A DNA stretch of 47,436 bases from Candidatus Omnitrophota bacterium (GTDB lineage: Bacteria > Omnitrophota > Gorgyraeia > Duberdicusellales > Duberdicusellaceae), in contig JAGGSQ010000011.1 of the NCBI GenBank assembly GCA_021159015.1, positions 1 to 47,436 on the forward strand, written 5' to 3'. This document shows, one piece after another, positions 1 to 47,436 of this stretch (within the stretch, counting starts at the first letter, position 1; each line of letters begins with the position of its first letter). The notes below the pieces were generated by a model. That model worked only from the letters and a program-made list of their open reading frames with translations. It was not told the DNA's origin and did no database searches. The translations under genes and the position numbers were made by a program.

Positions 1-55
1 TATTCTCGCCGCCATCATTGCCCCCAATGCCTTCAGGGCGATTGAGAAGGCGAAG
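1..55 (+). repeat. 55-bp exact direct repeat between pilin genes (copy 1)
   Basis: Bases 1-55 match 711-765 without a mismatch and may extend left of the window. The repeat encodes the C-terminal half of the pilin N-terminal helix. After base 55 the two genes diverge sharply. Confidence 0.9.
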
Positions 56-496
56 GTGGCTAGGGCAATTAGCGAGACGCGTACTATTAAGGTTGCTGCT
101 TTGGATTATTACTCTGATACTGGTAATTGGCCTCCTACATATGGTTTGACTTCGGCAGTTAACCCTTTCCTGACTGATTCCGGAGTAAATGGCTGGGATG
201 GGCCGTATGTTGAGAAGTGGAATCCTCATCCGTGGGGAGGAAATGTTGGATGGGAGATAGACATCGATTTAGACGATGACGGAATTAATGATGGAAATGT
301 ACTTTTAGATGATGACCGTCCGGAAACTAGCTATTCTGATAATCAAGGACGAATTCCTCTCCATTCAATGATTAAAATTGATGAGACTATAGATGACGGC
401 AATCTTGCTACGGGGTATGTTCAGGGAGATGGCAGGGGATTACATGCTGCCAGTGGTGAGTTAGTAATTATGGTTATTCACGACGGTGCTCCTTAG
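2..496 (+). CDS. Type IV pilin/GspG-like pseudopilin, 5' end outside window
   Basis: The open frame is already running at the window edge and continues to a TAG at 494-496. The first visible residues (ILAAIIAPNAFRAIEKAK) are the end of the hydrophobic N-terminal helix of a type IV pilin or type II secretion pseudopilin, so the leader and FTLIE motif lie upstream. A GTG at 56 falls inside the conserved helix and is not the start. The globular part has the GWDGPYV...WGG pattern seen in GspG-like major pseudopilins and an acidic DIDLDDDGIND stretch resembling a calcium-binding loop. It is the first of three tandem paralogues. Bases 1-55 are identical to 711-765 in the next gene. Whether it builds a pilus or a secretion pseudopilus cannot be told from here, because no assembly ATPase, platform protein or prepilin peptidase is in the window. 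Confidence 0.85.
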   Translation: MLAAIIAPNAFRAIEKAKVARAISETRTIKVAALDYYSDTGNWPPTYGLTSAVNPFLTDSGVNGWDGPYVEKWNPHPWGGNVGWEIDIDLDDDGINDGNVLLDDDRPETSYSDNQGRIPLHSMIKIDETIDDGNLATGYVQGDGRGLHAASGELVIMVIHDGAP

Positions 497-522
497 ATGT
501 TGTGTTTCTAATTAATATACCA

Positions 523-551
523 TTGAACTCTTCCACTTTTTATTGTATACT
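523..551 (+). promoter_or_regulatory. Sigma70-type promoter before second pilin-like gene
   Basis: TTGAAC (523-528), a 17-nt spacer and TATACT (546-551) form a good sigma70-type promoter. A start near 558 would leave a leader of about 43 nt before the ATG at 601. Confidence 0.6.
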
Positions 552-600
552 TTAAACAGAGAAAAAAGAGTTTTTTATTAATTATATTTTTATTACTTTT

Positions 601-1239
601 ATGTTTTTGTTCCCTTTTTCTTCTAAAACGGCAAGCCAATCTTCTATTTTTATTCTTACCAAGAGAGTATTTACACTGATTGAGTTAGTAGTTGTCATCG
701 CCATTATCGCTATTCTCGCCGCCATCATTGCCCCCAATGCCTTCAGGGCGATTGAGAAGGCGAAGATTGCCCGCGTAGCAGAAGACTCTAAGACCATCAA
801 GACCGCTGCTTATAATATGTACTCAGATACCGGTTATTGGCCGGGTAGTAATTGGGGAGACGATTCAGCCCACGATCCTCTTTCTCCTGCTGATAGAGGC
901 GAAGGTTTTGTGAGTTCTCCTGCCCATGGTTCTGGTGCCTCTCAGGCTGCGGTTATGTGGGAGGGTCCTTATATAGATAGATGGTTTAGGAATCCCTGGG
1001 GAGGATGGTATTGGTGGGACTATAATTATCTAGACCAGAATGGCGACGGCATTGATAGTGAGCATGTATTGTGGATTGACAATGCCAGAGGAAATTCAGG
1101 TCATCGCATTCCTCTTGCTTCGCGAGAAAAGATAGACGACAAATTAGACGATGGTAATTTAGATACAGGCCGTGTTCAGACGTGGCAGGGGAGTCATAGC
1201 GGAGGGAATTTGGGATTTATTTTGGTACAGGGTTATTAG
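601..1239 (+). CDS. Pilin/GspG-like pseudopilin with atypical leader
   Basis: The 212-residue product has the FTLIELVVVIAIIAILAAII helix of type IV pilins and pseudopilins, followed by a pseudopilin-like globular domain with WEGPYIDRW, an NPWGG motif and an acidic DQNGDGIDS loop that may bind calcium. The leader is odd. With the ATG at 601 it is about 23 residues long, and the residue before the mature Phe is Val (LTKRV/FTLIE) where prepilin peptidase normally needs Gly. A single base change (GTA from GGA) would explain this. There is no Shine-Dalgarno sequence before 601. TTG at 607 is an alternative start, but no start gives a normal short leader. The gene has its own promoter-like sequence. 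It could be a poorly processed or decaying paralogue, or it could use relaxed processing. Confidence 0.85.
   Translation: MFLFPFSSKTASQSSIFILTKRVFTLIELVVVIAIIAILAAIIAPNAFRAIEKAKIARVAEDSKTIKTAAYNMYSDTGYWPGSNWGDDSAHDPLSPADRGEGFVSSPAHGSGASQAAVMWEGPYIDRWFRNPWGGWYWWDYNYLDQNGDGIDSEHVLWIDNARGNSGHRIPLASREKIDDKLDDGNLDTGRVQTWQGSHSGGNLGFILVQGY
711..765 (+). repeat. 55-bp exact direct repeat between pilin genes (copy 2)
   Basis: This is the second copy of the exact repeat at 1-55, inside the second pilin-like gene. The third paralogue encodes nearly the same peptide at 1404-1455 with many synonymous differences. Confidence 0.9.
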
Positions 1240-1279
1240 TTATGAAAATATACCAGAAAGAGAGGTAGATAAAAAGCAC

Positions 1280-1308
1280 GTGCAATTTTGTATTTTGTCT
1301 GTTAGAAT
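1280..1308 (+). promoter_or_regulatory. Possible promoter before third pilin-like gene
   Basis: GTGCAA (1280-1285), a 17-nt spacer and TAGAAT (1303-1308) resemble a sigma70 promoter with a weak -35. The predicted transcript would start near 1315, about 30 nt before the preferred ATG. Confidence 0.4.
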
Positions 1309-1344
1309 ACAAATTGATAAAGTATGAGAAAGGAGGTGAATAAG

Positions 1345-1845
1345 ATGGGACGTAAAGGTTTTACTTTAATTGAGTTGATTGTCGTTATTGCTATTATTGC
1401 GATTCTGGCTGCTATTATTGCTCCTAATGCGTTTAAAGCAATTGAGAAGGCGAAAGTTTCGGCGACTATTGCAGATTATAAGTCCATAAAAACTGCGGCC
1501 ATGGCTTATTATTCTGATGTAGGGACATGGCCTGCTGACGGTTCTACTACTGCCGGGTTTGTAACTGATGATGGTTCTACAGGCTGGGATGGTCCGTATT
1601 TAGAGAAGTGGCCGGCCGTAGACAGATGGGGAGGAAGTTATACTTTTGAGAATGACAGTGCCAGAGACTGGGATGGTGACGGAACCAACGATGCTGCTCG
1701 TTATATCCAGCTTACCAGTGTTCCTTCTACTGCTGCAGGTAAGATAGATTTGCAAGTTGACGGAACAGCAGGGACTGCTTCCGGCTATGTACAGTATGGA
1801 AGCGGGAGTCCTGTTACCTTGTATATGCTTATTAGCCAGGATTAA
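1345..1845 (+). CDS. Type IV pilin/GspG-like pseudopilin, canonical leader
   Basis: The product (166 residues from 1345) begins MGRKG/FTLIELIVV, a textbook prepilin leader with Gly at -1, Phe at +1 and Glu at +5. The start at 1345 is preferred over ATG 1324 because the strong ribosome site AAAGGAGGTGA (1328-1338) lies inside the longer frame and is correctly spaced for 1345. The globular domain repeats the family pattern: GWDGPYLEKW, a WGG turn and an acidic DWDGDGTND loop that may bind calcium. It is the only one of the four pilin-like genes here with an intact canonical leader, so it may be the main structural subunit. The gene is followed directly by a strong terminator. Confidence 0.9.
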   Translation: MGRKGFTLIELIVVIAIIAILAAIIAPNAFKAIEKAKVSATIADYKSIKTAAMAYYSDVGTWPADGSTTAGFVTDDGSTGWDGPYLEKWPAVDRWGGSYTFENDSARDWDGDGTNDAARYIQLTSVPSTAAGKIDLQVDGTAGTASGYVQYGSGSPVTLYMLISQD

Positions 1846-1864
1846 TTAGGACTCTATCGGGTTT

Positions 1865-1900
1865 AAATGGCTCCCGAGTTATCGGGAGCCATTTTTATTT
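1865..1900 (+). terminator. Intrinsic terminator closing the pilin cluster
   Basis: A perfect 13-bp stem (AAATGGCTCCCGA, 1865-1877, with TCGGGAGCCATTT, 1882-1894) has a GTTA loop and runs into TTTTTATTT. This is a strong rho-independent terminator, 19 nt after the third pilin stop. Confidence 0.95.
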
Positions 1901-1942
1901 GTCTTAGAGAAAGGCTTCCCTTTATCTAAATCTAAAAAAATA

Positions 1943-1970
1943 TTTATAAAATCCTCAAATGTGATATTAT
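1943..1970 (+). promoter_or_regulatory. Possible promoter of a leaderless transcript
   Basis: TTTATA (1943-1948), a 16-nt spacer and TATTAT (1965-1970) lie so close to the ATG at 1979 that transcription would begin at or next to the start codon. No Shine-Dalgarno sequence is present. Confidence 0.4.
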
Positions 1971-1978
1971 AAATAAAC

Positions 1979-2344
1979 ATGAGGACAATTTTCTTAAAGG
2001 TAATTGCTGTTTTATGGATTATTCTGGGGGTAATCTGGTTATTTAGACCCGAGAGCTTTCGTAGTTATGTGCGTAAAAAAATATTCAAGAAGTATAGACG
2101 CTTAACCTTTATCCTCTTGTTAATAACAGGTGGATTTTTACTTTCTTTCTTTCGTTTTTCTTTTGTAGCAGCAAAGTTGGTTGCTTTGTTGGGTTTGATA
2201 GTAATAATCAAGGCTTTATTTCTTCTTAACCGCAAGTTCTCGGAAAATCTCAGTAGATACATAGAGAAAATTCCTATATTTTATATACGAGTGGCTTCAT
2301 TGCTATTGATAGGGATAGGAATATCTATATTTCTGACTTTCTAA
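1979..2344 (+). CDS. Small integral membrane protein, unknown function
   Basis: This 121-residue protein is not recognised. Four hydrophobic stretches are visible at roughly residues 5-22, 42-60, 61-80 and 101-120, with basic loops between the first and second (RSYVRKKIFKKYRR) and before the last. That is consistent with a four-helix inner-membrane protein. It has no conserved catalytic motif. It starts a new transcription unit just after the pilin terminator and is followed 15 nt later by the outer-membrane barrel gene, which has its own strong ribosome site. The start is supported only by the upstream TATTAT box and the absence of an earlier ATG. Confidence 0.6.
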   Translation: MRTIFLKVIAVLWIILGVIWLFRPESFRSYVRKKIFKKYRRLTFILLLITGGFLLSFFRFSFVAAKLVALLGLIVIIKALFLLNRKFSENLSRYIEKIPIFYIRVASLLLIGIGISIFLTF

Positions 2345-2359
2345 ATTAGGAGGAGGGAA

Positions 2360-3064
2360 ATGAAACGATATTTGGGTTTGGCAATATTAATAAGCGCCAT
2401 AGGCCTAAATTCCCTCTCTTCCTTTGCCGCACCTGCTTATGGCACTCATATGCCCAAAAAGGGTCATTGGCATTGGGGGTGGCAGACTAATGTTGTTCTG
2501 CGGCGTAATTTAGAGAGAGAATGGGGGAAACTGCGTTCCTACCAGACTTTTATTACCGGCAGTTTCGGCCTTACACCTTGGTTATGTTTTGATGGTAAGC
2601 TAGGATGGGGTAACATAAGAAATCGTCCAGAAAATATTTCACGCATAGACTATCCCGGCAATTTTGCCGGAGGCTATGGGTTTAGAGTGAAACTTTACCG
2701 CCACGCTACTGATAAGATAAAGTCAGTTTTTGGTTTTCAACATATTAGTGTTCATCCTGACCATCAATATGTAGGGAAAGAAAAAAGAAAGGTTATCCTT
2801 GACGATTGGCAGTTTTCTTTTTTAGTTTCTTATAACTTAAGCCGATATTTTGTTCCTTATGCGGGGGTAAAACTCTCCCGTATGGACTTAATTGAAAAAG
2901 CCGGCGACATCCGTAAAAGAAAACGCTCAGAAAATAGTGAGCTGGTAGGAATAATTCTGGGAGTTGATATTTATCTTGATAAAACTCAGCGGCAATGGTT
3001 CAATTTAGAATGCCGTTTTTTTGATGAAGCGGCTGTCTCGCTAGGCGTAGTTTTTAGTTTCTGA
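2360..3064 (+). CDS. Predicted outer-membrane beta-barrel protein
   Basis: The 234-residue product has a clear signal peptide (MKRYLGLAILISAIGLNSLSSFAA, cleavage likely near residue 24). It is followed by alternating hydrophobic and polar segments typical of membrane beta strands, with aromatic residues at strand ends, and it ends in Phe (GVVFSF), the usual C-terminal signal for barrel assembly. It implies a cell with an outer membrane. A very good ribosome site, AGGAGGAGGG, precedes the ATG. I cannot assign a specific function. It resembles small OmpA/OmpW-size barrels only in general form. The next gene starts 3 nt after its stop, so the two are probably cotranscribed. Confidence 0.65.
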   Translation: MKRYLGLAILISAIGLNSLSSFAAPAYGTHMPKKGHWHWGWQTNVVLRRNLEREWGKLRSYQTFITGSFGLTPWLCFDGKLGWGNIRNRPENISRIDYPGNFAGGYGFRVKLYRHATDKIKSVFGFQHISVHPDHQYVGKEKRKVILDDWQFSFLVSYNLSRYFVPYAGVKLSRMDLIEKAGDIRKRKRSENSELVGIILGVDIYLDKTQRQWFNLECRFFDEAAVSLGVVFSF

Positions 3065-3067
3065 AGA

Positions 3068-4531
3068 ATGGTTATTAAAAAAAACAAAGACGAATTTCTA
3101 AGTTATTTAGAGGATACCTCTAATTTGAAAGGAGATGCTTCCTTACTTTTTATCCCTGAGAATGAGAAAGAGGTGAGTGATGTACTTTTACAAGCAGCGG
3201 AAGAAGAGATTCCACTTACTATTTCTGCTGCGGGTACTGGTACTACCGGAGCGCGTGTTCCTTTAGAGGGGGCTGTTTTGTCTTTAGAAAACCTGAATCG
3301 CATAAAAGAGCTAGATAAAAAGAAAAGTACTATTGTAGCAGAAGCAGGAGTGACTTTAGAACGGATAGAAGAGGAGGCTAATAAACAGGGGTTAACTCTT
3401 AGGTCTCAGCCTACCGAACCCCTAGCTTTTATAGGAGGTGTAGTTTCTACTTGCGCTTCAGGCCCCCGCAGTTTTAAGTATGGCTCTATCCGGAATTATG
3501 TAAAGAGAATCAAGATGGCTATGACTAATGGTGATATCTGGGAAATTGAGCGCGGTTCCATATTTGCCAGAAAGAGAAAATTTAAATTTAGTATAAACGG
3601 CCGTGAATACAAATTTAATCTTCCCACTTATCATATGCCCAGCGTAAAATCGTCGGCAGGATACTTTGTAGATGATGATATGGATTTGATTGATCTATTT
3701 ATTGGCCAGGAGGGGACTTTAAGCTGCATATTGGAAGTAGAACTTTTACTTCACAAAAGGCCTTACAATCTCTTTGACGGTATAGTATTTTTTGACGCGG
3801 AAGAGAAAGCTTTAGAGTTTGTAGAGAGGATAAAACAACTTCGTCTGCATTCTTTTCAATATCCCTGCGTAGTGGAATTTTTTGACTTTAATTCTTTAGA
3901 GTTCTTACGTCCTTTCTATTCCTTTATCCCGTCTGCTCAATGTGCTATCTATTTTGAGCAGGAAATTGATTCAGAGCAACAGGCGGATTTAATGCTTGAT
4001 TATTGGTATGAGTTTATCGAGAAGTCGGGAGCCAGTATTGATAAATGCTGGTTTGCCGAGACGGAAGCTGAACGACAGAAACTTTATCAATTTCGTCATC
4101 ATTTGCCTCAGGCGGTAAATGAATATCTGAGAAAATATAGTCAAACCAAGGAAGCTACGGATATTGCTGTACCTGACGACAAATTTCATTCTATGTATTA
4201 TTTCTACAAAGAAGTTGCTTTGCGTTCTCGCATAAACTACGTTAATTTTGGCCACATCGGTCAGAACCATCTTCATTTTAATTTCTTGCCTCAGAATCGC
4301 GAAGAATCCTTTCTGGCTAAAGGCTACATTATGGAGTTTATTGAAAAGGCCATTGCTCTGGGAGGAACTATATCAGCAGAACACGGCATAGGGAAGATTA
4401 AGAAGCCTTACTTGGAGATTATGTACGGTCGCAAGCATTTGGAAGAAATGGCAGAATTGAAAAAGATACTTGACCCGGCGTGTATTTTGGGCTTAGATAA
4501 CATCTTTGATAGAAAACTATTAAAAAAATAG
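3068..4531 (+). CDS. FAD-linked oxidase of the GlcD/D-lactate dehydrogenase type
   Basis: The 487-residue length and layout match the FAD_binding_4 plus FAD-oxidase_C family (GlcD, D-lactate and D-2-hydroxyglutarate dehydrogenases). The N-terminal FAD domain shows the AAGTGTTGARVPLEG pyrophosphate-binding segment (about residues 53-67) and the QPTEPLAFIGGVVSTCASG segment. The C-terminal domain has VNFGHIGQNHLHFNFLP and the closing GTISAEHGIGKIKKPY motif, whose His belongs to the active site. The expected reaction is oxidation of a 2-hydroxy acid to a 2-oxo acid with FAD. The substrate cannot be deduced. No cysteine-rich iron-sulfur partner (GlcF type) is adjacent. The ATG lies 3 nt after the previous stop with only a weak ribosome site, suggesting coupling. 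Confidence 0.85.
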   Translation: MVIKKNKDEFLSYLEDTSNLKGDASLLFIPENEKEVSDVLLQAAEEEIPLTISAAGTGTTGARVPLEGAVLSLENLNRIKELDKKKSTIVAEAGVTLERIEEEANKQGLTLRSQPTEPLAFIGGVVSTCASGPRSFKYGSIRNYVKRIKMAMTNGDIWEIERGSIFARKRKFKFSINGREYKFNLPTYHMPSVKSSAGYFVDDDMDLIDLFIGQEGTLSCILEVELLLHKRPYNLFDGIVFFDAEEKALEFVERIKQLRLHSFQYPCVVEFFDFNSLEFLRPFYSFIPSAQCAIYFEQEIDSEQQADLMLDYWYEFIEKSGASIDKCWFAETEAERQKLYQFRHHLPQAVNEYLRKYSQTKEATDIAVPDDKFHSMYYFYKEVALRSRINYVNFGHIGQNHLHFNFLPQNREESFLAKGYIMEFIEKAIALGGTISAEHGIGKIKKPYLEIMYGRKHLEEMAELKKILDPACILGLDNIFDRKLLKK

Positions 4532-4593
4532 CGCACGTTTTTTAGTCTTTAACCAGAAGCCTTAAAAACAAATATTCAGGAGAAAGGAGAACG

Positions 4594-5388
4594 ATGAAAA
4601 AAGTTAAGTTCGTCTCGGAGGGGGAAAAAGAAATATCAGCCGCAATCATCGAGGGTTTTCTGCATCATCTGCAGCAGAGTTTAGAATCGGATTGTATTAT
4701 AGTAGGAGCCGGACCTTCCGGGTTGACAGCGGCTAAATATCTTTCTGATTATGGTGTTAAGGTGGTATTGATAGAGCGTAATAATTATCTAGGGGGAGGA
4801 TTCTGGAGCGGGGGGTGTTTTATGAATACGGTTACCTTCCGTGCCCCCGCTCATTTGATTTTAGAAGAAGTTGGCATATCCTATTCTTCCTATAAAAAAG
4901 ATTTGTATATTTCTTCTGCCCCCTTAGCTTGTGCTACTCTGGTAGCTTCAAGTTTGAAAGCAGGAACCAGGGTTCTAAATCTGACAGCTTTAGAAGACCT
5001 GGTTCTAAAGAAAAACAGAGTATGTGGTGTAGTAATTAACTGGTCGGCGCTTGATTATATGCCTGCTCCTATAAGGTGTTTAGACCCTCTGGCTCTGGAG
5101 ACTAAAATAGTGATTGATGCTTCGGGCCATGAAGCTTATGCCGTAAAAAAGCTGTCACAAAGAAAACTTATGTCTTTAGAAGGCGAGGCAGCAATGTGGA
5201 TAGAAAAATCTGAGGATTTAGTTGTGGAAAAAACTTCGGAAGTATATCCGGGGCTTTTTGTTTGCGGTATGAGTGTGGCGGCGGTTTTTGGTATTCCCCG
5301 TATGGGGCCTACCTTTGGCGCCATGCTTGCTTCGGGCAAGAAAGTAGCAGAGCTGGTAAAGAAAAAATTGCAGAGAAAAGACAAATGA
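4594..5388 (+). CDS. thi4: Thiamine thiazole synthase, Thi4 family
   Basis: The 264-residue protein is a Thi4/ThiF-independent thiazole synthase, which makes the thiazole phosphate of thiamine from NAD and glycine. The dinucleotide fold is plain: IIVGAGPSGLTAA (about residues 35-47), VVLIERNNYLGGGFWSGG (57-74), a second strand VIDASGHEA (173-181) and the C-terminal GMSVAAVFGIPRMGPTFGAML (225-245). At the sulfur-donor position, where archaeal Thi4 has His (LHVDPL), this protein has Cys162 (RCLDPL), as in the single-turnover yeast and plant enzymes. This alignment was done by eye. A strong ribosome site (GGAGAAAGGAG) precedes the ATG, and the stop overlaps the next start (ATGA). No other thiamine genes are in the window. 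Confidence 0.85.
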   Translation: MKKVKFVSEGEKEISAAIIEGFLHHLQQSLESDCIIVGAGPSGLTAAKYLSDYGVKVVLIERNNYLGGGFWSGGCFMNTVTFRAPAHLILEEVGISYSSYKKDLYISSAPLACATLVASSLKAGTRVLNLTALEDLVLKKNRVCGVVINWSALDYMPAPIRCLDPLALETKIVIDASGHEAYAVKKLSQRKLMSLEGEAAMWIEKSEDLVVEKTSEVYPGLFVCGMSVAAVFGIPRMGPTFGAMLASGKKVAELVKKKLQRKDK

Positions 5389-6164
5389 AAGGTTTTTTGG
5401 ATACAGCCAGACAAATAGCAGTTGAGGCGGGAAATTATTTGGAAAAAAATTTTGGTCAGATTTCTCAGGTCATTAAGAAAGGCGACAGGAATCTTGCTAC
5501 TAACCTTGACCGGGAAGCAGAGAACTTGATAGTTAAGAAGATACAAAAGGAGTTTCCTTCCCACGGAGTCATAGCGGAAGAGAAAGAGCGTTTCCGTACT
5601 GAGGCTGACTTTGTCTGGATTATAGACCCTTTAGATGGTACGCACAATTTTATCCGCGGGATAGATGTATTTGGCGTATCTCTGGGTCTTTGGGATAGAA
5701 AGCAGGATGAGTTTGTATTAGGCGTGGTTTACATACCTAAAGACAAAGAGTTATATTATGCCACTAAGGGAGAAGGTGCTTACAAAAATATTGAGAGGAT
5801 ATCTGTATCTGAAGTAAGATATATGCCTGAAGCTTCGGGGTCTTTTGATTCCAGTATTCGCTATTCTCCTCAGGTTATGTTGGAGGCATTGGGCAAAATT
5901 TCGGTTGGGGCTTTTAATATCAGGATGTTTGGCTCTTCTGTGCGGCAGCTTACTTATTTGGCCGAAGGTAAACTTGATTTCGTGGTGGAGTTTCACGACC
6001 GGCCCTGGGACTTTGCCGGCAGTGTCTGTATAGTTAAAGAGGCCGGCGGTGTATTTAAGAGTTTAGGTAATGAAAAGGTAAATCCCAAAACCATAGGCTA
6101 CATTGCTTCCAATGCTTATCTTTATCCTCAGCTGAAAGAAATTATTTCGGAGGTTGTTAAATGA
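5385..6164 (+). CDS. Inositol-monophosphatase family phosphatase
   Basis: From the ATG at 5385 the product is 259 residues, the usual family size. That ATG overlaps the thi4 stop by 4 nt, and the longer frame from 5262 would lie inside thi4. Metal-binding motifs of the IMPase/FBPase superfamily are all visible: GVIAEEKE (61-68), WIIDPLDGTHNFIRG (78-92, with D81, D84 and T86) and the late WDFAGSVCIVKEAGG motif. These hydrolyse phosphate monoesters such as inositol 1-phosphate, fructose 1,6-bisphosphate or PAP, using Mg2+. Substrate cannot be set by motif. SuhB-like inositol monophosphatase is the most likely. The stop overlaps the next start by 4 nt. Confidence 0.85.
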   Translation: MKGFLDTARQIAVEAGNYLEKNFGQISQVIKKGDRNLATNLDREAENLIVKKIQKEFPSHGVIAEEKERFRTEADFVWIIDPLDGTHNFIRGIDVFGVSLGLWDRKQDEFVLGVVYIPKDKELYYATKGEGAYKNIERISVSEVRYMPEASGSFDSSIRYSPQVMLEALGKISVGAFNIRMFGSSVRQLTYLAEGKLDFVVEFHDRPWDFAGSVCIVKEAGGVFKSLGNEKVNPKTIGYIASNAYLYPQLKEIISEVVK

Positions 6165-7108
6165 ATAAGCCTGCTTTATCTAAAAATTATGTTTATGGTC
6201 CTGTGCCTTCGCGTCGTCTGGGGTTTTCTCTGGGTATAGACCTTACTCCTTGTAAGAGTTGTTCTTTTGACTGTATTTATTGTCAGTTGGGGAAGACTAC
6301 TCATAAGACAATACGCCGTTTTGAGTTTGTGGATTTAAAAGGGCTTAAGTATCAACTAAACCGTAAGCTTCTTTCGTCTTCTCGTATAGATTACATTACC
6401 ATTTCTGGTTCAGGAGAGCCGACCTTGCATAAGAATCTCAATAAAATAATCAAACTCTTAAAGAAATCCAGCCAAGGTAAAATCCCCCTGGCTCTAATAA
6501 CAAATTCTTCCCTTCTCTCCCGCCGTCAGGTAAGAGAAGAAATCAAGGAAGTAGACTTGATAGTTCCTTCGCTGGATGCAGCCACGCAGAGGACCTTTGA
6601 GCTTATAGACCGACCTTACAAAAATATACGCATCGAAAATATTATAGAAGGATTAATAAAGTTGCGTCGTAGTTTTAGAGGGAAGATATGGTTAGAGATT
6701 ATGCTGATAAGGGATATTAATACTACTAAGAGAGAAATAGCTCGCTTAGCTTCAGCTGTAGCTAAGATTAAGCCCGATAAAATCCATATTAATCTTCCTG
6801 TACGCCCGGCACGTTACGGCGATCTTATTCCTTCTCTCGCTCAGCAACGATTTGCCAGAGAGCAGCTGGGCGAGATTTGTGAAATTGTTGATTCTTTCTC
6901 GCGCCAGAAACAACAAAAGATGTTTACTGATATCGAGAAGGACATAGGCGCCTATCTCAAAAGAAGACCCGCAAGCATTGAAGACCTTGAGTATGCGTTT
7001 GGCCTCAACCGTAATGAAATAATAAAATATTTAGATATATTGATAAGAAAAGGCGTAGTAAAGCAGCAAAATAGCAAAGGTCAAGAATATTTTATTTATG
7101 GCCTTTAG
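6161..7108 (+). CDS. Radical SAM protein, COG0731-like
   Basis: The 315-residue protein opens with YGPVPSRRLGFSLGIDLTPCKSC and carries the radical SAM cluster motif CxxxCxxC at Cys34, Cys38 and Cys41, with an extra Cys31 as in the COG0731 Fe-S oxidoreductase group. It has the SAM-binding region YITISGSGEPTLH and a TIM-barrel body. The C-terminal 60 residues (RRPASIEDLEYAFGLNRNEIIKYL...) look like a small winged-helix domain. Bacterial and archaeal members of this group are widely annotated but mostly without known substrate. It overlaps the upstream phosphatase gene by 4 nt and the downstream gene by 11 nt, so it belongs to the same operon. Confidence 0.8.
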   Translation: MNKPALSKNYVYGPVPSRRLGFSLGIDLTPCKSCSFDCIYCQLGKTTHKTIRRFEFVDLKGLKYQLNRKLLSSSRIDYITISGSGEPTLHKNLNKIIKLLKKSSQGKIPLALITNSSLLSRRQVREEIKEVDLIVPSLDAATQRTFELIDRPYKNIRIENIIEGLIKLRRSFRGKIWLEIMLIRDINTTKREIARLASAVAKIKPDKIHINLPVRPARYGDLIPSLAQQRFAREQLGEICEIVDSFSRQKQQKMFTDIEKDIGAYLKRRPASIEDLEYAFGLNRNEIIKYLDILIRKGVVKQQNSKGQEYFIYGL

Positions 7109-8252
7109 CAAGAAGAGATTTATTTTTGTTTTTTTGATGTTACTCTCTTTAGCTTCTTCTCTGGAAGCAGCAGAAGTATTTTTATTTTATTCTCCTCATT
7201 GTCATGCCTGCCATAGAGTTATAGAAGAAACTATTCCCCGTTTACAAAATATTTACGGCGATAAATTAAAGATTACTCTTCTTAACATAGAAAAAGAAGA
7301 CAACTTTCGCCACTTTTTAGCTATAGAGCGAATCCTGGGAGTAAAAAAAGATGATTTCGGAGCAGTGCCGGTAATGGTTATTGGAAAAAAAGTTTTAATA
7401 GGGAGGAAGCAAATAAAGAAATCAGCACTTTATACTATACGAAAATATATAGCCTCTTCTTCGTCTTCTCAGAAAAAAATCTCTCCCGCTAAGTATAATC
7501 TCACAGAATATTTTCTCTCTTTCAACTTGTTTACTGTCTTGCTGGCGGGTGCCATTGACGGTATAAATCCTTGTGCTTTCAGCTGTATAATATTTTTTAT
7601 GGCTTTTTTGTCCTTTAGAGGTTACCGCAAAAGAGAAATATTTATTATAGGTTGTGGGTTTATTATAGCCGTATTTCTGGCTTATTTGGCAATCGGATTA
7701 GGCATATTCAGTTTTCTCTATAAATTAAAGGTTTTTCACCGTTTAATTAAAGTTTTTTATCTAAGTACAGCGGGGGTAGCTTTTGTCTTAGGGGGAATTT
7801 CTCTTTATGACTGGCTTCAATATGGAAAGAAAAATACTGCTCAAATGGTCTTGCAGCTTCCTTACAGACTAAAACAAACTATACATACTCTTATTCACGT
7901 ATTTTTTGGTGGTTCTCAAGAAGGCCGTCGTAATTTCGTAGGTTTATTTATAGTTTCTTTTTTAAGCGGGATTTTGGTTTCTTTATTAGAAGCTGTATGT
8001 ACGGGCCAGGTTTATCTTCCCACGATTACTTTTATTTTGCAAAATTCTACCTTTAGATTCCGGGCTCTTATGTATCTTCTGGGTTATAATTTAATGTTTA
8101 TTTTGCCCCTGGTAGGGGTATTTCTATTTTCTTTAGCGGGTGTAAGTTCGTCGAGATTCTCTGAGTTCAGCCGGCGCCATCTGGGACTAGTGAAACTGCT
8201 TTTAGCTATACTTTTTTTCTTTCTGGGGTTTATTCTTTTGAGGGAGGCTTAA
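7098..8252 (+). CDS. Thioredoxin-fold domain fused to CcdA/DsbD-type membrane domain
   Basis: The 384-residue protein has a signal-like N terminus (residues 7-25), then an exported glutaredoxin/thioredoxin-like domain with a CHAC active site (Cys35, Cys38) and a probable cis-Pro at FGAVPVMVIG (residues 88-96). About six transmembrane helices follow, with the CcdA/DsbD features INPCAFSC (Cys159, Cys163) and EAVCTGQVYLPT (Cys301). Such membrane domains pass electrons from cytoplasmic thioredoxin across the inner membrane, and here the fused outer domain would be the first acceptor. The periplasmic target is unknown; cytochrome c maturation or disulfide reduction are both possible. It starts 11 nt inside the radical SAM gene. 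Confidence 0.85.
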   Translation: MAFSKKRFIFVFLMLLSLASSLEAAEVFLFYSPHCHACHRVIEETIPRLQNIYGDKLKITLLNIEKEDNFRHFLAIERILGVKKDDFGAVPVMVIGKKVLIGRKQIKKSALYTIRKYIASSSSSQKKISPAKYNLTEYFLSFNLFTVLLAGAIDGINPCAFSCIIFFMAFLSFRGYRKREIFIIGCGFIIAVFLAYLAIGLGIFSFLYKLKVFHRLIKVFYLSTAGVAFVLGGISLYDWLQYGKKNTAQMVLQLPYRLKQTIHTLIHVFFGGSQEGRRNFVGLFIVSFLSGILVSLLEAVCTGQVYLPTITFILQNSTFRFRALMYLLGYNLMFILPLVGVFLFSLAGVSSSRFSEFSRRHLGLVKLLLAILFFFLGFILLREA

Positions 8253-8259
8253 TTAGATA

Positions 8260-8287
8260 TTGCAAAGAGAACGTTTTATTGTAAAAT
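8260..8287 (+). promoter_or_regulatory. Promoter before mscS-like gene
   Basis: TTGCAA (8260-8265), a 16-nt spacer and TAAAAT (8282-8287) fit a sigma70-type promoter. The AAGGAGAGAG ribosome site and the ATG at 8307 follow. Confidence 0.55.
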
Positions 8288-8306
8288 CTAAACGAAGGAG
8301 AGAGAA

Positions 8307-9347
8307 ATGAGTTTCATAATTCATTTGGCGGTAGCAAGTATCATTATAGTATTTCTTGCATGGCTGGGCATTATTAGCCGCAGAGTCTTATTTCCTTATC
8401 TAGAAAAAGCGAGTCGAAAAACGAGATTCCGTGCTGATGATATTATTGTTAAACACTTAGGCCGTCCCTGGCTATTCTGGTTCTTTCTGGTAGGACTTTA
8501 TTTTGCTTTTTCTTATCTAAAACTTCCTGCCGTGGCAGGGGGTTTCCTTACCAAAATTATTATTATTTCAGCTATAGCCTCGGCAACACTCTTTTTAATG
8601 AGCCTTCTGCCCGATTTAATAGCTGCTTATGAAGAAAGAATAGAGATCGCTTTACCCATAACCGGCCTAACACAGAATGTTACTAAGATAGTAGTTTTGG
8701 TTATAGGCTTTCTCATTGGTCTCAATTTTTTAGGGATTTCTATAACACCTTTACTTACCACTTTGGGCATTGGCGGTTTGGCAGTAGCCTTGGCATTACA
8801 GGATACATTGGCTAATTTGTTTGCTGGTTTCTATATTATTATGGCTAAGCAGATTAAAATAGGGGATTATATTGAACTGGAGTCGGGCCAGAAAGGGTAT
8901 GTAGAGGATATAACCTGGCGTTTTACTAAAATAAGGATGTTGCCTAATAATATTATTTTAATTCCTAACTCTAAATTGGCCCAGACCATAATCACTAATT
9001 ATTATCTTCCTCAGAAAGATTTGGCCGTACTGGTAGATGTAGGAGTTCATTATGAGAGTGATTTAGAAAAGGTAGAGAAAGTAACTATTGAGGTAGGGGA
9101 AGAAGTTATGAGAGAGGTAGAGGGAGGCGTGCCTGAGTTCAAACCTTTTATCAGATTTCATACTTTTGCCGATTTCAGTATAAATTTTACGGTGATTCTA
9201 AGAGCTAAAGAATTTGTTGACCGTTATATGATTAAGCACGAGTTTGTTAAAAGACTCCAGCGCCGTTATAAACAAGAGGGAATCGTTATTCCTTATCCCA
9301 TAACGGCCCTGAATAGCTCTCAGGAGAATTTTCTTTCTAAAAACTAA
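8307..9347 (+). CDS. MscS-family small-conductance mechanosensitive channel
   Basis: The 346-residue protein has several N-terminal membrane helices (about residues 1-25, 50-75, 78-103 and 120-145). The pore-lining segment LTTLGIGGLAVALALQDTLANLFAGF (about residues 150-175) is the Gly/Ala-rich TM3 that defines the MscS family. After it come the cytoplasmic beta domain (IKIGDYIELESGQKGYVEDITWRFT, NNIILIPNSKLAQTIITNYY) and the alpha-beta C-terminal domain. It would release solutes on hypo-osmotic shock. It has its own promoter-like sequence and a good ribosome site, and yggT follows 2 nt after its stop. Confidence 0.92.
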   Translation: MSFIIHLAVASIIIVFLAWLGIISRRVLFPYLEKASRKTRFRADDIIVKHLGRPWLFWFFLVGLYFAFSYLKLPAVAGGFLTKIIIISAIASATLFLMSLLPDLIAAYEERIEIALPITGLTQNVTKIVVLVIGFLIGLNFLGISITPLLTTLGIGGLAVALALQDTLANLFAGFYIIMAKQIKIGDYIELESGQKGYVEDITWRFTKIRMLPNNIILIPNSKLAQTIITNYYLPQKDLAVLVDVGVHYESDLEKVEKVTIEVGEEVMREVEGGVPEFKPFIRFHTFADFSINFTVILRAKEFVDRYMIKHEFVKRLQRRYKQEGIVIPYPITALNSSQENFLSKN

Positions 9348-9349
9348 GA

Positions 9350-9652
9350 ATGTTTATTGTAGCCAATTTTATTTCTAGCCTGGCTTATATTTTAAGCGTC
9401 ATTTTAACTATTTATTATTGGCTTATTATTATTCGAGCCCTTATCAGCTGGGTTAACCCCGATCCCTTTAACCCTCTGGTGCAGTTTCTGGTTCAGGCTA
9501 CCGAACCTTTCTTAAAATTTATCCGGAAGTTACTCCCTTTCCTGGTAGTGGGAGGTATTGATTTATCACCGCTGGTAGCAATAATGATAATAATATTCCT
9601 TAAAAGTTTTTTAGTAGCTACTCTTTCCGAGCTTGCTTTCCGCCTGCATTGA
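9350..9652 (+). CDS. YggT-family membrane protein
   Basis: The 100-residue protein has two hydrophobic segments and the family pattern YYWLIIIRALISWVNPDPFNPLVQFL followed by TEPFLKFIRKLLP and GGIDLSPLVAIMII. The family is also known as YlmG/CCB3 and is linked to membrane or division-related functions in bacteria and plastids, but its biochemical role is uncertain. It starts 2 nt after the mscS-like gene. Its stop codon directly abuts the stop of the GH94-like gene on the other strand, with no space for a terminator. Confidence 0.85.
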   Translation: MFIVANFISSLAYILSVILTIYYWLIIIRALISWVNPDPFNPLVQFLVQATEPFLKFIRKLLPFLVVGGIDLSPLVAIMIIIFLKSFLVATLSELAFRLH

Positions 9653-12304
9653 CTATTTAAGATATATCTCTAATTTAACTGTAGATGTGGGAGAGTTGAG
9701 AAAATACTTTCTTTCTATAATAGTTTCAGAGGTTCCTATAGTAATTATACGGCGGTTAAGCCGTATTTCTGATATGAGATATTGAGGCCAGCTTTTTTTA
9801 TGAGGGTTGTGGTAGGTCAGTTCTAGATTCTTCCCCGCAAAATTAAGCCTTATCTTTATTAAAGGAGAAGGAAACAGCTTAGTGGTAAATTGCGGCTTAA
9901 TAAGAAGGTTGCCCTTCTTAGAGCTTACGCCTAGAATCTGACGCAGAACTACCAGCATAAGCCAGCTGGCGGAGCCGGTAAGATAAAAATAACGCCCTTC
10001 TTTATTAAGGCTAAAATATTCGGGGAGGTTAGGATAAAATTTGCTTGTTTCCGCCAGGCAGAGATTAAGAAGGGAATTAATAATTTCCTCTCCCTCTTTT
10101 ATTAACCCTTGCCGTATCAAGGCTGCGGCGAGCATAACATTCATATGGGAGAAATAGGAACCATTTTCTTTCTCACCATAGTTAAATCCGAATCCTCGCC
10201 CTAAATCGAGCCTTAGTTGTTTAAAGTCAGTATTGAGACGAAAAATAGTATATTCTTTGTCTTTTAGAAATTTTTGCAGAGTTTTATATAAAGAAGTTGC
10301 CTGAAGGGGGGTGGAGGTGTTGCTTAGCATTATAAAAGTTTGAGAAGGAAGCATAATTCTTACTCTTGCTTTTTCTTTTTTTTCTACCTCTCGTCCATAA
10401 TTATCATAATAACCATTAAACATCTTTATTTCCTTGTTCCATTCATTTTTTCTTATATGATTTTTTACCCATTGTGCTTTCTCTTTGAGAGAAGCTATTA
10501 TCTCTTTGATTTCTAAAGTTATTTTTTTTCCTTCCACTCCATTCTTTGTTTTTTCCAGATAATCTTCGAGTATTTTCCTTCTTTGGCTGAAAGAGCTGTA
10601 ATTTATGCGGCCTTTCAGAAGAGGGATGATTTCTGCCAGAAGCTTTATCTGGCGGTGTTTTTTACTCCTATCTAAAAATTCCAGGTCACAGGCTATTTGT
10701 TCTAAGTTATCGGCGTACATGCTGCTAAAGGTGACAGTCTCGCCCCTGTCTTTTGCCATATCAAGGGCATCGTTCCAATCGGCTCCCTCTATAAGTGTGT
10801 GCATATGCTTGCCCACGTTGAAAAAGCCTACCAGATTCTCTATTAAGAGATGTTCCAGAATGCTGCCATAATATATCTGGCCTTTGGAGGTACGGAGATA
10901 GTTACTATTTGATAGGTAAGGAGTAATTTCTTTGGCTCTTTTACGCCAGTGGTCTTGGAAATAGGGGGCCGGATGAAAGAGGATATCATAATCTCCTGTC
11001 TGGTTGATATATAATTTAAGAGTAAGATAGGGCCATACTCCGTGGTCAGACCAGACGCGGGGGATATTGTTACGGTCAGCGATGAAACTACCTTTTCCAA
11101 TGATGGTAGCGTTGCTGCCGTCTATTCTTATGCCGCGGAAATTGTTGACAATTATGTCTTTTGATTTCTCTGGTTCTGAAATTAACAAAAGCAATAGGTC
11201 TTGCCAGAGGTCGCGCCAGCCTCTGCCGCCTTTGCCGTAGTCAAAATGAGGTAGAAAAGAACAGCCAAAAAGCTTCCTCAGGTGGGGTTGAAGGGATATC
11301 CAGCTGAGTAAGAAATCTTTATACAAAGAAACGCCTTCTATATGAAGGCGGGAGATAATCTTTTTCCAGGCCAGCCTTGAGGCCATAAATTTAGCTTCAA
11401 CTTTAGATTTGTTATTGACCTGGGAGAAGTAATTAAAAAGGTTTTTGTGATTGCTACTAATTCCGTAAACTAGAAATAGAGATATTTTTTGTTTGCTCTT
11501 AAGCACTATATGGGAAAATTTTACCGAGCCGCAGGCTTCTTTTCCCTGAAAACGGGGCAGATTATGGATAGAGGCAGATTTATTAAGGAATACGGCTTCG
11601 GGCCTTGCCCAGTTGAAAGAAGGTCCTAAGAATTCTTCTAAAGTAGGAAAGAATCCTGTAGGTTTTATGTCTCTGTCTGCGTAGGCAAACAGAAAATAAC
11701 AGGTTTTGTTTTCCTTATGGCCCCTCTCGTCAAAGTGCATGGTAGGTTTTACGATTATTCCGTATTTATTTATTTTTATACGGTTGAGAAGAGAAGTAAC
11801 ATGACGATGGTCTCTTAGGTTATCTTCCGAACGGCAAAAGAGGGTTAAAGCAGTAGTGAGGCTAAATTTCTTGGTTTGGGTAGAGAGGTTCTCTATTTCT
11901 ATCTTCATTACTTCTAAGGGCATATTTTCAGGAATAAAATTTAATGTCTCGACTTTTATCTGGTTTCTCTTGTTTATTCTTATGAATTTGTACCATAAAG
12001 GACCGGCTTCAACAGACATTTTGTCTCTCGTAGCGATAAAGGGAGAAAGGTTAAATACATTGTTCTTGCTGAAGTAGAACCAGATATGGCGAATATGGGA
12101 AGGATTGGCTAAGTCGTAGATGGTAGCAGGATAATTTAAGAATTGGTGGCGGTTTTTCTTTATGTCTCCGCTTAGATAAGGAGTAATACAGGAGAAAATA
12201 TCGCCTTTCGTGTTGGTGAGAGGAAAGTAAAGATAAGGATATAAATTGTTATTTTCCACTTTAAATATTAATTCTTCCCGGTTGACTATTTTCCAAATAG
12301 GCAT
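9653..12304 (-). CDS. GH94-like (former GT36) carbohydrate phosphorylase
   Basis: The 883-residue protein has the layout of GH94 phosphorylases: an N-terminal beta-sandwich (about residues 1-310) and an alpha/alpha barrel. Barrel signatures include GRGWRDLWQDLL (360-371), GIRIDGSNATIIG (391-403), RVWSDHGVWPYLTLKLYINQTGD (416-438) and EGADWNDALDM (506-516), the segment expected to hold the general acid Asp. These enzymes cleave beta-linked gluco-oligosaccharides with phosphate or act in reverse. Cellobiose, laminaribiose or cyclic glucan specificity cannot be decided. It lies 2 nt downstream of ispH on the same strand and is probably cotranscribed with it, although the functions are unrelated. 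Confidence 0.8.
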   Translation of the reverse strand: MPIWKIVNREELIFKVENNNLYPYLYFPLTNTKGDIFSCITPYLSGDIKKNRHQFLNYPATIYDLANPSHIRHIWFYFSKNNVFNLSPFIATRDKMSVEAGPLWYKFIRINKRNQIKVETLNFIPENMPLEVMKIEIENLSTQTKKFSLTTALTLFCRSEDNLRDHRHVTSLLNRIKINKYGIIVKPTMHFDERGHKENKTCYFLFAYADRDIKPTGFFPTLEEFLGPSFNWARPEAVFLNKSASIHNLPRFQGKEACGSVKFSHIVLKSKQKISLFLVYGISSNHKNLFNYFSQVNNKSKVEAKFMASRLAWKKIISRLHIEGVSLYKDFLLSWISLQPHLRKLFGCSFLPHFDYGKGGRGWRDLWQDLLLLLISEPEKSKDIIVNNFRGIRIDGSNATIIGKGSFIADRNNIPRVWSDHGVWPYLTLKLYINQTGDYDILFHPAPYFQDHWRKRAKEITPYLSNSNYLRTSKGQIYYGSILEHLLIENLVGFFNVGKHMHTLIEGADWNDALDMAKDRGETVTFSSMYADNLEQIACDLEFLDRSKKHRQIKLLAEIIPLLKGRINYSSFSQRRKILEDYLEKTKNGVEGKKITLEIKEIIASLKEKAQWVKNHIRKNEWNKEIKMFNGYYDNYGREVEKKEKARVRIMLPSQTFIMLSNTSTPLQATSLYKTLQKFLKDKEYTIFRLNTDFKQLRLDLGRGFGFNYGEKENGSYFSHMNVMLAAALIRQGLIKEGEEIINSLLNLCLAETSKFYPNLPEYFSLNKEGRYFYLTGSASWLMLVVLRQILGVSSKKGNLLIKPQFTTKLFPSPLIKIRLNFAGKNLELTYHNPHKKSWPQYLISEIRLNRRIITIGTSETIIERKYFLNSPTSTVKLEIYLK

Positions 12305-12306
12305 AT

Positions 12307-13146
12307 TTAATTGCGGTTGAGAAGTTTATTTTTTACTTCTTTTATTATCTCTCGTGGCGTGGAAGCTCCTGAGATTAGACCTATCTTATCTGAGGGAGAG
12401 AATATATCTAAATTGAGGTTACTAGCTTCCTGGATCCAGAACGTAGAGGGATTAATTTTACGCGATATCTGGTAGAGCCTTCGGGTGTTGGCGCTTTTTC
12501 TTGACCCGATTATCAAAATTTTGTCAGATTCTTTGGCCAGGTTCTTTACTTCTTGCTGACGATTAAGTGTTTCCTGGCATATGGTATTAAGAAAAACAAT
12601 CTCTTTTATCTTTTTTGCCAGCTCTTTCAATAGATTTAAGGCTTCATCTATACTCTGGGTTGATTGGCAGATTAGGACCGCTCTTTGACAGTTTTTAATC
12701 TTTTTGGCCTCTTTACTTTTTTCAATCACTAAAGGTTTTTTTAAATAACCACAGAGAGCAATTACTTCTTCGTGGGTTCTGTCGCCAAATACAATTACTC
12801 TCCAGCCCTGTTTTTCCCAATAGAGTGCCTTTTTGTGTATTTCTTTCACCATAGGGCAAGTTGCGTCTATCACTTTGAGCCTTCTCTTTCTCGCTTGTTG
12901 ATAAAACTGGGGAGGGCTGCCGTGGGCTTTTAAAACCAACGTGGCGCCAGAAGGTATCTCGCTGATACTGTTTACTTTTTTTATCCCCATTAATTCCAGA
13001 TCCCTAACTACTTTCTCGTTGTGGACAATATCTCCTATGATATAGAGATTTTTTTTCTGCGAAGTTTTTGCCGTCTTCTTTGCTAAAGCTATGGCTTTTT
13101 TTACGCCGAAACAGAAACCATTGGTTTTTGCTTCTTTGATTATCAT
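12307..13146 (-). CDS. ispH: 4-hydroxy-3-methylbut-2-enyl diphosphate reductase
   Basis: IspH (LytB) reduces HMBPP to IPP and DMAPP, the last step of the MEP isoprenoid pathway, using a [4Fe-4S] cluster. The three cluster cysteines are present at the expected places: Cys12 (GFCFGVKKA), Cys97 (DATCPMV) and Cys190 (NTICQET). Substrate-binding motifs also match: VHNEKVV, LKAHGSPP, FGDRTHEEV, and the late SGASTPREII. The length of 279 residues is typical of the short bacterial form. It is transcribed divergently from the antiporter gene, separated by 81 nt, and is followed closely by the GH94-like gene. Isoprenoid supply connects to the undecaprenyl carrier used by the dcw enzymes further along. 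Confidence 0.95.
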   Translation of the reverse strand: MIIKEAKTNGFCFGVKKAIALAKKTAKTSQKKNLYIIGDIVHNEKVVRDLELMGIKKVNSISEIPSGATLVLKAHGSPPQFYQQARKRRLKVIDATCPMVKEIHKKALYWEKQGWRVIVFGDRTHEEVIALCGYLKKPLVIEKSKEAKKIKNCQRAVLICQSTQSIDEALNLLKELAKKIKEIVFLNTICQETLNRQQEVKNLAKESDKILIIGSRKSANTRRLYQISRKINPSTFWIQEASNLNLDIFSPSDKIGLISGASTPREIIKEVKNKLLNRN

Positions 13147-13191
13147 ATCTTAAATATTTTATTATCTAAATCATTTCTTACAAGAGCTTAA

Positions 13192-13219
13192 TTGCTTTTT
13201 CTTATTTTTGCCATATAAT
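13192..13219 (+). promoter_or_regulatory. Promoter of antiporter gene, probably leaderless
   Basis: TTGCTT (13192-13197), a 16-nt spacer and a perfect TATAAT (13214-13219) end 8 nt before the ATG at 13228, so the transcript should start at or within a base or two of the ATG. There is no Shine-Dalgarno sequence. Confidence 0.6.
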
Positions 13220-13227
13220 AAATATCC

Positions 13228-14436
13228 ATGGCTACTCTTATTATTCTGGGTTCCGCTATATTAATTTCTTTCCTGGGAGGCAAGGGCGTTTCTCGTCTGT
13301 GCCTGCCTATGGTCGTGGGTTATGTTTTAGCAGGCGTAGTGTTGGGCAAGTCTTTTCTTAAGATAGTGACTCCTTCTGAGGTAGCTCAGGTTTCTCTATT
13401 AAACGATATTGCCCTGGGAATTATTGCTTTTCTTATTGGTTCAGAACTTAGCTTCTCCCGGCTTAAAACTCTGGGTAAGTCTATTGTTGTTATTGCTATT
13501 TTTGAGTCTTTGGGGGCTTTTGTTCTGGTGAGTCTGTCTGTTTATATTTTTGTTCATAAGGTTTATGTAGCTTTAATCTTAGGGGCGGTAGCTTCAGCTA
13601 CGGCCCCCGCAGCTACCGTTGCGGTAATCAATGAAATGAAGTCGCGCGGACCGTTAACTACCACAGTTCTGGGAGTGGTGGGCAGTGATGATGCTATTGC
13701 TTTGATGATTTATGCTTTTGCCTCCTCTTGGGCAAAATCTTTTTTTTATCATAAGTCACTTTCGTGGCGTTCCCTTCTGCTGGTGCCCTTTAGAGAAATA
13801 TTAACAGCGGTAGCGGTAGGGGTAGGAATAGGGTTCATTTTAGGATTTTTGGTAAGAAAGGTAAAAACGAGAACAGAATCGTTTGCTCTGGCTATCGGTT
13901 TTTTTCTTTTAGCTGAAGGTTTAGCCGTGCAACTGCATGTATCAGAACTTCTTTTGGTGATGAGCCTGGCGATTACTGCTTCTAATTTGTCTCCGCGCCG
14001 TATTAACTCCGTCTCAGAAAATATTACTCTTCTAGGCTTTCCTTTAGTGGCGGCTTTCTTTTGTTTGGCCGGAACCAAGCTTGATATTTCTCTCTTGCCC
14101 CGCGTGGGGATGATAGGGTTAATTTATCTTTTAAGCCGAATCTTTGGTAAGTACTTAGGCGCCAGCATGGGGGCTGCTGTTAGTGGCGCTCCCGCCGTAG
14201 TGAGAAAGTATATTGGTTTTTCTCTTTGGCCTCAGATAGGTGTGGCTGTAGCACTGGCCGTAGTGGTAGAGAGAGAATTTGGGCATTTAGGAATAGCGGG
14301 TAAAAATCTAGCCGAAATGGCGGTGAATATACTGCTCTTTACTACGGTTTTTACAGAAATTTTAGGACCTCTGGCTACTAAATTGTCTTTAGAGAAGGCA
14401 GGAGAGATAAATAAATTTAAACCAGGAGGCAAATGA
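13228..14436 (+). CDS. CPA2-type cation/proton antiporter
   Basis: The 402-residue protein is hydrophobic throughout, with about 11-12 predicted helices and the layout of the Kef/NapA-type monovalent cation:proton antiporter family. It has MVVGYVLAGVVLGKSFL near the N terminus, an IAFLIGSELSFSRLK segment, and a helix-break region ASATAPAATVAVINEMKSRGPLT followed by GVVGSDDAIALMIYAFA, whose acidic pair (SDD) is the likely ion site. The C-terminal half ends with transmembrane helices, and no TrkA-N/RCK domain is fused. The next gene, a PII-like protein, overlaps its stop codon (ATGATG), which suggests that regulation is supplied by that separate protein. Confidence 0.85.
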   Translation: MATLIILGSAILISFLGGKGVSRLCLPMVVGYVLAGVVLGKSFLKIVTPSEVAQVSLLNDIALGIIAFLIGSELSFSRLKTLGKSIVVIAIFESLGAFVLVSLSVYIFVHKVYVALILGAVASATAPAATVAVINEMKSRGPLTTTVLGVVGSDDAIALMIYAFASSWAKSFFYHKSLSWRSLLLVPFREILTAVAVGVGIGFILGFLVRKVKTRTESFALAIGFFLLAEGLAVQLHVSELLLVMSLAITASNLSPRRINSVSENITLLGFPLVAAFFCLAGTKLDISLLPRVGMIGLIYLLSRIFGKYLGASMGAAVSGAPAVVRKYIGFSLWPQIGVAVALAVVVEREFGHLGIAGKNLAEMAVNILLFTTVFTEILGPLATKLSLEKAGEINKFKPGGK

Positions 14437-14771
14437 TGGAGTTTTTAATTATTGTTCTCAATAGAGTCGAGTATCTAGAGAGAATCCTTTCCATTATGGT
14501 AGAGGCTGGTGCGGAAGGGGCTACTATATTGGAAAGCGAAGGCCTGGGGCATTTTTTAGCTTATGAAGTACCGATATTTGCGGGTTTGCGTAAATTGATA
14601 GGAGAAAAAAAATCTGCCAATAAAACAATAATAGCCCTGGTAAAAAAAGGGTTCCTTGATGAGTTCCAGCAGATTTTAAAATCAGAAGGGATAGATTTTT
14701 CTAAAGGCAACATTGGTGTTATGGCTGTCTTGCCGGTAACTCAAGCCGTGCTTCCTTCCCACCAGCGCTGA
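14433..14771 (+). CDS. PII-like signalling protein coupled to antiporter
   Basis: The 112-residue protein shows the ferredoxin-like beta-alpha-beta plan of the PII superfamily: an N-terminal strand (FLIIVLNRVEYLERIL), a helix, the AGAEGATILESEGLGH turn, then KTIIALVKK and a second helix. It lacks the GlnB uridylylation signature, so it is a divergent PII-like member, a group that often sits beside membrane transporters and senses small nucleotides. Ligand and target here are inferred only from position: its start overlaps the antiporter stop. The ribosome site AGGAGG (14424-14429) is better spaced for the second Met codon at 14436, which would shorten the protein by one residue. Confidence 0.75.
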   Translation: MMEFLIIVLNRVEYLERILSIMVEAGAEGATILESEGLGHFLAYEVPIFAGLRKLIGEKKSANKTIIALVKKGFLDEFQQILKSEGIDFSKGNIGVMAVLPVTQAVLPSHQR

Positions 14772-14778
14772 ACTTTTT

Positions 14779-15468
14779 ATGCGCCTTTGCGTTTTTCTGG
14801 CCCAGAGTAGTCATCTTTCTCGCCGTCAGGCAGGAGAATATATAAAGAAGGGGAGAATAAAAGTTAATGGCAACATAGTTAAGAATCCTGCTTATCAGGT
14901 AAAAGAATTTGATAAAGTAGAATTTGAAGGAAAAGCACTAAGCAGAAGTAAGCCTCTTTATATTATCTTCTATAAGCCGGTGGGTGTGGTATCAGTTTTT
15001 AAAGACAGATTTGCCGAGAAGAATTTAGGCGATTTCATTCCTGAAAAATGGGGCAAAGTTTATCCTGTAGGCAGATTAGATAAAAATAGTTGTGGTTTAA
15101 TGCTTCTTACCAACGATGGAGAACTTTGTTTTCGGATGTCCCATCCTAAGTTTCAGATAGAAAAGGAATACGAGGTTAAAATTAATACTTTACTTTCAGA
15201 CAAAAATATCAGGAGGATGAAGGAAGGAATAGAAGACGGGGGTGATATATTGAGGGTGAAATATGTACGGGTGTTAAAAAAAAGCCTGAACGGGTCATTG
15301 ATTTCGCTGCTGCTTACGGAAGGCAAGAAAAGAGAAATACGCCGTATTTTTAAGAAGTTAGGTATAAAAGTTTTAAGTTTAAAGCGGGTCAGAATCGGCA
15401 ATATAAGATTGGGCAGACTGAGGCCGGGAGAATATCGCTTCCTCAAAAGGGAACAAATAAGAATTTGA
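14779..15468 (+). CDS. RsuA/RluB-family pseudouridine synthase
   Basis: The 229-residue protein begins with an S4 RNA-binding domain (residues 1-48, RLCVFLAQSSHLSRRQAGEYIKKG with IKVNG). It continues into the RsuA/RluB/E/F catalytic domain: YKPVGVVS (65-72) and VGRLDKNSCGLMLLTNDG (97-114), with catalytic Asp101. The late LTEGKKREIRRIFKKLG is the usual substrate-binding segment. It would convert a uridine in 16S or 23S rRNA to pseudouridine. Which site is modified cannot be told; RluB-like 23S activity is the common case for this length with an S4 domain. It starts 7 nt after the PII-like gene. Confidence 0.92.
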   Translation: MRLCVFLAQSSHLSRRQAGEYIKKGRIKVNGNIVKNPAYQVKEFDKVEFEGKALSRSKPLYIIFYKPVGVVSVFKDRFAEKNLGDFIPEKWGKVYPVGRLDKNSCGLMLLTNDGELCFRMSHPKFQIEKEYEVKINTLLSDKNIRRMKEGIEDGGDILRVKYVRVLKKSLNGSLISLLLTEGKKREIRRIFKKLGIKVLSLKRVRIGNIRLGRLRPGEYRFLKREQIRI

Positions 15469-15472
15469 GCCA

Positions 15473-16750
15473 ATGAGGCCTTTTATGGTATTTTCTGATA
15501 GAGAGGGAAAAGTATACATCCATCCCTTTTTAAGAATGGTGGTGCAAGAAGGCACGAGGTTAAGGCTGCCTCTGAAGGAAGAGTTAATTCCTTTGCCGCA
15601 AGGGTGTCGTTTATTTTTTCTTCCCGGCCGCAGACCTCTGGGTTTTAATCCTGGTAGCAGCAGTTTCGAAGTTTTGTCTTTATTTGAAGGGAGAGGTGTC
15701 TGGGCGGTAGGGGCTTTTCTTATTCCGGCCTATTTACGCCTGCATCTTCCCGCAACTTTTTGGGAAGATAGGAATATTTTACTGCCTCTTTGGGCCTATA
15801 CCGCAGTAGGATTTTTCGGCGGTAGATTTTTTGTCTCAGCTGTGCGGGTAGACCGTCGACAGAGGCAGTGGCCGCGTTATTATAAAGGAATAAGCTTGAG
15901 GAAGAATATAGAGAAATTATTAAAGCGTTATCCTCAAAACCGCCTCCTGCGTCATTTTGCTAATTGTGCTTATAATTACCGTTGTCTGGCCGCAACAAAT
16001 TTGTTTCTGCATCGCTGGGAGGCGTCTCTTGTAGTATCAAACCGTTGCAATGCCTCTTGCTGGGGCTGCCTCTCTTATCAGAAAGATTTATTTATACCTT
16101 CGCACCAGCGTATCTCTTTTCGTCCTCACATAGAAGAAGTTGCCGAAGTAGCACTAGAGCACATTCTTTCTGCCTCTGAGCCAATAGTTAGTTTTGGTCA
16201 AGGTTGTGAAGGAGAGCCGCTTATGGAGTCAAAGCTACTGGTGAGAACATTGAAGTTTGTCCGTCGCCGCACCTTGCGAGGTACAATTCATTTAAATACT
16301 AATGCCAGTATTCCTGCCGCGATTGATGAGTTAGGCGCGGCGGGACTTAGTTCTTTACGCATAAGCTTGAATAGTGCCAGAGAAGAATTCTATAATCTTT
16401 ATTTTCGCCCCAGGGGTTATAAATTTAGTGATGTAATCAGATCATTGAAAGTAGCTAAGAAGAGGGGAGTTTTTGTTTCCTTAAACCTTTTACTTTTTCC
16501 TGGTTTTAATGATACAAGGGGTGAAGTAGAGGCTCTGGTGAGGTTGGTAAAGAAGTATAAAGTAGATATGGTTCAGATGCGTAATTTAAGCATTGATTCT
16601 GAATTTTTCTCACAAGTAGTTTTGAAAGATTTCAAAGAGAAACCTTTAGGTATGCTTTATTTATGGCAGAAACTTAAGGCCATAAAGGGGTTAAAATTGG
16701 GTTATTTTAATCTTCCACATTCTGAGTTTTCCCATTTCCAAAATTTATGA
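15473..16750 (+). CDS. Radical SAM protein with unrecognised N-terminal domain
   Basis: The 425-residue protein has the radical SAM cluster motif SNRCNASCWGC (Cys192, Cys196, Cys199), then a SAM-binding VSFGQGCEGEPLME segment and barrel elements such as HLNTNAS and GLSSLRISLNSA. These match the classical Fe-S oxidoreductase layout with a GExL-type motif. Residues 1-180 form a separate domain, rich in hydrophobic and aromatic residues, that I do not recognise; two further Cys (165, 171) sit just before the barrel. The substrate is unknown. The ATG at 15473 is 4 nt after the pseudouridine synthase stop, and ATG 15485 is an alternative. Confidence 0.75.
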   Translation: MRPFMVFSDREGKVYIHPFLRMVVQEGTRLRLPLKEELIPLPQGCRLFFLPGRRPLGFNPGSSSFEVLSLFEGRGVWAVGAFLIPAYLRLHLPATFWEDRNILLPLWAYTAVGFFGGRFFVSAVRVDRRQRQWPRYYKGISLRKNIEKLLKRYPQNRLLRHFANCAYNYRCLAATNLFLHRWEASLVVSNRCNASCWGCLSYQKDLFIPSHQRISFRPHIEEVAEVALEHILSASEPIVSFGQGCEGEPLMESKLLVRTLKFVRRRTLRGTIHLNTNASIPAAIDELGAAGLSSLRISLNSAREEFYNLYFRPRGYKFSDVIRSLKVAKKRGVFVSLNLLLFPGFNDTRGEVEALVRLVKKYKVDMVQMRNLSIDSEFFSQVVLKDFKEKPLGMLYLWQKLKAIKGLKLGYFNLPHSEFSHFQNL

Positions 16751-16811
16751 AAGTTTTCTCTTGATATCTCTTCCTAATATAATTAGGTTAGTAAATATGT
16801 TGCATATTTCA

Positions 16812-16835
16812 CAACCTTATCATACAAAAAGGTTG
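16812..16835 (+). other. Short hairpin after radical SAM gene
   Basis: CAACCTT (16812-16818) pairs with AAGGTTG (16829-16835) around a 10-nt loop. No T-run follows, so it is not a convincing intrinsic terminator. The rest of 16751-16930 shows no gene. Confidence 0.35.
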
Positions 16836-16930
16836 AGTTGTCTTTAGAAGAGAGGCTGGTAGAATTCGGCTTCTGCTTTTATTTCTGAATTTCTGAATTT
16901 TTTCTTTTTCTTCCTAATGAGGGAAAAAGA

Positions 16931-16958
16931 TTGACTTTTTAAGGGGGTGTGGTATCAT
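16931..16958 (+). promoter_or_regulatory. Promoter of the alpha-glucan operon
   Basis: TTGACT (16931-16936), a 16-nt spacer and TATCAT (16953-16958) form a strong sigma70-type promoter. A GAGGAGGGGG ribosome site and the ATG at 16993 follow. Confidence 0.7.
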
Positions 16959-16992
16959 TTTCTTCTCACCTGGGGCAAAAGAGGAGGGGGAA

Positions 16993-18093
16993 ATGTTAGG
17001 GAAGATTAAAAAGAAAGTAGCAGCGTTTAAGAATAAGACACGAAAGAAGGTTAAAAAGTCAGAGAAAAAAGATAAGAAAACTTCTCCTAAAAGCTCCTCC
17101 CGCTCAAAATCATCCCGAGTTTCCTGGAGAAAGAAGATAGTAAGGAGGATAAGACAAAGCTCTAAGAAGAAGAAACTAGAGAGCAGTAGCAATTTATCTT
17201 CTTTTTACAAGTCTAAAAAGGAGAAAAACGCTCTTTTAGATAGCATAAGTGCCCTTGTTTCGGAAGAAAAGGTAGCTTTCTCTCAAAATAAATATCGCTT
17301 AGGAGAAATAAAAGAAAAAGAGAATGTGAAGATAAGACTACCGCAGCGTTATTTCGACAACCGCATAGTACTTATGGTGAGAGACCCATGGTGGCTTTAT
17401 ACCTATTGGGATATTTCTCCCGAACGGGAGAAAGATGTTAGGGCGGAGATTCCTCTTGCACTTCGGAATAAATGCAGAAGAGTAGTCCGTGTGTATGAAG
17501 TAAGGGGATTAAAGGAAGAAGTATTTCTTGATATTGAAGTAGAAAATATTTACTTTGGCAATTGGTATATTAACGTCAATAAACCCGAGGCAGCTTTCTG
17601 TGTAGAAATAGGCTATCTTACACCGCAAGGGCGTTTTTATTCTCTGGCTCGCTCCAATATAGTTTCGACGCCTTACTTTGGGCTTTCCAATGCAGAAGAA
17701 GAAGAGTGGATTCTGCCCGAGGAGGAGTATCTGAAGATACTGGGGCTTTATAACTTGGGGAGGAGTTCTCTGGAAGTAGCAGGAAAAATCGAGGAGATTT
17801 TCCGGCGGCAGATATCTTCTTTCCTTTCTTCTTCCTATCTCTTACCATCCTCTAACGTCAGCGCTGATAATTTTTTCTTTGAGTTAGCGACAGAACTTAT
17901 TATTTATGGTCGTACGGAGCCGGATGCAACTTTGAAATTAGGAAGTAAAAAAGTACCGCTGGCTAAAGATGGCACTTTTAGACTGCGTTTTCTCCTGCCT
18001 GAGGGTAAGTTTTCTTTCCCTTTTGAGGCAAGCTCTTCTTCTGGAAAGCATAAAGTTAAAGTTTCTCTCCAAGTAGAAAGGTTTACTCTTTAA
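16993..18093 (+). CDS. DUF4912 domain protein with basic N-terminal tail
   Basis: The 366-residue protein has three parts. Residues 1-65 are extremely rich in Lys, Arg and Ser and probably disordered. Residues about 108-240 carry the DUF4912 domain, recognised by RYFDNRIVLMVRDPWWLYTYWDIS. Residues about 295-366 form a probable beta-sandwich (IIYGRTEPDATLKLGSKKVPL...DGTFRLRF) that resembles an Ig-like or carbohydrate-binding fold. DUF4912 has no established biochemical function but is often found next to GH57 enzymes, as here, where the branching enzyme starts 3 nt later. I infer a role in holding or organising alpha-glucan. It is the first gene of the operon, behind a strong promoter and ribosome site. 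Confidence 0.8.
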   Translation: MLGKIKKKVAAFKNKTRKKVKKSEKKDKKTSPKSSSRSKSSRVSWRKKIVRRIRQSSKKKKLESSSNLSSFYKSKKEKNALLDSISALVSEEKVAFSQNKYRLGEIKEKENVKIRLPQRYFDNRIVLMVRDPWWLYTYWDISPEREKDVRAEIPLALRNKCRRVVRVYEVRGLKEEVFLDIEVENIYFGNWYINVNKPEAAFCVEIGYLTPQGRFYSLARSNIVSTPYFGLSNAEEEEWILPEEEYLKILGLYNLGRSSLEVAGKIEEIFRRQISSFLSSSYLLPSSNVSADNFFFELATELIIYGRTEPDATLKLGSKKVPLAKDGTFRLRFLLPEGKFSFPFEASSSSGKHKVKVSLQVERFTL

Positions 18094-18096
18094 CAA

Positions 18097-19680
18097 ATGG
18101 CCGAAAAAGGATTTCTTTCGTTGATTCTTCATGCTCATCTTCCTTTTGTACGCCATCCTGAATACGAGGAATTTTTGGAAGAACGTTGGTTGTTTGAAGC
18201 TTTAACGGAAACCTACATTCCTTTGCTTCTGATGATGGAGAAGCTATGGGAGGAAGGAGTAGATTTTCGGCTTACTATGAATATTTCTCCTACGCTTTGC
18301 TCTATGCTGGAAGACGAACTTCTGCAGCGAAGATATGTCCACTATTTGGAGAAAATGATAGAGTTATGCGAGAAAGAAATCACAAGGACACGCTACCATC
18401 CACAGTTTAATCAGTTAGCTTATATGTATTATCATATTTTTACCCAGAGTAGGCATACCTTCCTGGATAAATGGAAGAAAGATATTCTTTCTCGTTTTAG
18501 AGCCTTACAGGAGAAAGGTAAGCTGGAAATAATTACCTGCGGGGCTACGCACGGCTATCTGCCGCTTCTGGCTTATCAGCCCGCGGCAGTACGGGCTCAG
18601 ATTAAGGCGGCTGTAGCTTCTTACCGGTGCATATTTAAACGCCAGCCTAAAGGTATTTGGCTTCCTGAATGCGGTTATTTTGAAGGTTTGGATAGTTATT
18701 TGAAGGAAGTAGGCATAAAATACTTTATTTTGGAAACGCACGGATTATTATTTTCCCGCCCGCGGCCTAAATTCGGTGTGTATTCTTCTTACTATACCCC
18801 TGCGCAGGTAGCCGTATTCGGACGGGATATGGAGACTTCTAAGAGTGTATGGTCAGCCAAAGAAGGTTATCCCGGCGATTATAATTATCGGGAATACTAC
18901 CGCGATATAGGGTTTGATTTGGATTACGATTATCTCAAGCCTTATATGCCTTCGGTAGGCTCACGTATATTTTTGGGAATAAAATATTACCGTATTACCG
19001 GCCCGGGCAAACACAAGAAGCCGTATAACCAGGCTCAAGCTTTGGAGAAGGCTGCCGAGCATGCCGGCAATTTTATGTTTAATCGTCAGAAGCAAATTGA
19101 GTATTTGTATTCCAAACTGGGAGGACGCAAGCCGATAATAGTCTCTCCCTATGATGCGGAGCTTTTTGGCCATTGGTGGTTTGAGGGGGTTAATTTTTTA
19201 GACTTTCTTATCCGCAAGATTTACTATGATCAGAGCGATTTTAAGTTAATTACTCCTTCTGAATACTTGCGTCTTTATCCCCGCAATCAGAAAATTCGTC
19301 CTGCTGCCTCCAGCTGGGGCTGGAAGGGATACAGTGAGGTCTGGTTAAATGGCAGTAACGACTGGATTTATCCCCATCTGCACCGGGCTTGTGAGCTTAT
19401 GCATACTTTGGCGCGGCATAAGAAGGTGTCTTTTCTTAAGAAAAGAGTTCTGAATCAGATGGCCCGTGAGCTGCTTCTGGCTCAGTCGAGCGATTGGCCG
19501 TTTATTATGAAAACAGGTACTTTTACTCAGTATGTCAGGAAACGCTTTGTAGAGCACCTGCAAAATTTCTATACTCTCTATTATCAGTTTAGGCGTAGAG
19601 AAGTTGAAGAAGATGTTTTAAGAATTCTAGAAGATAAAGACAACATCTTCCCTGAGATTAATTATGCCATATTTGCTTGA
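18097..19680 (+). CDS. GH57 1,4-alpha-glucan branching enzyme
   Basis: The 527-residue protein matches the GH57 branching enzyme group (with a DUF1957-type C-terminal domain). Seen motifs: HAHLPFVRH (residues 12-20), ATHGYLPLL (150-158), KGIWLPECGYFEG with the probable nucleophile Glu191, SPYDAELFGHWWFEG with the probable acid/base Asp353, and a Trp/Gly-rich SSWGWKGYSEVWLNGSNDWIYPHL in the helical domain. The two catalytic positions fall almost exactly where they lie in the characterised archaeal enzyme TK1436. It would introduce alpha-1,6 branches into glycogen-like glucan. It is 3 nt after the DUF4912 gene and 3 nt before the second GH57 gene. Confidence 0.9.
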   Translation: MAEKGFLSLILHAHLPFVRHPEYEEFLEERWLFEALTETYIPLLLMMEKLWEEGVDFRLTMNISPTLCSMLEDELLQRRYVHYLEKMIELCEKEITRTRYHPQFNQLAYMYYHIFTQSRHTFLDKWKKDILSRFRALQEKGKLEIITCGATHGYLPLLAYQPAAVRAQIKAAVASYRCIFKRQPKGIWLPECGYFEGLDSYLKEVGIKYFILETHGLLFSRPRPKFGVYSSYYTPAQVAVFGRDMETSKSVWSAKEGYPGDYNYREYYRDIGFDLDYDYLKPYMPSVGSRIFLGIKYYRITGPGKHKKPYNQAQALEKAAEHAGNFMFNRQKQIEYLYSKLGGRKPIIVSPYDAELFGHWWFEGVNFLDFLIRKIYYDQSDFKLITPSEYLRLYPRNQKIRPAASSWGWKGYSEVWLNGSNDWIYPHLHRACELMHTLARHKKVSFLKKRVLNQMARELLLAQSSDWPFIMKTGTFTQYVRKRFVEHLQNFYTLYYQFRRREVEEDVLRILEDKDNIFPEINYAIFA

Positions 19681-19683
19681 AGA

Positions 19684-21240
19684 ATGAAACCTATAACTCT
19701 GCTTTTTCTCTGGCATATGCATCAACCTTACTACTTGCGGGCAAGGGAGAAGAAGTTTGCCTTGCCGTGGGTGAGGCTACATGCGGTAAAGGACTACTAT
19801 CCTTTTCTTTTACTTTTGTCGAGATATCCTCGCGTGAAAGCAACCTTTAATTTTTCTGGAGTGCTACTGGAGCAACTGGAAAGCTATGAGAAGGGAGCGG
19901 AAGACTGTTATGAAGAATTAAGCCTTAAAAATCCCCGCTATCTTACAGATAAAGAGGCAAGCTTTATCTGCCGCAATTTCTTTCAGGTTAATTTTGAGAG
20001 AATGATAAAGCCTTATCCTCGCTATTATGAATTGTACGATAAATATATAGCCAAGAAAAGTAAAAAGTGGAAATGGCAGGATTTAGGTGATCTGCAGGCA
20101 TATTTTAACTTAGTATGGTTTCATTCTCTTACCCGGGAAGAAGATACGAGATTAAAAGATATTATAATAAAGGGGAGAAAATTTACTCAAGAGGAGCGTT
20201 GTTATATTATTCAGCAGCAAAGAAGTATCGTTAAGAAAGTCTTGCCTTTATATAAGAAGCTATTAAAAGCGGGGCAAATAGAGATAAGCCTCAGTCCTTA
20301 TTATCATCCTATCCTGCCGCTTTTGTGTGATACTAATGTTGCTGCCGAAGCAGGCATTAAACTGCCCGCGCGTCGTTTTGCTTTTCCTCAAGATGCACAT
20401 TGGCAAATTGCCGCCAGCAGAAAGAAGGCAGAAAGTATCTTTGGTTCTAAAATTTATGGCTCTTGGCCTTCAGAGGGTAGCGTGAGTGCAGAAGCAATTA
20501 ATGTTTATGAGAAAGAGGGATTTAAGTGGATAGCTACAGACGAAGACATACTTTTTCGCAGTTTTAGCCAGGATATATTGGATTTTGGCTTAGTTAAGTC
20601 GCAGCGCCAGTTCATTTATCAGCCGTATAGTTTTAGAGGAGTGAATGTTTTATTCCGTGACAAGAATCTTTCAGATGCTATTGGTTTTTCTTACCACCAT
20701 TGGCCTTCTCAAGAGGAGGCAGCTTCCGATTTTCTTGCCCACTGCAGGAATATTTCTTCGCTCTTTGCCTCTTCCTCTGAGGAAAAATTTATTTTAGTAG
20801 CTATGGATGGCGAAAACGCGTGGGAGTATTATGAAGATAACGGACGTCCTTTTTTTGAAAAAATATATAGAGAAATCAGCCATACACAAGAAATTAATAC
20901 AGATACAATCAGTAGTTTTTTAAGCAGGAATAAAGCCAGAACTCTTAAATACATAGCTAGCGGTTCCTGGATCAATGCTAATTTTGGGGTCTGGATTGGT
21001 TCTGAAGCAAATAATCGTAACTGGGAAGTGTTACAAAAAATGAGAGAGGAATGGGAAAGAAAGAGAAAGAAGATTCCTTCTTCTTTAGCTGCAAAAGTGC
21101 TGAGATTTCTTTATATCATTGAAGGTAGTGATTGGAACTGGTGGAATACATTTGAAGACAACGGCCAATTTAGGGATATATTCTTATCTTACATTAAACA
21201 CATATCGAAAGTACTAAAGCTAAGAATGCCTTACCGTTAA
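19684..21240 (+). CDS. GH57 alpha-amylase-like protein (COG1449 type)
   Basis: The 518-residue protein belongs to GH57: LWHMHQPYYLR (residues 9-19) is conserved region 1, LSPYYHPILPLL (203-214) region 2, YGSWPSEGSVSAE with probable nucleophile Glu264 region 3, and LVAMDGENAWEYY with probable acid/base Asp375 region 4. This subgroup (COG1449) is annotated as alpha-amylase or maltogenic enzyme, and many members have not been assayed. The C-terminal region holds GSDWNWWNTFED, typical of this subgroup. Its substrate is presumably the alpha-glucan handled by its neighbours. No signal peptide is seen, so it should be cytoplasmic. It starts 3 nt after the branching enzyme stop. Confidence 0.85.
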   Translation: MKPITLLFLWHMHQPYYLRAREKKFALPWVRLHAVKDYYPFLLLLSRYPRVKATFNFSGVLLEQLESYEKGAEDCYEELSLKNPRYLTDKEASFICRNFFQVNFERMIKPYPRYYELYDKYIAKKSKKWKWQDLGDLQAYFNLVWFHSLTREEDTRLKDIIIKGRKFTQEERCYIIQQQRSIVKKVLPLYKKLLKAGQIEISLSPYYHPILPLLCDTNVAAEAGIKLPARRFAFPQDAHWQIAASRKKAESIFGSKIYGSWPSEGSVSAEAINVYEKEGFKWIATDEDILFRSFSQDILDFGLVKSQRQFIYQPYSFRGVNVLFRDKNLSDAIGFSYHHWPSQEEAASDFLAHCRNISSLFASSSEEKFILVAMDGENAWEYYEDNGRPFFEKIYREISHTQEINTDTISSFLSRNKARTLKYIASGSWINANFGVWIGSEANNRNWEVLQKMREEWERKRKKIPSSLAAKVLRFLYIIEGSDWNWWNTFEDNGQFRDIFLSYIKHISKVLKLRMPYR

Positions 21241-21256
21241 AGGAGGGCTAACTGAT

Positions 21257-23326
21257 ATGTCCAAGCTTTATTTGATTTTTGGTGTTCACAATCATCAGCC
21301 GCTAGGAAATTTCGATGAGGTTTTTGAGAAGGCTTATTCTACGTGTTATCTTCCTTTCTTAGAGGTCTTAAGCAAATTTAGCCATATTAAGTGCAGCGTT
21401 CATTTTAGCGGCTGTCTTTTTGATTGGTTAGAAGAACATAAAAAGAAAGAAGTATTTCATCTTCTAAAAGATTTAGCAGGACGCAGGCAGATAGAGTTCT
21501 TGAGTGGAGGCTATTATGAACCTATTCTTTCTTTAATTCCGCAGCAAGATAGAGTAGGGCAAATAAAGTATATGAATAGATTTCTTAAAGACAATTTCTC
21601 TGTGGAACCGCAAGGAATATGGCTTACGGAACGAGTTTGGGAGCAGAATTTAGTTTCTAGTATTAAAGAGGCAGGCATAAACTATACCTTAGTAGATGAT
21701 GTCCATTTTAAATATGCTGGTATTCTCAAAGACAACTTTTTTGGCTATTACCGCACAGAAGAAGATATGCATTCCATAGCCGTTTTTCCTATTAGTAAAC
21801 TTTTACGTTACAATATTCCTTTTTCTACTCTGGATAATCTTCGTTCTCTGCTTTTGTCTCTTAAGGATGATAAAGAAGACCGTTTAATTACCATAATGGA
21901 TGATGGGGAAAAGTTTGGTTTTTGGCCTCACACTTATGAGTGGGTATATGGGAAAAAATGGTTGGAAGGCTTCTTCCGTTTCTTAGATGAGAGTCAGGAC
22001 TGGATTGAGACTATAACTTTCTCTCAAGCGTTGGAGCGTTTTTCACCGGAGGGGTTGGTTTATTTACCCACCGCTTCTTATTCAGAAATGATGGAATGGG
22101 TGTTAGAGCCGGAAGCATTTGGAGCATTCAGAGAAGTAAAAGAAAGAGTAAGAAACCTGAAGGGAGGAGAAGTATTCTTGCGCGGAGGTTACTTTCGTAA
22201 TTTTCTGCGCAAATATCCGGAAATTAACCATATGCATAAACGGATGCTGTTTCTCAGCCGTAATTTGAGGGATGGCTCTTTATCGTCAGAAGATAAAACC
22301 TTACGCTATCTCTGGATGGCACAGTGTAATTGTGCGTGGTGGCATGGTATATTCGGCGGGTTTTATTTAGGGCATCTGCGCGATGAAGTTTACCAGAATC
22401 TTTTGCGGGCAGAAACGATATGGGAGAGGGAAAACCAGCTTTCTTTTTCTTTGCAAGAAGAAGACTTTAATCTAGATGGCGGGAAAGAAATATTTTTACG
22501 CAACCCAGAGCTAAACATTATTGTAGCGCCGCATCAGGGGGGGGCGATTTTGGAAATAGATGCCAAGAGGTGGCTTCTTAATTTGTCTAACTGTTTGAGC
22601 CGTCGGCCGGAGAATTACCACGCGGATGTGGGTAGAAAGAGGGCAGCAGATTTCAGTCATAATCCTAAAAGTATACATGATTTGGTAAAAGCGAAAGAGA
22701 AGGACCTGGATAAATATTTGGTTTATGACTCCTATCGCAAACTCTCTCTTATTGAGGGTTTCGTTCCTAAGAAGGAGAGTTTAGATTTTCTTAAGAAGTA
22801 TGGTTTACGGAATACTTTGGCTCAGTGGCCTTTTCGTTATTCTATAAGTCAGGCAGAGAATCAATGGAGGGTTAAGCTAGAGGGAGCGAGAGAAGATATT
22901 AGGGTTGAAAAGTCAATAAATCTGAAGAGAGAAGAAAGAGGTGCGGAATTTTCTTATCGTTTTGTCTGTGGCAATGAGCAATTAATAAGGGATGAATTCA
23001 TAGGAATAGAATTTAATCTTTTTATCCCTTCTTTAAATAATTCTTATTATTCTTTGGGGGGTCATAACTTCTCTCTGTTTCAGGATTGTTTCTTGTCTCA
23101 AAGTAACCATTTAGATATAATAGATACCTTTCGAAAGTTTAATGTTAAGTTTTTCTTTGAAAAAGCCGGCGTAGCAGTTTTTCCTATTTTTTCTGTTTCT
23201 TCTTCTGAGGGCGGCTTTGAGAAAAACTTGCAGCATCTCTGCGTGGTATTTTTGGTCGATCTGGCGTTTGCCAGAAACTTTCGTCTAACATTTAGTATAG
23301 AAAGCTGGGAAGAGAGGGAGAAATGA
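21257..23326 (+). CDS. GH57 4-alpha-glucanotransferase-like enzyme
   Basis: The 689-residue protein has the GH57 barrel with GVHNHQPLGNFD (residues 9-20), GGYYEPIL (84-91), GIWLTERVWEQ with probable nucleophile Glu125, and TIMDDGEKFGFWP (acid/base Asp215 or Asp216). These correspond to Glu123 and Asp214 of the Thermococcus litoralis 4-alpha-glucanotransferase. The helical DUF1925 region and a C-terminal beta-sandwich of the DUF1926 type (from about residue 395) follow, as in that enzyme. It would transfer maltodextrin chains or, less likely, hydrolyse them. A strong AGGAGG ribosome site precedes the ATG. It ends overlapping the start of the DUF2934 gene. Confidence 0.9.
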   Translation: MSKLYLIFGVHNHQPLGNFDEVFEKAYSTCYLPFLEVLSKFSHIKCSVHFSGCLFDWLEEHKKKEVFHLLKDLAGRRQIEFLSGGYYEPILSLIPQQDRVGQIKYMNRFLKDNFSVEPQGIWLTERVWEQNLVSSIKEAGINYTLVDDVHFKYAGILKDNFFGYYRTEEDMHSIAVFPISKLLRYNIPFSTLDNLRSLLLSLKDDKEDRLITIMDDGEKFGFWPHTYEWVYGKKWLEGFFRFLDESQDWIETITFSQALERFSPEGLVYLPTASYSEMMEWVLEPEAFGAFREVKERVRNLKGGEVFLRGGYFRNFLRKYPEINHMHKRMLFLSRNLRDGSLSSEDKTLRYLWMAQCNCAWWHGIFGGFYLGHLRDEVYQNLLRAETIWERENQLSFSLQEEDFNLDGGKEIFLRNPELNIIVAPHQGGAILEIDAKRWLLNLSNCLSRRPENYHADVGRKRAADFSHNPKSIHDLVKAKEKDLDKYLVYDSYRKLSLIEGFVPKKESLDFLKKYGLRNTLAQWPFRYSISQAENQWRVKLEGAREDIRVEKSINLKREERGAEFSYRFVCGNEQLIRDEFIGIEFNLFIPSLNNSYYSLGGHNFSLFQDCFLSQSNHLDIIDTFRKFNVKFFFEKAGVAVFPIFSVSSSEGGFEKNLQHLCVVFLVDLAFARNFRLTFSIESWEEREK

Positions 23327-23574
23327 TGAAGAAGAAAACAAAAACAAAAAAGGCTGAGGCTCTTAAGTCTAAGAAGTCTTCCGTAACAAGAAGAACTTCT
23401 TCACGTCTTTCAAAATCGGTTAAGCTCACAGAAGAGGAAATCTTTGACTTTATTCAAGATAAGGCTTATCGGCTGTGGGATGAAGCAGGGAAACCACAAG
23501 GACGGGACTGGGAATTTTGGTTTAAGGCGGAGGAAAAAGTAAAAGCACACCTTAAGAAAATTGGCAAACTTTAG
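23323..23574 (+). CDS. DUF2934 small protein
   Basis: The 83-residue protein has a Lys/Ser/Arg-rich N-terminal 35 residues and a C-terminal DUF2934-type segment (EEEIFDFIQDKAYRLWDEAG, then GRDWEFWFKAE). The family is small and of unknown function, often encoded near glycogen or stress genes. The basic tail resembles the tail of the DUF4912 protein at the other end of the operon. The start overlaps the previous stop (ATGATG). The second Met codon at 23326 is slightly better spaced from the GAGGGAG ribosome site. Confidence 0.75.
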   Translation: MMKKKTKTKKAEALKSKKSSVTRRTSSRLSKSVKLTEEEIFDFIQDKAYRLWDEAGKPQGRDWEFWFKAEEKVKAHLKKIGKL

Positions 23575-23586
23575 GTTTAAATTTCT

Positions 23587-23655
<69 letters not shown>

Positions 23656-23674
<19 letters not shown>

Positions 23675-23896
23675 TTTGATATATCTTTTTATCCTTTGGG
23701 ACATCTCTAACTTAAGGCGCCAGCTTTCTCGGCAACGCTTTTTTGAAAATCGCTTCGCGATAGCGTTATCGAATCCCCCCTCTGTTTGATATACCTTCTT
23801 ATCCTTTGGGACAATCTTAAATTAGAACGCCGGCTTTCTCGGCAACGCATAAAAGTACTTGCCTACGGCAAGAGCATTGTCGAATCCCCCCCTCCG
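23656..23896 (+). repeat. Imperfect tandem repeat carrying copies of the tRNA-Ser 3' end
   Basis: Two units, 23656-23768 (113 bp) and 23769-23879 (111 bp), and a short third beginning (23880-23896) each start with TCGAATCCCCCC, the 3' half of the tRNA T arm. The first belongs to the real tRNA. The units share GTTTGATATA, TTATCCTTTGGGACA and GGCTTTCTCGGCAACGC-like blocks. Each unit ends in a hairpin of different sequence but similar shape: ATCGC-TTC-GCGAT (23749-23761) and CTTGCC-TAC-GGCAAG (23858-23872), inside an outer stem built on AACGC and its partner. Confidence 0.8.
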
Positions 23897-23950
23897 CCAG
23901 ACTTCGCCATTGTGTAAGAACCTCTTTGTAGCAGGCTTCGTCTGGCTTGC

Positions 23951-23996
23951 AGCCAATGCAACATTTAAGGACGTACCTATTTGGTTGCAGTTGGCT
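23951..23996 (+). repeat. Inverted repeat in the tRNA-downstream region
   Basis: AGCCAATGCAAC (23951-23962) pairs with GTTGCAGTTGGCT (23984-23996) with one bulged base. A diverged direct repeat flanks it, with copies starting at TAAGAA 23915 and TAAGAA 24003. From 23675 to 24183 (509 nt) no credible gene is visible, only these repeats and the promoter at 24129. Confidence 0.6.
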
Positions 23997-24128
23997 GTCC
24001 TATAAGAATCTCTTCCTAGCAAGCTTTGTAGGGAAAACATTAGTTTACTGTCTTGCCGGAGATTAATTTTCTCTCTGCGTATAAATAAGTTTTAAAAACA
24101 AGGTAGCATTGTTTAAGGGACAAAATGC

Positions 24129-24157
24129 TTGATTTTACTACCCTTTTTCATTATAAT
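24129..24157 (+). promoter_or_regulatory. Promoter before small membrane protein and fourth pilin-like gene
   Basis: TTGATT (24129-24134), a 17-nt spacer and a perfect TATAAT (24152-24157) are followed by the ribosome site GAAGGGAGGGAG and the ATG at 24184. Confidence 0.7.
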
Positions 24158-24183
24158 TTAATCTAACAGAAGGGAGGGAGAAA

Positions 24184-24369
24184 ATGGGAGAGAAAAAATT
24201 AAATAATAAGATAATAGCAGGAATTTTAGTAATAGTCTTTATAGTCTCGGTTGCGTTTGCGGCAAAACGTTTGCTTAACCATAATCGGTTAAGTAAAAAG
24301 GACCGTTTGGAGATAGAAAAGATAAATCGTATAGCCCAGGAAGAGATGGAAAGAATGGCAGAAAATTGA
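24184..24369 (+). CDS. Small single-pass membrane protein, unknown
   Basis: The 61-residue protein has a short basic N terminus, one hydrophobic helix (about residues 9-27, IIAGILVIVFIVSVAFA) and a charged, probably helical C-terminal tail (SKKDRLEIEKINRIAQEEMERMAEN). I do not recognise it. It is supported as a real gene by a strong promoter and ribosome site and by its close junction with the fourth pilin-like gene, whose start lies about 11 nt after its stop. A role as an assembly or accessory partner of that pilin is only a guess from position. Confidence 0.6.
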   Translation: MGEKKLNNKIIAGILVIVFIVSVAFAAKRLLNHNRLSKKDRLEIEKINRIAQEEMERMAEN

Positions 24370-24380
24370 AGGGGGAAGAA

Positions 24381-24953
24381 ATGAGAAGAAAGAGTTTTAC
24401 TTTAATTGAGCTAATAGTAGTTATTGCCATAATTGGGGTTTTGGCTTCTATATTGCTTCCTAATATAGTGGGGGTAATTGATAAAGCTAAAGCGGCCAAA
24501 GCAATATCTACAGCTAATATTTTATCTACTGCCTGTGACAGTTATTATATGGATACTGGTCAGTATGCGATAGAGTATGCTACTCCCTGGTATAAGGGAG
24601 CTACTTACCATCGTTTGTCTTTTGATCCGGGAATTAATGGATGGAACGGTCCCTATCTTAAAAGTCCTCTTTCTGCCGGCGATAATCCCTGGCGCAACCG
24701 GGTGTGGATGTATAATCGTACTTCAGGCTGGGAGAGTTCAGAAGGAGGTAATGGGTTTGATTTGGATGGTGATGGCACAGCCGAGACTACGGCGAGTGGC
24801 AATGATGTTGTGTTTTACGCTGTCCCTTCCTCAGTGGCTCAATTAATAAATAATCAGGTTGATGGCACTAATGAAAGTAGTTGGCAAGGACAGGGAAAAT
24901 TTGAATACCGGAACAATTATTACGGCTGTTTTTATTTGACCGGCGGTAGATAA
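24381..24953 (+). CDS. Pilin/GspG-like pseudopilin with Ser at leader -1
   Basis: From ATG 24381 the product is 190 residues and begins MRRKS/FTLIELIVVIAIIGVLASILLPNI, a type IV pilin or pseudopilin helix. The start at 24381 is preferred over ATG 24366 because GAAGGGGGA is well placed for it and the resulting leader is short. The residue before the mature Phe is Ser, not Gly; AGT from GGT is a one-base change. The globular domain has GWNGPYLKSPL, NPWRN and an acidic DLDGDGTAE loop that may bind calcium. It is a paralogue of the pilin-like genes at the window start, 23 kb away. The last residues (NYYGCFYLTGGR) follow the same plan. Confidence 0.85.
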   Translation: MRRKSFTLIELIVVIAIIGVLASILLPNIVGVIDKAKAAKAISTANILSTACDSYYMDTGQYAIEYATPWYKGATYHRLSFDPGINGWNGPYLKSPLSAGDNPWRNRVWMYNRTSGWESSEGGNGFDLDGDGTAETTASGNDVVFYAVPSSVAQLINNQVDGTNESSWQGQGKFEYRNNYYGCFYLTGGR

Positions 24954-24988
24954 TCTTCTTCTAAATCTCTTCTTCTTTTAAGTAAATA

Positions 24989-25017
24989 GTTACAAAGAGC
25001 GGCTTTTGCTATATAAT
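24989..25017 (+). promoter_or_regulatory. Promoter of recombinase gene, probably leaderless
   Basis: GTTACA (24989-24994), a 17-nt spacer and a perfect TATAAT (25012-25017) end 7 nt before the ATG at 25025. This would start the long housekeeping run that leads to ribF. Confidence 0.55.
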
Positions 25018-25024
25018 AAGACAA

Positions 25025-25912
25025 ATGGAGGAATATCTGCAGATGTTTATCGACTATTTAAGAGTGGAAAGGCAGTTATCCCTTAATACTATTTATTCTT
25101 ATGAGACGGACTTAAAAATCTATCTGGATTTCCTTAAAAAGATAGGAAGAAACAGTTTGGAAGGGATTGCCAAAGATGATATTATGAAATTTATTCTTGA
25201 TGAGAAACAGAGAGGCTTTAAAACTACTTCTTTGGCTCGTCGCCTTTCAGCTTTAAAAAGCTTTCATCGTTTTCTTCTGCGGGAAGGCTTTGTTAAAACA
25301 GATCCTACCAGCCTTATAGATTCTCCTAAACTCTGGAAGAGAATTCCAGAAGTATTAAGCATTTCTGAAGTTGAAAAGCTTATATTGCAACCCAATATTA
25401 GAAAGTCAGCCGGCTTACGTGATCGGGCTATCCTGGAGTTGATGTATGCTACGGGTCTGAGAATAAGCGAAGTAGCTAATTTATTAGAATCTGATTTAGA
25501 TTTAGACATCGGTTTTTTAAAAGTAAAGGGGAAAGGAGGAAAAGAAAGGATAGTTCCTCTGGGCAGGAAGGCTTTACATTTTATACAACGTTATCTGCAA
25601 GAGGCAAGGCTAGCTTTGTTGCGTGGCAGGTCCTGTGAGTATTTGTTTGTCTCCCGTCAAAAGAAAAGGCTTAGCCGTCAAAGTATCTGGAAAATGATAA
25701 AATCTTATGCCCAAAAGGCACGTATTAGAAAATATCTAACTCCTCATACATTAAGACATTCTTTCGCTACACATCTTCTAGAGGGAGGAGCAGACCTGAG
25801 AAGTGTTCAGGAACTTTTGGGGCACAGCAGTATTTCTACTACCCAAATTTATACTCATATTAATAAAATAAGACTTAAAGAAATACATAAAAAATTTCAC
25901 CCACGCGCGTGA
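25025..25912 (+). CDS. XerC/XerD-type tyrosine recombinase
   Basis: The 295-residue length and architecture are those of XerC/XerD: an N-terminal SAM-like core-binding domain (residues 1-90) and a catalytic domain with the complete set Arg146 (TGLRISE), Lys170 (KGKGGKE), His241 and Arg244 (PHTLRHSFATH), His267 (LGHSS) and Tyr276 (TQIYTH). It would resolve chromosome dimers at dif with a partner recombinase. Whether it is XerC or XerD, or a lone XerH-like enzyme, is not settled, since no second recombinase is in view. Overlap with the CCA enzyme gene supports a housekeeping role rather than a mobile-element integrase, despite the nearby tRNA repeats. ATG 25043 is an alternative start. Confidence 0.9.
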   Translation: MEEYLQMFIDYLRVERQLSLNTIYSYETDLKIYLDFLKKIGRNSLEGIAKDDIMKFILDEKQRGFKTTSLARRLSALKSFHRFLLREGFVKTDPTSLIDSPKLWKRIPEVLSISEVEKLILQPNIRKSAGLRDRAILELMYATGLRISEVANLLESDLDLDIGFLKVKGKGGKERIVPLGRKALHFIQRYLQEARLALLRGRSCEYLFVSRQKKRLSRQSIWKMIKSYAQKARIRKYLTPHTLRHSFATHLLEGGADLRSVQELLGHSSISTTQIYTHINKIRLKEIHKKFHPRA

Positions 25913-27189
25913 TGAATCTAGGTAAAAAAATTGATAAGCTCCCTTTCTATATTACCCGCATCCTACGGGCCGCTTCTTTGGTAGGCGATCAGAGAAAAAT
26001 TAGAGTTTTTCTGGTAGGAGGAGGAGTGAGAGATATGCTTCTGGACAAAAGGAATTTTGATATAGATTTAGCAGTAGAAGGAGAAGGGATTAGGTTTTCT
26101 CAACTGTTGCAGCAAGAGTTGGGGGGAGAGATTATTAAACATTCAGATTTCGATACGGCCACACTTAAGTTGTCAGATATAAAAGTAGATGTATCAGCTT
26201 GCCGCAGGGAAGATTATGCCTTTGCCGGTGCTTTGCCCAGAGTTTCTCCGGCTAGTTTAGAAGAGGATTTACAAAGGAGAGATTTTACTATAAATGCAAT
26301 GGCAATAAGTCTTAATAAAGACACCTGGGGAGAGTTGATAGATTTGTTTGGAGGACGGCGTGATTTAAGGCAAAAGCAACTAAATGTTCTTCACTCTAAA
26401 AGTTTCATAGACGATCCTACGAGAATATTAAGATGCCTGAGGCTGAAAGTGAGATTAGGATTTAAATATTCTTCCTCATTGAAGAAACTTCTGTCTCAGG
26501 CTAAAGAAAAAGAACTGTTAAGGTTAGTGAATGTTCAGAGAATACGAGATGAGCTTATCCTTATGCTTAAAGAGCAGGAACCTTATTTGCAAATGAAAGA
26601 ACTTAATTTTCTCTTTGGTCTAAAATTTATTGATGAAAGTATAAATATTAGTAATAAGGATTTAAGGCTAATTCTGAACGCACAAAAGACTATCCTCAGG
26701 TTGAAGGAGAAGTCTCTCTTAAAAAGAGAACTTGATGAGTGGATTATATATATGATGGTGGTGGTTTGTAATCTTAATAAGAAAAACCTTGCTAGCGTTT
26801 TGGCCAAAATGCGCTTGCGGCGGGGAGAAGAAAAAAGAATAGTTGATTCTCATCGGAAAGAAATCGTAAGACAACTAAAGACAAAAATTACCTCCTTCCG
26901 GATTTATAAACTTCTTAAGCCCCTTAGCTTTGAAGTAATAGTCTTTTTCTATGTTAAAGAGAAGAATCGGATTTTACGAAGAAACATAATTGATTTTTTG
27001 GCTAAATATAATAATATAACTCTTAATATAAGTGGTAAGGATTTGTTACAACTGGGGGTGAAACCGTCTTCCGTTTACGGAAAAATATTAGACGCTTTGT
27101 TGAAAAAAAAGCTTAAAGGCAAGATACATTCTCTTACAGAAGAGCTGGAAGAAGCACGGGCTATCTTGCGGCGCTGGCATTTTTATTAG
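25912..27189 (+). CDS. CCA-adding enzyme/poly(A) polymerase family nucleotidyltransferase
   Basis: The protein (425 residues from ATG 25912) is a class II tRNA nucleotidyltransferase-type enzyme. It has VFLVGGGVRDMLL (about residues 33-45), the catalytic NFDIDLAVEG with its metal-binding DxD, and LEEDLQRRDFTINAMAI, followed by the FIDDPTRILRCLRLKVRLGF region that opens the helical RNA-binding half. It would add or repair the CCA end of tRNAs, which fits the absence of an encoded CCA in the local tRNA-Ser. It could instead be a specialised A-adding enzyme or poly(A) polymerase. The start ATG overlaps the recombinase stop (TGATG); a GTG at 25909 would add one residue. Confidence 0.88.
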   Translation: MNLGKKIDKLPFYITRILRAASLVGDQRKIRVFLVGGGVRDMLLDKRNFDIDLAVEGEGIRFSQLLQQELGGEIIKHSDFDTATLKLSDIKVDVSACRREDYAFAGALPRVSPASLEEDLQRRDFTINAMAISLNKDTWGELIDLFGGRRDLRQKQLNVLHSKSFIDDPTRILRCLRLKVRLGFKYSSSLKKLLSQAKEKELLRLVNVQRIRDELILMLKEQEPYLQMKELNFLFGLKFIDESINISNKDLRLILNAQKTILRLKEKSLLKRELDEWIIYMMVVVCNLNKKNLASVLAKMRLRRGEEKRIVDSHRKEIVRQLKTKITSFRIYKLLKPLSFEVIVFFYVKEKNRILRRNIIDFLAKYNNITLNISGKDLLQLGVKPSSVYGKILDALLKKKLKGKIHSLTEELEEARAILRRWHFY

Positions 27190-27211
27190 ATGAGAAAGGG
27201 GATAGTTAGTT

Positions 27212-27574
27212 ATGTCTCGGCTAATAGAAAGAGTTAATCGGCAGATAAAAAAAGAGATTTCTATGATAATAGAACGGGAAATTGATGATCCTCGCTTAGA
27301 GTTTATCTCCATTGTTAGAGTGGATACGAGCCGCGACTTGAGCTTAGCTAAAATATATTTTAGTGTTTATCCAGAAAGCGGTAGCGAGGTAGCTAAGGAG
27401 ACTTTAGAGGAGATGAACAAATTTATCCGCGTGCTTCTGGGGCGCCGTATTAGGCTCAAGTTTTTACCTGCTTTAGAATTTATTATTGACGATTCTGTAA
27501 AATATAGCGTTGATATCTATGAAAAGATGGAGAAAATAAAAGATGAGCTGGGAGAAGATAGTCAGATTGATTAA
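27212..27574 (+). CDS. rbfA: Ribosome-binding factor A
   Basis: The 120-residue protein has the RbfA KH-like fold sequence: RLIERVNRQIKKEISMIIERE, DDPRLEFISIVRVDTSRDLSLAKIYFSV and GRRIRLKFLPALEFIIDDSV. It binds the 30S subunit and helps mature the 5' end of 16S rRNA. It lies in a typical neighbourhood with nrnA, truB and ribF, though infB and nusA, its frequent partners, are not present here. The end of the gene overlaps the start of nrnA by 32 nt. Confidence 0.93.
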   Translation: MSRLIERVNRQIKKEISMIIEREIDDPRLEFISIVRVDTSRDLSLAKIYFSVYPESGSEVAKETLEEMNKFIRVLLGRRIRLKFLPALEFIIDDSVKYSVDIYEKMEKIKDELGEDSQID

Positions 27575-28493
27575 TGAGAACAATAGTTTTTTGATAGGCG
27601 CTCATAAGAATCCCGAAGGGGATTCTTTAGGTTCTCAATTAGCACTTTTTATTCTTCTTAAGGACTTAGGCAAAAAAGTAGCTATATATAATGCTGATAA
27701 GGTCCCCTCTAATTACCGTTTTCTTCCTTTTTCTTGCTGGGTAAAAACCACTTCTCCGCGGGGAAATTTTGATGTGGGTTTTGTTTTGGACTGTTCTGGC
27801 TCTTTTCGTTTGGGGAAAATAAAAGAGCTGTTTATGAAGAAGTCTTCGCTCATTGTCAATATCGACCATCATATTAGCAATGATTACTTTGGTGATGTTA
27901 ACTTGGTTGAACCAACGGCTTCTTCTGCCTGTGAGCTTATTTTTATGTTATATAAAAAGATGAAAAAAGATATAACTCCCGAAGCGGCTCTATGTCTTTA
28001 TAGCGGTATTTTTACGGACACAGGAAGTTTTTCTTATAATAGTACGTCGTCGCGTGTACATAGAATTATTTCTCAGCTTATTCAGAAAGGCATAAAGCCG
28101 GCTTCCGTTTATGAGAATATATATAGCTCTCTTTCTTCTCAGGAGATGCTTTATGTCAGTAAAATTATTTCCTCTCTAAAACTTAGCCGGCGCGGGAAAC
28201 TTTGTTGGGTAAAAACGAACCTGTGGCGGCAATTTAATTCTGATATTACAGAGGTTGTTTTTTATATAATGCGTTTTATGAGAAAAGTAGAGGTGGTTAT
28301 ATTTTTTAAGAGATTAGCTAAGCAAGTGGTACGAGTTAACTTTCGCTCTCGCGGCCGTATAGATGTAAATAAAATTGCGGGACATTTTGGAGGAGGGGGG
28401 CATAAAACAGCAGCTGGTTTAACTTTAAGAGTTTCCTTAGATAAAGCAGAAGAGCAAGTAATTAGTTATATTGAAAATAAGTTTCATATCTAG
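27543..28493 (+). CDS. nrnA: DHH-family oligoribonuclease/PAP phosphatase
   Basis: The 316-residue protein is a DHH/DHHA1 phosphoesterase of the NrnA/RecJ-like group. Motif I is HKNPEGDSLGS (21-31), with Glu in place of the more common first Asp. Motif II is VLDCS (Asp83), motif III NIDHHISND (107-115), and a C-terminal DHHA1 domain ends in HFGGGGHKTAAG. It degrades short RNA oligomers and often dephosphorylates 3'-phosphoadenosine 5'-phosphate. It overlaps rbfA by 32 nt, with the start chosen by the motif I position, and lies 5 nt before truB. Confidence 0.9.
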   Translation: MSWEKIVRLINENNSFLIGAHKNPEGDSLGSQLALFILLKDLGKKVAIYNADKVPSNYRFLPFSCWVKTTSPRGNFDVGFVLDCSGSFRLGKIKELFMKKSSLIVNIDHHISNDYFGDVNLVEPTASSACELIFMLYKKMKKDITPEAALCLYSGIFTDTGSFSYNSTSSRVHRIISQLIQKGIKPASVYENIYSSLSSQEMLYVSKIISSLKLSRRGKLCWVKTNLWRQFNSDITEVVFYIMRFMRKVEVVIFFKRLAKQVVRVNFRSRGRIDVNKIAGHFGGGGHKTAAGLTLRVSLDKAEEQVISYIENKFHI

Positions 28494-28498
28494 TTACT

Positions 28499-29182
28499 AT
28501 GGAGAAGTTAAAGAATAACAAAGAGCTAGAGGGCATTATTGTAGTAGATAAACCTGGCGGTATTACTTCTCATGATGTAGTAGATGCGGTAAGGAGACGC
28601 TTGGGGATAAGACAGGTAGGGCATGCGGGGACTCTTGACCCTCTAGCTACCGGCGTCTTAATAATACTGGTGGGAAAAGCCACCAAGCTTTTTCCTAAGT
28701 TTTCTCAACTGGACAAAGAATATGAAGCAGAGTTGCGTCTGGGGGTTTCTACTACGAGTGGCGATAAGGAAGGAGAAGTGGTTAAAGTTCAGCCTTACCA
28801 TCATCTTACACCTTCAGAGATAGAGGAAGCAGTCCTTTCTTTTCAGGGACAGTTGTTTCAGAAACCACCCATGATGAGTGCACTGCATTATAAGGGTAAA
28901 AGGCTCTATAAGTTAGCGCGACGGGGTAAATTCGTGAATTTAGCACCGCGGCGCATACATATATATGATATAAAAATAAAGGAAATTAACATTCCCTATG
29001 TTAAACTCTATTTACGTTGTTCTAGTGGTACTTATGTAAGAAAACTAGCTGAAGATATAGGGGAAAGGCTTTCCTGCGGTGCACACGTAGTGAAAATACG
29101 TCGTCTTTCAGTGGGAAAATTTTCTTTGGCGGAGAGTGTAAGCCTCGAAGGTCTTAATGAAACTCATATTAGGCCGGCCTAG
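28499..29182 (+). CDS. truB: tRNA pseudouridine-55 synthase
   Basis: The 227-residue protein has the TruB motifs IIVVDKPGGITSHDVV (13-28) and GHAGTLDPLATGVLII (41-56), with catalytic Asp47. KPPMMSALHYKGKRLYKLAR and SSGTYVRKLAEDIG then match the family. It makes pseudouridine 55 in the T loop of tRNAs. It is somewhat short because a full C-terminal PUA domain is absent; the sequence ends soon after the catalytic domain. The end overlaps the start of ribF by 26 nt. Confidence 0.94.
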   Translation: MEKLKNNKELEGIIVVDKPGGITSHDVVDAVRRRLGIRQVGHAGTLDPLATGVLIILVGKATKLFPKFSQLDKEYEAELRLGVSTTSGDKEGEVVKVQPYHHLTPSEIEEAVLSFQGQLFQKPPMMSALHYKGKRLYKLARRGKFVNLAPRRIHIYDIKIKEINIPYVKLYLRCSSGTYVRKLAEDIGERLSCGAHVVKIRRLSVGKFSLAESVSLEGLNETHIRPA

Positions 29183-30119
29183 ACGCCGTCGGCGGCGCAC
29201 ACCTGTATTTTTTACTATTGGGGTATTTGATGGGGTTCATCGCGGCCACAGATATATTATAGATAGTGTGGTTAAAGAAGCAAAACGTAACCATAGCCGC
29301 AGTCTTTTAATCACTTTTTTTCCTTATCCGCAAGATTTTCTTCAGAAGAGATTTTGGGGATATTTGACTACTTTAGAAGAAAAAGTAAGAATTCTGCGGC
29401 AGCTGGAGCTTGACTATGTTTGGATAATGAAATTCGACTATAGCTTATATCTTAAAAAAGGAGAAGAATTTATTCAATATATTAAGAGATATTTTAATAT
29501 AAAGAAGTTATTTGTGGGCGAGGATTTTCGTTTCGGCTATCGGCAGGAAGCTGACATACGAAAGATTGAGAATATAGGAAAAGAAAAAGGCTTTTTCTTG
29601 AGAATAGTAAAGTCTCTAAAAGTAGGAAAGAGAAAGATAAGCAGTTCATTTATTCGTGAGTTAATAAAAAGAGGCCAATTAGAATTAGCGGAATCTTTTT
29701 TAGGCTATCCTTACTATCTGGGAGGGGTAGTGAGAAGATTCTCTAAGTTAGCGGGGTCTGTTTTAGGTTTTCCCACCGCTAATTTAGAAACAAAAGGGAA
29801 GCTTTTGCCTCCCGAGGGAGTTTATATTGTAAAGGTAGATTATCAGAAAAGATGCTATCAGGGTATTGCAAATTTGGGAGTGGGAGAAACACTAAAGAGA
29901 GGAGAGAGAGTTCTGGAGGTGCACCTCTTTAATTTTCGGAAGAATATTTATGGTAAATATATTGAAGTAATTTTTCTCAAAAAGATAAGAAGAGAAAAGA
30001 AATTTTCTACCCCTCTGGCGTTAAAAAAACAAATAGAAGCTGATATTGCTACAGCTAAGAAATATTTTTCTCGCCACAAAATATTGTATTCTCAGGCGTT
30101 TGTCACCACAACTTGTTGA
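29157..30119 (+). CDS. ribF: Bifunctional riboflavin kinase/FAD synthetase
   Basis: The 320-residue protein has the FAD synthetase (adenylyltransferase) domain with TIGVFDGVHRGHRYII (20-35) and VGEDFRFGY, and the C-terminal riboflavin kinase domain with LGFPTANLETKGKLLPPEGVY and the expected ANLG segment. It converts riboflavin to FMN and then FAD, feeding flavoenzymes such as MurB and the FAD-linked oxidase in this window. The N-terminal RPRRRRRR stretch is unusually basic and comes from the overlap with truB, where both frames are read. The start at 29157 is the only good Met before the first motif. Confidence 0.93.
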   Translation: MKLILGRPRRRRRRTPVFFTIGVFDGVHRGHRYIIDSVVKEAKRNHSRSLLITFFPYPQDFLQKRFWGYLTTLEEKVRILRQLELDYVWIMKFDYSLYLKKGEEFIQYIKRYFNIKKLFVGEDFRFGYRQEADIRKIENIGKEKGFFLRIVKSLKVGKRKISSSFIRELIKRGQLELAESFLGYPYYLGGVVRRFSKLAGSVLGFPTANLETKGKLLPPEGVYIVKVDYQKRCYQGIANLGVGETLKRGERVLEVHLFNFRKNIYGKYIEVIFLKKIRREKKFSTPLALKKQIEADIATAKKYFSRHKILYSQAFVTTTC

Positions 30120-30146
30120 ATTATATAAAGTTATCTCAAAATATCC

Positions 30147-30175
30147 TTGACATTTTAGGATAAAAATAGTATATT
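30147..30175 (+). promoter_or_regulatory. Consensus promoter of the dcw cluster
   Basis: TTGACA (30147-30152), a 17-nt spacer and TATATT (30170-30175) give the best promoter in the window. The start would lie near 30182, inside the MraZ boxes. Confidence 0.85.
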
Positions 30176-30176
30176 T

Positions 30177-30201
30177 GTGGTGTGAAGTGGGATAAAGTGG
30201 A
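30177..30201 (+). promoter_or_regulatory. mraZ: MraZ operator: three phased GTGG boxes
   Basis: GTGGT (30177), GTGGG (30187) and GTGGA (30197) repeat with an exact 10-bp period, matching the known MraZ pattern of TGGGN boxes separated by 5 nt. They lie between the -10 and the mraZ ATG, so bound MraZ would block its own promoter and repress the dcw cluster. Confidence 0.8.
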
Positions 30202-30633
30202 ATGTGGTACGGGGAATATAAGCATAATTTAGACGAGAAAGACAGATTTGTTCTTCCGGCAAAGTTTCGTGCTCGAATTAAAAAAGAAGGCATTAAAAAA
30301 TTTTATATTACCCGGGGACTCGATAACTGTTTGTTTATGTTTTCCGAGTCGGAATGGAAAAAAACTGAGGAGAAATTCCGATCCTTAAGTTTTACCAAAC
30401 AGGAAGTGCGTTTTTTTAACCGTTTCTATTTTAGCGGCGCTTATGAAGTAGTTCCTGATGCTCAGGGCAGAGTTCTTCTTCCTTCTCTTCTTAAAGAGTT
30501 TGCTCGTATAAAGAGAGAAATAGTGATTGTAGGAGTTTCTGATCGTATTGAAATATGGGATAAAGATTTATGGAGGGAGTTTTATGAGGAGAATAGAGAA
30601 AGGCTTGAGAAAATGGCCGAAGATATTTTCTAA
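30202..30633 (+). CDS. mraZ: Transcriptional regulator MraZ
   Basis: The 143-residue protein has two AbrB/SpoVT-like repeats: MWYGEYKHNLDEKDRFVLPAKFR (1-23) and SGAYEVVPDAQGRVLLPSLLKEF (about 75-97). MraZ forms a ring that binds the repeats before its own gene and represses the dcw cluster, as the operator just upstream indicates. It has no strong Shine-Dalgarno sequence, which is common for this start where the boxes occupy the leader. It overlaps the rsmH start by 50 nt. Confidence 0.95.
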   Translation: MWYGEYKHNLDEKDRFVLPAKFRARIKKEGIKKFYITRGLDNCLFMFSESEWKKTEEKFRSLSFTKQEVRFFNRFYFSGAYEVVPDAQGRVLLPSLLKEFARIKREIVIVGVSDRIEIWDKDLWREFYEENRERLEKMAEDIF

Positions 30634-31522
30634 GTCTTTTTCTCATACACCTGTAATGCGGGAAGAAATAGTAACCTACTTACAGCCGGAAAATAAAAAG
30701 TACATTGTTGACTGCACGTTGGGTTTAGGAGGACACAGCCGAAGGATATTGGAGAGAATGAATCCCGACGGAGTAGTTATTGGCTTAGATCGCGATGAAG
30801 AATCTCTTAAGTTGGCAGAGGAAAAGCTTTCTGATTACCGCAACCGGATATTCATATTTAATTCCGATTTCAGCAATATTGACAGTATTTTAGCTGGCCT
30901 TCGGATAAAAAAAGCCGATGGTTTCTTATTTGACTTAGGAATGTCATCTTTTCAGTTGTCTCTCTCTGAGAGAGGTTTTAGTTTTCTCAAAGAGGGGCTT
31001 TTAGATATGCGTATGAACCGCCGGGATTTAATCTCAGCCTATGACTTGGTGAATAATCTGAGCGAAAGAGAGTTGTCCTTTATTTTCCGCGAGTTCGGCC
31101 AAGAAAAATGGCATAGTCGCATTGCCCGTCTCATAGTAGAAGAACGCAGGAAAATGCCTATAGTTACTACGCTTCAATTGGCAGAATTAATTGAAAAACA
31201 TATAGCTTTTCGTTCTTATTCAAGCTACATCCATTCAGCGGCACGTATTTTTCAAGCGTTAAGGATAGCCGTAAATCATGAACTGGAATTCTTAGAGGTT
31301 GCTTTAGAAAAATCTTTAAGACTTCTAAATGAAAAAGGAAGGATTTGTATCATTAGTTTTCATTCGTTAGAAGACAAGATTATAAAGAAGATATTCAAGA
31401 AAGCCATAGCCAGTGGTGAATACTTCCTTATTACTGCTAAGCCTTTACATGTATCTACATCGGAGGAGATAGATAATAGCTATTCTCGCGCGGCTCGCTT
31501 GAGAGTGATAGAAAGGCGTTAA
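30584..31522 (+). CDS. rsmH: 16S rRNA (cytosine-1402-N4)-methyltransferase
   Basis: From the ATG at 30584 the product has 312 residues. This start is preferred over ATG 30548 because GGAGGGAG (30572-30579) is ideally placed for it. RsmH (MraW) methylates N4 of C1402 in 16S rRNA using SAM. Visible motifs are FSHTPVMREEIV, the SAM-binding VDCTLGLGGHSRRIL, GLDRDEESL, LFDLGMSSFQL and the late CIISFHSLEDKIIKKIF. Its place after mraZ is the standard dcw order. It overlaps mraZ by 50 nt. Confidence 0.95.
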   Translation: MRRIEKGLRKWPKIFSKSFSHTPVMREEIVTYLQPENKKYIVDCTLGLGGHSRRILERMNPDGVVIGLDRDEESLKLAEEKLSDYRNRIFIFNSDFSNIDSILAGLRIKKADGFLFDLGMSSFQLSLSERGFSFLKEGLLDMRMNRRDLISAYDLVNNLSERELSFIFREFGQEKWHSRIARLIVEERRKMPIVTTLQLAELIEKHIAFRSYSSYIHSAARIFQALRIAVNHELEFLEVALEKSLRLLNEKGRICIISFHSLEDKIIKKIFKKAIASGEYFLITAKPLHVSTSEEIDNSYSRAARLRVIERR

Positions 31523-31543
31523 ATTCCTTTTATTGTTTATTAA

Positions 31544-31873
31544 ATGAAAAAGTTTATATTTATAATATCCTTTCTTTTTCTATTTAGTTTTTATTTTGTT
31601 TATCAGCAATCAAAGATATATATATTAGCCTACGAGATAAATTCTTATCAGAAAAAAATAGCTCTACTTCAGAAACAAGCAGAAGCTTTGCGCTGCCAAA
31701 TCCTTCCTTATATGACCTTGGCCTCATTAGATAGTAAAGTTAGAGATTTGCATTTGTCTTTTTCGGCTCTCCCTTACGTTAATATAAATGCAGACGCCGC
31801 TCATCCCTCTCGGAAGAGGTCGTTGCTAGCAAAGATATTTAACTTTAGTGTACGGGCCGAAGCAAAGCCTTAA
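31544..31873 (+). CDS. ftsL: FtsL-like division protein
   Basis: The 109-residue protein has one N-terminal membrane helix (about residues 4-20, FIFIISFLFLFSFYFVY) and a following amphipathic, probably coiled-coil stretch (YEINSYQKKIALLQKQAEALRCQI, residues 30-53). Its position between rsmH and ftsI is the standard place for FtsL, which joins FtsB and FtsQ in the divisome. FtsL diverges fast, so the call rests on topology and position more than on sequence identity. Confidence 0.7.
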   Translation: MKKFIFIISFLFLFSFYFVYQQSKIYILAYEINSYQKKIALLQKQAEALRCQILPYMTLASLDSKVRDLHLSFSALPYVNINADAAHPSRKRSLLAKIFNFSVRAEAKP

Positions 31874-31889
31874 TCTTTCTTACAATTGA

Positions 31890-33584
31890 ATGAGAACAAA
31901 AAAAGTTTACTTGCGGTTGAAGATTGTTTTTCTTTCCTTAACAGCAGTATTTACCATAATCATTCTGCGCCTTTTTTGGCTTGAAGTTGTTTTAAGCCCC
32001 AGACTCACACGTTTAGCCCATAAAGAACATTTGCGTTTGGTCCGGCTTCCGGCAAGGAGAGGCCGTATTCTGGATACTCACAGGAATATTCTAGTTGACG
32101 ACATCAGGCTTTATTCTCTTTACGCCGACCCTAAGATTATAGATAATAAAGATGAGGCAGCTAGTGCTATAGCAACAGTATTAGGCCAGGATCGCCGTAA
32201 AATCAGAAATCTTCTCACTAAAGATAAACGCTTTGTCTGGCTGGCAAGAAAGCTAAGCTTGAAGGATAAGAAGGCAATTGAGGAGTTAGGTATTAAGGGA
32301 ATTGGTTTCCGGGAAGAAGAAGAAAGATTTTATCCCCAAGGTAATCTTCTTGATAGTGTGATAGGCAGGACAGACATAGACAATAACGGGATAGATGGTT
32401 TAGAGCTATTTTATGAGCGTTACTTGCACGCCGAGAGTGGTCAGGCGGTATATTTAAGAGACAGTCGGGGAAACCTTCTGCCTCTTCCTAAGAAGCTGGT
32501 TCTTCCTAAAGATGGCTACGACTTAATTCTGACCGTTGATTCTTATATTCAATATTGGGTTGAGAAGTTCCTGCACCAGACGGTTGTAGAGTCTAGAGCC
32601 AAAGCAGGAGCTGTAGTTGTACTTAATCCTCAGAACGGAGAGATCGTAGCTATGGCCAATTTCGTTTCGCCTCTGGCCAAAGAATATTTAGAGACACAAA
32701 GGCGTAACCGGTGCGTATGTGATTTCTATGAACCGGGGTCGGTATTTAAAGTGGTTACACTTCTGGCAGCCTTAGAAAAGGATAAGGAAATATACAAAGA
32801 AGATTTTTTTTGTGAGAAGGGACAAATGAAAATTCCCGGAAGTATTCTTCATGATTGGCGTAGATTTGGAAAGCTTAGTTTCATTGATGTTTTTAAAAAC
32901 TCTAGTAATATTGGCGTGGCTAAGATTGCCAACAGAGTGGGCATTCCTTTTGTCTATAGTTATATTGAGAAGCTGGGGTTTGGCAGAAAGACAGGGATTG
33001 ATTTTCCGGGAGAGACAAGTGGGAGTCTGCGTCCCCTTTCTCAATGGTCAAAGACAGATTATTATATTGTTCCTATTGGCCAAAGTATAGGGGTAAGTTT
33101 GTTACAGTTAGCTGTAGCATTTGCCGCAGTAGCGAACGGCGGATATATAGTGAGGCCGCATTTGGTTAAAGAAATTGCTTCACGCGAGGGTGTGGCGATA
33201 AAGCAGTTTAGAATAGGAAGAAAAGGGCCGATTGCTTCTCGCTTTGCTGTGGATAAAGCACGGGAGATACTTCTTAGAGTGGTAGAAGAAGGGACAGGCC
33301 GGCGGGCTAAACTGGAAAAAGTAAAGGTTTGTGGAAAAACTGGTACCTCACAAAAAATCGATGTCCGCGGTGGTTATTCTCATAGAAACTTTTATGCTTC
33401 TTTTGTGGGGTTTTTCCCTTACCGCCACCCTCAATTTCTTATTGCTGTATTCATAGATGAACCACATACTTACCATTATGGAGGAATGATAGCTGCCCCC
33501 TTGTTTAAGAAGATTGCGGAAAAGATAGTAGCATATAAAAATCTAAGGAGTAAAGATAGTGAAACTGGGCGAAATACTGAATAA
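31890..33584 (+). CDS. ftsI: Septal peptidoglycan transpeptidase (PBP3/FtsI type)
   Basis: The 564-residue class B penicillin-binding protein has a short cytoplasmic tail and one membrane helix (about residues 12-33), then the PBP dimerisation domain (RRGRILDTHRNILVDD, 57-71) and the transpeptidase domain. The active-site motifs are intact: S284-V-F-K287 with the acylated Ser284 (EPGSVFK), S338-S339-N340 and K483-T484-G485 (KTGTS). It would cross-link septal peptidoglycan. Its last 26 nt overlap murE. No clear ribosome site precedes the ATG. Confidence 0.95.
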   Translation: MRTKKVYLRLKIVFLSLTAVFTIIILRLFWLEVVLSPRLTRLAHKEHLRLVRLPARRGRILDTHRNILVDDIRLYSLYADPKIIDNKDEAASAIATVLGQDRRKIRNLLTKDKRFVWLARKLSLKDKKAIEELGIKGIGFREEEERFYPQGNLLDSVIGRTDIDNNGIDGLELFYERYLHAESGQAVYLRDSRGNLLPLPKKLVLPKDGYDLILTVDSYIQYWVEKFLHQTVVESRAKAGAVVVLNPQNGEIVAMANFVSPLAKEYLETQRRNRCVCDFYEPGSVFKVVTLLAALEKDKEIYKEDFFCEKGQMKIPGSILHDWRRFGKLSFIDVFKNSSNIGVAKIANRVGIPFVYSYIEKLGFGRKTGIDFPGETSGSLRPLSQWSKTDYYIVPIGQSIGVSLLQLAVAFAAVANGGYIVRPHLVKEIASREGVAIKQFRIGRKGPIASRFAVDKAREILLRVVEEGTGRRAKLEKVKVCGKTGTSQKIDVRGGYSHRNFYASFVGFFPYRHPQFLIAVFIDEPHTYHYGGMIAAPLFKKIAEKIVAYKNLRSKDSETGRNTE

Positions 33585-35010
33585 TATTTCTTACCTCAGA
33601 CTAGAAGGCAAAACAGATAGACCAATTGATTTAATAAGCAGCGATTCACGCTTTCTTTCTTCTCAAACTCTTTTTATTGTGAAAGAGGGGCACAATTTTT
33701 CCGGTATTGATTTTATCAAAGACGTAAAACCTCACGCGGTAGCTTTTATAGCCGAAGGGAAGCACTGGCGCCGTCTAAAACAAGAATTGCAAGGCAGAGG
33801 GAAAACATTGATTATGGTTCCTGCGGCAGAAAAGGCTTACCGGCAGATTTCCTTTTACTTTCTAAAAAAAGCCTCAAGAGTAAAGACAGTCGGCATTACT
33901 GGTACTAATGGTAAAACTACTACTGCCTATTTGCTCTGGCATATACTCAATTATTCTCGCAGGAAGTCTTCCTTGATAAGCACGGTAAAGTATATTCTCC
34001 CTTTACACAAATTCAGCAGTTTTCTTACTACGCCTGATTTACTCACTTTTGCTAATTTGATGCTGAAAACTTATGAAGCTGGCGGCAGGTATCTAATCAG
34101 CGAGATATCTTCGCATGCTTTAGCCCAGGGGCGCATTCAAGGCATAGCGTTAGAGACCGCTGTATTTACCAATCTTACAGAGGATCATCTAGATTACCAC
34201 AAGAGTATGGAGGGTTATTTTCAGGCAAAAAGAAAAATTTTTGGTTATCTTCGGCCGGGAGGAACTGCCTGGCTTAATGCGGATGATATATTTTGTCAGC
34301 AAGTTTACAAAGAAATTAGACAGCCGCGTCTTAGCTTTGGCCTGGATAAGGGCGATTTACATACTCAAGCCTGGAGAGCTGATGCTAACGGCATAGAGAT
34401 GCTGATTGAATGGGAGAAGCGGCCATATTTTATTAGAAGTAAACTTAAGGGAAAGTTTAATATTTATAATATTTTAACGGCTTTAGGATGCGCTTTTAGT
34501 TTAGGCATAAAGCCAACCACTGCCCTAGAGGCAATAAAAACTTTTTCTCCTCCTCCGGGCAGAATGGAGGAAGTGAAGAAAGGGGTGTTCGTTGATTATG
34601 CTCATACGCCTGATGCTTTAGGAAAAGTACTAGTTTCTCTAAAACAAGATTTAAAGTATAAAAAGATTATATTGGTTTTTGGTTGCGGGGGAGAAAGAGA
34701 AAAAGAAAAAAGACCTCTTATGGGAAAGATCGCCTCTTTATATTCTGACTATTGTATAGTTACCAATGATAATCCTCGAGGTGAGAACCCTTTTGGTATT
34801 ATTAAACAGATTGTAAAGGGATGGAACAAAAAAAAGGGATGTTTATATGAAGTTATTCCGGAAAGAAAAGAGGCTATAAAAAAAGCCCTGAAGATAAAAA
34901 AAGATAAATTTACTGCTATATTGATTGCTGGCAAAGGACATGAATCTTATCAGATAATAGGCAGACAACGGATTAAATTCAGTGATAAACAAGTGGTGAG
35001 AGAATACTAA
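33559..35010 (+). CDS. murE: UDP-MurNAc-tripeptide synthetase (meso-DAP adding)
   Basis: The 483-residue Mur ligase adds the third residue to UDP-MurNAc-L-Ala-D-Glu. It shows the P-loop GTNGKTTT (115-122), the carbamylated-lysine segment YFQAKRK (Lys224) and the DNPR motif (404-407), the marker for meso-diaminopimelate rather than lysine as substrate. It therefore implies meso-DAP peptidoglycan. The GTG start at 33559 is supported by AAGGAG (33545-33550) and overlaps ftsI by 26 nt. Confidence 0.95.
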   Translation: MKLGEILNNISYLRLEGKTDRPIDLISSDSRFLSSQTLFIVKEGHNFSGIDFIKDVKPHAVAFIAEGKHWRRLKQELQGRGKTLIMVPAAEKAYRQISFYFLKKASRVKTVGITGTNGKTTTAYLLWHILNYSRRKSSLISTVKYILPLHKFSSFLTTPDLLTFANLMLKTYEAGGRYLISEISSHALAQGRIQGIALETAVFTNLTEDHLDYHKSMEGYFQAKRKIFGYLRPGGTAWLNADDIFCQQVYKEIRQPRLSFGLDKGDLHTQAWRADANGIEMLIEWEKRPYFIRSKLKGKFNIYNILTALGCAFSLGIKPTTALEAIKTFSPPPGRMEEVKKGVFVDYAHTPDALGKVLVSLKQDLKYKKIILVFGCGGEREKEKRPLMGKIASLYSDYCIVTNDNPRGENPFGIIKQIVKGWNKKKGCLYEVIPERKEAIKKALKIKKDKFTAILIAGKGHESYQIIGRQRIKFSDKQVVREY

Positions 35011-35034
35011 CTAGGGGAAAGAAACAATAGTAAG

Positions 35035-36396
35035 ATGCTAAGTATAAAAGAACTAAAACAAGCAGTAAGCTATAAAACTTTGTACAACTTTCCTCTTCCT
35101 GATTCTTTTAAGATAAAGGGTTTCTCTCTTGATAGCCGAACCCTGAAAGAAGGAGAAGCTTTTGTGGCCTTAAGGGGTAGGCGTTTTGATGGGCACGCTT
35201 TTATTGATTCGGTATGGAAAAAGGGCGCTTCTTTAGTAATTGTTGAGAAAATGCCGGAACATAGGACAGCTAAACCTGTTATGTTAGTAGAAGATACTCT
35301 AAAAGCATGGGGAGATATAGGTGCTTTTTTGCGCCGTAAATATAATCCTCTGGTAATAGGAGTTACCGGTTCAGTAGGTAAGACTACTATAAAAGAGATG
35401 ATTGCTTTTATCCTTAAGAAGAAGTTTCCTATTTGTTATGCACCTAAATCATTTAACAATTTCATAGGTCTTCCGCAGACACTGCTAAAGCTTAGGCCCA
35501 GACATAGAATTTGTATTTTAGAGTTAGGCACGAATCACAAAGGAGAAATTGGGCGTCTCTCTTCTATGGCCCATCCTGATATTGCCGTTATTAGTAATAT
35601 AGCTCATACGCATACTGCTTTTTTGGGAAACAGGAGAGGGGTGCTAAAAGAAAAGCTTTCTATTTTTACTTCTAATTCTGCTATGTTTGGTGTACTTAAT
35701 GGTGACGATGCTTTATTGAGGAAAGCAAGAGTGAAAAATAAGTGTATTTTCTATGGCCTGGGCAAAGATAATCACTTTTATGCCGAGTTCGTTAAGAGGG
35801 AGGAGGAAAATCTTTCTTTTCGCATAAATGGCAAATATATGCTGAAGCTCAATACATGGGGGATGTTTAATATTTATAATGCCTTAGCTGCTATTGCGGT
35901 AAGCTGTCTTTTGGGAATAAAAATTAAAGAGGCCGTAGAGAGCTTAGCAGAATTTTCTTTTCCTCCTTCCCGTTTTCAAATAAAAAAACGCGCCGGTTTA
36001 ATCTTGATAAATGATGCCTATAACTCCAACCCTTTAGCTTTGAGAAGTGCTTTAGAGTCGTTAAGTACTTTTCTGCCCCCGCGGAGGCGCATTGGCATAA
36101 TATCAGATATGCTGGAATTGGGAAAAAATTCCCTAAGACTTCATCTTGAATGCCGGCAAGCTTTAGAAGATGCTAAGTTTTCCTATCTCATTTTTCTAGG
36201 TACATATACAAAACATCTTGCGGCGGAACTTATTAGAAGGGGCTTTGATTCCCGAAAGATATATTTTGCCACTGATTACCGTCAGGCTTTTCGTATTCTG
36301 CGAGGGATGGTAAAAAAAGGAGATGTAATTTTTATTAAAGGATCTCATGCCTTTGAGTTGGAAAAAATAACGCACCATTTTATATTTTCTAAATGA
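35035..36396 (+). CDS. murF: UDP-MurNAc-tripeptide:D-Ala-D-Ala ligase
   Basis: The 453-residue Mur ligase has FSLDSRTLKEGEAFVALRG near the N terminus, the P-loop VTGSVGKTTIKEM (110-122), the SFNNFIGLPQTLL segment typical of MurF, LELGTNHKGEIG, and INDAYNSNPLALRSAL near the C-terminal domain. It attaches D-Ala-D-Ala, made by the ddl product in the same cluster, to the UDP-MurNAc-tripeptide. It follows murE by 24 nt. A 65-nt gap before mraY holds an internal promoter. Confidence 0.95.
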   Translation: MLSIKELKQAVSYKTLYNFPLPDSFKIKGFSLDSRTLKEGEAFVALRGRRFDGHAFIDSVWKKGASLVIVEKMPEHRTAKPVMLVEDTLKAWGDIGAFLRRKYNPLVIGVTGSVGKTTIKEMIAFILKKKFPICYAPKSFNNFIGLPQTLLKLRPRHRICILELGTNHKGEIGRLSSMAHPDIAVISNIAHTHTAFLGNRRGVLKEKLSIFTSNSAMFGVLNGDDALLRKARVKNKCIFYGLGKDNHFYAEFVKREEENLSFRINGKYMLKLNTWGMFNIYNALAAIAVSCLLGIKIKEAVESLAEFSFPPSRFQIKKRAGLILINDAYNSNPLALRSALESLSTFLPPRRRIGIISDMLELGKNSLRLHLECRQALEDAKFSYLIFLGTYTKHLAAELIRRGFDSRKIYFATDYRQAFRILRGMVKKGDVIFIKGSHAFELEKITHHFIFSK

Positions 36397-36426
36397 GCAT
36401 AAAAATACCTTTAGGCCACTTAGTAT

Positions 36427-36455
36427 TTGTCGCCTAGCTTAAGATTTAGTATAAT
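36427..36455 (+). promoter_or_regulatory. Internal dcw promoter before mraY, probably leaderless
   Basis: TTGTCG (36427-36432), a 17-nt spacer and a perfect TATAAT (36450-36455) end 6 nt before the mraY ATG at 36462. There is no ribosome site. It could drive the mraY-to-ftsA half separately from mraZ control. Confidence 0.55.
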
Positions 36456-36461
36456 TAAAAT

Positions 36462-37541
36462 ATGTTCTATCTTATTTTCTACCATTTTAAGGATTTCTTT
36501 CATATTTTTAACCTTTTCAAATATACTACGTTCCGTAGCGGTGGCGCTTTCATTACCGCATTTTTGTTAGTATTTATCTTTGAGAAGAGTTTTATTGAGA
36601 AATTGATTAAGTTGAAAGCAGCTGAACATGTGGATATGTATGGACATGTGAGGTTAGAAAGTATCTATCGTTCCAAAGAAGGAACCCCTACCATGGGTGG
36701 GATCTTGATATTGTTAGGTGTTATTATTTCTATTTTTCTTTGGTGCAGAATCAATAGGTTTGTTTGGTTAGTAACAGCTACCGCTTTTCTTTTTGGTATT
36801 TTGGGAATAGTAGATGATTATTTAAAAATTAGACGTCAAAAAGGATTAAGAAGATGGCCCAAGCTTGTTATTCAAATGATACTAGGAGTTATTGTCGGCA
36901 GTATTATATTGTATTTTCGTCTTTCCTCTCCCGAAGTACATTTTCCTTTCTTCAAAAATTTAGTAGTAAATTTAGGATGGTTTTATATTTTCTGGGTCAT
37001 GTTGATTCTGGTATCGTCTTCTAATGCCGTCAATTTCACTGATGGTCTGGATGGTTTAGCAATTGGCAGTATAGTGATGGTGGCTTTGGTATTTGGTGTT
37101 TTTAGTTATATTTCTGCTAATATTAAATTTAGCCAGTATTTATTCCTGCCTTATGTGAAAGGCGCAGAAGAATTAACAGTTATTTCCGCCAGCCTTATGG
37201 GAGCGGGATTGGGATTTTTGTGGTTTAATGCCCAGCCGGCAGAATTGTTTATGGGAGATGTAGGTTCTTTGAGCCTGGGTGCGATAATAGGGTTAGAGGC
37301 TATTTTAGTAAAGGAAGAATTTATTCTCCTTATTGCCGGAGGTATATTTGTAATTGAAGCATTGTCGGTACTGTTGCAGATCGTAGCCTTGCGAGTTTTT
37401 AGGCGACGTATTTTTAAAGCCGCCCCTCTGCATCATCATTTCCAGATGTTGGGATGGCACAATACAAAAATTACAATCCGTTTTTGGATTGTTTCTTCTT
37501 TATTTGTAACTTTGGCGTTACTTACCCTTAAACTTAGATAG
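36462..37541 (+). CDS. mraY: Phospho-MurNAc-pentapeptide translocase
   Basis: The 359-residue polytopic membrane enzyme transfers phospho-MurNAc-pentapeptide to undecaprenyl phosphate, making lipid I. Family motifs are complete: TPTMGG (75-80), GIVDDYLKIRR (115-125, with the Asp pair), SSNAVNFTDGLDGLA (186-200), FMGDVGSLSLG, and the APLHHHFQ cytoplasmic loop. The N terminus (MFYLIFYHFKDFFHIFNLFKY) matches the usual start of MraY, so the ATG at 36462 is right even though no Shine-Dalgarno sequence is present. Confidence 0.96.
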   Translation: MFYLIFYHFKDFFHIFNLFKYTTFRSGGAFITAFLLVFIFEKSFIEKLIKLKAAEHVDMYGHVRLESIYRSKEGTPTMGGILILLGVIISIFLWCRINRFVWLVTATAFLFGILGIVDDYLKIRRQKGLRRWPKLVIQMILGVIVGSIILYFRLSSPEVHFPFFKNLVVNLGWFYIFWVMLILVSSSNAVNFTDGLDGLAIGSIVMVALVFGVFSYISANIKFSQYLFLPYVKGAEELTVISASLMGAGLGFLWFNAQPAELFMGDVGSLSLGAIIGLEAILVKEEFILLIAGGIFVIEALSVLLQIVALRVFRRRIFKAAPLHHHFQMLGWHNTKITIRFWIVSSLFVTLALLTLKLR

Positions 37542-37542
37542 A

Positions 37543-38796
37543 GTGGAAAAGAAACTAGTTTTGCAGGTTAGAGACAACTTTGAAAGAGTAAGGATTGTCG
37601 GTGTATTGGGGTGGGGTTTAAGTGCTCAGGGTGCGGCATATCTGGCAAGAAAAAAGCTGAATAAGAAGATAATGATAAGTACTACTCAGGAGGAGTTGTC
37701 AACTTCTGAAGAGAAATTAGCTCGCTCCCTGGAGGCGGAAGTTGAACTGGGAGGGCATAGGGTAGATTTTCTTAAGAAGGCCGATATATGGATTGTGAGC
37801 CCGGGCGTAAAACCCCATTCAGAAGCGTTAGAGATATTAAGAAAGATTAAGATTCCCTGGGTAGGAGAGATTGAGTTTGCTTCCTGGTTTTGTCCTGCTC
37901 CTATTATTGCTGTTACCGGTACTAATGGCAAAACGACTACCGTGGCCAAAATTTCTCATATGTTTAATATTGCGGGGAGAAAACATTTTCTTTTAGGCAA
38001 TATGGGTAGTTCTTTTGCAAAAGCTATTGCAGACATTTCTCCTTCAGACTGGGTCGTCCTGGAAGTAAGCTCTTTCCAATTAAATTACACTTTTACTTTT
38101 AAACCGTTTATAGCCTGTCTGCTCAATTTTTCCCCTAATCATCTTGACTGGCATAGTAGCATAGAGGATTATTTTTTTGCCAAAAGTAAGATATTTATTA
38201 ACCAAAGTGAGAGTGATTATGCTCTTTTTAGTTCACCTCTTGCTGACAAGTTAGAAGATATATATTCTCGATGCCATATATTAGAGGAGGGTTCGGATAC
38301 TTCTGATTTTGTGAGAATTGTGGGAGAAGCTCTTGGTTTTTCTTCTTCCGTAATCCAGAAGGCCATATCTACATTCAAAAATTTACCGCACCGTTTAGAA
38401 TTTGTAAGAAATGTTAAAGGGGTTAATTTTATTAATGATTCAAAATCTACCACGCCAGCCTCTACTGTTTGGGCCCTGCAAAAGATAGAAGGCAGGGTAA
38501 TTCTTATTGCTGGCGGCCAGGATAAAGGCCTTGACTATTCTTGTCTGAATCCTTATCTCAAGAAGGTAAAAAAGGTCTTTCTTATTGGTTCCGCACGCCA
38601 GAAAATAGCTGGTTCCCTTTCAGAGACCGTAGATTGGGAATATAGGGATAGCCTGGAAGAAGCGGTTGACTCTGCTTATAAGATAGCGGGAAGAGGTGAG
38701 AATGTTTTGCTTTCTCCTATGTGTGCAAGTTTTGATAGTTTTTCTAATTTTGAAGAGAGGGGAAATGTTTTTAAGAGAAAAGTATATCAATTATAA
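37543..38796 (+). CDS. murD: UDP-MurNAc-L-Ala:D-Glu ligase
   Basis: The 417-residue Mur ligase adds D-Glu to UDP-MurNAc-L-Ala. Visible are the N-terminal VLGWGLSAQGAA nucleotide-sugar binding loop (21-32), VSPGVKPHSE, the P-loop VTGTNGKTTTVAK (124-136), LEVSSFQL, NFSPNHLDWH and the C-terminal LLSPMCASFDSFSNFEERG typical of MurD. It starts with GTG 1 nt after the mraY stop; no in-frame ATG lies near, and a longer frame is blocked. Its end overlaps ftsW by 32 nt. Confidence 0.95.
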   Translation: MEKKLVLQVRDNFERVRIVGVLGWGLSAQGAAYLARKKLNKKIMISTTQEELSTSEEKLARSLEAEVELGGHRVDFLKKADIWIVSPGVKPHSEALEILRKIKIPWVGEIEFASWFCPAPIIAVTGTNGKTTTVAKISHMFNIAGRKHFLLGNMGSSFAKAIADISPSDWVVLEVSSFQLNYTFTFKPFIACLLNFSPNHLDWHSSIEDYFFAKSKIFINQSESDYALFSSPLADKLEDIYSRCHILEEGSDTSDFVRIVGEALGFSSSVIQKAISTFKNLPHRLEFVRNVKGVNFINDSKSTTPASTVWALQKIEGRVILIAGGQDKGLDYSCLNPYLKKVKKVFLIGSARQKIAGSLSETVDWEYRDSLEEAVDSAYKIAGRGENVLLSPMCASFDSFSNFEERGNVFKRKVYQL

Positions 38797-39895
38797 ATTT
38801 AAAGCGGTTAATATCCGCCGTTCTATTCTGGGAATGGTTATTTTCTTAACCTTGTTTGGGCTTCTAATGGTTTATGACGTATCTTCTATTTATGCGTGGC
38901 AGAAATATGCTGATGCTATGTATTTTCTTAAGCGGCAGATAGTTTCCGTGGTGATAGGACTGATGTTTATGTTTGTTGCTATGGCCGTTGATTTGGATTA
39001 TTTAAAGCGTCATAGTCGTCATCTGGTAATCTTAGGCGTAATACTTCTTTTGTGTACCTTTATTCCTTATCTAAGCCGAAGTGCCGGAGGAGCGAGAAGA
39101 TGGATTCACGTGGGAATGTTTAACTTTCAGCCGTCGGAATTGGTGAAGGTATTTTTCATTATCTATTGTGCTGACTATTTCTCGCGTAAGAAATCACTCC
39201 GTTATAATTTTAGAAAAGGAGTTCTGCCTTTGTTATTAGTAACAGCGGCTCTCTCTTTTTTAATACTTATGGAGCCAGACTTAGGCAATGCTTTTTTTAT
39301 TAGCTTCTTAGCCCTTATTTTGATTTTTGTTTGGGGTGCTTCGAGGAAAAAATTGACCTCTCTCTTTGCTGTCTTATTCTTTCTTACCCTGATTTTAGTA
39401 CTAATCAGTCCTTACCGCCGTGCCCGTTTGGCCGTTTATTTTAATCCCTGGTTGGACGCAAAAGGAAAGGGATTTCAAATTGTACAATCTCAGATTGCCA
39501 TTGGGTCAGGGGGTATTTTAGGGGCGGGGCTGGGAAAAGGCGAGCAGAAGCTTTTCTTTTTACCTGCTGCTCACACCGACTTTATCTTTTCTATTATTGC
39601 CGAAGAGCTGGGGCTGGGAGGGGCATTAGTAATCCTGTTGTCTTTTTTCTGGATTTTTCTCCAAAGTTTCCGTCTCTTGCGGGAGTTAGAGGAGGGCTTT
39701 AGTTTTTATCTTGGTTTAGGAGCCGTACTTACTATTATCTTAGAAGTGTTAATCAACATTACTGTGGCTTTGGGAATTTTCCCCGCTAAAGGCCTGCCGC
39801 TTCCTTTTATCAGCTATGGAGGTACAGCGGTAGTGATAAATTTTGTTCTTTTAGGTTTATTTTTTAATGCCAGTAACAGAATTGTTGCGTCTTAA
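38765..39895 (+). CDS. ftsW: Septal peptidoglycan polymerase FtsW
   Basis: From the ATG at 38765 the product is 376 residues; this start is preferred over 38696 because GAGAGGGG lies just before it and the extra N-terminal residues of the longer frame have no counterpart in the family. About ten membrane helices of the SEDS family are seen. Family segments include RSAGGARRWIHVGMFNFQPSELVKV, PDLGNAFF, GAGLGKGEQKLFFLPAAHTDFIF and FPAKGLPLPFISYGGTAV. It polymerises lipid II into glycan strands together with FtsI. It overlaps murD by 32 nt. Confidence 0.95.
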   Translation: MFLREKYINYKFKAVNIRRSILGMVIFLTLFGLLMVYDVSSIYAWQKYADAMYFLKRQIVSVVIGLMFMFVAMAVDLDYLKRHSRHLVILGVILLLCTFIPYLSRSAGGARRWIHVGMFNFQPSELVKVFFIIYCADYFSRKKSLRYNFRKGVLPLLLVTAALSFLILMEPDLGNAFFISFLALILIFVWGASRKKLTSLFAVLFFLTLILVLISPYRRARLAVYFNPWLDAKGKGFQIVQSQIAIGSGGILGAGLGKGEQKLFFLPAAHTDFIFSIIAEELGLGGALVILLSFFWIFLQSFRLLRELEEGFSFYLGLGAVLTIILEVLINITVALGIFPAKGLPLPFISYGGTAVVINFVLLGLFFNASNRIVAS

Positions 39896-39897
39896 TT

Positions 39898-40947
39898 ATG
39901 AATGTGGTTTTAGGAATAGATTTTAGCGGCGGACATCTTTATCCCGCTTTAACCTTTGCTAAAGCTCTAAAACAAAGCAGGCCCCAGCTTAATGTACTTT
40001 TTACGGGTGCAAATAGAAGTCAGGAAGAGGTGATAAAGGGGGCCGGATTTATAAGCATTGGTTTTAAAGTGCAGTTTCGGCAGATTCTTTTAGAAAGTTT
40101 CTTGCGTTTCTTTGAAGCTATATATATATTGCTGTGCTTTTCTCCTTCCCGAGTTTATGGATTTGGAGGAAGAAATTCTTTCTTTCTCATTCTTATAGCC
40201 TCTTTTTTTAGGCCTACTTATATCTATGAACCCAATGTAGTATTAGGAAAAGCTAATAAGATATTAATACATTTTTGCCGGCGGACATTTCGAGGCATAG
40301 GAAACACAGAGAAGACAGCAGCTAAAGAGATTTATGTAGGTGTTCCTATTCGTCAGTCAATAATTGCGAAGGCTAATATTTCACCTTCACAAATTCTCCG
40401 CCGCATAGACTTACAAACAGATAGGAAATATTTTACTGTCTTTATTTTTGGAGGTTCAAAAGGTTCATTGGTAATAAATAACACCGTAACAGAAGCACTA
40501 AAGTTTCTCCAGAAGAACGCTTTTCAATTTATACATATTACGGGCCGGGAAGGGAAAGAGAAAGTGGAGGCTATTTATAGAGAGTATGGATTCTTTTGCT
40601 TTTGCCGTGCTTTTTTTGATGATATGGGTATTCTTTATCAGGCCTCTCATCTGGTAGTATGTAGAGGAGGGGCGAGCAGTTTAGCTGAGATAAACTTTTT
40701 CTCTCGTCCCGCCATAGTTGTCCCCTATCCGTATGCTTCGGGACATCAAAAAGACAACGCTGAGTTTTTAGCCCGGAAAGGTTGTATATTAGTTAAAGAG
40801 GAGAAAGATTTTACCCCTCTTTCTCTTGCCACATTGTTGATGAGAGTAAGAAATGATGAGAAATTGAGAGAAAGATTTATGATTAGCCATGAGAAGGTGA
40901 GAATATGGACAAGAGCCGAAGAGTTTGCTTCCTTATTATGGCCATAA
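39898..40947 (+). CDS. murG: MurG-type lipid II GlcNAc transferase, divergent motifs
   Basis: The 349-residue GT-B protein sits in the normal MurG position after ftsW. It keeps SGGHLYPAL (residues 10-18, His13), FIFGGSKGSLVINN and VVCRGGASSLAEINFFSRPAIVVPYPYASGHQKDNAEFL. Two motifs differ from the consensus: the first glycine loop reads DFSGGH where GGTGGH is usual, and the second reads YEPN (110-113) where HEQN is usual. The reaction would be addition of GlcNAc to lipid I. Position makes MurG the best call, and the changes look like lineage divergence, since the acceptor-side and UDP-sugar loops are otherwise present. It overlaps the next gene by 43 nt. Confidence 0.88.
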   Translation: MNVVLGIDFSGGHLYPALTFAKALKQSRPQLNVLFTGANRSQEEVIKGAGFISIGFKVQFRQILLESFLRFFEAIYILLCFSPSRVYGFGGRNSFFLILIASFFRPTYIYEPNVVLGKANKILIHFCRRTFRGIGNTEKTAAKEIYVGVPIRQSIIAKANISPSQILRRIDLQTDRKYFTVFIFGGSKGSLVINNTVTEALKFLQKNAFQFIHITGREGKEKVEAIYREYGFFCFCRAFFDDMGILYQASHLVVCRGGASSLAEINFFSRPAIVVPYPYASGHQKDNAEFLARKGCILVKEEKDFTPLSLATLLMRVRNDEKLRERFMISHEKVRIWTRAEEFASLLWP

Positions 40948-41756
40948 CAGTTAGTACGGTTGTAACTAGCCCTGCCCGCTTGCTTTTGGGTAAAAGTAAG
41001 GAGTGGCAGGAAAAGAGAAGCTATCACTTTTTTATTTACTATTATGCCGGTTGCAGCCAGAGTTTTCTTGGCCGCCTGACGGAAGCCAGTGAAAGTTATT
41101 ATCGCACCATTACTCAACAGCTCCATTTTTATCGCCACGATCCCTGGGTGTGGGAAAAGAGGGCTAAAATATATGTGTATCGCAATAAGGAAGAATATCT
41201 GGAGAAAACTAAACAGCCTTCCTGGTCGGCAGGCTACGCCATACCTGTAAAAAAAGAAATATATACTTATGCTGGTTCTTTTGGCATATTTAAAGGTGTC
41301 CTGGCGCACGAAATGACCCATCTCATTCTTCACGAGTATATAGGATTTGGGCATACCATTCCTCTCTGGTTGGATGAAGGAGTAGCAATGTATATTCAAT
41401 ATAAAACAATGGGTTTACTTGAGAGAATTGTTGCAGAATGTATTAAACCACTTCTGCATAGTAAAGACTATATACCGTTGGAAGAACTGCTTTCTATTGC
41501 CATATCTGATTTAGACAAGAAGCAGCCGCTTCCTACGGGTGAGTCGAGCCATTATAGCTATGTAGATAAATTTTATTTAGAATCTTTGAGCGTCGTATAT
41601 TTTCTTCTTAAGCAGTATAGCAATTATAATTTTGTAAATCTTTGTCGAGATTTGAGAGATGGTAGAGAATTCTCATCTGCTTTTAGCCGTCACTATTATA
41701 CTATCAGGAATTTGCATTATTTTGAGAAGCGTTGGAAGGAATTTTATTCCTCATAA
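40905..41756 (+). CDS. Exported HExxH zinc metallopeptidase in the dcw cluster
   Basis: The 283-residue protein has a signal-like N terminus (residues 1-25). Its zinc-protease motif is LAHEMTHLILHEY (133-145; His135, Glu136, His139) with a downstream WLDEG whose Glu158 would be the third zinc ligand, the gluzincin pattern of peptidase MA-like families. The region between residues 40 and 130 (KIYVYRNKEEYLE...WSAGYAIPVKKEIYTYAG) also fits that family. It is likely periplasmic, but its substrate is unknown. Such a gene is not part of the normal dcw set, yet it overlaps murG by 43 nt and lies 36 nt before murC, so it is cotranscribed. ATG 40938 is an alternative start. Confidence 0.8.
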   Translation: MDKSRRVCFLIMAITVSTVVTSPARLLLGKSKEWQEKRSYHFFIYYYAGCSQSFLGRLTEASESYYRTITQQLHFYRHDPWVWEKRAKIYVYRNKEEYLEKTKQPSWSAGYAIPVKKEIYTYAGSFGIFKGVLAHEMTHLILHEYIGFGHTIPLWLDEGVAMYIQYKTMGLLERIVAECIKPLLHSKDYIPLEELLSIAISDLDKKQPLPTGESSHYSYVDKFYLESLSVVYFLLKQYSNYNFVNLCRDLRDGREFSSAFSRHYYTIRNLHYFEKRWKEFYSS

Positions 41757-41792
41757 TGAGAGGCTTTTTATTCACAGAAATATATTAAAACG

Positions 41793-43217
41793 ATGCAGCA
41801 TAAGATTGCTTTTTGCCGCCAATATTTAAAGAAGGCGAAAAATATTTATCTAGTTGGTATAGGGGGAATAGGTATGAGCGGTCTGGCTTATCTTTTAAAA
41901 GATAAGGGATATAAAGTCAGCGGTTCTGATATTGTCTTTAGCCCCCTCCTGGCCCATCTGGAAAAGAAAGGCATCGCGGTATATTTAGGTCATAAATCTC
42001 AGCGGGTAAAGGGAAAAGACTTACTTTGTTATTCTTCCGCTATAAAGGAAGATAATCCTGAGCTTAAGAGAGCAAGAAAATTGGGCATTCCCCTGGTATC
42101 GCGAGGACTGCTTCTGGCTTGTTTAGCTCAGGAGGAAAAAGTTATAGCTATAGCAGGCAGCCATGGCAAAACTACTACTACAGCTTTGACCGGGTTTTTG
42201 TTAAGGAAAATGGGCTTAAGATGTTCGACTTTCTTAGGAGGAATGTTACAAGGACATACGGTTTCTGCAGAGTGGGGAAGGGAAGTCTTTGTCATTGAGA
42301 CGGATGAAAGTGACGGGAGTTTCAATTTTATTCGCCCCTTCTATTCTCTTATAACTAATATTGATAGGGAGCATTTGAATTTCTATCAGAATAATTGGGG
42401 CAAGCTTAAGGGGGCTTTTAGAAGGTTTGCAGAGCAAACTACAGGAAAGGTTATTGGCTGTGCCGATGATGAGGCTGTATTTGATATATTGTCTCGGCTC
42501 CCCAGTGGCAGGAGCGTTAGTTACGGAATAAGAAAAGGTGATTTTCGGGCCTGTCACATAACTTTTTCTTCTTTTTCTACGCGTTTTGATCTGTGTTTCT
42601 ATGATAAGAAACTTCTGCGATGGGAGATTCCTTTGGCGGGAAGACACAATGTTTTAAATAGTTTGGCTGCTATTGCTGCTATCGTGAGCTTTCGTATGGA
42701 AGGAAAACTTGCCGGAAGAGAGAAGGAAATTGAAGTTATTTGTCTGCGTTTAAAAGAAGATATTAAGTATTTTCCCGGTGTGAAGAGGAGACTGGAAATA
42801 TTAGGCAAAAAAAAGGGTGTTATTTTTATCAGTGACTATGCGCATCATCCTTCAGAAATAAAGGCAGTGATTAGAACGGTAAAATCTATTAAGTCATCAC
42901 GATTAGTAGTTGTATTTCAACCTCATCGGTCCTCACGCTTAAAAAGTTTAATTTCTGAATTTGCTGATGCTTTTTATGGCAGCGATTTGCTTATTGTAAC
43001 TGATATTTATTTAGCCTCTGAGAAACCTGAGAAAAATATAAATGCGGCGCTCCTTATAGAAAATTTGCGTCACCCTTCTCCTAAAAATATAATTTATCTT
43101 CCTCAGAATAAACTTATGAGTCATCTTAGCTCTTTCTTTAACCAAGGAGATATTGTTTTGGCTTTAGGAGCAGGCAATATTGACAGTATAATCAGGTCTG
43201 TTTATAGACAATTTTAA
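41793..43217 (+). CDS. murC: UDP-MurNAc:L-alanine ligase
   Basis: The 474-residue Mur ligase makes UDP-MurNAc-L-Ala, the first peptide addition in peptidoglycan synthesis. It has the N-terminal loop VGIGGIGMSGLA (21-32), SGSDI, YSSAI, the P-loop GSHGKTTTTAL (122-132), ETDESDGSF, the NIDREHLNFY motif and ISDYAHHPSEI (about 349-359). A TATATT box 6 nt before the ATG hints at a leaderless start, but no -35 is evident. It is immediately followed by murB (1-nt gap). Confidence 0.96.
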   Translation: MQHKIAFCRQYLKKAKNIYLVGIGGIGMSGLAYLLKDKGYKVSGSDIVFSPLLAHLEKKGIAVYLGHKSQRVKGKDLLCYSSAIKEDNPELKRARKLGIPLVSRGLLLACLAQEEKVIAIAGSHGKTTTTALTGFLLRKMGLRCSTFLGGMLQGHTVSAEWGREVFVIETDESDGSFNFIRPFYSLITNIDREHLNFYQNNWGKLKGAFRRFAEQTTGKVIGCADDEAVFDILSRLPSGRSVSYGIRKGDFRACHITFSSFSTRFDLCFYDKKLLRWEIPLAGRHNVLNSLAAIAAIVSFRMEGKLAGREKEIEVICLRLKEDIKYFPGVKRRLEILGKKKGVIFISDYAHHPSEIKAVIRTVKSIKSSRLVVVFQPHRSSRLKSLISEFADAFYGSDLLIVTDIYLASEKPEKNINAALLIENLRHPSPKNIIYLPQNKLMSHLSSFFNQGDIVLALGAGNIDSIIRSVYRQF

Positions 43218-43218
43218 T

Positions 43219-44118
43219 ATGCTGAGAGAGATAAAGAAATACACCGAGAGGTTAGGCTGGTGGCAGGCTGCGGCGGTGATGCGAGATTTTACTACTATAA
43301 AAATAGGCGGGAGAGTAAAACTTTTTTTCCCTCGCGGACTAGAGGAATTAACAAAAACTATTAGTTTATTTAATAAAGAGGGCTTAAAGTATCGTATTTT
43401 GGGTAATGGCTCTAACCTGCTGGTAAGCGATAGAGGTATTAAAGACATAATCATCAAGTTAAAAGGAGCTGATTTCGAATATATAAGAAAAGAGAAAAAC
43501 AATCTTGTTGCTGTAGGCAGTGGTTTAAGCTTGCAGAAGCTGTTGCGCTTTTGCCAGGAAGAGTCTTTAGGCGGTTTAGAGTTTTTGGTAGGGGTTCCCG
43601 CTACTTTAGGAGGGGCTATCAAAAATAATGCCGGCGCCTTAGGAAAAGAAATTATGGATTTTGTCACTTCTTTAACTGTTCTAAAAAAAAGTGGTAAGCT
43701 GGTAAAATTAGAAAGTAAGCATGTAAGATATTCTTATCGTTATCTGCAGTTGAAAAAATCAGATATTATTGTAGGTGCGGTACTGAGGCTGAGAAAGACG
43801 AGGCGGAAATATATACGAAAGAGGTTAGATTTTAATCGTGCCTATCGCCGGCGTACGCAGGAGATAAGATTTGCTTCAGCGGGATGTGTCTTTGCCAATC
43901 CTTCTCTTTCACTGCCGGCAGGATTATTAATTGAAGCTGCGGGGCTTAAAGGATTCAGGAAAAATAAGGCTGCTGTATCTTGCCGTCATGCAAATTTTAT
44001 TGTAAATCTGGGAGGAGCTTCTTTTAAAGATGTATTCTATCTGATAAAATACATAGAGAAAAATATTAGGGACACTTTTGGTATAACTCTAAAGAGAGAA
44101 ATAGAAATATGGTCATAG
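43219..44118 (+). CDS. murB: UDP-N-acetylenolpyruvoylglucosamine reductase
   Basis: The 299-residue flavoprotein reduces UDP-GlcNAc-enolpyruvate to UDP-MurNAc with NADPH. It shows TTIKIGGRVKLFFP (25-38), the FAD-binding LGNGSNLLVSDRG (61-73), GGLEFLVGVPATLGGAIKNNAGA (118-140), RYSYRYL (170-176) and FASAGCVFANP (218-228). The proton-donor position is Cys223, as in the GCVF subgroup, where E. coli has Ser. The C-terminal LKREIEIW holds the expected Glu. It starts 1 nt after murC, and its end overlaps ddl by 10 nt. Confidence 0.95.
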   Translation: MLREIKKYTERLGWWQAAAVMRDFTTIKIGGRVKLFFPRGLEELTKTISLFNKEGLKYRILGNGSNLLVSDRGIKDIIIKLKGADFEYIRKEKNNLVAVGSGLSLQKLLRFCQEESLGGLEFLVGVPATLGGAIKNNAGALGKEIMDFVTSLTVLKKSGKLVKLESKHVRYSYRYLQLKKSDIIVGAVLRLRKTRRKYIRKRLDFNRAYRRRTQEIRFASAGCVFANPSLSLPAGLLIEAAGLKGFRKNKAAVSCRHANFIVNLGGASFKDVFYLIKYIEKNIRDTFGITLKREIEIWS

Positions 44119-45038
44119 ATAGAAAGACGGTGAAGGTTGTGGTTCTAAAAGGGGGTATTTCTCCGGAAAGAGAGATATCTCTTCTTTCTGGTACTAATGT
44201 GGAGAGAGCTCTGGCAGAGAAAGGATATGGGGTATCAGGATTTGATGTAACTTCACCTCAAGCGGATAAAATAATAAACTTTATTAAAGAAGAAGGTGGG
44301 GAGGTAGTTTTTATTGCTTTGCATGGTGAGTTTGGAGAGGATGGTCAGCTTCAAGAGATATTAGAAGAGAATAATATTGTCTTTACAGGATCTTCGTCGG
44401 AAGCTTCCTTCCTCTCTATGGATAAGTTGAGAAGCAAGCGCGTATTTGAAACAGCCGGATTAAAAGTTCCTCCCACGTGGAGTGAAGCAGAGGCATCAGA
44501 GATTGACGAAAGTCACTTTCCTCTTATAGTTAAGCCGCATTTTGCTGGTTCCAGTATTGGCGTAACCAGAGCCAAAAGCAGGGAGTCTTTAAAAGAGGCG
44601 ATACACAAAGCTAAAGATATTTCTTCTCAAGTTATTATTGAGAAATTTATAGAAGGTCGAGAAATTAGTGTAGGTATATTGGGAAAAGAAGTTTTGCCGG
44701 TGGTAGAAATAGTCCCTCAGAATGACTATTACGATTTTAGTTGTAAATATGAAGAAGGAATGAGTAGGTTTGTCGTGCCGGCTACTTTACCTTCTGGTGT
44801 TTACAAAAAAGCCCAATCTATTGCTTGGCAAAGTTTTACTGCTTTGGGATGTAGTCATTTTGGACGTGTAGATATGATAGTAGATGCTGAAGAGGATATA
44901 TATGTATTGGAAGTTAATTCTATCCCCGGCTTAACCGCCCATAGTCTTTTGCCATTGGCGGCAAAGAGCGCAGGGATTAGTTTTGGCGATTTGTGCGAAA
45001 AAATAGTAGAATTGGCTCTAGGGAATGAGATTAAGTAA
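44109..45038 (+). CDS. ddl: D-alanine--D-alanine ligase
   Basis: The 309-residue ATP-grasp enzyme joins two D-Ala for MurF. It has KGGISPEREISLLSG (14-28), VFIALHGEFGEDGQLQ, FTGSSSEASFLSMDK, PLIVKPHFAGSSIGV, VIIEKFIEGREISVGIL and the metal-binding end DMIVDAEEDIYVLEVNSIPGLT. The length is typical for Ddl of the DdlB kind found in dcw clusters. The ATG overlaps the murB stop by 10 nt, and its end overlaps ftsQ by 14 nt. Confidence 0.95.
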   Translation: MVIDRKTVKVVVLKGGISPEREISLLSGTNVERALAEKGYGVSGFDVTSPQADKIINFIKEEGGEVVFIALHGEFGEDGQLQEILEENNIVFTGSSSEASFLSMDKLRSKRVFETAGLKVPPTWSEAEASEIDESHFPLIVKPHFAGSSIGVTRAKSRESLKEAIHKAKDISSQVIIEKFIEGREISVGILGKEVLPVVEIVPQNDYYDFSCKYEEGMSRFVVPATLPSGVYKKAQSIAWQSFTALGCSHFGRVDMIVDAEEDIYVLEVNSIPGLTAHSLLPLAAKSAGISFGDLCEKIVELALGNEIK

Positions 45039-45780
45039 AAAACAAATATATCGCCGGCGGTTTAAAAAGGTAATCCTAATCTTTTTTTTGTTTCTCATCT
45101 TCTATTTATTTTTAATCAAAGCCAAAAAAATAATCATAAAGTCTGGCATATTTACTTTAAGAAAAGTTTATGCTAATGCTTCCTTAGAAGACCTGGTCTT
45201 CTTGAAAAATAAATTTTTAGGAAAGTCAATCTTTCTTGCTGATCTTTCTTATATGGCCAGATATATTTCTGCTCACCATCCAGAATTTGAAAAAGTAAAA
45301 GTAAAGAGACGTTTTCCTGATAGAGTAATTATTGAAATTGTCCCTAAGAGACCATATGCACAATGCAAGATAGGCTCATTCTATTATTTGATAGATAGAG
45401 AAGGAGTAATTATTAGCCAGCCGCATTCTTTGCCTTACGGAGATAAAATTATTATTTATGCTGGTTACAAAAGGCCGGAAGAGGTAAAAATAGGAAAAAG
45501 GCTTAATCTGGACAACTTTAAGCATATAAAGGAATTAATTGATTATTTGAAAGCAGATGAGTTTTTTTCTCACCATTCTGTAGAATCAATACATGGTTAT
45601 ACTCTAAATGATATTTGGTTTGATTTGGATGGAATTAAGGTTAAAATAGGAAATTCAGACTATAGGAGGCGTTTGAGGATTCTTAAGCAGATTATTATTC
45701 CCCGTTTTCGTACTGACTGGCAAAAGATTAGTTATATAGATTTGAGATTTAAAGACCCTGTAGTAGGATACCGGCGATGA
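45025..45780 (+). CDS. ftsQ: Division protein FtsQ/DivIB-like
   Basis: The 251-residue protein has a basic cytoplasmic start (RLSKKQIYRRRFKK), one membrane helix (about residues 17-33), and a POTRA-like domain (GIFTLRKVYANASLEDLVFLKNKFLGKSIFLADL). The beta domain follows (FPDRVIIEIVPKRPYAQCKIGSFYYLIDREGVII), which is the pattern of FtsQ/DivIB. It bridges early and late division proteins and binds FtsL/FtsB. Position between ddl and ftsA is standard. The sequence is divergent, but topology and context make the call firm. It overlaps ftsA by 4 nt. Confidence 0.88.
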   Translation: MRLSKKQIYRRRFKKVILIFFLFLIFYLFLIKAKKIIIKSGIFTLRKVYANASLEDLVFLKNKFLGKSIFLADLSYMARYISAHHPEFEKVKVKRRFPDRVIIEIVPKRPYAQCKIGSFYYLIDREGVIISQPHSLPYGDKIIIYAGYKRPEEVKIGKRLNLDNFKHIKELIDYLKADEFFSHHSVESIHGYTLNDIWFDLDGIKVKIGNSDYRRRLRILKQIIIPRFRTDWQKISYIDLRFKDPVVGYRR

Positions 45781-46955
45781 AGGATGTGAATTGTGCCTTA
45801 GAGATAAACAGTAGTTCTTATAGCATAGTAATTGTGGAGACAGGGCGAAAGGTATTGGCAGTTAAAAGAGCAAGCTTTAATTTTGATATTAGCAGTTTAA
45901 GTCTTGTGGACGAGGTTCTGCTTAACTATTTGCGCCAAATGATGAAAGAATTGAAGCAGGAGTATGAGTTCAGAATAAAAAATTTGAACGTATGTTTGTC
46001 CTCTTATCACGTTGATATTGTTCCCGCTTCAGCAGAAATTATTCTTCATCCTTACCATCAGCGGGACGTAAGAAAAAAAGACATTGAAAATCTAATAGAG
46101 CAATCACGGCTCTTGCGGATTGATTGGGACAGGAGCGTTCTCCATTCCCTGCCTCTGGAGTTCTATTTAGACGACAGAAGATTTCTGGAAGCTCCCATAG
46201 GTGTTTACGGGCGAAAGTTCAGAACTAAGAGTATTTTTTGTATAGTTAATAGAAATATTATGGAGGAGATTGAGACTCTAGCTGATAGGTTATCTTTAGA
46301 GTTAGGAAAAGTGGTATTTTATCCTTTAGCTCTTATGTCTATTTTTGTTCTTCCAGATTCAGAAGGTGATTTTCTTCTTGTCCGCATGAGACGTTATCGT
46401 ACTGATATGGCGGTTTTTATAGAGAAGTCGTTGGTTTATGCTGGCTATATCCCCATAGGAGGTGAGTATATAGATAGAGAGCTAGCGGAAGGACTAGGTA
46501 TTCCTATGTCTTTGGCAGAAGAGATAAAAATAGAATATGGTGCTCTAACTGCAGAGGACCTGGAAGACGGGAGGGAAGTAATTGTTAAAAAAGTTTCTTC
46601 TTACCGGAAAATAAAGCGTTCTCGGCTTAATCAGATTTTGCTGGCTTCTTTTCGTAATATTTTAGGGAGTATTAAATCTAATATTCCTGATGAATTTCGC
46701 AGCCGTCTCTCTAAGGTAATTTTTGTCGGAAGTAGTATTTCTTTGAAAGGTTTAGCTAATGTGGTTGAGAATGAACTTGAGCTTTCTTGGCAGCCTGTTT
46801 CTTTGTTAAGAGAAAATTATCAGAAACTGCCTCCTTCTTTTTGGGGTGCAATCGGGAGTTTTTATTTTAATGATTCAGATTTCAACCGTCAAAAAATGGC
46901 GAGTGGTTTAAATTTTTGGCAGAAGATTGTGAATGTGTGGGATAATTATTTTTAA
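45777..46955 (+). CDS. ftsA: FtsA-like division protein with degenerate ATP-binding motifs
   Basis: The 392-residue protein sits in the FtsA place after ftsQ (4-nt overlap). It keeps the FtsA-specific 1C region (about 80-155; [10 protein letters not shown]...[14 protein letters not shown]...[11 protein letters not shown]), the [31 protein letters not shown] helix region (225-255), and an amphipathic C-terminal helix [15 protein letters not shown] like the FtsA membrane-targeting sequence. The actin-fold nucleotide motifs are degraded. Phosphate 1 reads LEINSSS (8-14, usual DIGTS). Phosphate 2 reads RMRRYRTD (203-210, usual DIGGGTTD). The adenosine motif reads FVGSS (317-321, usual TGGG). It may be a membrane tether that no longer binds ATP. 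PilM is a less likely alternative. Confidence 0.8.
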
Positions 46956-46957
46956 TT

Positions 46958-47436
46958 ATGATTGAAAAGATTGCTACACCAGAGGTAGAGAAATTAATTG
47001 ATGCTAAGAGGTGGAATGAAATTAAAGAAGCTCTTAGCCATCTTTATCCCGAGGATATTTCGGCAATTATTTCTGAGCTGGGTTCTGCTTCTTCTAAATG
47101 GCTGGTTTTTCGCCTTACCCCTGCAGACAAGAATATAGCTGTTTTTGAGAATCTCTCCGCAGAAGAGCAAAAAAAGATTATAAAGAGCCTTTCCGATGAC
47201 AATCTGCGTCGCCTTCTGAATGAAATGGCACCAGATGAGAGGACGGAATTATTTGAAGATATGCCTTCCGAGATAGTCAAAAAGATGATTCAGTACCTTA
47301 ATCCGGAGGAAAGAAAAATAGCTATTGCTCTTTTAGGTTATCCAGAAGATTCTGTGGGGCGCCTAGTTACACCTGATTTTGTCCAGCTCTATGAAAATAT
47401 GAGCGTTAAAGAAGCCCTGGAGCATATTAGAAAGGT
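46958..47436 (+). CDS. mgtE: Magnesium transporter MgtE, 3' end outside window
   Basis: An open frame from ATG 46958 runs off the window (159 complete codons seen). It carries the helical MgtE N-terminal superhelix, with repeated alpha segments such as [37 protein letters not shown] and [19 protein letters not shown]. The junction [33 protein letters not shown] then enters the first CBS domain. The transmembrane part lies beyond the window. The N domain and CBS pair sense Mg2+ and gate the channel. It is 2 nt after the ftsA-like gene, with no ribosome site, so it is probably coupled to the dcw transcript. It occupies the place where ftsZ normally follows ftsA. Confidence 0.9.

Follow-up and report, generated by a model that had tools for sequence, protein, structure and literature searches.

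A divergent FtsA with eroded nucleotide loops in an Omnitrophota lineage in which FtsZ was not found

Results

The ftsA gene and its surroundings

The stretch of DNA analysed here (hereafter the window) comprises the 47,436 nucleotides of contig JAGGSQ010000011.1 from a Candidatus Omnitrophota bacterium of the order Duberdicusellales. It holds an intact dcw cluster that runs …ddl-ftsQ-ftsA and has ftsA as its last gene, directly after ftsQ. The features are as follows.

30202..45038, plus strand: dcw cluster, beginning with mraZ, rsmH, an ftsL/divIC-like gene, ftsI, murE, murF, mraY, murD and ftsW
30202..45038, plus strand: the later part of the same cluster, with murG, a peptidase gene, murC, murB and ddl, before ftsQ
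45025..45780, plus strand: ftsQ, overlapping the start of ftsA by 4 bases (Pfam FtsQ_DivIB_C, 1.6e-6)
45777..46955, plus strand: ftsA, 392 aa, with degenerate nucleotide loops (Pfam, NCBIfam, Foldseek)
45798..45818, plus strand: phosphate-1 loop, residues 8-14, LEINSSS (E. coli LEIGTAK, 13-19)
46059..46220, plus strand: core of the 1C (SHS2) domain, residues 95-148 (Pfam PF02491, pLDDT ~90)
46383..46406, plus strand: phosphate-2 loop, residues 203-210, RMRRYRTD (E. coli DIGGGTMD, 210-217)
46722..46736, plus strand: adenosine loop, residues 316-320, FVGSS (E. coli LTGGA, within LTGGAAQIEG, 334-343)
46914..46952, plus strand: C-terminal amphipathic membrane helix, predicted, residues 380-392, ending Tyr-Phe
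46958..47434, plus strand: mgtE, cut by the contig end, at the expected place of ftsZ (Pfam MgtE_N, 1.7e-25)

Within the cluster, mraZ, rsmH, ftsI, murE, murF, mraY, ftsW and the peptidase gene were named from Pfam matches, the ftsL-like gene from a weak match to DivIC (0.0018), and murD, murG, murC, murB and ddl from their sequences. The peptidase, encoded between murG and murC, is a Peptidase_MA_2 protein (40905-41756, plus strand). MreB-MreC, FtsK and a separate PilM-like protein of 595 aa (L003) are encoded in the same genome.

We compared 111 FtsA loci, a set that includes two controls from outside the Omnitrophota (L075 and E. coli), and found ftsQ upstream of ftsA in 97. An ftsZ gene downstream of ftsA was seen at no Omnitrophota locus, only in the two controls (a script call for L075, annotated in E. 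coli). The genes that follow ftsA are varied (yggS at 13 loci, proC at 8, a response regulator at 8, pilT at 4, and others), and mgtE recurs there in a second genus (L005/L070). In some other bacteria yggS and proC often lie close to ftsZ, so their position after ftsA may be a scar of ftsZ excision. Masking of ftsZ by undetermined bases was rejected, as the loci inspected had only a few short gaps next to ftsA and no long stretches of N.

In family f2 of the order a conserved protein of at least ~490 aa, with the N-terminal pattern [NH]-x-S-x-Y-F-x-E-H-P and no Pfam match, is encoded directly after ftsA at most loci and is a candidate FtsA partner; three examples are given below.

L011, 1735-3225, plus strand: f2 protein encoded after ftsA
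L033, 2657-4126, plus strand: f2 protein encoded after ftsA
L028, 2-1498, minus strand: f2 protein encoded after ftsA

Identity of the protein

The 392-aa product matched the Pfam families FtsA (5.1e-14; 53.2 bits against a cut-off of 31.8) and SHS2_FTSA (PF02491; 4.6e-10; 40.2 bits against 25.4). With the NCBIfam equivalog TIGR01174 it scored 118.7 bits (3.1e-34), below the cut-off of 175.85, which marks it, as judged by profile scores, as a divergent member of FtsA. An AlphaFold2 model built from seven sequences (pLDDT 83, pTM 0.81) has the FtsA fold, with 1C in place of 1B, and when it was searched with Foldseek ranks 1-19 were all FtsA chains (best E 5e-27), with query TM values of 0.67-0.80 for the top FtsA structures. 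Two related actin-like proteins were considered and ruled out: MreB, since the product reached 17.6 bits with MreB_Mbl (cut-off 27) and the genome has a separate MreB, and PilM, which ranked below every FtsA structure in Foldseek and does not suit the dcw context. The remaining PF14450 matches in the genome proved to be MreB and the PilM-like protein, and a further FtsA was thereby rejected. An earlier note on this DNA had proposed an FtsA homologue that kept its 1C region and its C-terminal amphipathic helix, and the Pfam matches, the fold and the place in the dcw cluster all agree with that identification.

The 1C region is recovered by the SHS2_FTSA match, and the C-terminal helix by a conserved sequence together with a modelled helix at residues 380-391, where model confidence is low (pLDDT ~55). 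The hydrophobic moment of the last 13 residues is above that of 99% of shuffles of the same residues, and a terminal YF is found in 102 of 106 Omnitrophota FtsAs. The protein is thus FtsA by descent, without the functional mark of intact actin-type nucleotide loops.

Nucleotide loops

Aligned with E. coli FtsA, the window protein has E-I-N for D/E-I-G, R-M-R for D-I-G and V-G-S for T-G-G, which in E. coli numbering corresponds to G16 to N, D210 to R, G212 to R and G337 to S. Phosphate-2 has lost its acid and glycines (now R203, R205 and R206), phosphate-1 its glycine (now N11) and the adenosine motif its second glycine (now S319). The loss is partial: phosphate-1 keeps E9, phosphate-2 its closing T209-D210 and the adenosine motif G318. 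The degeneracy of all three motifs had been noted from the sequence beforehand, with exact positions for the two phosphate loops (8-14 and 203-210) and the adenosine stretch set one residue too far, at 317-321 instead of 316-320.

In the AlphaFold2 model the phosphate-2 stretch lies at the turn of hairpin E199-204/E209-215, and the three motif stretches fall at the hairpin turns and the strand-helix turn typical of the fold; the loops are thus, as modelled, altered and not displaced. Structure prediction had been suggested as a check for intact phosphate loops in a shifted position, and none were seen. A frameshift or a hidden canonical loop was also ruled out, since the other reading frames of ftsA contain stops and no canonical motif was found in them.

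The S. aureus FtsA of the AMPPNP and ATP crystal structures (3wqt, 3wqu) has only DIGEDVTQ at phosphate-2, and loss of the GG and T-x-D elements alone therefore does not abolish binding; by analogy, many other Omnitrophota FtsAs (e.g. with DIGADLTE) may still be able to bind ATP. E. coli FtsA(E14R) retains 61% of ATPase activity (PMC10213515). The losses in the window FtsA exceed those of both the S. aureus protein and E14R, and erosion in its order is likewise more advanced; the window FtsA may have lost ATP binding, as the earlier note suggested.

Loop erosion across the order and selection on ftsA

Alignment across Omnitrophota FtsAs, a further check suggested by the earlier note, showed motif loss common to the order, with eroded nucleotide loops in all 31 FtsAs sampled from it. 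At the D210 position 4 of these 31 have D, whilst 55 of 58 other full-length Omnitrophota FtsAs have D or E; G is kept at the G212 position in 13/31 versus 49/58, and at the G337 position in 3/31 versus 42/58. By these counts the erosion in the order is more than chance. In relatives of the same family phosphate-1 reads D-S-S, phosphate-2 reads N-[IL]-G-[RK]-x-K-L-E and the adenosine loop is GGG or GGA, so that, on alignment, no other FtsA of this family is as eroded as the window protein. Loops such as IDIDSDK, DIAYDKTF and GRLNIKEG occur in the order's second family (f2), where the adenosine loop follows a recurring pattern, G-R-L-N-x-K-E-G.

Within the order, the region with the lowest conservation (0.20 identity, with region borders that are approximations here and in the figures that follow) is 194-232 in E. 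coli numbers, which holds phosphate-2; in other Omnitrophota this region is among the best conserved (0.28). Identity within the order is 0.44 for the membrane helix, 0.36 for 1C and 0.34 for 2B. For the nearest pairs of ftsA genes we obtained dN/dS values of 0.16-0.29 (L071/L072), 0.19-0.26 (L011/L017) and ~0.09 (L018/L026), values which argue that the gene is under purifying selection and not decaying.

Absence of FtsZ and retention of FtsA

The FtsZ profile TIGR00065 gave no match in the window's genome, a draft in 70 contigs that is 93% complete and in which the contig ends 480 bases past ftsA. There was likewise no TIGR00065 match in 41 of the 42 genomes of the order and in 381 of the 384 Omnitrophota genomes sampled (249 of which reach 90% completeness or more), and no match to the tubulin family PF00091 in 382 of the 384; both profiles matched in 13 of 14 control genomes. 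As far as profile searches can tell, FtsZ is absent from the window's genome and from essentially the whole phylum. The earlier note had foreseen a changed divisome, and rightly so, but had framed it around recruitment of FtsZ by FtsA; with FtsZ itself absent, the question is not whether the window FtsA can recruit it.

Three genomes call for comment. The FtsZ of G306 (L037 3-893, minus strand) is archaeal-type, is nearest to Methanocaldococcus FtsZ, lies at a contig edge and is probably contamination; contaminants of this kind may lie behind the FtsZ that others have reported from the phylum. The match of G395 to TIGR00065 was marginal and was not repeated by PF00091. G013 and G306 also carry FtsZ/tubulin-like paralogues (L008 1492-2775, minus strand; L039 999-2261, plus strand), of which the G013 copy is basic and similar to that of G306; in the L008 protein the N-terminal tail is rich in lysine and the signature reads GAGGGTGSG, and its gene does not adjoin dcw genes.

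FtsA scored above the TIGR01174 cut-off in 223 of the 384 genomes, and divergent FtsAs such as that of the window fall among the genomes below it. TIGR01174 matches at any score occur in 383/384 genomes; these were rejected as a count of FtsA, as MreB also matches (~1e-17), and our FtsA counts use only the 223 over the cut-off and those checked against MreB. A family profile found FtsA in 37 of the 42 genomes of the order (38 matches, that of G004 being MreB).

Loss of the 2B subdomain and the FtsA tree

Seventeen FtsAs of families f9, f12, f32, f37, f45 and f56 (e.g. L082, L088 and L119) are only 333-358 aa long, and in them E. coli residues ~240-300, most of 2B, are wholly or partly missing. 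Several 2B-less Omnitrophota FtsAs also have eroded nucleotide loops. A further FtsA without 2B (L120, f15) is cut by a contig end. At the other extreme of length, L056 (1132-2688, plus strand) encodes an FtsA of 518 aa with ~100 extra residues.

In a tree built by a quick method with SH-aLRT support only, from an alignment that excluded the 2B and motif columns, L131 (a 745-aa match) and three incomplete FtsAs, FtsA sequences group by family almost without exception (37 changes for 37 groups) and those of the order form one clade, which points to vertical inheritance of FtsA within the phylum. The state of 2B changes at least four times on this tree, with f12, f37 and f45 grouping together. 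Deletion of 2B abolishes FtsZ binding in E. coli, according to earlier work cited in PMC4281207.

2B is present in the window FtsA. Arg occupies the R300 position, which we take to be part of the FtsZ contact in E. coli FtsA, in three sequences from outside the phylum (E. coli, L075 and the S. aureus structure); it does so in none of the order's 31 FtsAs and in 3 of the 58 other Omnitrophota FtsAs. Erosion of FtsA after the loss of FtsZ has followed two routes, through the ATP pocket in this order or through deletion of 2B.

Discussion

A proposed nucleotide-independent scaffold

We think it reasonably probable that the window FtsA is the FtsA orthologue of a lineage that divides without FtsZ and that it serves as a nucleotide-independent membrane scaffold. 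This explanation builds on the orthology, FtsZ absence, loop erosion, selection and domain retention documented above from sequences, and it would add a membrane location, partners and a lack of ATP binding. The C-terminal helix would hold FtsA on the inner membrane, whilst 1C and the adjoining 1A cleft would gather, or signal to, FtsQ, FtsW and FtsI at the septum; FtsA would then be a static scaffold rather than an ATP-cycling actin, and it could do without the nucleotide cycling by which E. coli FtsA contributes to Z-ring assembly and membrane remodelling (PMC10213515). The surface formed by 1C and the 1A cleft is where FtsN and late division proteins bind in E. coli. FtsN is bound by the 1A-1C cleft in E. 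coli and Vibrio FtsA (PMC7613929) and 1C is needed for recruiting FtsQ and FtsN (PMC4281207), so FtsA could reach the synthases without FtsZ, and this reach may be what is retained in Omnitrophota FtsA. Apart from ftsZ the dcw cluster lacks nothing and includes ftsI, ftsW and ftsQ, so the septal wall is probably made in the usual way. MreB and FtsK would be candidates for placing the septum without FtsZ, because chlamydiae have been proposed to use both.

The remaining pocket residues (E9, T209, D210 and G318) and the GGG or GGA adenosine loops kept by close relatives speak against a scaffold of this kind. The conservation of 2B in the order despite the loss of FtsZ suggests, moreover, that 2B probably binds something beyond the scaffold model. 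More tentatively, we suggest that the phylum as a whole may divide with FtsA and without FtsZ, using FtsAs of at least two kinds, one 2B-less and another, that of this order, a nucleotide-free membrane scaffold of septal wall synthesis, possibly with a new 2B partner.

Other explanations

The pocket could instead have been remodelled, such that FtsA binds nucleotide in an unusual way, polymerises and replaces FtsZ as the septal filament, an explanation we regard as unlikely. The recurring f2 adenosine loop is what would be expected of a rebuilt site, the whole gene is under purifying selection, 2B, which makes longitudinal contacts (PMC7613929), is conserved in the order, and E. coli FtsA together with FtsN makes curved double filaments (PMC7613929). 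The phosphate-2 loop of the window protein, however, has arginines and no glycine, in the region least conserved in the order, and 2B, a part of the filament contact, has been deleted elsewhere in those at least four changes.

It is more doubtful still that FtsA has moved out of division to another envelope function, as PilM-like proteins act in pili: among structural relatives PilM comes second to FtsA, and FtsZ is gone, but throughout the phylum ftsA stays beside ftsQ as the dcw cluster closes, the genome has its own PilM-like protein, and the fold and SHS2 domain fit FtsA best. That FtsA is a relic drifting to loss after FtsZ disappeared would account for its large divergence and for the repeated losses of 2B and loops, yet it is largely refuted, and very improbable, in view of dN/dS well below 1, intact frames, the near-constant terminal YF and the presence of FtsA in most genomes. 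An artefact, with sequencing errors in the motifs or ftsZ missed in an incomplete draft whose contig stops soon after ftsA, has next to no probability, given that eroded loops recur in all 31 FtsAs of the order with no hidden canonical frame and that FtsZ is missing from almost all 384 genomes, most of them highly complete, where FtsA is found.

Comparison with known systems

The FtsAs of E. coli and Vibrio (TIGR01174; 7q6d, 7q6f, 7q6i) share with the window protein the fold, 1C, the C-terminal helix and the place after ftsQ; they bind ATP, that of E. coli hydrolyses it, and they anchor FtsZ, whereas here the loops are eroded and FtsZ is absent. Deinococcus radiodurans FtsA is likewise functional without measurable ATPase activity but, unlike what we propose, interacts and polymerises with ATP and acts on FtsZ (PMC4281207). 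Chlamydiota and Planctomycetota are also FtsZ-less members of the PVC group and in part keep peptidoglycan synthases, MreB or FtsK (PMC5147048, PMC7029139); both phyla have also lost FtsA (PMC8178401), whereas the Omnitrophota retain it.

The absence of FtsZ in Omnitrophica has already been published. A 2016 survey found FtsZ in one of three Omnitrophica and left the others open (PMC5147048), and a 2021 map of FtsZ, SepF and FtsA gives Omnitrophica as FtsZ-less and, by implication, FtsA-bearing, with nothing on the later fate of FtsA and no motif, domain or selection analysis of it in the available part of that paper (PMC8178401). In a 2025 survey Omnitrophota count among the phyla whose dcw cluster is highly conserved (PMC12283558), and a large study of Omnitrophota genomes mentions neither ftsZ, ftsA nor the divisome in its main text (PMC10066038). 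In the open-access papers searched we found no account of the fate or erosion of FtsA in Omnitrophota. Our results bear on the conflict between the FtsZ question left open in 2016 and the conserved dcw count of 2025.

FtsA is usually explained as the anchor of FtsZ. In the Omnitrophota it outlives FtsZ phylum-wide, and some lineages lose 2B or the ATP site whilst almost none lose the membrane anchor. The phylum thus offers a natural experiment in which the FtsZ-related role of FtsA is separated from its signalling to wall-building enzymes, showing which part is indispensable. If the more tentative view of a phylum that divides with FtsA and without FtsZ is true, FtsA, and not FtsZ, would be the irreducible cytoplasmic core of the Omnitrophota septum.
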